Shown piece after piece: positions 1-34,112 of a stretch of 34,112 nt of DNA. Position 1 is the stretch's first letter. Each line of letters starts with the position of its first letter. The translations under genes and the position numbers were made by a program. The stretch is from positions 1 through 34,112 of IMG/VR virus record IMGVR_UViG_3300037882_001556, one strand, 5' to 3'. The notes beneath the pieces were generated by a model that made no database searches, was not told the DNA's origin, and saw nothing but the letters and a program-made list of their open reading frames with translations. This stretch comes from a virus.

Positions 1-190
1 CTTCGCGGGTCGACTCAAATGCTGCGAGCATCCGCAGCCGCCCGTCGTGCATATCGAGGCAAGCTACCACGAGCGCATCTTGCATCGGCGACCGGTCGGC
101 TGGATCGGTCGTGGACATGAGCCGGATCGCCTCGTATTCGGCCGCGTCGAATCTGCCGGGCGTCAGCGTGGCAATCGTGGTGTCTCTCAT
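1..190 (-). CDS. Partial hypothetical protein, second gene of the leftward operon
   Basis: The reading frame opens at the ATG at 190 on the minus strand and runs off the left edge (63 codons visible), so its true length is unknown. A strong Shine-Dalgarno-like GGGAGGG lies 8 bases upstream. Its ATG overlaps the TGA stop of the upstream DHH-motif gene (ATGA), which implies translational coupling. The visible part begins MRDTTIATLTPGRFDAAEYE, is soluble and acidic, and has no signal peptide or membrane segment. I do not recognise the family. The overlap and strong ribosome site make the gene call solid although no function can be given. Confidence 0.75.
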   Translation of the reverse strand, partial: MRDTTIATLTPGRFDAAEYEAIRLMSTTDPADRSPMQDALVVACLDMHDGRLRMLAAFESTRE

Positions 191-1290
191 GCCACATACC
201 CTCCCGCGAACCCGCGAGCCGGGTCGCCGTAGGTGTCGGCGATCCCCTGCTCGGCCGCCCAACCGCCGAGGAACGCGCGGACGACGTCGCCCGCATGGTC
301 GCCGAGGATGTTGATCTTGGTCCGGCCGTCCGGGCCGGACAGTCCACGGCAGAGGATCGGCACGCCGAGCCGTAGGGATGCCTCGGGCAGCTCCGGCACA
401 TATGGTGCCTCGCGGAGATCGACCACCTCTGCGCCGCCATCGGATTTGACCACGAGTCCGGCCGCGCGGATCACTTCCATAGCTCGCGAAATGTCGGACA
501 GGATGTCCGACTCCGAGCGGCCTTGGTGCGCGGATCGCGTGCGCACCCGCCACCGCATCAGCGCATCCGGATCGACTCCGGGGCAGGCACCGCGATACGC
601 TGCCGCCGGGCAGTGGTCGGACGCGGCGGCGAGGACGAGGTCGGCAGGGATGGGTCGCCATGCGCGGTGGTGGTCCGACACCATCCACGACCCCGAGACC
701 GGGGAGTACGCGATCTTGCCCGTCCGGCCGGCCGCGCCGACCGCGCCGAGATATCCACCGTGGCGGTACCACGCCGACGGCAGCCGATCGAGTCGCGCGA
801 GATGCGAGACCACCTGTCCGATCGATGATGCCGCGAGGAAATCCTCCGGCGGTCGGCCGTGCCCGGGGTCACCGGGCCGGTGGTGGTCGACCCTGTGGAC
901 GCGGAGATAATCCGCGTCCGTCTCGGTCCCGTCATCCGGTGCGCCGTCGCGCCGGACGAGCCGATATTCCGCTGGCGATCCGTCGGCGTCGGTCGGCCAC
1001 GGATCGGCGCAATCGCACTCCACGAGGTAGATGCGCCCGCCCCATGGCGCATCCTCGATCGGAGCCATCCGGTACGCTTCGCCCGCCGACACGCGGGCGG
1101 GGATCGCCGCGCAATCGGGACATGCCGCATCGGCATGTGTATCGTCGCGGTGATAGTCGCACGGGATCCACTCCGTGCGCTCCGAGGTCCGCGCGTGCTC
1201 CACGCGCTCCCCCGCCGCGCGAAGAAGTGCCTCGATCCGCTCCATCTCGGGGTCCGATGCCCCGAGGATCCAGAGTCGATTGATGCTCAT
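187..1290 (-). CDS. DHH-motif phage protein of unknown function (367 aa)
   Basis: The start at 1290 is preceded by AGGAG with 8-base spacing. The same frame stays open upstream to 1668, but that part is basic low-quality sequence lying over a promoter and another gene. The protein opens with a short beta-strand/helix (MSINRLWILGASDPEMERIE). It carries paired cysteines (C57/C60, C92/C94), a DHH motif at 135-137 followed by RPGDPG, then FLAASSIGQVVSHL. Further D-H-H and D-H-C triplets sit at about 206-208 and 225-227, the latter followed by a conserved-looking AAYRGACPGVDPDALMRW. From memory, similar uncharacterised phage proteins share the LGASDPEM and DHHRPGDPG blocks. The motifs suggest a metal-dependent hydrolase, possibly of the DHH phosphoesterase kind, but the rest of that fold cannot be confirmed. 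It is the first gene of a leftward operon. Confidence 0.8.
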   Translation of the reverse strand: MSINRLWILGASDPEMERIEALLRAAGERVEHARTSERTEWIPCDYHRDDTHADAACPDCAAIPARVSAGEAYRMAPIEDAPWGGRIYLVECDCADPWPTDADGSPAEYRLVRRDGAPDDGTETDADYLRVHRVDHHRPGDPGHGRPPEDFLAASSIGQVVSHLARLDRLPSAWYRHGGYLGAVGAAGRTGKIAYSPVSGSWMVSDHHRAWRPIPADLVLAAASDHCPAAAYRGACPGVDPDALMRWRVRTRSAHQGRSESDILSDISRAMEVIRAAGLVVKSDGGAEVVDLREAPYVPELPEASLRLGVPILCRGLSGPDGRTKINILGDHAGDVVRAFLGGWAAEQGIADTYGDPARGFAGGYVA

Positions 1291-1337
1291 GTCTCGTCTC
1301 CTGTTCGCGGCGCCCCTATTGGCGTCGCACTGCCCGT

Positions 1338-1365
1338 ATTCTATCGGCCGTTTCTGCCGTGGCAA
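1338..1365 (-). promoter_or_regulatory. Leftward sigma70-like promoter
   Basis: Read on the minus strand there is TTGCCA (1365-1360), a 16-base spacer, then TAGAAT (1343-1338). These match five of six bases at both the -35 and -10 consensus. Transcription would start near 1330, leaving about 40 bases of leader with a good ribosome site before the 1290 start. The -35 box lies inside one arm of an inverted repeat shared with the rightward promoter. Confidence 0.6.
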
Positions 1366-1406
1366 GAAAATAAATCGAGAACCGAAAAGATTTTTTCTCT
1401 TGCCAC
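1359..1406. repeat. Inverted repeat holding both divergent -35 boxes
   Basis: GTGGCAAGA at 1359-1367 is exactly reverse-complementary to TCTTGCCAC at 1398-1406, with A/T-rich sequence on the inner side of both arms. Each arm contains the -35 hexamer (TTGCCA) of an outward-facing promoter, so the layout is symmetrical. It could be a bound regulator site or a duplicated promoter element. It is not a terminator, because no U-run follows a compact stem. Confidence 0.6.
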
Positions 1407-1428
1407 TTCGGCCGGGCGAGGATACAAG
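1400..1428 (+). promoter_or_regulatory. Rightward promoter giving an apparently leaderless mRNA
   Basis: TTGCCA at 1400-1405, a 17-base spacer and TACAAG at 1423-1428 form a plausible promoter. The -10 box ends only 7 bases before the ATG at 1436, so transcription should begin at or next to the start codon. There is no Shine-Dalgarno at normal distance. A T-run (1391-1396) precedes the -35. The same arrangement is found upstream of the gene at 4345. Confidence 0.5.
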
Positions 1429-1435
1429 CCGCGCC

Positions 1436-1693
1436 ATGACAACCGAACCGAAGAGGATGCGCGGAAGGCCGCCGATGTCATCGTCGGGAGGCGATGATTT
1501 ACACGGCGTCAACGACATCGCATCGGCCATCGGATGCTCTGTATCCCCCCTGTATCGGCGCATCCGCGCCATCCCCGCGCTCGCTGCCATCATCGCCCGA
1601 GATATTTCTGGCGTCCGGCATGCCTCGCGCCGCGAGATTGAGGAGGTCTTATCCGTTGAGTTCGCCAACTATCGAAATGAGGAGAGCGGCTAA
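1436..1693 (+). CDS. Small HTH DNA-binding protein with RGRPP motif (85 aa)
   Basis: The protein starts MTTEPKRMRGRPP, an AT-hook-like basic tail. A region follows (about residues 20-45) that reads as a helix-turn-helix: HGVNDIASAIGCSVSPLYRR. The C-terminal third has another helix pair (HASRREIEEVL). It is distantly related to the 69-aa protein at 4345: both have RGRPP, a Gly-Asp-rich turn, an Ile/Leu helix with LG or IG, and a YRR ending the second helix. It lies first in the rightward early operon, directly at a promoter with no leader, so it is probably a transcriptional regulator made early. DNA target and sign of regulation are unknown. The ATG at 1436 is chosen because the upstream part of the open frame covers the promoter. 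Confidence 0.7.
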   Translation: MTTEPKRMRGRPPMSSSGGDDLHGVNDIASAIGCSVSPLYRRIRAIPALAAIIARDISGVRHASRREIEEVLSVEFANYRNEESG

Positions 1694-1961
1694 CAGAAGG
1701 CCAACGAAGCAACGAGCGGAGAAACCGGCGTGCCCGGAAGGGATGGCACCGATCACCGTCTCTTGGCGCGTGGCCGGATCTACGATCGGCGACATCATAT
1801 GCCGTGAGGCGTCGGCGTCCGCGATCGTCGGGCACGATCCATCATGGAGATCGTGGGATGTCCGCGCCATGCGGACGCGAAGGATCATCGTATACCACGT
1901 TCCGGAGGCAGAGTCGGACGCGATCCGGGATCGGTTGCGCGCGGCGGGGATTGCGTCGTGA
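1677..1961 (+). CDS. Hypothetical protein (94 aa)
   Basis: The likely start is the ATG at 1677, which overlaps the end of the HTH gene by 17 bases. An ATG at 1743 is an alternative, and neither has a convincing ribosome site, so coupling to the upstream gene is the best explanation. After a basic N-terminal stretch the protein reads APITVSWRVAGSTIGDII, then a C-terminal half with a strand-helix pattern (RRIIVYHVPEAESDAIRDRL). No cysteine motif, signal peptide or membrane segment is seen. I do not recognise it. The frame is retained because it fills the space between two overlapping genes and ends in a GTGA overlap with the next. Confidence 0.5.
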   Translation: MRRAANRRPTKQRAEKPACPEGMAPITVSWRVAGSTIGDIICREASASAIVGHDPSWRSWDVRAMRTRRIIVYHVPEAESDAIRDRLRAAGIAS

Positions 1962-2053
1962 CGCAGTCGCAGAATCTCGGGATCGGCGCTATCTTCACGG
2001 CCGTTTCGCTGGTGCGGTCTTACTTGGTGCGGAGAGTGTTTGATGGATTATAA
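1958..2053 (+). CDS. 31-aa protein resembling the C-terminal half of DUF7220-type phage proteins
   Basis: The GTG at 1958 overlaps the previous TGA (GTGA). The product begins MTQSQNLGIGAIFTAVSLVR and continues to a C-terminal RSYLVRRVFDGL. From memory, a common small phage membrane-protein family (DUF7220) ends in the same way: a Q/N, then GIG-hydrophobic-FT-x-x-SL-x-RSY-x-x-RR-x-F. That family is usually about twice as long, with an N-terminal transmembrane half that is absent here. The ORF overlaps the start of the helicase-methylase gene by 11 bases. It is either a natural minimal version or a remnant. The family match is by pattern only. Confidence 0.55.
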   Translation: MTQSQNLGIGAIFTAVSLVRSYLVRRVFDGL

Positions 2054-4289
2054 ATCGTTCCTCGAATCGAAGCGGCTGACCGCGCCTCCGGCCGGGCTCG
2101 CCGAGGTTCAAGATCTACATCCGTCGCTATTCGATTGGCAAGCCGCCATCGTTCGATGGGCATTGAAGCGCGGCCGCGCCGCCATGTTCGCCGATTGCGG
2201 CCTCGGCAAGACGTTCATGCAACTCGAATGGGCGCGGCACATCCCGGGCGATGTTCTGCTCCTGACGCCTCTTGCTGTCGGGCATCAGACCGTTCGCGAA
2301 GCGCAACGGTTCGGCATCGACGCCGCTCTATCTCGCGACGGCAAGCGCGCCGCGAAGATCACCGTCACGAACTACGAGAAGCTTCACCTGTTCCAGCCGG
2401 GCGACTATGCCGGCGTTGTGCTGGACGAGTCGTCGATCCTGAAGAACTTCACCGGATCGATCAGGAACCGCGTCATCGAAGCGTTCCATCAGACTCCCTA
2501 CCGGCTCGCCTGCACCGCCACGCCAGCGCCGAACGACTACATGGAACTCGGCAACCATGCGGAGTTTCTCGGCATCATGTCGCGCACGGAAATGCTCGCG
2601 TCGTTCTTCGTCCACGATAGCGGCGACACTTCCGAATGGCGCGTCAAGGGCCACGCGGAGGAGGCATTCTGGCGATGGGTCGCGTCGTGGGCCTGCATGA
2701 TGCGCCGACCGTCGGACATCGGTTACGACGACGCGGGATTCGATCTCCCGCCGCTCCGCTTTCACGAGCACATCATCGAAGTCGACGCGCCGCTGCCGGG
2801 CGAGCTATTCACCAAGCCGGCTGAGTCGTTACACGAGCAGCGATGCGCGCGGCGACTGACTCTTGATCAACGCGTCGCGGAAGTCGCGAAGCTCATCAAA
2901 GCCGAGCCCGACGAACCATGGCTCGTCTGGTGCGAACTGAACGATGAGGGCGATGAACTCGCGCGGATACCGAATGCAGTGCAAATCGCCGGCAAGGACG
3001 ACGACGACGCGAAAGCCGAACGGATGCTCGGATTCACGAACAGTACGGTCCGCATCCTCGTTAGTAAGCCGAAGCTCGCCGGCTTTGGCATGAACTGGCA
3101 GCACTGCGCGCGGGTCGCGTTCGTCGGGCTCTCGCATAGCTATGAGCAGTTCTATCAGGCAATCCGGCGTTGCTGGCGGTTCGGTCAGACGCGGCCGGTC
3201 GACGTCCACATCATTTCGAGCAGTCTCGAAATCGGCATCCTCGATAACGTCAAGTCGAAGCAAGCCATCGCGGACCAGATGGCAGAGGGGATGATTGCGC
3301 ACATGAACGAATCGATGAAGGTGGCACTCGGCGGCACGGATCGGGAGCGCGACGACTACCGCACTGGCGACGAGCGCGGCGACGGCTGGACCTTGCATCT
3401 CGGCGATTGTGTCGAGCGAGTGCGCGACCTGCCGGACGCGTCGATCGACTTCTCGATCTTCTCGCCGCCGTTTGCGTCGCTCTACACCTACTCGAACTCC
3501 GAACGCGACATGGGCAACAGCAAGGACGGCGAGGAGTTCTGGCGGCACTTCGCGTTCCTCGCTGTCGAACTGGCGCGCGTCATCAAGCCCGGGCGTCTCG
3601 TGTCGATCCATTGCATGAACCTGCCGACGAGCAAGGTGCGGCACGGGCACATCGGGATCCAGGACTTCCGAGGCGACGTGATCCGCGCGATGGAAGCGGC
3701 CGGGATGCTCTACCATTCCGAGGTCTGCATCTGGAAAGACCCGGTCACGGCGATGCAGCGCACCAAGGCGCTCGGGCTCTTGCACAAGACGATCGAGAAG
3801 GACTCCTGCATGTCGCGGCAGGGCATCCCGGATTATGTCTGCACGTTCCGCAAGCCCGGCGAGAACTCTGCGCCCGTCGCCGGCCGCTTCGATCGGTTCG
3901 TCGGCCCCGACGGTCCGGTCCCGACAGGCGACGCGCGCCGCTACTCGATCGATGTCTGGCAGCGGTATGCCTCGCCGGTCTGGATGGACATCAACCAGTC
4001 GCGGACATTGCAGCGCGAATCGGCGCGCGAAGAGGAAGACGAGAAGCACATCTGCCCACTGCAACTCGACGTGATCGAACGATGCGTCGAACTCTGGTCG
4101 AATCCGGGTGATCTCGTTCTGTCACCATTCGCCGGCATCGGATCGGAGGGCTACGTCGCGATCGAGGCGGGCCGTCGGTTTGTCGGTATCGAACTCAAGC
4201 CGTCGTATTTCGCGCAGGCTGTGAAGAACCTTCGCGCTGCGGCCGAACGGGTTCATGAGCCAACGTTGTTCGACGGACCGGCCGAGTGA
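2043..4289 (+). CDS. SF2 (SNF2-like) helicase / DNA methyltransferase fusion (748 aa)
   Basis: The ATG at 2043 has GGAGAG six bases upstream, and a TTG just before it is less likely. The N-terminal part is a superfamily 2 ATPase of SNF2 type: Walker A ADCGLGKT (50-57), DES in place of DEAH (128-130), TATPAPND (158-165), and a C-terminal lobe with GFGMNWQ (about 347-353) and IRRCWRFGQTRPV (374-386). From about residue 449 a beta-class amino-methyltransferase follows: DCVERVRDLPDASIDF, the catalytic SPPF (474-477), then the AdoMet-binding SPFAGIGS (694-701) and FVGIELKPSYF. SPPF together with this motif order fits N4-cytosine or N6-adenine methylation. Such fusions occur in phages and probably modify phage DNA against restriction. 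No restriction nuclease motif is present. Target sequence is unknown. Confidence 0.9.
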   Translation: MDYKSFLESKRLTAPPAGLAEVQDLHPSLFDWQAAIVRWALKRGRAAMFADCGLGKTFMQLEWARHIPGDVLLLTPLAVGHQTVREAQRFGIDAALSRDGKRAAKITVTNYEKLHLFQPGDYAGVVLDESSILKNFTGSIRNRVIEAFHQTPYRLACTATPAPNDYMELGNHAEFLGIMSRTEMLASFFVHDSGDTSEWRVKGHAEEAFWRWVASWACMMRRPSDIGYDDAGFDLPPLRFHEHIIEVDAPLPGELFTKPAESLHEQRCARRLTLDQRVAEVAKLIKAEPDEPWLVWCELNDEGDELARIPNAVQIAGKDDDDAKAERMLGFTNSTVRILVSKPKLAGFGMNWQHCARVAFVGLSHSYEQFYQAIRRCWRFGQTRPVDVHIISSSLEIGILDNVKSKQAIADQMAEGMIAHMNESMKVALGGTDRERDDYRTGDERGDGWTLHLGDCVERVRDLPDASIDFSIFSPPFASLYTYSNSERDMGNSKDGEEFWRHFAFLAVELARVIKPGRLVSIHCMNLPTSKVRHGHIGIQDFRGDVIRAMEAAGMLYHSEVCIWKDPVTAMQRTKALGLLHKTIEKDSCMSRQGIPDYVCTFRKPGENSAPVAGRFDRFVGPDGPVPTGDARRYSIDVWQRYASPVWMDINQSRTLQRESAREEEDEKHICPLQLDVIERCVELWSNPGDLVLSPFAGIGSEGYVAIEAGRRFVGIELKPSYFAQAVKNLRAAAERVHEPTLFDGPAE

Positions 4290-4309
4290 ACCCGTGGTTA
4301 ATTTTTTCC

Positions 4310-4337
4310 TTGCAACGTTTTTGAAACGTGGTAGCGT
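4310..4337 (+). promoter_or_regulatory. Promoter with the same leaderless geometry as the 1436 gene
   Basis: A T-rich run (4302-4307) precedes TTGCAA at 4310-4315. TAGCGT at 4332-4337 is the best -10 candidate after a 16-base spacer, and it ends 7 bases before the ATG at 4345. The -35 begins 35 bases upstream of the ATG, compared with 36 bases at the related gene at 1436. The -10 box is weak (three of six), so an activator may be needed. Confidence 0.4.
4315..4329. promoter_or_regulatory. Palindromic operator candidate in the promoter spacer
   Basis: ACGTTT, three bases, then AAACGT make a perfect 6+6 palindrome lying between the proposed -35 and -10 boxes of the gene at 4345. A dimeric repressor bound there would block RNA polymerase. 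Which protein binds is unknown; the HTH proteins of this window are candidates. Confidence 0.4.
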
Positions 4338-4344
4338 CAACTCT

Positions 4345-4554
4345 ATGAGCAAACACAGGAAACGAGGCCGCCCGCCTCTGCCGGAATCGGATGGCGACAG
4401 GCTAAACGGCATCGTTCAGATTATGCGGTTCCTTGGCATTAGATCAACGGCTACATACTACAGACGCAATCCTCCTGTTGACCGCGATGATTGCGGGAAC
4501 GTCACAGGGTCGAAGCGGAAGCTTCGACTGTGGCAAAAACAACAAACAACTTAA
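4345..4554 (+). CDS. Small HTH-like regulator, paralogue of the 1436 gene (69 aa)
   Basis: The protein begins MSKHRKRGRPPLPESDGDRL and continues with NGIVQIMRFLGIRSTATYYR, a helix-turn-helix-like segment at about residues 20-41. A basic C-terminus follows (VTGSKRKLRLWQKQQ). The RGRPP tail, the Gly-Asp turn, the LG at the end of the first helix and the YRR after the second align with the 85-aa protein at 1436, so the two are probably diverged duplicates. There is no Shine-Dalgarno before the ATG; the promoter sits immediately upstream. It is likely a DNA-binding early regulator acting in the host cytoplasm. Fold and target are inferred from pattern only. Confidence 0.65.
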   Translation: MSKHRKRGRPPLPESDGDRLNGIVQIMRFLGIRSTATYYRRNPPVDRDDCGNVTGSKRKLRLWQKQQTT

Positions 4555-4564
4555 CCGACCTCTC

Positions 4565-4589
4565 GCCGTCGATAGGCCCATTCGACGGC
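4565..4589 (+). terminator. Hairpin after the HTH gene, weak terminator or attenuator
   Basis: GCCGTCGA (4565-4572) pairs perfectly with TCGACGGC (4582-4589) across a 9-base loop, just after the stop at 4554. Only TATCTTC follows, with no U-run, so it would be an inefficient intrinsic terminator or an RNA processing/stability stem. The 4555-4691 strip has no other gene that I can support. Confidence 0.35.
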
Positions 4590-4691
4590 TATCTTCAACC
4601 ATGAATGACTCTTCTCTTGCTGTTGTGTACGCCAGCCGCCGGAGCGGAACCCCGGGCAACCGCTCGCGGCGGCACCTTTCGAGGTCTATCA

Positions 4692-4913
4692 ATGATTCAG
4701 AAACCATCCATCAAACAAACTGGAATCAAGCACGTCGCTCACCTCGCAAACCGCGCAGCCAAGGCGATGCGCGAGGCCGGATGCTCCTATCGGCTGATCG
4801 ATGACATGCGCGTCCGCGTGCTCGACGACGCGAACAAGTGGTCTATCGAGGAGGCGATTGGGATCGTCGCGGAGTATTGCGAGGTCGAAAGTCCAGAAGG
4901 GCCGACGCCGTGA
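4692..4913 (+). CDS. Hypothetical protein (73 aa)
   Basis: The ATG at 4692 has GAGG about eight bases upstream. An earlier in-frame ATG at 4605 would add a leucine-rich pseudo signal peptide, but it lacks a ribosome site. The protein starts MIQKPSIKQTGIKHVAHLAN and is mostly helical and soluble, with a DDMRVRVLDDANKWSIEEA segment in the middle and an acidic C-terminus. I do not recognise it. Its stop overlaps the GTG of the next gene (GTGA), so the two are translationally coupled. Confidence 0.6.
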   Translation: MIQKPSIKQTGIKHVAHLANRAAKAMREAGCSYRLIDDMRVRVLDDANKWSIEEAIGIVAEYCEVESPEGPTP

Positions 4914-5185
4914 TTGAGAAAACCCCACAAGAACTCGCCCAAGAGTGGGCAGATCTGGAAGACAGGTTCTTTGCCGTACATGCCGAATGCGATATCGCGA
5001 TAAATGCCGCAAAAGAGCGGAAAGCCAACGCGACAAACGAGGCGGTTGCGGCAGGTCGTCGGCTTCGAGATTCGCTCGTCGATATCGACCGGGACATCGC
5101 GTTCAATCTCGACGGGCGGATCGTTTTTGTCCGCGCGGACGGGGCCGGATGTGCTCTGCCGCCTGAGTTATATCGTATTTACTAA
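4910..5185 (+). CDS. Hypothetical coiled-coil protein (91 aa)
   Basis: The GTG at 4910 overlaps the preceding TGA and has AGAAGG nine bases upstream. The first two thirds form one long alpha-helix rich in Ala, Glu, Lys and Arg (from TPQELAQEWADLEDRF to about residue 65), a likely coiled coil. A short beta-type tail follows (DGRIVFVRADGAG, then LPPELYRIY). It has no signal peptide or membrane segment. The family is not recognised. A helical rod ending in a small strand pair is common in phage accessory proteins and gives no function. Confidence 0.6.
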   Translation: MIEKTPQELAQEWADLEDRFFAVHAECDIAINAAKERKANATNEAVAAGRRLRDSLVDIDRDIAFNLDGRIVFVRADGAGCALPPELYRIY

Positions 5186-5209
5186 GCCCGTTGGGCAGAC
5201 AGGAAGACT

Positions 5210-5500
5210 ATGCGACCACAGATCCTCCCGACGGTCACCAAAGAAACGATCGAAGATGCGAATATCCATGCGTTAATCGACACAGACGAAGACAACAGTA
5301 AGTCTTTCTCCAGATTCGTCACAGAACAACCGGCTATGTTCAGGCATAGTTTAGGATTCGCTGAAGAGATCCTTCCCGTTGTCGGTGTTATTGGCCGCAA
5401 TTCGGTACTCGCCGCTGCATGGACGACATACGAATTGTTGAATCGACAAGCAGAAATCGAACGCGCGAAGATTCGACAAGGGGTTAATGATGAGACATGA
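5210..5500 (+). CDS. Hypothetical protein (96 aa)
   Basis: The ATG at 5210 has AGGAAG five bases upstream. The protein has an acidic N-terminal half (HALIDTDEDNSKSFSRF) and a moderately hydrophobic helix around residues 50-72 (EEILPVVGVIGRNSVLAAAW). It ends in a charged amphipathic helix. The hydrophobic stretch is interrupted by charges, so a transmembrane segment is possible but not convincing. Its stop overlaps the start of the next gene by 14 bases. I do not recognise the family. Base composition from here to about 6300 is more AT-rich than the rest of the window. Confidence 0.6.
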   Translation: MRPQILPTVTKETIEDANIHALIDTDEDNSKSFSRFVTEQPAMFRHSLGFAEEILPVVGVIGRNSVLAAAWTTYELLNRQAEIERAKIRQGVNDET

Positions 5501-5768
5501 AGTCCGGCGTCTCGTATGGGAACATTTCCACCGCGATAACCCGCAAGTCTATGCCATGTTCGAGCGGTTCGCGCTCGAAGCGATCAACGGCGGGATGCGA
5601 AAGATCGGCGGGCGGTTGATTTGGGAACGGATGCGATGGGAACTCGCAATCCGGACCAACGGGCAAGACTACAAACTAAACAATAACTTTGTCCCGTTCT
5701 ATGTTCGTGCGTTCATCGCACGTCATCCAGAACACAATCGGGTTTTTCAGCTTCGGTCTAATCAATGA
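5487..5768 (+). CDS. Conserved phage protein of unknown function (93 aa)
   Basis: Two adjacent ATGs (5487, 5490) follow AGGGG. The sequence pattern is one I recall from many phage and prophage genomes: a VWEHFHRDNPQVYAMFERFA block, then I-x-x-G with ERMRWEL, then a T-x-G-x-DYKLNNNFVPFYVRAF block, and a C-terminal FQLRS. That family is typically about 90-130 aa and is found among early genes. Its biochemical role is not established as far as I know. No enzyme motif is visible. It overlaps the previous stop, and its own stop overlaps a possible upstream start of the ParB-like gene. Confidence 0.7.
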   Translation: MMRHEVRRLVWEHFHRDNPQVYAMFERFALEAINGGMRKIGGRLIWERMRWELAIRTNGQDYKLNNNFVPFYVRAFIARHPEHNRVFQLRSNQ

Positions 5769-5779
5769 AAGGTTTGAAA

Positions 5780-6610
5780 ATGCAAAGTCCATCTATCACT
5801 CAGTCTATCGAAACGATTAACAAGACTGTCGCTCTGGCGATGCTTAGAAAGAAGTTCAAGAACAGACCAATCAAACAGTCTCACGTCGAAAAGCTTGCAA
5901 ACCAAATGGTCTCAGGAAGGTGGGTATTCAATGGTGAGCCAATCATCATTGACAAGTTCGGTCGAGTGATCGACGGAGGACATCGTCTGAATGCGGTCAT
6001 TGAATCTGACTGCGAGTTTGACTTCTGCGTTATCCGAGGGGTCGAACCTGAAACCTCGTTCGAGACAATCGACACGGGGAAAACGAAAAGCGTTTCGGAT
6101 ATTCTCGCTTGCGACGGCGAAATTCATCAGACAAACCTTGCTGGCGCAATCAGGGTTGTCATGTCTTCCTACCAAGGGTTTCTTGGGTCGCATTCAGCCA
6201 TTTCGATAACCCCTTCCCAAGCGCGCAAGTTCCTTAAGGATCATCCTAAGATTCGCGAATCCGTGAAAGCTTGCGTTCGACCCATGCCTAACGGGATTCG
6301 GCGTTCGATTCTTTCCGGTCTCCACTATCTGTTTGTCGTTTCCGACAAAGGCGATTCAACGTATGCCGATGCTTTCGTGTCTGCGTTGGCTGATGGCGTC
6401 GGGCTCGGCAGGAATGACCCGAGGAGGAGGCTCCTGTTCAAATGCATTGAGACGGGTAACAGCGGTCACGTCATGAAGGCAGAGACGTTCTCCGCGCTCA
6501 CGATCAAAGCGTGGAACGCTTTCCGCGCTGGAGAGGATATGCACGCGCTCAGGTACACCAAGGACGAGTCATTCCCGAAGATCGCCGGGCTCAAGATCAC
6601 CCGAGAATGA
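5780..6610 (+). CDS. ParB/sulfiredoxin-fold phage protein (276 aa)
   Basis: I choose the ATG at 5780 because GAAAGG lies 7 bases upstream. An in-frame ATG at 5765 (ATGA overlap) has no ribosome site. The N-terminal 100 residues show the ParB-like nuclease-domain pattern: a substrate-site tail (NRPIKQSHVEKLANQM), GRWVFNGEPIIID, GRVIDGGHRLNAV and FETIDTGKTKSVSDIL. The G-x-R and DGGHRL blocks are the nucleotide-binding core of this superfamily (CTPase or nuclease). The C-terminal half is helical and would be the partner or DNA-binding region. Phages carry many such proteins with mostly unknown roles. The gene is about 45% GC in a sampled 60-base line, clearly lower than its neighbours, which suggests later acquisition. 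Confidence 0.75.
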   Translation: MQSPSITQSIETINKTVALAMLRKKFKNRPIKQSHVEKLANQMVSGRWVFNGEPIIIDKFGRVIDGGHRLNAVIESDCEFDFCVIRGVEPETSFETIDTGKTKSVSDILACDGEIHQTNLAGAIRVVMSSYQGFLGSHSAISITPSQARKFLKDHPKIRESVKACVRPMPNGIRRSILSGLHYLFVVSDKGDSTYADAFVSALADGVGLGRNDPRRRLLFKCIETGNSGHVMKAETFSALTIKAWNAFRAGEDMHALRYTKDESFPKIAGLKITRE

Positions 6611-6617
6611 GATCGAA

Positions 6618-7733
6618 ATGAAGGTCTATACGATCCGAGATTGGGACCAATTCGAGAACCCGACCGTCGACAAACGGTCGGTAAACTCGGTCGGATGGTG
6701 GCGGCATCCGGCGACGCTCAACTCCCGAGGGCGGCTCCGGCTACTCCGCGATGGCGACGCCGGCCGGACTGCTATCATCGTGTTCGAGTCGATGGTTTCG
6801 CTCCATTGCGAACGGCCGAAGTCGAAACGCAACGGGAGACTGGCGAACTCCGACGGCTCGCCGATGGAAGTCGAGGACATCGCCGACGCGATTCACATTC
6901 CGCCCGAACTCGTTTTGGCATCAATGGAAAGGCTCGCTGACCCGAGGATAGGATGGCTCGTAGCGGAGTCGATCCCGGATCGATCCCGATCCGATCCCGA
7001 TCCGAACCGGGAGCAAGTCCGATCCGAACCCGGAGCAAGTCTGGAGCAAGTCCGGACCGTCGCCGGACCGGATCCGGTCCCTCCGGTACGGTACGGTACG
7101 GTACGTAACGGTACGGTACGGATCCCCCCTAACCCCCCGGTGGGGGGAACGCCTGCCAGAGCCGGGAGGGGAGCGGCCACGGTGCCGGCGGAAGTCGCGG
7201 CGTCGGTCGCCGCCGAGTGGAATGCCGTTGTTGATTCGATCCCCGGTTGTAAACTTCCGCGATGCCGCGAACGAAATCTCAAGCCGGTTCTGCCGAGGAG
7301 CGTCGAGCGACACCTCGCCGCTCGAATTGTCGAGGAGGGAGGATTTGAGACATTCGTCGAAACCTTTCGAGATCGGGCGAATCGGTTGGCTTCGAGCGCG
7401 TTCCACTGCGGACAAAATGAACGGAACTGGAGAGCTGACCTTTCGTGGATGCTCGAGCCCGGAGGATGGCAGAAGTCGGCAAGGATAGTTATCGAAATGA
7501 CAAACGGTGCCGCGACTCATTCGGAAAGGCGGTATCGGAAGCTGACTCAGCTCGAACGAGACATGCTGCGGATGGAAGGGCACGACGATGAATCGATTGC
7601 CAAGGTCGAATCAGGTCTCACTACCGATCGAAGCATCCTCACCCGGTCAGGCGCAAGTGGAGCAACGACGGGCGGTATTCCGGGCGATCCAGCTTTTGAA
7701 AGCGGCGAGCCCGAACCTCGCTGTCCATTTTGA
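6618..7733 (+). CDS. Replication initiator-like protein (371 aa) carrying an internal origin candidate
   Basis: The first 115 residues look like the winged-helix N-domain of phage replication proteins (IRDWDQFENPTVDKRS, then WWRHPATLNSRGRLRLL, MEVEDIADAIHIPPEL, ADPRIGWL). Residues 115-190 are a low-complexity Arg/Pro/Gly linker, encoded by DNA full of short repeats. The C-domain (about 195-295) has W-N-x-x-V and ends in HCGQNERNWRADLSWMLEPG, a block I associate with O-type initiators and primosome-like phage proteins. The last 75 residues are unstructured, and the final 146 bases are shared with the next gene in another frame. Lambda O also holds the origin inside its own gene, which supports the same reading here. 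The role would be origin binding and helicase recruitment. Confidence 0.7.
   Translation: MKVYTIRDWDQFENPTVDKRSVNSVGWWRHPATLNSRGRLRLLRDGDAGRTAIIVFESMVSLHCERPKSKRNGRLANSDGSPMEVEDIADAIHIPPELVLASMERLADPRIGWLVAESIPDRSRSDPDPNREQVRSEPGASLEQVRTVAGPDPVPPVRYGTVRNGTVRIPPNPPVGGTPARAGRGAATVPAEVAASVAAEWNAVVDSIPGCKLPRCRERNLKPVLPRSVERHLAARIVEEGGFETFVETFRDRANRLASSAFHCGQNERNWRADLSWMLEPGGWQKSARIVIEMTNGAATHSERRYRKLTQLERDMLRMEGHDDESIAKVESGLTTDRSILTRSGASGATTGGIPGDPAFESGEPEPRCPF
6971..7052. repeat. Iteron-like tandem repeats, candidate replication origin
   Basis: A run of GATCC/GATCG words (6971-7003) leads into two tandem 22-base units, 6997-7018 and 7019-7040, that differ at one base. A third GAGCAAGTC copy follows at 7044-7052; the others are at 7011 and 7033. 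Twenty-two is not a multiple of three, so the two units are translated in different frames and the repetition is conserved as DNA rather than as protein. This lies in the linker-coding centre of the initiator gene. Confidence 0.6.
7085..7119. repeat. GGTAC pentamer tandem array
   Basis: Seven consecutive 5-base units run from 7085 to 7119. Six are GGTAC and one, the fifth (7105-7109), is GTAAC. A GGATCC follows. The unit length of five shifts the codon frame each time, so the array is a DNA-level feature. It is part of the same repeat-rich strip as the iterons and could be a protein-binding or easily slipped segment of the origin. Confidence 0.6.
7124..7147. repeat. C6/C6/G6 stem-forming block
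   Basis: Two C6 runs (7124-7129 and 7133-7138) precede one G6 run (7142-7147), separated by TAA and GGT. The G-run can pair with either C-run, giving two alternative stems, and the G/C tracts could also adopt other non-B structures. It closes the repeat-rich centre of the initiator gene on the right. Confidence 0.5.
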
Positions 7734-8148
7734 GACGGTGCCGGATGTCGCTCTGGCTTGGTGCGTATCTTGCCGTGACTTCTCGGCGGCGGTCATCGTC
7801 GAAGCGACGGATCGAATGCTCTCAGGGATGCGACACGAAAAGCGCGGGTTCATCCCGGATGCCTTTGTCCTCGCCGACTACTGCGAGCGGGTCGCGGAAG
7901 ATCGGCGCATCGAGAATCAGCGGCGAAGATGGGAAGATGAAGAGTCCAATCATCGGCCAGTCAGCGACCATATCGCCGAAGAGAATGCGAAGAGGCTTCG
8001 AGAATCCTTGAACGTCAAAGTCCAAGATTGCAATGTTGTAGTCGGGAGTGTCGCCGGACGGGAGACAACCGACGAAGAATGGATTGCCATTCGCCAATCG
8101 AAGATCGACCAATTAAAAAGATCGAGAAATGCTAAAGCTCCATTCTGA
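7588..8148 (+). CDS. Possible helicase loader-type replication protein (186 aa)
   Basis: The ATG at 7588 has GGAAGGG nine bases upstream and lies 146 bases inside the previous gene in another frame. A GTG near 7656 is an alternative. The first 30 residues are unstructured. A helical region follows with VFRAIQLLKAASPNLAVHFE, PDVALAWCVSCRDFSAAVIV and EKRGFIPDAFVLADYCERVA, then a charged coiled coil (ENQRRRWEDEES). The spaced FIPDAFVL block resembles the P.P.el pattern of phage proteins that test or load helicases, and the position directly after an initiator fits the lambda O-P order. No Walker motif is present, so it is not a DnaC-type ATPase. The loader role is an inference. Confidence 0.6.
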   Translation: MNRLPRSNQVSLPIEASSPGQAQVEQRRAVFRAIQLLKAASPNLAVHFETVPDVALAWCVSCRDFSAAVIVEATDRMLSGMRHEKRGFIPDAFVLADYCERVAEDRRIENQRRRWEDEESNHRPVSDHIAEENAKRLRESLNVKVQDCNVVVGSVAGRETTDEEWIAIRQSKIDQLKRSRNAKAPF

Positions 8149-8335
8149 CCCGTTGAGATGGCCAGAGATCGAAAGGTTTCGATTCGAGGAGCGGGCCGCA
8201 ATCCGAGAATATGACGGCGGTCAATCGCGGGAAGATGCGGAACGTTACGCCGAAAAGGAAATCCGATCATCAGTCTTCCGATCTGACATCGAATCGAAGA
8301 AGGTCAAAAGTAGTTCCAAAGGCATAGAACAATGA
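8129..8335 (+). CDS. Small phage protein with EYDGG motif (68 aa)
   Basis: The ATG at 8129 overlaps the previous gene by 20 bases and has only a weak GAG upstream. The core reads FEERAAIREYDGGQSREDAE, followed by RYAEKE. I recall this E-x-A-A-I-x-E-[YF]-DGG-x-x-R-x-x-AE pattern as a short helical module in many phage and plasmid proteins, sometimes at the C-terminus of replication enzymes and sometimes as a stand-alone protein. It has no catalytic residues that I can name. Its stop overlaps the ATG of the secreted protein gene (ATGA). Confidence 0.6.
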   Translation: MLKLHSDPLRWPEIERFRFEERAAIREYDGGQSREDAERYAEKEIRSSVFRSDIESKKVKSSSKGIEQ

Positions 8336-9726
8336 AAACCGTTCTCGTTTTTCTCATTGTCGCTTGCTCGCTTGCTGCGCAAACGATCGACCTCCCGCTC
8401 TCCGCACCGCTGCCGCCGAACTTCCGGGCGGTGCCGCATCAGTCGGGCGCGCTGATAATCAACGACGGACCGCCCGCACAGGTCGGCGTCTCGATCATGG
8501 GCTTTCCGCTCGCGACCGCGAAGACGATCAACGGCGTGCGCGGCCCGTGGTGGCTCCAAGGCGAGTCGCTTCTCGCCGCACCATGGGCCGCAGAGCCGGA
8601 CGACGCAACGCGCGCGGCAATCCAAACGCTTCTCGAACCGTCGATTGACTTCGCCTTCCTCGCCAAGCCGCGCATTGCCGCCGTGCTCGCGAACTTCGGC
8701 GACGGGAAGCCGCACGACTTCGGCTTCACGCAGCTCGCCTCGACTCGACAGGCGTGGCTCGGCGAGACTCTACCGGCCGACAACTTTCATTACCGCTTCA
8801 TGAACTCGATCGGCGCGGAGGGATTCTGCAACGGGCACTACGATCTGCCGTTTTGGGCGTGGGTGAACTGGCTCCAAACCGGCGATGACGCGACCTACTC
8901 GGCCGCGCTTCGCTGGTCGATCGGACAGGTGACGAGCGGGTTCATTTGGTCCGGTCCGGCCAAGGGTATGTACCGGACCGAGAAGGGCATCGACCACGTC
9001 GGATCGTTCGGGAATCCGATCTGGGAAAAGAACTGGTGCCGTTCGACGGTGATGGCGTGGCACGTCACTGGTATGCCAGTCTTTCGACTTGCCGCTGAGG
9101 CTCACCGATCGGCATTGCTTGCACTCCCGGCGAACTATTGGAACGGCGAATGGGGCGCGCGAATCCCGGCTCGAATCCTCGATGACATGCTCGTTTTGCA
9201 GGAGGGCATGGGCTACACGATGGCCGCTCGTGCGGTGCCGTTCGTTCGCCACGTCGTCTCGCACGCCGACCCGGTGCTGAACATCTGGACCAACAAGGGC
9301 AACAACGGCAACGCGCCCGCGAGCCCGTGGATGAGCGCCGAATGCTGGCTTGCATGCTGGCAGTGGATGAGTCGCGAGCCTTCGCTCGCCGACCTCCGGC
9401 CACGACTCATGGCGATCGGTCGATCCATCCTCGATCGAGGAATCAAGCCGACGCCGAACGGTCCGCTTTGCTGGTACCGATTCCACCCGGCATTCGAGCC
9501 GCCGATTGCGCTTGGGCATCTCGGCTTTCTCCTGCCCGTCGCTCGCGTCGTCGACCCGTCCCGCGCTGCGGATATCCAGACGATGCTCACGAGTTACGCG
9601 GGGTCGCTCCTCTCTCAGATACCGCACGCTGTCCCGGCGGTCATGGACATCCGCGCCGACTACGGGCCGAAGGGCCCGGCGAACTACAAAGACATGCTCG
9701 AAATATTGCACGGGGCGCGGCGATGA
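8332..9726 (+). CDS. Secreted or lipid-anchored helical (toroid-like) protein (464 aa)
   Basis: The ATG at 8332 (ATGA overlap) follows AAAGG. The N-terminus MKTVLVFLIVACSLAAQTID is a signal peptide. IVAC fits a lipobox, giving a lipoprotein with Cys12, but cleavage after AAQ by signal peptidase I is also possible. The mature part is rich in Trp, His and Gly with repeated helix pairs (LPFWAWVNWLQTGDDATYSA, TVMAWHVTGMPVFRLAAEAH, RILDDMLVLQEGMGY, MSAECWLACWQWM). This resembles the alpha/alpha toroid of some glycan-acting enzymes, but no catalytic motif can be named. It stands between replication proteins, a strange place for an exported protein, so it may be a moron that alters the host surface. 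It shares the operon's GC-rich codon use. Confidence 0.8.
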   Translation: MKTVLVFLIVACSLAAQTIDLPLSAPLPPNFRAVPHQSGALIINDGPPAQVGVSIMGFPLATAKTINGVRGPWWLQGESLLAAPWAAEPDDATRAAIQTLLEPSIDFAFLAKPRIAAVLANFGDGKPHDFGFTQLASTRQAWLGETLPADNFHYRFMNSIGAEGFCNGHYDLPFWAWVNWLQTGDDATYSAALRWSIGQVTSGFIWSGPAKGMYRTEKGIDHVGSFGNPIWEKNWCRSTVMAWHVTGMPVFRLAAEAHRSALLALPANYWNGEWGARIPARILDDMLVLQEGMGYTMAARAVPFVRHVVSHADPVLNIWTNKGNNGNAPASPWMSAECWLACWQWMSREPSLADLRPRLMAIGRSILDRGIKPTPNGPLCWYRFHPAFEPPIALGHLGFLLPVARVVDPSRAADIQTMLTSYAGSLLSQIPHAVPAVMDIRADYGPKGPANYKDMLEILHGARR

Positions 9727-10262
9727 AAAACCTGATGGTAGATATCGAGACGATCAGCGTCCGCACTGATGCCTGTATCGTCTCGATCGGTGCCGTTTTC
9801 TTCGACCAAGGTGGACCCGGAGAAACATTTTACACGGCAGTTGATATCTGCGCTCAGCCTCAATCAATCATCGGCAGGATCGAGCCATCGACCGTTCTAT
9901 TTTGGATGAACCATCGCGATAGCTTCCCGGACATGGACGACGCGCCGGACCTAAAGACCGCGCTCAATCGGTTCTTTTGTTTCGCCGGTCAAGACGAATC
10001 ACCGACCGACGACTGGACGTCAATGGTATGGTCGTATGGGTCGAACTTCGACATCCCGATACTTCAAGAGGCATCAATTCGTTGCGGTCAATATTGGCCA
10101 TGGGGTTACCGATCAGCAAGATGTGCGCGGACAGTAATTGAACTTGCAAAGACGGTCGGGTTCATCCCTGTTTGTAGCCGCGACCACAACGCGCTTGCCG
10201 ACGCGGTCGAGCAAGCGAAGAACGTATCTGCCGCTTGCAAGGTCTTAGGTGTGAAAATATGA
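9723..10262 (+). CDS. DEDDh 3'-5' exonuclease, DnaQ/RNase T superfamily (179 aa)
   Basis: The ATG at 9723 overlaps the previous stop (ATGA). All five DEDDh residues can be placed: D7 and E9 in MVDIET (ExoI), D110 in YGSNFDIPIL (ExoII), and H155 and D160 in DHNALADAVEQAK (ExoIII). The segments SIGAVFFDQG and GRIEPSTVLFWMNHRD match what I recall of the Rv2179c-like exoribonuclease subgroup often found in phages. It would remove nucleotides from 3' ends of RNA or DNA during replication or recombination, using two metal ions. The protein is a complete single domain with no polymerase attached. Confidence 0.9.
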   Translation: MKNLMVDIETISVRTDACIVSIGAVFFDQGGPGETFYTAVDICAQPQSIIGRIEPSTVLFWMNHRDSFPDMDDAPDLKTALNRFFCFAGQDESPTDDWTSMVWSYGSNFDIPILQEASIRCGQYWPWGYRSARCARTVIELAKTVGFIPVCSRDHNALADAVEQAKNVSAACKVLGVKI

Positions 10263-10441
10263 AAGACCATGACCGCAAGTCCGGCGATCCGTCACCGGCC
10301 ACCATCGCCAAACGGTGCGCCGAGATTCGAGCGGAACGGGTCGCACGCGCCGCTCGCATGTCCGACATGGGATGGGGCGGCGAATGGACGCGGAAGTATG
10401 GCGCGGTCCGCAAGCGGAAGGCGAAGAAGGAGATGGAATGA
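10259..10441 (+). CDS. Small basic hypothetical protein (60 aa)
   Basis: The ATG at 10259 overlaps the exonuclease stop (ATGA), and its own TGA overlaps the next ATG, so it is locked in a translationally coupled chain. The protein is strongly basic (ATIAKRCAEIRAERVARAAR, and a C-terminal VRKRKAKKEME). A central MGWGGEWTRKYG has helix-breaking glycines. This could bind nucleic acid. I do not recognise the family. An earlier in-frame start at 10235 would fall inside the exonuclease and has no ribosome site. Confidence 0.6.
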   Translation: MKDHDRKSGDPSPATIAKRCAEIRAERVARAARMSDMGWGGEWTRKYGAVRKRKAKKEME

Positions 10442-10995
10442 CCTGCGCGCTCGCAATCACCAACGGAACCGATGTCGTCATCGCCGCCGATCGACTCGGC
10501 TCGAACGGATGGACCGGAACCGAGTATAGGAACCCGAAGGTATTCGCCGTCGGCAACGTGCTTCTCGGAGTCGCCGGTTCGTATCGGTACTCGCAGTTGA
10601 TTCAGCGGAAGTTGAAGGCTCCGCGAGACGGATTCATTGACCTCGACGAGGACTTCGTCGATGCCGTTCGGAGGGTGCTCAAGGATCACGGGTCGCTGAA
10701 AGATGGAACGACGGGAAACGCCGAGGCCGCAGGTGTTGCCGTCATCGGATGGAAGGGCCGAATCTTCTATTTCCAGTCCGACCTATCCATGATCGAGCCC
10801 GACGAGCCCTTCGTTTCCGTCGGATCCGGAGATCATCACGCCACCGGGTTCCTCTATTCGTTCGACTGGTCGACGCCGGTCGCTATCGACGAAATGAAAC
10901 GCCGCGCGTCGCTGGCGATCGAGTGTGCGGCCCGCTTCGTTCCTTCGGTGCGTGGCAAGGCGCAGGTCGAAGTTCTCAATGGGTCGGCGTCATGA
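10438..10995 (+). CDS. Ntn hydrolase, proteasome-beta/HslV-like (185 aa)
   Basis: The ATG at 10438 overlaps the preceding stop (ATGA). After Met removal the protein starts with Thr, the N-terminal nucleophile of proteasome-type hydrolases. Using mature numbering, Asp17 (VVIAADRLG), Lys33 (RNPKVFAVG) and Ser129 (VSVGSGDHHATG) fall at exactly the positions used by 20S proteasome beta subunits. The region after VLLGVAGSYR has the expected helices. Near position 166-169 the usual Asp is not seen, although a Ser stands at 169. It has no propeptide. No unfoldase (HslU, ClpX or Mpa type) is encoded nearby, so it could act alone as a peptidase or amidase or use a host ATPase. Homologous phage Ntn proteins exist as far as I recall, but their role is unknown. 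Confidence 0.8.
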   Translation: MTCALAITNGTDVVIAADRLGSNGWTGTEYRNPKVFAVGNVLLGVAGSYRYSQLIQRKLKAPRDGFIDLDEDFVDAVRRVLKDHGSLKDGTTGNAEAAGVAVIGWKGRIFYFQSDLSMIEPDEPFVSVGSGDHHATGFLYSFDWSTPVAIDEMKRRASLAIECAARFVPSVRGKAQVEVLNGSAS

Positions 10996-11465
10996 CGATA
11001 CCGCATCCGTCGATTGTTTACGGGGTCCAGTTTGTCGTTCCCGGGAAACCGGAAGGCCAGCGTCGGCATCGTTCTCGAATTGTCCACTCCGGATTTAGCA
11101 CGTTCGCCCGGCAGTATGACCCAAAGGAATCTGTCGATCGCAAGGCGACGATCCAGCATTACGCCCGAGAAGCAATGGTCCGGGCATCTCCGATGACCGG
11201 ACCTGTCTCCGCCGAGGTCACCGCCTACTTCGCTTGCCAGCGATCGAAGTGGAGGAAGCGCGATCCGGTCCCGGAAGGATGGCACGCAAGCAAGCCCGAT
11301 AGCGACAACGTGCTCAAAAGCCTGTTTGATGCGTGCAACGGCGTCGTTTACCTCGACGATTCGCAAGTCGTCGATGTCCACTTCCGCAAGCGGCGCGCGA
11401 AGCAAGGCGAACCCGATCGGCTGGTTGTCCGATTCACAGAAGCGACCGAATCCGACCACGAATAA
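10992..11465 (+). CDS. RusA-like Holliday junction resolvase (157 aa)
   Basis: The ATG at 10992 overlaps the previous stop (ATGA). The protein has the RusA core: a strand FVVPGKPEGQRRHRS, then HASKPDSDNVLKSLFDACNG with D103 and D105 of the D-x-D-N metal site, then VVYLDDSQVVDVHFRKR with D122/D123. These acidic residues bind the catalytic metal, and the basic segment (FRKRRAKQ) contacts DNA. It would cut four-way junctions or branched replication intermediates before packaging. It ends the replication block. Confidence 0.9.
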   Translation: MTIPHPSIVYGVQFVVPGKPEGQRRHRSRIVHSGFSTFARQYDPKESVDRKATIQHYAREAMVRASPMTGPVSAEVTAYFACQRSKWRKRDPVPEGWHASKPDSDNVLKSLFDACNGVVYLDDSQVVDVHFRKRRAKQGEPDRLVVRFTEATESDHE

Positions 11466-11495
11466 AAACGCCCCGCCGCTTGCCACGGCGAGGCG
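11464..11495 (-). terminator. Intrinsic terminator facing left
   Basis: Read on the minus strand, a GC-rich stem (outer 4 bp, one mismatch, inner CGCCG/CGGCG 5 bp, 7-base loop; 11495-11469) is followed directly by five Ts (A-run at 11464-11468). On the plus strand the same stem is preceded by As and followed by GAATGC, so it should not stop rightward transcription well. The A-run includes part of the stop codon of the RusA-like gene. No leftward gene ends here. Confidence 0.6.
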
Positions 11496-11550
11496 AATGC
11501 AAAGATCCACCGTCTCGATTCAACCGCAGTCTAACCGGAGATCGGGACAC

Positions 11551-11709
11551 ATGGAAACCGTCGAATGGCTCGCGCCAAAGGAAGCCGCGCGCCGACTTCA
11601 CCTCCACGTCGAAACAATACGCCGTTGGGCTCGAGCAAGAATCGTCTCAACTCGGCGCATCGGACCTCGACTCCGCGTCCGATGGCCCATTTTGACACGC
11701 GGCAAATAA
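11551..11709 (+). CDS. Excisionase/MerR-type HTH protein (52 aa)
   Basis: The ATG at 11551 has CGGAG about 12 bases upstream. The whole protein is a minimal winged helix-turn-helix: VEWLAPKEAARRLHLHVETI, then RRWARARIVSTRRIGPRLRV ending in a wing strand RWPILTRGK. This is the pattern of the HTH_17 (excisionase/MerR-like) family, which binds short DNA sites. It sits alone between the replication and late operons, so a switch role in late transcription, or architectural use, is plausible. There is no integrase in view to pair with it as an excisionase. Confidence 0.7.
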   Translation: METVEWLAPKEAARRLHLHVETIRRWARARIVSTRRIGPRLRVRWPILTRGK

Positions 11710-11733
11710 CAACATTTCAAGACTTATCGCAAC

Positions 11734-11775
11734 TCTGCCCATGTTTGCTATGGCAGAACCGCACCAAAATCGAAT
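11734..11775 (+). promoter_or_regulatory. Palindrome and possible late promoter
   Basis: TCTGCC (11734-11739) and GGCAGA (11752-11757) are perfect inverted repeats, extended inward by an AT/AT pair around a bulged C. A TTGCTA inside the palindrome (11745-11750) followed after 19 bases by TCGAAT (11770-11775) is a weak promoter candidate for the late operon starting at 11835. The palindrome would then be an operator or activator site. Spacing is long, so this is tentative. Confidence 0.3.
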
Positions 11776-11834
11776 AGACCTCACGCATTGGAGCCCGCGC
11801 GACAAGGGAAGCGCAGGGCGACCGGAGACATCGC

Positions 11835-12044
11835 GTGAACCTATTCGTCGAATGCCGCGAATGCGGTAGAGCACTCGGCCGAAAGCCACAAACCGACCCG
11901 CAATCAGCCGGGAAAGCTACGGCCTTCCTCTGCCGAGTGTGCGATGTCTGGACCGTCACCGACGAATCCGCTCCTCACCCGACCGCTCACCGGCCCGGGA
12001 ACTGGCGGCAACGGATCGAGTCTCGTGAGGCCGCCAACCGATGA
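11835..12044 (+). CDS. Zinc-ribbon protein upstream of terminase (69 aa)
   Basis: The GTG at 11835 has GGAG nine bases upstream. Two CxxC pairs, VECRECGRAL and LCRVCDVW, are separated by about 20 residues and form a classical zinc ribbon. The C-terminal 30 residues are polar and basic. It begins the late operon and its stop overlaps the ATG of the terminase small subunit. Small zinc proteins and HNH nucleases are common beside terminases, but there is no HNH motif here, so a DNA- or protein-binding adaptor is the most that can be said. Confidence 0.7.
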   Translation: MNLFVECRECGRALGRKPQTDPQSAGKATAFLCRVCDVWTVTDESAPHPTAHRPGNWRQRIESREAANR

Positions 12045-12490
12045 GCGGCGACTCGGATAGGGAACCCGAACCGCTGCCGAAGCACCCGGGAGGTAGGCCG
12101 ACCGTATGGACTCCCGAGACGGAACTCCGACTTTTCGAGGCGATCAGACTCGGCATCTCACTAAAGAACTCGGCTGCCTACGCAGGCATCGGGGAACAGA
12201 CGGTCTATGACCGGATGCGGAACGACGCCGAGTTTTCGGGGTCCGTCCAACGCGCGAGGGCAACAGCCGTCGCAACCGTCGCGATAGAAGCCAGCCGCAC
12301 AGAACATCCCGTCCGTCTGAAATACTGCCATCGCTACCTCGCCATCCATGACAACCAGATCGAGCCGCAGAAGATCGAGCATTCGGGCGGGATCGCGGTC
12401 ACTCTGGCGGACTTCTTCGATCAGGGAGCGCAAGAGTTAGACAACGATGAAAGCGATCAGAAGTCCGAAGGCGAGGCACCGCCCGCGTGA
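12041..12490 (+). CDS. terS: Terminase small subunit (149 aa)
   Basis: The ATG at 12041 overlaps the upstream stop (ATGA), and the gene ends in a GTGA overlap with the large subunit. It has the usual order: a disordered basic start, a PGGRPTVWTPE segment, then an HTH (LRLFEAIRLGISLKNSAAYA with GIGEQTVYDRMRND), then a helical oligomerisation region (GSVQRARATAVATVAIEASR) and an acidic tail. Small subunits of this type recognise the packaging site and feed DNA to the large subunit. Position immediately before the ATPase supports the call. Confidence 0.85.
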   Translation: MSGDSDREPEPLPKHPGGRPTVWTPETELRLFEAIRLGISLKNSAAYAGIGEQTVYDRMRNDAEFSGSVQRARATAVATVAIEASRTEHPVRLKYCHRYLAIHDNQIEPQKIEHSGGIAVTLADFFDQGAQELDNDESDQKSEGEAPPA

Positions 12491-13899
12491 TTATGGCTGT
12501 CGAATCAATTCCGACGACGCCAGATCCGAAGCGTGTCTTTGCCGCGTGCAAGGCTGATCCTCTCGTCTTCTCCGATCGGATACTGAAGCGCACGCGATGG
12601 GAAGGCCAGCGTGATATTCGTCGGGCGGTGCACGCTCATCGAAGGACTGAGGTTCATTCCGGGAATGGTGTTGGCAAGACTCACGAGCTCGCGGCGCTCG
12701 TAATCGAATGGGTGGTCACGAACAAGCTCGGCCGCGTCCTTTGCACTGGCCCGAGTTTCGAGGCGATCCGATCCGGACTTTGGCAGGAGGTCCGTCAACT
12801 CTTCTTCAACTATCGTGCGCTCACTGGCCATTCGATGAAGGGCCACATGGGCGAGCACGAATGGACGGTTGACCCCGGTCGAGATGCCGCCGTCGTAAGC
12901 GTGGATCAAATATCGTCGATTCAGGGTCGACGCGGGAAGCCGACGCTCATCATTGTCGACGAGGCGCAGGGTGTCGACGCCGATCTTTGGGACGCGCTCG
13001 AATCTTTGATGACGAGCGAAGCGTCTCGAATGGTTGCAAGCGGGAATCCACTTTGGCCGGAGGGACGGTTCTACGAGTTTTCCCGGTCGCCGGAATGGCA
13101 TCACATCGAGATATCGTGCCTCGACCATCCGAACGTGAAGCTTGGCCTCGAGAAGTTCGTCGGCGCGGTCACGAAGCTAAGCGTCGAGGAGAAGCGGCGC
13201 GCGTGGGGAGAAGAGGACCATAGGTATATCGCCCGCGTCCTCGGCCGCTACCCGGAAGGTGCGGGCCATCGACTCGTCACGTTGCGAGACCTGACCGCTT
13301 CCGCATCGGTCGACACTTCGACGCTTCCGAAGGATGGACTGCATGTCGGCATTGACGTTGCCGGCGACGGTGGTGACTTGAACGTTGCGTCTATCGTGAA
13401 AGACCGTGTCCTCGTCGATCAGGAATCGTGGGGCGGTATCGACACAATGGCGACGACTGGCCGGATCGTTCGGCTCATGGCGCGAGTCGGCGCGAAGCCC
13501 GGAAACGTTCACATCGACAAGTGCGGACTTGGCGTTGGAATCGTCAACCGGCTTTGGGAACTCGGTCACTACGTCGACGGCGTGGACTTCGGCGCTGGCG
13601 CGGTTGGCGATTGGGCTGATTCGATGCCGCATGACAGGTTCGCGAATCGTCGCGTCGAGCTTTACTGCGCGACGGCGACCGCGATTCGGCACGGTCAATT
13701 GTCAGTTCCAGAACGATTCAAGGAAACTCGCGAAGACTTGATGGCGGTTGACTTCATTCCTCCGGCATCGGATGGCGGTCTCAAGCTCGAAAAGAAGGAG
13801 CAAGTGAAGAAGCGGATCGGCCGATCTCCGGACCACGGCGACAGCCTTTGCCTTTCGATGTCACGCATGGGACAGAGGAGTTACCTCGCATGCGGTTGA
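12487..13899 (+). CDS. terL: Terminase large subunit (470 aa)
   Basis: The GTG at 12487 (GTGA overlap) is the likely start; an ATG two codons later is possible. The ATPase half has Walker A SGNGVGKT (about 58-65), a coupling region, and Walker B LIIVDEAQ (about 154-161). The RNase H-like nuclease half has the three expected acidic sites: GIDVAGDGGD (about 288), VHIDKCGLGVGIVNRL (about 342) and SPDHGDSL (about 449). It moves DNA into the prohead and cuts the concatemer. The sequence alone does not settle cos versus headful packaging. Confidence 0.95.
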   Translation: MIMAVESIPTTPDPKRVFAACKADPLVFSDRILKRTRWEGQRDIRRAVHAHRRTEVHSGNGVGKTHELAALVIEWVVTNKLGRVLCTGPSFEAIRSGLWQEVRQLFFNYRALTGHSMKGHMGEHEWTVDPGRDAAVVSVDQISSIQGRRGKPTLIIVDEAQGVDADLWDALESLMTSEASRMVASGNPLWPEGRFYEFSRSPEWHHIEISCLDHPNVKLGLEKFVGAVTKLSVEEKRRAWGEEDHRYIARVLGRYPEGAGHRLVTLRDLTASASVDTSTLPKDGLHVGIDVAGDGGDLNVASIVKDRVLVDQESWGGIDTMATTGRIVRLMARVGAKPGNVHIDKCGLGVGIVNRLWELGHYVDGVDFGAGAVGDWADSMPHDRFANRRVELYCATATAIRHGQLSVPERFKETREDLMAVDFIPPASDGGLKLEKKEQVKKRIGRSPDHGDSLCLSMSRMGQRSYLACG

Positions 13900-16229
13900 T
13901 CCAGCGAGTTCGGTCGATGCTCGGAGGCAAGGCGCAGACTCGATCTGCTGCCGATAGCCTGTTCGCGAATGACGGCGCACTCCTCGCGCAATCGATGGGA
14001 TCGGCTTCCGCCGGGAACGTCTCGAATCCGTACCAGCAGATCGCTTGGACGTTCGCCGCGATCGGGACAATCTCTCGCGCGATTGCGTCCGTCCCATTCC
14101 GCGTGATGCGTGGAGAGGAGCACGATGAATCCCATCCGCTTCAATCGTTCTTTGACCGTCCGTCTGCCGATCTTCCTATCTCGCAGTTTTGGACGGCAAC
14201 GATCTGTTCGCTTGAGCTGACCGGCGATTGCTACTGGATTCTCACGGCGAAGGACGGGCGACTTCGCATCGGTGAACCGCCTTACGCAGCGGTCCCCGTG
14301 AACGGTCGAGCGATCAAGCCGGTCGATAAATCTGGACGTGCGATGAAGTCGGCCGATCTTTGGGCCAGACCGTCAGGATACAAGCTCGGCGACTCTTCGA
14401 TCATTCTCGAACCACACGAGGTCTGCCGATTCAGATATTGGGATCCGTCCGACCGATGGGGCGGGATGTCACCGCTCGAACCGGCTCGCCTTTCGATGCA
14501 AGGTTACGTTGCGTCGGAAGCGTGGAACACGTCATTTTTCGCGAACGCTGCCGATCCGGGTGGTTCTCTTGAGGTCGCCGACTTCCTGTCGCCTGACCAA
14601 CAGAAGCAAATCCTTAAGGCGTGGAACGACGCGCACGGCGGGCCTTGGAATCGAGGCAAGACAAACCTTGCAATGGGCGGGACGAAGTACGTTCCCAACG
14701 GTCGATCGCAAAAGGACGCCGAGTTCATGCGATGGCTTGAGTGGACGCGGGATGAACTCCTCGTGGTTCACGGCGTGCCGAAGGCGATCCTGTCGATTAC
14801 GGATCAGTTGAACTATGCGACGCACCTCGGGCAGACTCGCGTATTTTGGGAGACGAAAATCCTCCCGTTGATGCAAGACATCGAGGGAGCGCTTTGGACG
14901 TTCATTTTCGCAGGCGTCGAAAACGGCGCACTCGAAGGACGTTTCGATACGTCTCAAGTTCCAGCTCTTTCGTCTGACCTGACCGAGCGGATTGGCAACG
15001 CAACTGCGATGGCGAACCTCGGATGGTCGCCGGACGCGGTCAACGAGCGGTTCCGGCTGGGCATGCCGGAGCTTGGCGCGATCGATCCGGCGCTTGGCGT
15101 TGAAGGTGACGTCATCGCTTCCGACGCGCCGATGTCCGATGCGCAGATCGTTGCGCTAACTGGAATCGTTGCGCAGGTCGCGGACGGAACGTTGCCCTAC
15201 CAGTCAGCCGTTGAACTCGTCCAGATCGCGTTCCCGACGATCGACGCGGCCGCTGCCGCGAAGCTACTCGGGCCGGCGGCGAAGTTCTCGCCGGCCAAAC
15301 CGAAAGAAGACGACGACTCCCCGCCGGCCGATAAAGGCACGGGGGATCAACCGAATCCGCCGGCAAAGTCCGGCGATGCGCCCATTGATGCCGATAGTCC
15401 GTCAGCGGGGAACGTCGTCACCTTATCCGCCGCGCCGCTTGTCATCGTGCACGGTCATCGGATGTCGCCGAAGGAAGCGGCCCGCGCCTATGACGCGTGG
15501 GTCCGCGACCGCGTGCCGGCCGTCAATCGCCGGCTCACGAAGGCGATGCGCGACTATCTCGCGTCGCTCAAGCGCGAGCAGCTTCGGTTGATGAAGGCTT
15601 GGCGCGAGACCTACGACCTCGGCGACGACGCGAAGATCCCGCCGCTCACCGAATCGGACCTGAGGCAGATCCTTTTCGCGCGGCAGAAGTGGGACGCCGA
15701 GATCAAGAAAAAGGGACTCGGCCCGATCGGCGACATCGTGAAGGCGAGCGCCGACCAGGCCGCGCGTGAACTCGGCGTCGGGTTCATGAAGGCGACCGAT
15801 CCGCTGATTCTCGAGGTGCGCGGCCGCGTGGTCGGCGCGCTGGTCCAGGTCAACGCGAACACCCGTAAGGAAGTGCGATCGATCCTGATCGGTGCGCAGT
15901 CGAAAGGTTTGACGATCAACGAAACTTCGGAGCTTCTCGCGCAGCGGATGGAAGGGATCGGCGGCTATCCGCGCGCGCTCCGGATCGCCCGCACCGAGCA
16001 GGGGTTCGCGACCTCGACGACGCGATACGACGTCATGCAGTCCGAGGGGATCGAGCGGCACCAGTGGCGCGCGTCGTCGCTTGGGCCGCGTCCGTCGCAC
16101 GAGGCCACGAACGGGCAGATCGTGACGATCGGCGAGAGGTTCCGGAACGGGTTGATTCATCCTCATGAACTCGGCGCACCGCCGGAGGAAGTCTGTAACT
16201 GCTCATGCCGAGCGGTTGCCGTGGAGTAA
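13890..16229 (+). CDS. Portal protein fused to MuF/SPP1 gp7-type head protein (779 aa)
   Basis: The ATG at 13890 has AGGAG nine bases upstream and overlaps terL by ten bases. Residues 1 to about 430 are a HK97-type portal: NPYQQIAWTFAAIGTISRAI, a SFFDRPSADL-type loop, LEPARLSMQGYVASEAWNTS, and RDELLVVHGVPKAIL. A Pro/Asp-rich linker (about 460-510) follows. From about 515 to 779 there is a MuF (Mu gpF/SPP1 gp7) domain: a helical SPKEAARAYDAW region, then RIARTEQGFATSTTRYDVM (from about 698), W-R-A-S, HEATNGQIV and a C-terminal CNCSCRA. Usually these are two adjacent genes. The fused form would place the MuF domain at the portal ring inside the head. No toxin domain is attached. Confidence 0.85.
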   Translation: MRLIQRVRSMLGGKAQTRSAADSLFANDGALLAQSMGSASAGNVSNPYQQIAWTFAAIGTISRAIASVPFRVMRGEEHDESHPLQSFFDRPSADLPISQFWTATICSLELTGDCYWILTAKDGRLRIGEPPYAAVPVNGRAIKPVDKSGRAMKSADLWARPSGYKLGDSSIILEPHEVCRFRYWDPSDRWGGMSPLEPARLSMQGYVASEAWNTSFFANAADPGGSLEVADFLSPDQQKQILKAWNDAHGGPWNRGKTNLAMGGTKYVPNGRSQKDAEFMRWLEWTRDELLVVHGVPKAILSITDQLNYATHLGQTRVFWETKILPLMQDIEGALWTFIFAGVENGALEGRFDTSQVPALSSDLTERIGNATAMANLGWSPDAVNERFRLGMPELGAIDPALGVEGDVIASDAPMSDAQIVALTGIVAQVADGTLPYQSAVELVQIAFPTIDAAAAAKLLGPAAKFSPAKPKEDDDSPPADKGTGDQPNPPAKSGDAPIDADSPSAGNVVTLSAAPLVIVHGHRMSPKEAARAYDAWVRDRVPAVNRRLTKAMRDYLASLKREQLRLMKAWRETYDLGDDAKIPPLTESDLRQILFARQKWDAEIKKKGLGPIGDIVKASADQAARELGVGFMKATDPLILEVRGRVVGALVQVNANTRKEVRSILIGAQSKGLTINETSELLAQRMEGIGGYPRALRIARTEQGFATSTTRYDVMQSEGIERHQWRASSLGPRPSHEATNGQIVTIGERFRNGLIHPHELGAPPEEVCNCSCRAVAVE

Positions 16230-16232
16230 ATC

Positions 16233-17180
16233 ATGTCGAAAGTTGTTGAACCTTCTTCGATGCGTTTCGAGGCTCCGGTTGCGTTCCGCAAGCTCTCGCG
16301 CAAAGGCGAGAACGGCGAGGAGCGGTATCGTTTCGTCATCGCTACTCAGCGCGTCGCTCTTGATGATGGCGTCGTCTTGATGGATGGCGTCGACCTCGAA
16401 AGGTTCATGGCGAATCCGATCGTCAAGCTCGACCATTGGGATCGGTTTGGCCGTTGCGTCGAAATCGAAAGAGTCGGCGACACGCTCGAGGGAGTGATGG
16501 AGATCGCGCCGGAGGACGCGCTTTCAGAGGGCGCGGCGAAAGCGGCAAAGTTCATGCGATGGTGCGGATTCGGCGCGGCTTCGATCGGGTTTGTCCCGAC
16601 CGTTCGCGACTCGCGACCGTCGGCCGAAGAGATCGAGTCGTATGGGCTCGATCCGAAACGTGGATGGATCGCGCGCAAGTGGCAGCTTCTCGAATGGAGC
16701 TATGTCGATATTGGGAGCGACCCGGGCGCGTCGATGAAAAAGGGCGCAACGCGAGCTGACATGTTCGCTCGAGCCGCGACTATCCGCGCGGACATGGGGC
16801 CGATGGACGACGAGACCGACTCTATTCCTGACGACGCGGAAGACGCGCCGAAGGAACCGGAGAAGGGCGACGACGACGAGAAGACTCCCGCATGGGCAAA
16901 GGCCATTGCCGATGGGATCAACGCGGTCGCGGGAAAGCTTGACGCTCTCGCGACTGAAAGCGCGGCCATCGCTGGCAAGGTCGCCGAAATCCTTTCGATT
17001 ATCGGCGACGAAGGCGAGCCATCAAAAGAACCAGACACCGCGTCCGGCGAAACCGACGAGCCGGACGACGAGCCGAGCCCGGAAGACGAGAAGGGCCGCA
17101 ACATTGCGGCCTCTCTCGCGGCGCTCACCGCGTCGGCAGCGAAGCTCAACGAAATTTCACGGAGGCAGAAAAATGCCTGA
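16233..17180 (+). CDS. HK97-type prohead protease with scaffold-like C-terminus (315 aa)
   Basis: GGAG six bases before the ATG at 16233 supports the start. Residues 1-170 fit the S78 herpes/HK97 protease fold: H68 in VKLDHWD is the likely catalytic His, S117 in FGAASIGFVP is the likely Ser, and LLEWSYVDIGSDPGA closes the fold. From about 190 the protein becomes Asp/Glu/Pro-rich, then a coiled-coil-like Ala-rich helix (IADGINAVAGKLDALATESA), then a final helix. This suggests that the scaffold is joined to the protease. It would guide and then cleave the capsid precursor. The stop overlaps the capsid gene start. Confidence 0.8.
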   Translation: MSKVVEPSSMRFEAPVAFRKLSRKGENGEERYRFVIATQRVALDDGVVLMDGVDLERFMANPIVKLDHWDRFGRCVEIERVGDTLEGVMEIAPEDALSEGAAKAAKFMRWCGFGAASIGFVPTVRDSRPSAEEIESYGLDPKRGWIARKWQLLEWSYVDIGSDPGASMKKGATRADMFARAATIRADMGPMDDETDSIPDDAEDAPKEPEKGDDDEKTPAWAKAIADGINAVAGKLDALATESAAIAGKVAEILSIIGDEGEPSKEPDTASGETDEPDDEPSPEDEKGRNIAASLAALTASAAKLNEISRRQKNA

Positions 17181-18405
17181 TGAACTCAAAGCACTGACCG
17201 ATGCGACTGGACAGATCCAGCGTGGCATCGAGTCCATCACGGCCGAACAGGCCGAGCAGAAGCGCGCCATCGCGTCGATGCAGGAACGACTCAGGGCAGG
17301 ATCGCTTTCGATGCCCGGTCTCGAGTCCGACGAGTATCGAAAGAAGTACAGTCTTGCCCGTGCGGCTCAGGCCATCTACACGGGGGACTACCGGCACGCT
17401 CAGTTCGAGTGCGGCGTAAGTGACGAACTCAAGCGGAGACTGAGCGGCGAGGTCGAGAATCGAGTTTTCTCGACGTTGGCCGGTGGCACGGGTGGGTTCC
17501 TTGTCCCGCCGGAAGTCATGCCGGGCGTCGTTCAGGCGCTCGAGGGACAGGCGAAGCTCAGGGCTCTTGGCGTGACCGTCGTCAAGCCAAGCGGATACCC
17601 GTATTCGATCGTCAAAGAAACGTCGACGGCTTCGGCCTCGGCGGCTTCGGAACTCGGTACCTACTCCGAGCAGTCAGTCACGTTCGGGAAGATCGACCTT
17701 CTGCCGAAGAAGGTCGCCATCCGATTCGTGCTGACGCAGGAACAGGTGATGTGGGCGAATCCTCAAACCGAGCAGGTGATCGATCGCAAGATCGGCGTCG
17801 GCATTGCGAACGAGGAAGACCGGCAGATCATCAATGGCGGGCTCCTGCCGTCGGAGATGCTCGGCATCCTGAACACGACTGGAATCCTGACGACGGCAGG
17901 CATCGCGACGAGTCAGCTGTTCTGGGGCGATATCAATCGCGCTTGGTCGAAGCTGATGAACGCGAACGCTGACCAAAGCGGCGGCGCGTTCGGCGTGCTG
18001 ATGCACTCGATCGAGTGGGCGAAGCTCGCACGTCAGCTCGTCCGCGCGGTTTCGACCACGCAGGCGGAAGATGAGGGAGCAAGCTTCACCGGCGGGTTCC
18101 CGTTCATGTCGGAGAAACGGTTCAAGGAGATCACGGGGTTCCTCGGCGCTCACAATACGATCGTTCCGAAGACACTTGGCGCAGGCGCTACCGAGTCGTT
18201 CCCGATCACCGGCAACTTCCGCGACTACTACCTTGCCGAGTTCGGCGGGATGGTACTGACCAAGAGCGACACGGCGACAGACGGAACCTACAACGCTTTC
18301 ACTCAAGACCTCGTCCATGTGAAGGCGGTTGTCTGGCGTGATGGCGCAGCGGTTCGTCCGTCATCTTTCCACAGTACTACGGGGATCGTTCTCGGACCGG
18401 CGTGA
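17173..18405 (+). CDS. Major capsid protein, HK97 fold (410 aa)
   Basis: GGAGG eight bases before the ATG at 17173 gives a strong start that overlaps the protease stop by 8 bases. The N-terminal 90 residues form a coiled-coil delta/scaffold domain (LKALTDATGQIQRGIESITA, EQKRAIASMQERL) that the protease would remove. The capsid domain starts near FSTLAGGTGGFLVPPEV, the typical N-arm, and continues with SEQSVTFGKIDLLPKKVAIR (E-loop/P-domain), IGVGIANEEDRQIING and a C-terminal beta strand (HVKAVVWRDGAAV). Length and gene order agree with HK97-type capsids. Confidence 0.9.
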   Translation: MPDELKALTDATGQIQRGIESITAEQAEQKRAIASMQERLRAGSLSMPGLESDEYRKKYSLARAAQAIYTGDYRHAQFECGVSDELKRRLSGEVENRVFSTLAGGTGGFLVPPEVMPGVVQALEGQAKLRALGVTVVKPSGYPYSIVKETSTASASAASELGTYSEQSVTFGKIDLLPKKVAIRFVLTQEQVMWANPQTEQVIDRKIGVGIANEEDRQIINGGLLPSEMLGILNTTGILTTAGIATSQLFWGDINRAWSKLMNANADQSGGAFGVLMHSIEWAKLARQLVRAVSTTQAEDEGASFTGGFPFMSEKRFKEITGFLGAHNTIVPKTLGAGATESFPITGNFRDYYLAEFGGMVLTKSDTATDGTYNAFTQDLVHVKAVVWRDGAAVRPSSFHSTTGIVLGPA

Positions 18406-18430
18406 TGCTGACCGGGAGGAGGGCCAATAC

Positions 18431-18850
18431 ATGAGCAGTGGAATTCACGAAACGATCAGGGTGGTCAAGGGCAAGGCGGATCTTTCCGTCGCTGCGGCCA
18501 CCGGGATCGAGGGCATCGCGGTTGACACGCTTGGATTCGACGATTGCCTTGTCGTCATGGACACGGGCACAGCGAATACTTCGATCGAGAACATCATCGT
18601 TGAGGAGTGTGCGACTTCTGGCGGCACCTTCACGGCCGTCACAGGTGCAGCCTTTGCGACGGTGACGACTTCGCTCGACGACAACGCCTATGTCGGGCGC
18701 ATTTACCTCGGGCCGAGGCAGAGGTTTTTGCACATCCAGTTCGACGTCGTCGGCACGGCGGCAGATGTTTCTTTCATGTTCATCCTGTCGAGGGCAACCG
18801 AGATGCCGGTGAGCCAGCAGAACACGCTGGTTTTCAACGTCCTGACCTGA
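18431..18850 (+). CDS. Capsid decoration-like beta protein (139 aa)
   Basis: The ATG at 18431 has GGAGGAGGG 6-14 bases upstream, one of the strongest ribosome sites in the window, consistent with an abundant structural protein. The sequence is almost all beta strands: GFDDCLVVMDTGTANTSIEN, IIVEECATSGGTFTAVTG, and RFLHIQFDVVGTAADVSFMF. This pattern (GxD-hydrophobic strand, insertion of a deviation value, Y-[VI]-R strands) is one I recall in small phage beta-sandwich proteins next to capsid genes. A head decoration role is inferred from position, ribosome site and fold; tail attachment is a weaker alternative. Confidence 0.65.
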   Translation: MSSGIHETIRVVKGKADLSVAAATGIEGIAVDTLGFDDCLVVMDTGTANTSIENIIVEECATSGGTFTAVTGAAFATVTTSLDDNAYVGRIYLGPRQRFLHIQFDVVGTAADVSFMFILSRATEMPVSQQNTLVFNVLT

Positions 18851-18866
18851 TTTGAGAAGCGGGATC

Positions 18867-18895
18867 GGTCGGCGCGTTGTAATGGCGCGCCGACC
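18867..18895 (+). terminator. 10-bp hairpin after the capsid and decoration genes
   Basis: GGTCGGCGCG (18867-18876) and CGCGCCGACC (18886-18895) pair perfectly around a 9-base loop in the 62-base gap between the decoration-like gene and the connector. No U-run follows (ACTTCAATC), so strict termination is unlikely. It is better seen as an attenuator or 3' stability stem that keeps capsid expression above that of downstream genes. Confidence 0.45.
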
Positions 18896-18912
18896 ACTTC
18901 AATCGAGATCGA

Positions 18913-19500
18913 ATGAACCTCACCACGATCGAGCGTTGCAAGACGCAACTTGAGAACTACGACGGGAAACGCGACGCGATCCTGTCGCAGATCATTATCG
19001 ACGTGAGCGCATCGGCAGAGCAGTTCATGCGGCGGCATGCGGAGGCGATTTCGAGGACGGAATACTTCGACGTTTGTCCGGGTCGTAGGACGTTCCAGCT
19101 GCGAGGCTATCCGGTGACGTCGGTCACTACGATCCATTCGGACGCTTCGAGGTCGTATGGTTCGGACACGCTGATTTCTTCCGCCGACTACGCGCTGCAA
19201 TCCGAGATCGGCATGATCGATTTCGTCGAGGCGCAGCCGGAAGTCGGGGTCAGGTCGGTCAAGGTGGTCTATGTCGGCGGTATGGCAGCGACGACGGCAG
19301 CATTCGTGACCGCGTTTCCGGAGATCGAAAAGGCGGTTCGCATCCAGTGCATTGAGGAGTTCCGCCGGAATAGCTCGTTTGGGTCGAATGCGACTTCGGT
19401 CGGCGGCGGCAGTGTGAGCTACACCGGGCAGGTCGATTTCCTCGACTACGTCAAGGCGATACTCAACCGGTTTGCCAACATGGGACACCTATTCGCGTGA
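18913..19500 (+). CDS. Head-tail connector (gp6-like) (195 aa)
   Basis: The ATG at 18913 follows a weak GAGAT. The protein begins with helical NLTTIERCKTQLENYDGKRD, then LSQIIIDVSASAEQFMRRHA, a typical connector N-domain that packs on the portal. A central beta part follows (RTFQLRGYPVTSVTTIHSDA, SADYALQSEIGMIDF, VKVVYVGGMAATTAAFVTAF). A C-terminal helix (EIEKAVRIQCIEEFRR) completes the fold seen in HK97 gp6 and SPP1 gp15. It would form the ring below the portal. The ending GTGA overlap couples it to the next gene. Confidence 0.75.
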   Translation: MNLTTIERCKTQLENYDGKRDAILSQIIIDVSASAEQFMRRHAEAISRTEYFDVCPGRRTFQLRGYPVTSVTTIHSDASRSYGSDTLISSADYALQSEIGMIDFVEAQPEVGVRSVKVVYVGGMAATTAAFVTAFPEIEKAVRIQCIEEFRRNSSFGSNATSVGGGSVSYTGQVDFLDYVKAILNRFANMGHLFA

Positions 19501-20123
19501 CTTCGCCAGCAGTGAAAATGCCGGTGAAGACTGAAGGTCTGAAGGAGAAGATCCAGCGACTTCAGGAAGCGTACATTGCTGAGATGTCAGCCGAGATGAA
19601 GGCGGCGACTACCAACTTTGTTCAAGACTTTGACAAGCGCAAACATAACGGACGGCCCGGGGTGTTTGTCCGGACTGGCGCGATGGCTCGGTCGTTCCAG
19701 CCGATTCGGTATCCGGATATGCTTACGACAGGGTGCGCTTACGTCGGGAACAAGTATGCGGCGACGCATGAATACGGGGATAAAAGACGCCCGGCGAGAG
19801 CGCGGTTCCTCGCGATTCCGCTGGACGCGGCGAAGACCGCGAGGGGAGTGATGAGTCAACCGCCCCGCGCTTGGAAGGGCGCATTCTTCATTCGATCGAA
19901 GAAGGGCAACATCCTCCTCGTCATGCGGAAGAAGGTCGGTCTTGGGAAGAAAGCGCGAGTCGAACTTGTCCCGCTTTTCGTGCTGAAAAAGCGCGTCCGG
20001 ATTCCGGCTCGACTCGGTCTACGCGCCGAGTGGAAAAAGTACTGGTCAAAAAGAGGCCGTGGAATGTTGCGTCTCGTGGCACGGCAGAAGCGACTTGCCC
20101 GCGCGATGAGGAGTAACAGCTAA
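19497..20123 (+). CDS. Neck/tail-completion protein, HK97 gp10-like (208 aa)
   Basis: The GTG at 19497 overlaps the connector stop; an ATG at 19518 is an alternative. The centre carries the hallmark block of the HK97 gp10/Mu gpG type: VFVRTGAMARSFQP, CAYVGNKYAATHEYGD, then ARARFLAIPLDAAK. The N-terminus is helical. The C-terminal 60 residues are unusually basic (LVLRK-type runs such as RVRIPARLGLRAEWKKYW and a terminal RQKRLARAM). The basic tail could contact DNA in the neck. Function is head-tail joining or tail completion. Confidence 0.75.
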   Translation: MTSPAVKMPVKTEGLKEKIQRLQEAYIAEMSAEMKAATTNFVQDFDKRKHNGRPGVFVRTGAMARSFQPIRYPDMLTTGCAYVGNKYAATHEYGDKRRPARARFLAIPLDAAKTARGVMSQPPRAWKGAFFIRSKKGNILLVMRKKVGLGKKARVELVPLFVLKKRVRIPARLGLRAEWKKYWSKRGRGMLRLVARQKRLARAMRSNS

Positions 20124-20476
20124 TGGCTTTTACTCCCGTTGAACCGTGGCCGCTCCCCATCAATGCTCGCATTGTGACGGACGTTTTGACTTCGACTCAA
20201 GAATCTGGGATGGTACTTCGACGACAGAGGTTCCCGAGGCTGAAGGCCGGCCGCGTGTTCGAGGCGGATTTCGAGTTCCAGTCGAGTGCGGCTGCGGCGG
20301 CTTGGCTCGCTCAGGTCCGCGCGCTGAAAGGATCGGCGCTTGACGATGACTTCGTTTTGCCCGGATTCGGGACGGTCAGGTGTCGGTTCGCAGATGACAC
20401 GTTCACGGCGTCTCGTCGTGGTCCGACGAACCGAGTTTATACGGTTCGGCTGATCGAGGAGCCGAGGCACGCATGA
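20123..20476 (+). CDS. Putative neck or tail protein (117 aa)
   Basis: The ATG at 20123 shares its A with the preceding TAA stop. The protein begins MAFTPVEPWPLPINARIVTD and shows beta-rich sequence with a helical SSAAAAAWLAQVRALKG insert, then GFGTVRCRFADDTFTASRRG and a final strand (YTVRLIEEP). No known motif is seen. The length and the place between a gp10-like and a tail-terminator-like gene suggest a neck or head-closure component. The identity remains open. Confidence 0.6.
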   Translation: MAFTPVEPWPLPINARIVTDVLTSTQESGMVLRRQRFPRLKAGRVFEADFEFQSSAAAAAWLAQVRALKGSALDDDFVLPGFGTVRCRFADDTFTASRRGPTNRVYTVRLIEEPRHA

Positions 20477-20943
20477 GCACTCCAAATATCCCGATTCGAG
20501 AACGGGTGCTCGACAACATTCGGTCGACTCTCGAATTGGTTCTTGCCGGTGATGCTTACCATTCGACGGTTGGCACAGTTTCGAGAAAGCTTCTCCCGCC
20601 TCCGGACATGAACAGTTCTACGACTCTGATCGTTTGGTCTCCGAGCGACACGACGTCGTTTATCGAAGGGTCAGGTGTCGGTACGACGACGACTGAGATG
20701 GTGGTCAACGTCGATGCGTATATCCGAACGGACTCGGCGAGCGACACGGAAGCGAACCTTTTGGCGTGCGACATCGAAAAGGCAGTGCTCGCGGATCGGT
20801 ACAGAGGCAACTACGCGAAGAACACTCGGCCGGTCGGACGGCAGGTCATAACGGAAGATGAAGGAGACGGTTGGTCTTTCCTACGTCTGACGTTCGCGGT
20901 CACTTACAGGCATTCATTCGCGGCCCCCGGGACGCAAGTTTGA
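20473..20943 (+). CDS. Tail terminator-like protein (156 aa)
   Basis: The ATG at 20473 overlaps the upstream stop (ATGA). The fold pattern is that of gpU-type terminators: an N-terminal helix (IRERVLDNIRSTLELVLAGD), a hinge with RKLLPPPDMNSST, central strands (TTLIVWSPSD, EMVVNVDAYIRTDSASD), a helix (EANLLACDIEKAVLADRY) and a final strand (LRLTFAVTYRHSF). Such proteins cap the tail tube and join it to the head. Position immediately before the tube gene agrees. Confidence 0.7.
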   Translation: MSTPNIPIRERVLDNIRSTLELVLAGDAYHSTVGTVSRKLLPPPDMNSSTTLIVWSPSDTTSFIEGSGVGTTTTEMVVNVDAYIRTDSASDTEANLLACDIEKAVLADRYRGNYAKNTRPVGRQVITEDEGDGWSFLRLTFAVTYRHSFAAPGTQV

Positions 20944-20953
20944 GGGATCAATC

Positions 20954-21922
20954 ATGCTCGCAGAACTCACGCAACTGATCGCGAAGGAAGAATCGACCGA
21001 GGGAACGGCCGTAGCTCTTGCGAACGCGGAGGCGAACTACCTCGTCCGGAACGTCGCGTTCCGCATTGTTCGAGGGAACTTTGAGCGTGCCACAAAACGG
21101 GCATCGTTCTCGAAGTTTCCTTCGATCCCGGGTTCGTCGATGGGTGAGATCACGTTTGAAATGGACATGTACGGTCAAGCCAGTGCGGCAGCGGAGCCGC
21201 ATTGGTCAACGATTCTGAAGGCTTGCGGGCTCAAGGCGACGGCAAGCGGGAACGCTTTCGTCTACACGCCGTCAAGCGTCTGGAACCCGACGACGATGGG
21301 ATCGAGCGATCACAAGTCACTCACGATGCAGGTGGTCGTCGATGGGTATGCTCGAGCAATTCGAGGCGCGAGAGGAAACGCAATCCTCCGGCTCAAGGCC
21401 GGAGAACCAGGTGTTCTTGTTTGCCGGTTCATGGGCGTACTGACCTCGCCTTCGGACGTTGCGCTTTACTCGCCGACCTACGCGACCGGGAGTAGCACTC
21501 CTCCGATCTGGGCGACGGCGACGCTTTCGGTCGGCGGCTTGTCTGCGGCGGAAGCACTCGTCGAAAACCTGTCGATCGACTTCGGGAACACGATCGGGAT
21601 GCGTCCGGACGCGAACAGCGCCGACGGATATCGTTCGTGCGCGATCGGTAATCGTGATGCGCGGATGACGTTCGATCCGGAAATGTTGACGATTGCCCAA
21701 GGGTTTGATTTCGATCAAGTGTGGAGGCTGGCGACAACGGCCGCGCTTTCGACGACATGGGGCGCGACAACGCAGAAGTTCACGGTGACCGCGCCAGCCG
21801 TTCAGTACGTCGACCAAGAGCATTCGGAACGCGCTCCGGGGTTGTCTGTCATGCAGGCATCGTGCGCGCTTCGGGGGAGTTCCGGAGACGACGAGTTTAG
21901 TTTGACAATTGGGAGCGTTTGA
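20954..21922 (+). CDS. Major tail tube protein (322 aa)
   Basis: GAGGG seven bases before the ATG at 20954. The N-terminus resembles many tube proteins: LTQLIAKEESTEGTAVALAN, FRIVRGNFERATKRASF and SIPGSSMGEITFEMDMYG, followed by PHWSTILKACGLK. The rest is beta-rich with a repeat of the barrel (LSVGGLSAAEALVENLSIDFGN in part) and a C-terminal domain with DPEMLTIAQGFDFD and SGDDEFSLTIGSV. The length of 322 aa is on the long side, so an extra Ig-like or second barrel domain is possible. It assembles the tube around the tape measure. Confidence 0.8.
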   Translation: MLAELTQLIAKEESTEGTAVALANAEANYLVRNVAFRIVRGNFERATKRASFSKFPSIPGSSMGEITFEMDMYGQASAAAEPHWSTILKACGLKATASGNAFVYTPSSVWNPTTMGSSDHKSLTMQVVVDGYARAIRGARGNAILRLKAGEPGVLVCRFMGVLTSPSDVALYSPTYATGSSTPPIWATATLSVGGLSAAEALVENLSIDFGNTIGMRPDANSADGYRSCAIGNRDARMTFDPEMLTIAQGFDFDQVWRLATTAALSTTWGATTQKFTVTAPAVQYVDQEHSERAPGLSVMQASCALRGSSGDDEFSLTIGSV

Positions 21923-21924
21923 AA

Positions 21925-22254
21925 ATGATTCTTGTTGATGCTGGGCAACGGATCAAGTTCGTTCCGCCTTCGGATGAGAGCGTGACGCTTGTTCTCCGGC
22001 CGTTGACTGGTCGTGACCACGTCGAAATCCTTTCCGAAGGGAAGGTCAACGTCGAAGAGGGGACGGTGTTAACCGGAGTTTGGTCTCTCGTTTCGAGAGT
22101 CGTCGTCGGATGGGAAGGCGTTGTCGATGGCGATGGGAAGCCAGTCCCGTTTTCGACTTCGGCTTTGGCTCGATTCCCGAGTTCCATATTGCTCGACGTT
22201 TTCATGGAGTCGAACCGGCTGCACCGGATGGAGGGTCAGGATCGCTCGGACTGA
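21925..22254 (+). CDS. Tail assembly chaperone, gpG-like (109 aa)
   Basis: GGGAG nine bases before the ATG at 21925 fits well; a TTG two codons earlier is less likely. The protein has an N-terminal beta part (ILVDAGQRIKFVPPSDES, VTLVLRPLTGRDHVEI), a central WSLVSRVVVGWEGV and a helical C-terminus (SSILLDVFMESNRLHRM). This short beta-then-helix form right before the tape measure gene is typical of G-type chaperones that coat the tape measure protein. No strong -1 slippery heptamer is present at its end. Confidence 0.65.
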   Translation: MILVDAGQRIKFVPPSDESVTLVLRPLTGRDHVEILSEGKVNVEEGTVLTGVWSLVSRVVVGWEGVVDGDGKPVPFSTSALARFPSSILLDVFMESNRLHRMEGQDRSD

Positions 22255-22256
22255 CG

Positions 22257-22538
22257 ATGGCTGCGGCTGTTCTTTATGGGTCGATCAAGGAGCCGCAGCG
22301 AAAACAGTGGGTCGATGACGGGCATGGTGGGCGAAGAGAAACGATTCCATCGGAGGAGATATCGAGAGTGGCCGACGCGGTGAATGCTTTCGTTTGGCTC
22401 CATGAGTTCAAGACGCTCCCGGCGGTTGGGGCGATGCGAGACCAATCGATCGGGTTTATCGAGTCGGTGAACATCATCAACGGAGAGATTGCCGTGCATC
22501 GACGGGAAACCGAGAGAAGGTCTAAGTCCAATGGCTGA
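22257..22538 (+). CDS. Second tail assembly chaperone ORF, T-like (93 aa)
   Basis: The frame lies -1 relative to the G-like ORF and is open well upstream of its ATG at 22257, which follows the G stop by two bases. The ATG lacks a good ribosome site, so reinitiation after the preceding stop or an unusual frameshift is needed. The protein is helical (EEISRVADAVNAFVWLHEFK, AMRDQSIGFIESVNIINGEI) with a basic tail. In lambda and many siphophages the second chaperone is made as a fused GT product; here the mechanism is undetermined. Confidence 0.6.
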   Translation: MAAAVLYGSIKEPQRKQWVDDGHGGRRETIPSEEISRVADAVNAFVWLHEFKTLPAVGAMRDQSIGFIESVNIINGEIAVHRRETERRSKSNG

Positions 22539-23907
22539 TACAGACCTCGAAGCAAAGTTTGTCTTGCGTGATGAGTTCACGGACAAGCTCCGAAAGATTT
22601 CGGCAGAGGCGGAAGCTTTGTCGAAGAAGGTGTCGAAGTCCGGCGATAACGCAGGGATCGGATGGGGCGCGCTTGCCGCGAAGATTGGGGCGGCGGCGTT
22701 TGTCATCCAAAGTTTGAAGAAGTCTCTTCAAACCATAGAAGGTCTGAAGACGTTTCAAGAGGACTCGTACCTTGTTCTCGGCGCGGCGATTGAAGACTGG
22801 TCGAGATCGATTGCTTCGTTCATCCCATGGGGGAAAGAACTCGGTGGAGTGCTCGATAGCATCCGAGGGAAAGCCGCCGATCTTCGAGCGGAGATGGCGA
22901 AGCAGACGGTGGCTGACCGTCTGCGAGAGATCGACGTCGCTGAATTCGACCTCGCTCAAGGCGACATCGTAAACCGGATTGCTGGCGGTTCTTCCGCCAA
23001 CGTGAAGAAGGCGCTTCAGTCAATCATCGACTCGCAGGTTACGGCGCTCGGAGACGAGAAAGAGGCGCTTCGCATTTCGGCACTTCTGCAAGAGAAGGGG
23101 TTCTCTCAGCAGATGGCCGACGGTCTTGCGAAGCAATTGGCTACCGCGTTCCGGTTGGCCGAAGAAAGCGACGAACTTAGAGCCGCGCGAGAGAAGTTCT
23201 ACAAGCTCCGACCGGCAATCCTCGGCGGGACAGACGAGATCGGCCGCGACATTTTCAGAGATGCCGGACGACGGGATCGGTCGAGAGAGTTCGACCTTCT
23301 CGCCGAACTGGAACGGCAGAAGCCGGTCGATTCAAGCGTCGAAGGCTCAGGGTTACTTGACGACTTCCTGAAGAACTCAGTCCCGTTCTTCGTGCGTGGC
23401 GCGAAGATCGCACGCGATCGAGCGATTCAAAATCTCGAACACGATCAAAGTTTCACGACAGGTTTTGCCCGCGCGGTGTTCGAGCCGAACCAGTGGCACG
23501 ATATCGGCGCAGAAGTAGCGCAAGGTCTGCAACAGAACTTCGAGACGTTCTTTTTCAACTTCTTTGAATCGAGAGTATTCGACATGCAGTCGCTATTGCG
23601 CGGCTTGCTGACTCTCGTTCAGCAGGTCATTTCGAGACTTGCCGCGCAACAACTGACAAGCGTCATCAGCGGGGCGATCGGAGGGAGCGTAACCCCGAGC
23701 GGGACTCCGGCGAGCCAGACTGTCGGTGCTCCGCAACTCCAAGGGATCGGAGGACAAGGCGGGCAAGTCATCATCAATCTGAACGTCGGGATGATTGACA
23801 CGGGCGGCGCGGACAAGTTCTTTAATCAGAACTCTGACCGCATCACCGGCATATTCTCGAACGCGGTCGCGACGAACCCAACGCTTAGACGGAGGCTCGG
23901 GCTTTGA
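22531..23907 (+). CDS. Tape measure protein (458 aa)
   Basis: The ATG at 22531 has GAAGG ten bases upstream and overlaps the chaperone gene. The protein is almost fully helical: FTDKLRKISAEAEALSKKVS at the start, hydrophobic stretches around 45-60 and 85-105, long charged coils (KAADLRAEMAKQTVADRLRE), and a conserved-looking C-terminal amphipathic block (QSLLRGLLTLVQQVISRLAA) then a Gly-rich tail. Tape measures set tail length and are ejected with DNA. At 458 aa it is among the shorter ones, implying a short siphovirus tail (roughly 70 nm if the usual 1.5 angstrom per residue holds). Confidence 0.8.
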   Translation: MADTDLEAKFVLRDEFTDKLRKISAEAEALSKKVSKSGDNAGIGWGALAAKIGAAAFVIQSLKKSLQTIEGLKTFQEDSYLVLGAAIEDWSRSIASFIPWGKELGGVLDSIRGKAADLRAEMAKQTVADRLREIDVAEFDLAQGDIVNRIAGGSSANVKKALQSIIDSQVTALGDEKEALRISALLQEKGFSQQMADGLAKQLATAFRLAEESDELRAAREKFYKLRPAILGGTDEIGRDIFRDAGRRDRSREFDLLAELERQKPVDSSVEGSGLLDDFLKNSVPFFVRGAKIARDRAIQNLEHDQSFTTGFARAVFEPNQWHDIGAEVAQGLQQNFETFFFNFFESRVFDMQSLLRGLLTLVQQVISRLAAQQLTSVISGAIGGSVTPSGTPASQTVGAPQLQGIGGQGGQVIINLNVGMIDTGGADKFFNQNSDRITGIFSNAVATNPTLRRRLGL

Positions 23908-25031
23908 CCGTCCTCCTTCTCGACAGTTTCAATCGGTCTTCGCCGCCTGACCTCGCGACGAATCCGACCGGCCGTTGGTCGGTCCCGACGCCTGGAGCCG
24001 GGACGAATAACTGGAGCCTGAACGGCCAGCACCTCGTCACGGCGCATAAGACATATACGGCGACGGTCGCAACGGCAAATACGAGGCTGATCGCGGCTCT
24101 CGTTGGGACGGCGACAGGGGTTACTTACGGAACAGTCCGATGCCGTTGCCGTCGCAATACTGCTTTGATCGACGAAATCGGGGTCGTTTCGAGGATGCAC
24201 AGAACGACGCTGACAGATCACAAACGGCTGGCGTTCATCTGGAAATCCGGGACTCCGAATACTTGGAGAATTATCTACTACTCGGCATATGACACGGTCG
24301 GGACAGCTCTCGCGACGCTACCGGAAGCTGGTTCTGGCGTGACGATGGACACGAACTGGCACGAATTCGAGCTCCGCGTTACGCCGGGAGTTTCGAGCAC
24401 GGCGCACTTCCAAGGGTTTGTTGATGGCGTCGAGGTCGCGGCGGCAATCGGTGTCGATCCGACAGCCGCGTTTTCTTCGTCGTACAGCGCGCCCGGTGTT
24501 CAGGCTTTCTTGAACACTGCCGCGATCACTTCTGCTCTGATCGTTCCATTGACCGGGTTCGACTACGCGAGTTTCGATGACATCGAATACGACAGCATGA
24601 TCGTCACGACCGGAGAACCCGTACCGGAACTCGAAGCCGATCCGGTGCTCACTGACGTTTGGCCTGTCACAGAAACATCAGGATTGCTCGACACGCTTCC
24701 GGTGACTCCGGACAATGCGGAGATCGTCGAAGAGGTCCATCAAACATCGGCCGCAGAAACGGAAGCCGGTTATGTCGCAACGTTCGCTGGTAAGACTCAC
24801 TCTCGCCGTGTTTGGCGGGTGACTCACCAAACGTTGACGCTCGCAGAACGCGATTCTTTGATCGAGTTCTTAGAGGACCACTCTATTACAGGAGCGATAG
24901 CCTTCACGTTTAATGAGTCGTTTGAAGGTTTCGACAACATAAAAGCATTTTTCATCGACGGGACGCTCGAAACGGTTTGGCTCGCGCCGAATGTTCACTC
25001 GGTTGAATTCTCCATTATGGAGCTATTCTGA
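23904..25031 (+). CDS. Minor tail protein: lectin-like N-domain plus gpM-like C-domain (375 aa)
   Basis: The start appears to be TTG at 23904 (TTGA overlap) with GGAGG eight bases upstream; there is no ATG or GTG nearby. Residues 1-225 look like a concanavalin/LamG-type jelly roll: LLLDSFNRSSPPDL, TGRWSVPTPGAGTNNWSLNG, WHEFELRVTPGVSSTAHFQG and DYASFDDIEYDSM. After a linker, residues about 250-375 resemble lambda gpM: SRRVWRVTHQTLTLAERDSL, then IEFLEDHSITGAIAFTFNES and a final VEFSIMELF strand. The lectin-like part may bind surface sugar. The gene lies between the tape measure and the L-like gene, the correct place for gpM. Confidence 0.65.
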   Translation: MTVLLLDSFNRSSPPDLATNPTGRWSVPTPGAGTNNWSLNGQHLVTAHKTYTATVATANTRLIAALVGTATGVTYGTVRCRCRRNTALIDEIGVVSRMHRTTLTDHKRLAFIWKSGTPNTWRIIYYSAYDTVGTALATLPEAGSGVTMDTNWHEFELRVTPGVSSTAHFQGFVDGVEVAAAIGVDPTAAFSSSYSAPGVQAFLNTAAITSALIVPLTGFDYASFDDIEYDSMIVTTGEPVPELEADPVLTDVWPVTETSGLLDTLPVTPDNAEIVEEVHQTSAAETEAGYVATFAGKTHSRRVWRVTHQTLTLAERDSLIEFLEDHSITGAIAFTFNESFEGFDNIKAFFIDGTLETVWLAPNVHSVEFSIMELF

Positions 25032-25693
25032 TGCCGCAGTCGAACGAGCCTTCGGTCTTCGTCGAAGAGAAGCACAAGCTACATTCCGCCGAGTCGTGGC
25101 TCGAGCTATGGGAGGTGCAGCTTGACGCGACGGATTGCCTCCGGATCGTTGGCAATCCTGATGTCGTGACTCTCGGCGGGGTCGATTACATGCCCGCTCC
25201 AATCCAGCGCGTTGAGATCAAGCGGGACTCTCAAGGCGTCGTGCAACAGGTTCAGGTCTCGATCCTCGACGTAACCGGCGTCGTGGTCGGTTATCTCGAA
25301 GCCGGTCAGCTTGTCGGGAAGACAGTCATCTACAGACTCGTCAACACGGCAGATTTGACTGATGAGTCGTTTTCGTTCTCGGAACGTTTCGAGATTCTTG
25401 ATGCGATTGCGACGCCAGCAGTCGTGACGTTCCGGCTCGGTCAACTGAACCTGTTCGAGCAACCGTTCCCGAAGAATCGTTTCACTCGAACGAGATGCCG
25501 TCACCTCTACGGATCCGACGATTGCGCGTATGACACGACGCGATCGGGAGCGATCGCAGATTGCGACCTCACTCTTCATGGCGCGAACGGGTGCATCGTC
25601 CACGGTGACGACGAGGTCTCCGCTGGCAAGCCGCGCCGTCACCCTCTCCAGTTCGGCGGGCAACCGTCGTTACTCAAGGGCCCATACGCATGA
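25031..25693 (+). CDS. Minor tail protein L-like, Cys4 (220 aa)
   Basis: The ATG at 25031 shares its A with the TGA of the previous gene. The protein has LELWEVQLDATDCLRIVGNP, VDYMPAPIQRVEIKRDSQGV, VQVSILDVTG and FRLGQLNLFEQPFP, the pattern of lambda gpL. The C-terminal 65 residues hold four Cys in two pairs (RCRHLYGSDDCAYD and ADCDLTLHGANGC), the site that in lambda gpL carries an iron-sulfur cluster. It forms part of the tail tip beneath the tape measure. The stop overlaps the next ATG. Confidence 0.85.
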   Translation: MPQSNEPSVFVEEKHKLHSAESWLELWEVQLDATDCLRIVGNPDVVTLGGVDYMPAPIQRVEIKRDSQGVVQQVQVSILDVTGVVVGYLEAGQLVGKTVIYRLVNTADLTDESFSFSERFEILDAIATPAVVTFRLGQLNLFEQPFPKNRFTRTRCRHLYGSDDCAYDTTRSGAIADCDLTLHGANGCIVHGDDEVSAGKPRRHPLQFGGQPSLLKGPYA

Positions 25694-28600
25694 CGCTGAA
25701 ATGGGACGATCTCATCGGTGCGCCTTTCGCGCGGATGGGTCGTTCTGCGAACACCGGAATAGACTGCCTCGGCGTGGTGCTCGAGGTCCAGCGTCGCATG
25801 GGATACGAGGTCGCCGACCCGTGCCCGGCCTACGGCCGCGACGCGGGGACGGCGTTTTTGGACCACTACTGGTCCTCGTGGCAGGAGGTGAGCCGGCCGG
25901 AGATTGGTGACGCGGTCCTATTCCGTCTGGAATCCCGGAGATGGCCGGACCATGTTGGCGTCATCGTCGAGCCAGACGGTGTTTTGCAAGCCGTGGCGAA
26001 GGCCGGAGTGTGCAAGGTACGTCTTGCCCCATTGGTCAACGAACGCCGCGTGGTGGGCTTTTTCCGGCCGCGCAAACGTGATGGCCAGCCAGTCCCGTCG
26101 GCCTTTGACCAATCCTTCGCCCGGATCACGATCGTCCATGCCGGATTCCGGGAGATGGACCGGCAGTCGTACTTGGTCGTCCCGGGGACAGAACTTCGCC
26201 GGGCGGTTGGGGCGGGTGTCGATGAGCGGCGAATCCTCGTCAGGGTCAACGGCGCGGCGGCGACGCTCGATGCCGCGCTGGCTGCCGGCGATGACGTCCT
26301 GATCTTCGAGTCTGCCGGGTTCGTTGCGGCTCCGGCCGCTGCGGCTGGTACGGCGACTGTTTCGATCTTCGGCGCGACGGTCGCGACGACGACAGTGACT
26401 CTTGCGGCGACGCTGGCGTTCGTCGGAAACCTCATCATCGGGACGTTGATTTCGCTCCTCGCGTCGCTGATCGCGTCGCCGTCGAAGCCGAAGCTCGACC
26501 GGGACGAGGAACTTCCGACGTTCAGCCTCGCGGGCGCGCGCAACACGACGGCAAACGGCACGACGATTCCGGTCGTCTACGGTGAGACTCAGGTCGCCGG
26601 CCAGATAATCGCGCTATTCTTTCGCGCCGATCAAAGCTTCCGCACGACTCTTTTCATGTTGGTTGCTGTTTCGGAGGGGGAGGTCCAGTCAATCGGAGGA
26701 TTGACGACCGATCAAGACAACGTCAACTCGGCGTCGATTGTCGGTCGCGGAATCACGCTAAACGGTAACCCGATCTCGGGATTCCCTCTTGCTCAGGTCT
26801 CGGTCCGGATGGGTTCGACGAACCAAAGCCCGATACCCGGGTTCGAGGAGAACGTCGTCGCCATTTCAGTCGAGCGTGAATTGAAATGCGAAGCGACGAC
26901 GACGACGTTTGCCATCGTCGCGGAGAACACAGAGACATATACCCACACGACGACGACTGAGATCAACGCATTCGAGCTGAACATCCAGTTTCCAGTCGGC
27001 CTCTACGCGGTGAACGGCGATGGCGACAACGTCCAGTACGGGTTTGGTTTCACTCTCCGTTATCGCAGAGTCGGCGTCCCCGGATCGGAAGTCGCGGAGA
27101 CCGTGCAAGTCGTCGGTATGCACCGGGCTGGACACGTTCGGACGTTCCGTCGGTCCGTTGCTGTCCGCGATAAGTATGAAATCAGTGTCACTCGCACGCA
27201 TCGCGACGACGAGGACACGGAGCGGAGGTTCTCGGTTTCGCGGTTGCAGACAGTCAATGAGATTGACTCGTCATTGACACTCGCGCATCCCGGTCTTGCG
27301 TTGCTCGCCGTCACTGCGGTTTCGACCGGCCAGCTTTCCGGGTCGATCCCGCAGGTCGCGTCAATCGTTAAAGGGAAGAAGGTCGCATGGTGGGACCGGC
27401 AATCGGCGATCACCGATCCATTCTTCTTCCGTCTTTGGACAGACAATCCGGCGCTCATCGCTCTCGACATACTTTTGTCGAAACGTTACGGTCTCGGCCA
27501 TCGTGTGTCACTCTCCAATATCGACCTTCAGTCGTTCGCCGATTGGGCGGACTACTGCAATGAAACGATTACGACGGACGGGACATCGCATCTTCGATGG
27601 CAGTTTGACCATGTTTTCGCCGGTCAGATTGACGCTCACAAGGCGATCGCGATCGTTGCGACTGCTGGGCGAGCCTCGATAGTTTACGTCGGGTCGAAGT
27701 TCCGGGCGATGATTGAACGTGCGACGTCACCGACTCAGCTATTCACGATGGGGAACGTGGTCCGTGATTCGGTAAAGGTCGGTTATTTCGACGCTTCCAA
27801 ACGTGCTAACTTCGTTACGGTCGCCTATCGGAACCGGGAGACTGAGTTCGATCAAGACGTCGCTCCGGCATTCGACGGGAACTTTGCCAATGATCTGGTC
27901 ATTCGAGAAACGTTTGCGCTGGAAGGTATAACCCGGGCAGTCCACGCTCATAGGGCGGCTCGGTATACGCTGAACCTCGCGCAGAAACTCACGAAGTCGC
28001 TCGAATTCGCTGCACCTGTAGACGCTGTCGCTGCCATCCCGGGCGATGTTATCCGGTTCTCGCATGACATATTCGGATCGCAGCATTCCGGAAGAGTCGT
28101 TGAGAACGCTGCCGCTGTCGGTTCTGGAATCAAGATCGATCGCGCGGTCACAGTGGGCGCGTCGTGGTCGCTGATACTGAGAACGTTCGATAGCGGTGGA
28201 AGCGAATCGTTCCAGATTGTCACGCCTACGGCTGGCACATATGCGGCCGGTGACACGATCCCTTGCTCACCGAACTGGACGGCGACCGCGCTTCCGAAGA
28301 AGGGTGACGTCTACGCTCTTGGCTCGTCGTCGTCATATGTCAAAGAATGGCGAGTACTGAGCACAACGAGGGGTGAAAATCAGGTCGTTCGGTTCGAGTG
28401 CGCGAACTACGACGCGACGGTTTACGACGACGATCCGGGAGTTATCGAAGAGTTTACGGACGCATGGCCGGATGCTCGGGTCTTCCCGTCGAACCCGACT
28501 GAACTCGCTTTGAGCGAGACGACTCCTCAAAACAAGGACGGGACAATCGCGCACGCAATCAACGTCCACTTCACGCCGGATAGGGACGGCGAGAATCATG

Positions 28601-30342
28601 ACGTTTGGGCCCGTTGCATCTCGGCGGAAGATGGCGTCCAAGCACCGGAAGGATGGGAACACGTCGCGACGACGCGCAGCCGTGAAGCGACGTTTGCGAC
28701 AAAGACGAACTATAAGAGGCTTATCGAAGTTTCCGTCACTCCTCGTTCACCAATGGGAGGGATGCAAGACCCGGATCGCGGAGCGAAGTCGGTGCTCTAC
28801 ATCATGGGCAAGTACCTTGAGCCGGCGGAACCTTCGGCGATGGTTGTCGCTCAGATCGAGGATCGGCTACTCGTCTCGTTCACTGGCGTTGACGATCGAG
28901 ACCTCGACCATTACGAGTTTCGGCAGGCGTCGGCCGCGAACCGATGGCAGTTCGGCGCGCGGCTCGAGCGGTGCTCTTGCGGGAACCCTTCGACAGTTCG
29001 GCTTGCGTACTACGGGTCGTCATACCTTCTGATTAAGGCGGTCAACCGAAGCGGGATTCCTTCGAGGAACATCACGGCGATCGCGATTAACCCCGAGGTG
29101 ATGACGCATCGGATCGAACTTTCGGACACGATATCCGGGTCGGATTGGACAGCGTCCGGAACGAGTGACACGAACTTCACCTTGACGGGCGGCAACCTCC
29201 GGTCGGACGCCGCCGCGACATCGGCGACGTGGCAAAGCAACGACGAAGGTCACCGGCTCGCGAAGCGTCATGCTCGAGTTCATGCCTTCCTCGACGCCAA
29301 GGCTCTCGACCTCGTCACGACGCTCGAAGAGGCAGGGTACAAGCTTAACGCTCACCATGCGGAGAGGATGCTTCTCACGGGTGAAGTTCTTGACATCCCC
29401 GACCCGGAGACGGTCGAAAGCCTCGACGATGGCGGGTTCCGTTTGTCATCGCCCATGGCAAAGACTCGCGTTATTGGAGCACCTTACGAGTGGTCGTCCG
29501 GTTGGTCACTGAAACTCGAATACGACCTCGCGACTGATTACGCGGCTTCGACATGGGACGGATGGAAAGAGTACGTCGCGCCGTTCGAGTGCATCGACCG
29601 ATATTGGGTCCGATGGAAGGTGACGTTCACGAGTGGTGCAGGAGAGTATCAGGTCGAGCTATTGAATCTCCATGTCCAGATTGTCGACCTTCCGCGTTCT
29701 GACAGCGTCTCAATCATCGACGATTTCAACACTTCTGAAACTGAAATCGGCGAAATCGGAATGCGCGGTTGGCGGTCGTCTACGGCTGGAGGTGGCGGAA
29801 CTATCGTCGTCGGATCGCAAGATCTTGACCGTCATCCCGGTCAGTATCTTATGCGGACAACCGCGACGACGAGTAGCAGCATTGCGATCACGACCGGCAA
29901 CACGACGCTCCAATACCTTCTCGGCGTCGGAACGAAGCGGTTCGGCCACTGGTTCTATCTTGAGGACAGCTCGAATATCCAAGTCATCATTGGGCTTGCG
30001 GTCAGCGCAACTTCGATCACCCCAACGTCTGGATGCTGGATCGACATCGGTGGTGGTTTCATCCGCGCGAATGTCAGGGACAGTAGCGGGACGGTCAACC
30101 GATCGGAGCTTGTGGCCGTCGATACTGGATGGTGGAGGCTTACGATCGACATTATCGAAGATGTTGAAGTGAGATTCGATCTCTACAAAGACGCTGACGG
30201 GACGACATCAACGTTTACCGCGACTTCGGAAATCCCGACGGTTGCGATGCTTGGGGTTTTCATGGTCCACACTCTGGCGAATGCGACAGTCGGAATCGTT
30301 GTCGATCGCCACGAGGACGAAGCACAAGGACTTGCACGATGA
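25690..30342 (+). CDS. Tail tip fusion protein: NlpC/P60 (K), I-like and J-like parts (1550 aa)
   Basis: The ATG at 25690 overlaps the L-like stop (ATGA). Residues 1-125 are NlpC/P60: Cys26 in TGIDCLGVV, His88 in WPDHVGVIVE, and a LQAV where LHA is more usual, so the third polar residue may be Gln100. Residues about 135-265 resemble lambda gpI with a hydrophobic stretch near 215-255 (LAATLAFVGNLIIGTLISLL). From about 275 the J-like host specificity protein begins (TFSLAGARNTTANGTTIPVV, YGETQVAGQIIALFF), with hub and fibronectin-like regions through about 1150. The last 350 residues are beta-rich, with LGYRLTVDG-like fibre sequence. In lambda K, I and J are three separate genes. Functions would be peptidoglycan cutting during entry and receptor binding. 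Confidence 0.8.
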   Translation: MTLKWDDLIGAPFARMGRSANTGIDCLGVVLEVQRRMGYEVADPCPAYGRDAGTAFLDHYWSSWQEVSRPEIGDAVLFRLESRRWPDHVGVIVEPDGVLQAVAKAGVCKVRLAPLVNERRVVGFFRPRKRDGQPVPSAFDQSFARITIVHAGFREMDRQSYLVVPGTELRRAVGAGVDERRILVRVNGAAATLDAALAAGDDVLIFESAGFVAAPAAAAGTATVSIFGATVATTTVTLAATLAFVGNLIIGTLISLLASLIASPSKPKLDRDEELPTFSLAGARNTTANGTTIPVVYGETQVAGQIIALFFRADQSFRTTLFMLVAVSEGEVQSIGGLTTDQDNVNSASIVGRGITLNGNPISGFPLAQVSVRMGSTNQSPIPGFEENVVAISVERELKCEATTTTFAIVAENTETYTHTTTTEINAFELNIQFPVGLYAVNGDGDNVQYGFGFTLRYRRVGVPGSEVAETVQVVGMHRAGHVRTFRRSVAVRDKYEISVTRTHRDDEDTERRFSVSRLQTVNEIDSSLTLAHPGLALLAVTAVSTGQLSGSIPQVASIVKGKKVAWWDRQSAITDPFFFRLWTDNPALIALDILLSKRYGLGHRVSLSNIDLQSFADWADYCNETITTDGTSHLRWQFDHVFAGQIDAHKAIAIVATAGRASIVYVGSKFRAMIERATSPTQLFTMGNVVRDSVKVGYFDASKRANFVTVAYRNRETEFDQDVAPAFDGNFANDLVIRETFALEGITRAVHAHRAARYTLNLAQKLTKSLEFAAPVDAVAAIPGDVIRFSHDIFGSQHSGRVVENAAAVGSGIKIDRAVTVGASWSLILRTFDSGGSESFQIVTPTAGTYAAGDTIPCSPNWTATALPKKGDVYALGSSSSYVKEWRVLSTTRGENQVVRFECANYDATVYDDDPGVIEEFTDAWPDARVFPSNPTELALSETTPQNKDGTIAHAINVHFTPDRDGENHDVWARCISAEDGVQAPEGWEHVATTRSREATFATKTNYKRLIEVSVTPRSPMGGMQDPDRGAKSVLYIMGKYLEPAEPSAMVVAQIEDRLLVSFTGVDDRDLDHYEFRQASAANRWQFGARLERCSCGNPSTVRLAYYGSSYLLIKAVNRSGIPSRNITAIAINPEVMTHRIELSDTISGSDWTASGTSDTNFTLTGGNLRSDAAATSATWQSNDEGHRLAKRHARVHAFLDAKALDLVTTLEEAGYKLNAHHAERMLLTGEVLDIPDPETVESLDDGGFRLSSPMAKTRVIGAPYEWSSGWSLKLEYDLATDYAASTWDGWKEYVAPFECIDRYWVRWKVTFTSGAGEYQVELLNLHVQIVDLPRSDSVSIIDDFNTSETEIGEIGMRGWRSSTAGGGGTIVVGSQDLDRHPGQYLMRTTATTSSSIAITTGNTTLQYLLGVGTKRFGHWFYLEDSSNIQVIIGLAVSATSITPTSGCWIDIGGGFIRANVRDSSGTVNRSELVAVDTGWWRLTIDIIEDVEVRFDLYKDADGTTSTFTATSEIPTVAMLGVFMVHTLANATVGIVVDRHEDEAQGLAR

Positions 30343-30929
30343 GCCAGACATATTCAGTCCCCGTTGTTGGCACTGATACTGTAGACAGCGCGTCTCCGAA
30401 GTGGAACGCAATGCACGATTGCCACTTGACGCTATTCTCTGGATCGAGCGCGCCGGGTTCTCCTGTCGCCTACCAGTGGTGGATGGACACGAGCGCCGCG
30501 ACGAAGGTTCTGAAACAACGGAACAGCGCGAATAGCGCATGGGTCGTGCGCGTCCCGGATGTCGACAGCGCGGGTTTCGAGTACGTCTCTGTCAAGCTCG
30601 GGGCGATCACGGCGACGACGACGTTCATCCTGTTCTGCGGGGGGTCGGCGATCACGATTTCCGATATCTATCTCGTTAACTCAGCGTCAACGACGAGCGA
30701 TGCCTCGAACCTTTGGCAGATTCAGGTCGACAACGTGACGGATACGCTCAATCTGAGGGCATCCGCTTTCTCCACAAACGGGAGCGATTTCACCGCGAAC
30801 GCTCAGAAGGCGTTGGCGCTCGACCAAAACCTGAGCGTCGGCGCGAACAAGGTCTTGCGGATCACGTTCACCGAAACCGGGACGGCGACGTCCTTCGCGG
30901 ACATGACAGCGGTTATCAAATTCTCGTGA
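30339..30929 (+). CDS. Tail fibre-associated protein (196 aa)
   Basis: The ATG at 30339 overlaps the previous stop (ATGA). The N-terminal 70 residues (VPVVGTDTVDSASPKWNAMH, PGSPVAYQWWMDTSAATKVL, QRNSANSAWVVRV) look like the short adapter repeat that phage fibres use to describe attached parts. Residues 70-196 are beta-rich (YVSVKLGAITATTTFILFCG, LWQIQVDNVTDTLNLRASAF, VLRITFTETGTATSF). No catalytic motif. It is probably a baseplate or fibre component mounted on the J-like tip. Confidence 0.6.
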   Translation: MSQTYSVPVVGTDTVDSASPKWNAMHDCHLTLFSGSSAPGSPVAYQWWMDTSAATKVLKQRNSANSAWVVRVPDVDSAGFEYVSVKLGAITATTTFILFCGGSAITISDIYLVNSASTTSDASNLWQIQVDNVTDTLNLRASAFSTNGSDFTANAQKALALDQNLSVGANKVLRITFTETGTATSFADMTAVIKFS

Positions 30930-30939
30930 TGGGGGAGCC

Positions 30940-31263
30940 ATGCTAATCATCCAGAAGGGCGCGAACTTCGAGCACGAGCATCAGTTCACAAACGAGCGGA
31001 CGGGTGCCGTTGCGAACATCCTCGGATACTCGACGAACTCTTTCATCTTGAGAGACCGGATCGGCGGCACTCTCATCGCAACCGGCACCGCGACAATCAG
31101 CGACGGCGCGAACGGAATCTGCCTCGTGACATTGACGATTGCACAAACATCCGCAATGACCGCTGAGCAAAAAGGAGTTTGTAGCATCGAAGTCGGCGAC
31201 GGTGTAGACTTCAGGCATACATACGAGGACACGTTCTACGTTCGCCCGGAGACTGCAACGTGA
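30940..31263 (+). CDS. Ig-like baseplate or fibre accessory domain (107 aa)
   Basis: The ATG at 30940 sits very close behind GGGGGAG (spacing about 2-3), which is unusual. The protein resembles BppU-type N-terminal domains: LIIQKGANFEHEHQFTNERT, ILGYSTNSFILRDRIGGTLI, TATISDGANGICLVTLT, and VEVGDG-like strand pairs ending in YEDTFYVRPE. These beta-sandwiches hold receptor-binding proteins to the tail. Its GTGA overlap with the esterase-like gene supports a shared function. Confidence 0.6.
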   Translation: MLIIQKGANFEHEHQFTNERTGAVANILGYSTNSFILRDRIGGTLIATGTATISDGANGICLVTLTIAQTSAMTAEQKGVCSIEVGDGVDFRHTYEDTFYVRPETAT

Positions 31264-32738
31264 GCCGGACTCGGTCATTTTCACGAACGTTTACGAGGTC
31301 GTCGATCCGGATGGATCATGGCCTTGCGTATTTCCCTTTGTCCGGTCTGACTGTCGGGGTTGACACGGGTCAGCAAGTCATTCTCTCGCCGGCATGGGAA
31401 CGGATAAACTCGGGCAGATACAGAGCGAATTGCGTTGATGCCCACATAACTACCTATGTTTCCGGGACGACTCGATTCGGTCCCGTGTTCTCGACTGGAT
31501 GCTACTCGGCGACGAACGCGGCAGGAGGCCGTCTCGACATCGACCCGGGACGTTGGTCTGTTCGCGCTTGGCCTTTGCCGTTCAGCTACGGCATCTCACC
31601 GCAACTGTCGGACGCCGGTCATATCTTCATCGCGAATCTTGATGACAGCGTTTCGACGCTCGTGCGAATGGAACCGACTCATTTGCCGTGGGCGAAAGGG
31701 ATGTCTTTCGCCTTTGAGTCGATCCGATCTGTTGACCAAGGCGGGACAGAGCACGGCGAGTTCTGGGATCTCATCGGTTTCGTAGCTGACGAAGGGTGCA
31801 CGTTCGGGAATGCTTCGTTCGTCATCCCTCGAAAGAAGTTCCTCGTTATCGGTGACTCAATCAATTCCGGAAGCGTCAGCGGCGGGACGACGATTACACA
31901 TCGCAGCGCGGCAACGTATCTCGTCGACGCGATATCGAATCCTCCTCTCACGTTCCCGGCGTCGCTTGAGTCGTCATGGGACCAACGCGGTTCGCACGCC
32001 GGGTTCGTCCGGAAGCTCATCGATAATTGGGCGACGAACAGCACTGGAACGACGCCGGACCCGAACGTACTCAATCACCGATGGCCGAATATCGTCAATC
32101 TTTCTCGACCCGGTCAATGGCAAGGGACGATGGGTCCATTGCAACGGGTCGTCCACACGGTCACCGTCCCGGGTTTCTACTCGGACATGATTAACCGTTA
32201 CTACCGCCGACGGCTTGGCGCATCAGATTTCAGCGATGCGGCCGATTGGACTGGCGGATGGGCTCCTGACCTCGTCATAATTGCATCATTCGCGAACGAT
32301 ATGCTTCGCGGTATCTTCGAGTCGAACTACTCCGTTCTGCTCGGCGGCGAGTCGTACTTCCGAGGCACGGCGGTCAAGGACGCGATCGGGTCGAGAACGA
32401 CTGGCTTGATTGCTGCAATCATCGCGAAGTGGCCAAGCGCGAAGATATTGGTCGTCGGGTCGTCGATGACAGACGCGACGAACTCATCGTATTGGGGGGT
32501 CTCGCCAGCAACGGACACGATGGCGCAAATCACGGCAGGAGTCGACGGGACGTCGCCGTCTACGCACTTCGCGTTTCAGTCGGGCGGCGCGGACTACGGG
32601 TACGGCTTCACGCGGAACATGAGCGCGATGTCGCTCGGCACTGGCACTAATTTCGCCTCCGTTCACTTCGACGAGGCGACCCATGAACTCGTCCGGTCGA
32701 ATCTTCAATCGGAGTTTAACAGGCTGGCTAACTTGTGA
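31260..32738 (+). CDS. SGNH/GDSL hydrolase-like tail protein (492 aa)
   Basis: The GTG at 31260 (GTGA overlap) has CGGAGA eight bases upstream. Residues 1-190 are beta-rich and probably mount the protein on the tail. From about 192 an SGNH hydrolase appears: block I KFLVIGDSINSG with S200, block II-like NLSRPGQW with Gly285, block III APDLVIIASFAND with N346, and block V near SVHFDEATHELV with candidate His469 or His475 and Asp471. The block V order is not the textbook DxxH, so the acid/base pair is uncertain. Such enzymes in tails remove acetyl groups from surface sugars and help adsorption. Confidence 0.8.
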   Translation: MSRTRSFSRTFTRSSIRMDHGLAYFPLSGLTVGVDTGQQVILSPAWERINSGRYRANCVDAHITTYVSGTTRFGPVFSTGCYSATNAAGGRLDIDPGRWSVRAWPLPFSYGISPQLSDAGHIFIANLDDSVSTLVRMEPTHLPWAKGMSFAFESIRSVDQGGTEHGEFWDLIGFVADEGCTFGNASFVIPRKKFLVIGDSINSGSVSGGTTITHRSAATYLVDAISNPPLTFPASLESSWDQRGSHAGFVRKLIDNWATNSTGTTPDPNVLNHRWPNIVNLSRPGQWQGTMGPLQRVVHTVTVPGFYSDMINRYYRRRLGASDFSDAADWTGGWAPDLVIIASFANDMLRGIFESNYSVLLGGESYFRGTAVKDAIGSRTTGLIAAIIAKWPSAKILVVGSSMTDATNSSYWGVSPATDTMAQITAGVDGTSPSTHFAFQSGGADYGYGFTRNMSAMSLGTGTNFASVHFDEATHELVRSNLQSEFNRLANL

Positions 32739-32748
32739 GGATGATACG

Positions 32749-33074
32749 ATGACATTTGTCGGAACACCTGTCGGACCAAACTTCGCGCTGGTAACTGCTT
32801 CTGCCGCGCCACGACTGCGATCGTCGCAGCGGTTGCCGGGAGAACTATTCGAGTTGTCGCGTATCAGCTGATCGGTGGCGGTGCCATTGGGACCGCGATA
32901 TTCAAGAGCGCAACAACCGCGATTTCAGGAACGATTACGACGGCGGTCGGTGGAATCGTGCAAGAGCAAGCCGAGATAGGTTTGTTCGAGACAGTCGCCG
33001 GTGAAGCTCTTAATGTCACGATGGCGACGGCCTCGGCAACTGCGCAAGTCCGCGTTACTTATATCCTTCTTTGA
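32749..33074 (+). pseudogene. Conserved tail-region protein interrupted by a one-base frameshift
   Basis: The ATG at 32749 has GAGG eight bases upstream and encodes MTFVGTPVGPNFALVTASA. The frame then leaves the family sequence near 32807 and stops at 32871. In the frame one base back, from 32808, a clean continuation runs to TGA at 33074: ATTAIVAAVAGRTIRVVAYQ, then SATTAISGTITTAVGGIV, then LFETVAGEALNVTMAT and AQVRVTYILL. That matches a common phage family (from memory: ATTTIVAAVAGKKIRVL... and SGEALNL...YVEV-like end). One extra base in the GCCGCGCC stretch would restore a 108-aa protein. There is no start codon in the second frame and no slippery heptamer. It may be a true mutation, a recoding site or an assembly error. 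Confidence 0.75.
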
Positions 33075-33085
33075 TTGGCGAACCG

Positions 33086-33289
33086 ATGCCGCGAGAACGA
33101 ACAATGCCACGCGAACAACCGATGTCATGGGAAGCGCGAATCAAACTTTCGCTCGCTGTAGTAGCCGTCCTTGGAGGGACCGGAGGACTCGGCGTCGTTT
33201 GGGGGGAAACGAAAGCATTGCTCCGGCAACTCGTTGAGATTTCAGCGGATCATGAAAGACGGATCGACTCTCTTGAACGCGGGAAGTAA
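33086..33289 (+). CDS. Small membrane protein, holin or anchor candidate (67 aa)
   Basis: ATG at 33086 is chosen among several in-frame starts (33104, 33122); none has a strong ribosome site. There is one transmembrane segment (IKLSLAVVAVLGGTGGLGVV) after a short basic start, then a charged amphipathic helix (LLRQLVEISADHERRIDSLE) that could form a coiled coil. One membrane span with a cytoplasmic or periplasmic helical tail suits a pinholin, XhlA-like or spanin-related protein. Position after the tail genes points to lysis, but the identity is unproven. Confidence 0.55.
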   Translation: MPRERTMPREQPMSWEARIKLSLAVVAVLGGTGGLGVVWGETKALLRQLVEISADHERRIDSLERGK

Positions 33290-33295
33290 GACCGA

Positions 33296-33580
33296 TTGTC
33301 TCGATCCGATCGAGTCGCGAGCTGGCTAACTGTCGCGTTACTTCTTTACATTGTCTTAATGCCAAGGGAAGTTTCTGTAGGAGTCGAACAAATGTCGAGA
33401 ATAACGGTCATCCGATACACAATCGGCGAGCATCGTTACGAAGTCGAATTCGTTTCGACTCGTGGCATCGACGAAACAAACACTGAACACGAAACACGGC
33501 ACGATGAATCAGTCGCTCAATACTGCCAGCAATGGCTTGACGCGACGCTCCACGCCGAAGACATCGTTACCGACCCATGA
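33296..33580 (+). CDS. Protein with two possible starts, with and without a membrane segment (94 or 62 aa)
   Basis: A TTG at 33296 with GGAAG about nine bases upstream gives a 94-aa form with a transmembrane segment (VASWLTVALLLYIVLMP). An in-frame ATG at 33392 has AGGAG eight bases upstream, the stronger site, and gives a 62-aa soluble form beginning MSRITVIRYTIGEHRYEVEF. The C-terminus is acidic and ends with QQWLDATLHAEDIVTDP. The family is not recognised. If both starts are used, this would be a dual-product gene like some holin pairs, which is an inference. The stop overlaps the next ATG. Confidence 0.5.
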   Translation: MSRSDRVASWLTVALLLYIVLMPREVSVGVEQMSRITVIRYTIGEHRYEVEFVSTRGIDETNTEHETRHDESVAQYCQQWLDATLHAEDIVTDP

Positions 33581-33912
33581 AACGAACTCGACCGGCGAAG
33601 CCCGCCCTTCGTCCTTTCATCCTTTCTCTTCTATTTGCTGGAGCTTCGCCGGTCCTTTTCTCTTCGTGCGCCGCTTGGGATTCCGTCTCGCTCGATGTCC
33701 GCGCGGATGCAGGGCTCGAAGCGTTCGGTCTCCCATCGCCCGGCGTCGACTTCAAACTCCAATTGGGGAAATCGCAAAATGTTGAAACGAGTAACGATCC
33801 TGATTTCATTGGCGTGTTTCTCGCAGAGTTGCGCAAGCCTGAAAGAAACAGCGGCCGATGCTGCCAGAGATGCACTTGCGGAAGCGATCCCGGCGCTCAA
33901 GGAAGCAGGTAA
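33577..33912 (+). CDS. Exported protein, possibly lipoprotein (111 aa), outer frame of a nested pair
   Basis: The ATG at 33577 overlaps the previous stop (ATGA). A basic start (MKRTRPAKPALRP) and hydrophobic core (FILSLLFAGASPVLFSSCAA) form a signal peptide with a cysteine at the end, a near-lipobox. The middle is beta-type (SVSLDVRADAGLEAF, VDFKLQLGKSQ). The last 45 residues share DNA with the following gene and are Cys/Arg-rich, likely constrained by that overlap. It may be a spanin-like or other lysis-related surface protein. Family is not recognised. Confidence 0.55.
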   Translation: MKRTRPAKPALRPFILSLLFAGASPVLFSSCAAWDSVSLDVRADAGLEAFGLPSPGVDFKLQLGKSQNVETSNDPDFIGVFLAELRKPERNSGRCCQRCTCGSDPGAQGSR

Positions 33913-34112
33913 AGACGTCGCAACGCACGCTGCGGCGGCTGCCAAGGATGCGGCCGAAGACCTACTCGCAGCGGCAAAGAACGATCTCAGCGGAGCAATC
34001 GGGCAAGTTCCGGGGATCGCGGCTCAGGCAGGCAAGGATGCCGCCGCCGCTGCCATGGCCGAACGCGCCCGCAATCTCTCCCCAGAAGCCCTCTCCGCGA
34101 TTGGCAAGAAAG
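33779..34112 (+). CDS. Alanine-rich lipoprotein-like protein, cut by the right edge
   Basis: The ATG at 33779 has GGGGA nine bases upstream and starts inside the previous gene in the +1 frame; the frame is open to the window end (111 codons visible). The N-terminus MLKRVTILISLACFSQSCAS is a signal peptide with cysteines at 13 and 18, so a lipoprotein is likely (the CASLKE-type start is common). The rest is an Ala/Lys/Asp/Glu-rich amphipathic helix (ETAADAARDALAEAIPALKE, THAAAAAKDAAEDLLAAAKN), apolipoprotein-like. The nested arrangement with the outer ORF recalls Rz/Rz1 spanin pairs, but both have exported starts. The end and any later domain are unseen. Confidence 0.7.
   Translation, partial: MLKRVTILISLACFSQSCASLKETAADAARDALAEAIPALKEAGKDVATHAAAAAKDAAEDLLAAAKNDLSGAIGQVPGIAAQAGKDAAAAAMAERARNLSPEALSAIGKK

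Follow-up and report, generated by a model that had tools for sequence, protein, structure and literature searches.

Fuchs, Alva and Lupas (2021) surveyed 22 proteasome homologues and described phage-borne ones among them (PMC8665760). AAH occurs in alpha-proteobacteria, Actinobacteria and many phages, which have also taken it into Firmicutes and Bacteroidetes; PPH, a protein of about 140 aa without helix H2, occurs in phages and their hosts; and BPH has no known ATPase (PMC8665760). Only proteasome beta and HslV carry a propeptide, and a proteasome subunit on its own has no activity before assembly (PMC8665760). Some homologues have no closed ring or protease role, Anbu being a split ring and connectase a monomeric ligase (PMC8665760). 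The survey reported no genomic context or co-occurrence that points to a function, and no co-occurring AAA+ partner was found for such homologues (PMC8665760). In the literature that we searched there was no functional study of AAH or PPH and no activity report for AAH, an absence that is not proof.

The DNA analysed here, called the window, is the whole of a 34112-base virus record that may be a genome fragment. It belongs to a lambda-like phage whose head genes are of the HK97 type and whose tail includes a lambda J-type protein (Table 1). A nucleotide search of positions 8332-13899 against phage records gave no match, and one weak relative was found for the TerL of this phage. Pfam, PHROGs, NCBIfam, PADLOC and PDB sequences gave nothing for the 464-aa protein of the early operon, and the 492-aa protein near the tail genes is possibly a tail-borne esterase. 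Given the probable prohead protease gene, the phage would own a head-maturation protease.

Table 1. Features of the window, with the matches and gene junctions recorded for each.
Feature	Position	Strand	Matches and remarks
SNF2-type helicase fused to N6/N4 DNA methylase	2040-4289	+	one 749-aa protein
464-aa protein	8332-9726	+	signal-peptide-like start; early operon
3'-5' exonuclease, Rv2179c-like (DexA-type)	9723-10262	+	Pfam PF16473 E 2e-30; ATGA overlap on both sides
Small basic ORF, 60 aa	10259-10441	+	stop overlaps hydrolase start (ATGA); no PHROG match
Proteasome-like Ntn hydrolase, AAH-like (P0001)	10438-10995	+	185 aa; PHROG 1040; Thr1 is codon 2
RusA-like Holliday junction resolvase	10992-11465	+	Pfam PF05866 E 6e-24; start overlaps hydrolase stop (ATGA)
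Terminase small subunit	12041-12490	+	PHROG 4102 E 5e-9
Terminase large subunit	12487-13899	+	PHROG 2 E 6e-27
Portal, Mu F-like C-terminal domain	13848-16229	+	Pfam PF04860 E 8e-51, PF04233 E 8e-8
Probable prohead protease	16233-17180	+	NCBIfam NF045541 E 2e-6, weak, below cut-off; between portal and major head genes
Major head protein	16906-18405	+	PHROG 10 E 1e-27; true start probably downstream of 5' overlap
492-aa protein	31260-32738	+	weak GDSL/SGNH hydrolase match; near tail genes

The product of the hydrolase gene, P0001, begins MTCALAITNGTDVVIAADRLGS. Its ATG at 10438 is preceded, 5 nt upstream, by the ribosome-binding site AAGGAG, ATGA overlaps join the gene to the 60-aa ORF on its 5' side and to the resolvase gene on its 3' side, and close homologues begin at the same point (MTC...). 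A longer reading from a GTG at 10315 (226 aa) was ruled out by the MTC starts of the homologues and by the position of the ribosome-binding site. Since close homologues share its start, the lack of a propeptide, as claimed in the original prediction, is real. Counting residues after removal of Met likewise confirmed the numbering that it had given (T1, D17, K33 and S129), and exposure of Thr1 by Met removal fits its proposal of self-activation.

P0001 scored 24.5 bits (E 2.4e-5) with the Pfam Proteasome model PF00227, above the gathering score of 22.4, and belongs to PHROG 1040, 'peptidase HslV family' (E 2.2e-24), although this PHROG mixes AAH-like with PPH/RPC-like proteins. A tblastn search reached 172 phage records, with best identities of 36-37%; the homologues sit in T5-like, jumbo, Vibrio, Aeromonas, Geobacillus and Tenacibaculum phages, and several are already annotated as 'peptidase HslV family' or 'proteasome subunit'. 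Among plasmids tblastn gave 22 matches, mostly rhizobial. By the Pfam, PHROG and phage tblastn results, the family resemblance is well beyond chance. When viral contigs were searched with the P0001 sequence alone no relatives were found, and our first alignment was too divergent to serve as a query; a narrower profile of six relatives was therefore used for the locus search. It matched 370 viral and 125 bacterial loci, of which 80 each were retained for analysis, and the retained loci included Azospirillum, rhizobia, Frankia, Amycolatopsis, Paenibacillus, Lutibacter and many viral contigs. P0001 is a divergent new member of an already described proteasome-like family of phages and bacteria.

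We then modelled P0001 as a single chain with AlphaFold, on a 58-row alignment of window and related-locus sequences. The model (pLDDT 91.7, pTM 0.88) has helices at residues 49-58, 69-83 (H2, with high confidence), 132-140 and 150-167, counted with Met as 1, and no large insertion. Foldseek and VIA-align grouped it with BPH, 20S beta and HslV; BPH was the best structural match (Z 21.4, 2.8 A over 176 residues), and Z values against BPH and 20S beta were 19-21 over about 170 residues. Residue 2 of the model aligned to residue 1 of the BPH chain and, among the matches listed, of most solved chains. The profile search of PDB sequences gave the same leader, with BPH first (2e-8) and then HslV and 20S beta. 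P0001 is predicted to have the proteasome-beta fold, and the four-layer Ntn sandwich expected for such an enzyme appears in this confident model.

As to subfamily, P0001 resembles AAH in being a group I homologue with a compact subunit, no propeptide, all of H1-H4 and no insertions, and in having relatives in alpha-proteobacteria, Actinobacteria and phages, with cases in Firmicutes and Bacteroidetes. It differs from other AAH-like members, to which it is about 27-38% identical, in several family-typical residues (A45 G46 for T S, Y50 for M, Y29 for R and K173 for P). Because it has 185 aa with H2 and relatives in the groups of AAH, P0001 is likely an AAH, a placement matched to the published description and not to reference sequences (WP_035979212 and others). 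PPH is also a phage-borne group I homologue without a propeptide, but its length of about 140 aa and lack of H2 rule out this identity for P0001, which is longer by these counts and has H2 predicted at 69-83. BPH (5OVS, 5OVT, 5OVU), the nearest solved fold and the nearest PDB sequence, is about 20-25% identical and forms a heptameric double ring with a long acidic pore loop, whereas P0001 is known as a single-chain model. HslV (ClpQ) has the fold in common with P0001, whose relatives match HslV chains from residue 1; the propeptide usual in HslV (PMC8665760) is nevertheless absent from P0001. None of the NCBIfam HslV models matched P0001 at E 0.01, and no HslU was present among the window proteins scanned, the window being a virus contig that may be partial. 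The 20S beta model TIGR03634 gave 18.9 bits against a cut-off of 224. Ser129 and Asp166 are defining residues of the 20S proteasome beta subunit; P0001 has the former, but residue 166 is Phe, and of 58 aligned relatives 49 carry Cys at position 129.

Conservation was read from two sets. In 16 homologues picked by tblastn with no motif filter, Asp17, Lys33 and the oxyanion Gly (G43) were invariant, and position 1 was Thr in 15 and Ser in one. The 58-row alignment was gathered with motifs spanning positions 1-2 and 43-50, so that residues there, T1 and G43 included, were partly selected among its invariant residues, which are T1, C2, D17, K33, G43, S47, R49, D114, G128 and G130. Position 129 was Cys in 7 of the 16 tblastn homologues as well, and given its prevalence in the larger set Ser129 is not a conserved catalytic feature of the family. 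The proteasome-type residue set originally put forward thus stands for Thr1, Asp17 and Lys33, with the conservation of Thr1 and Lys33 on which it depended, but not for Ser129 as a family feature. P0001 is a genuine enzyme and probably an active one. The invariant D114 would fit a ring: residue 114 lines the substrate pocket of the neighbouring subunit in the 20S proteasome, and the analogy rests on spacing.

We consider it reasonably probable that P0001 is an AAH-like, ATP-independent, ring-forming threonine peptidase, whose assembly and substrates we infer. This is the best explanation because it draws together the family matches, the model, the conserved catalytic residues, the first rank of BPH and the lack of an AAA+ partner among the scanned window proteins. 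The host methionine aminopeptidase would expose Thr1, the subunits would assemble into a homo-oligomeric ring or barrel and so complete the active sites, and the chamber could then cut small or unfolded polypeptides without an ATPase of its own, in the way already suggested for BPH and for the proteasome without its cap. Its likeliest use would be protein turnover or clean-up during infection, over attack on a named defence protein. On the model, ring formation is plausible. The existence of unclosed or non-protease homologues (Anbu, connectase) and the departures of P0001 from family-typical residues count against this explanation. If active, AAH-like proteins would rank among the simplest self-compartmentalising proteases known.

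Like HslV, P0001 might instead pair with an AAA+ unfoldase, in this case the HslU or ClpX of its host, and thereby redirect host ATP-dependent proteolysis. HslV is among the nearest folds, and no AAA+ unfoldase was detected among the window proteins scanned or by a window-wide Walker-motif scan of this possibly partial record, which bears out the original statement that the window codes for no ATPase partner; any partner would accordingly have to be supplied by the host or by another part of the phage genome. In sequence, however, HslV is more distant from P0001 than BPH is, and no unfoldase is known for BPH; the flanks of the viral relatives held no AAA+ gene besides one P-loop match (L020). 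The lack of a recurrent ATPase near the relatives is in line with the survey (PMC8665760), and we regard the use of a host unfoldase as unlikely.

We next looked at gene neighbourhoods, taking the 56 viral relatives whose flanks reached 2.5 kb or more on each side. A gene for a terminase, portal, prohead protease or major head protein lay within 1 kb in 22 of them and within 6 kb in 36, counts made with no formal null for distances; such genes were always on the same strand as the hydrolase gene and flanked it on both sides in nine cases. At one locus (L071) the order was TerL-portal-AAH-protease-head protein. These data show a modest, strand-consistent tie of AAH-like genes to the head/packaging operon, as would suit a late-operon peptidase that acts in head assembly by clearing scaffold or cleaved head-protein pieces. 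Yet the place of the gene within the head cassette is variable, as would equally be expected of an accessory gene; the homologue of T5-like, Geobacillus and jumbo phages lies among nucleotide-metabolism genes; and some bacteria keep it beside housekeeping genes. In the window itself the gene lies 1.0 kb before the small terminase gene, on the early/recombination side between the exonuclease and RusA regions. A role in head assembly is for these reasons improbable for P0001. A wider proposal has AAH-like proteins as ring peptidases that need no ATP: phages would make them along with their head/packaging genes to remove assembly debris, and bacteria of the Azospirillum type would have retained the gene on the chromosome. 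It seems to us decidedly doubtful; if true, it would give the AAH branch its first assigned function, as far as the literature searched shows. The contexts seen here, the head-cassette association in phages and a stable chromosomal place in one bacterial family, add to the 2021 survey, and both make knock-out tests easy to design.

The bacterial copies bear on the idea that P0001 is a counter-defence or host-takeover protease. Of 82 genomes from the bacterial family of Azospirillum sp. B21 (G002), 53 contained an AAH-like gene, which in that strain adjoins ElbB, near NAD synthase, on the chromosome. It is in Azospirillum a native or domesticated bacterial gene, and the AAH-like family is therefore not purely viral. 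The sole point for counter-defence is that phages carry the gene as an accessory without a fixed place. P0001 matches no defence model, and the conserved chromosomal copies beside housekeeping genes in some bacteria disfavour a dedicated counter-defence role, so that we hold this reading to be very unlikely. Although the original prediction was right about the enzyme class (Ntn/proteasome-like), its suggestion that host defence proteins are degraded is unsupported. Finally, that P0001 is a specific ligase or amidase rather than a protease has very little to recommend it beyond the place of the monomeric connectase in the same proteasome-like family (PMC8665760), since connectase lacks H1/H2 and has a two-helix insertion between S3 and S4, whereas the P0001 model shows both H1 and H2 and is free of helix at that point.

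Location beside ElbB and near NAD synthase was also observed at L107 and other Azospirillum loci. The diazotroph-like host list raised the question of a nitrogenase function. Among 200 genomes sampled from the bacterial family that includes L104 (Sinorhizobium), with nifH counted above cut-off, the AAH-like gene was present in 8, nifH in 12 and both in 3 (0.48 expected), and in all three co-occurrences the two genes shared a contig, 8-25 kb apart. Rhizobial genomes with this spacing were G001, G053 and G115. In Ensifer IC4062 (L123) a NifX-associated gene lies about 1 kb from the AAH-like gene, with nifN and nifE after it. Across the 82 genomes of the Azospirillum sp. B21 family, by contrast, the gene occurred without nifH in 8 and nifH without the gene in 16; Frankia nepalensis (L153) had no nifH over the cut-off; and four Rhizobium copies (L126, L128, L131 and L132) have a common stop at codon 39. 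A nitrogenase function was rejected on these three grounds, and we read the proximity to nif genes as hitch-hiking on symbiosis regions and shared ancestry.

Aeromonas phage 4L372D (L009) carries two tandem proteasome homologues, an AAH-like one at 4001-4552 and, at 4570-5454, a PPH/RPC-looking one that is extended at its C-terminus; both have Thr directly after the start codon. The AAH-like profile gave P0001 108 bits and did not match the PPH/RPC-looking homologue. It is possible that the tandem pair forms a two-subunit particle. Pseudoalteromonas and Vibrio phages have versions with a long C-terminal extension or with a lookalike, separate following ORF (L004, 6001-7167; L018, 4001-4984; L012, 4645-4989).
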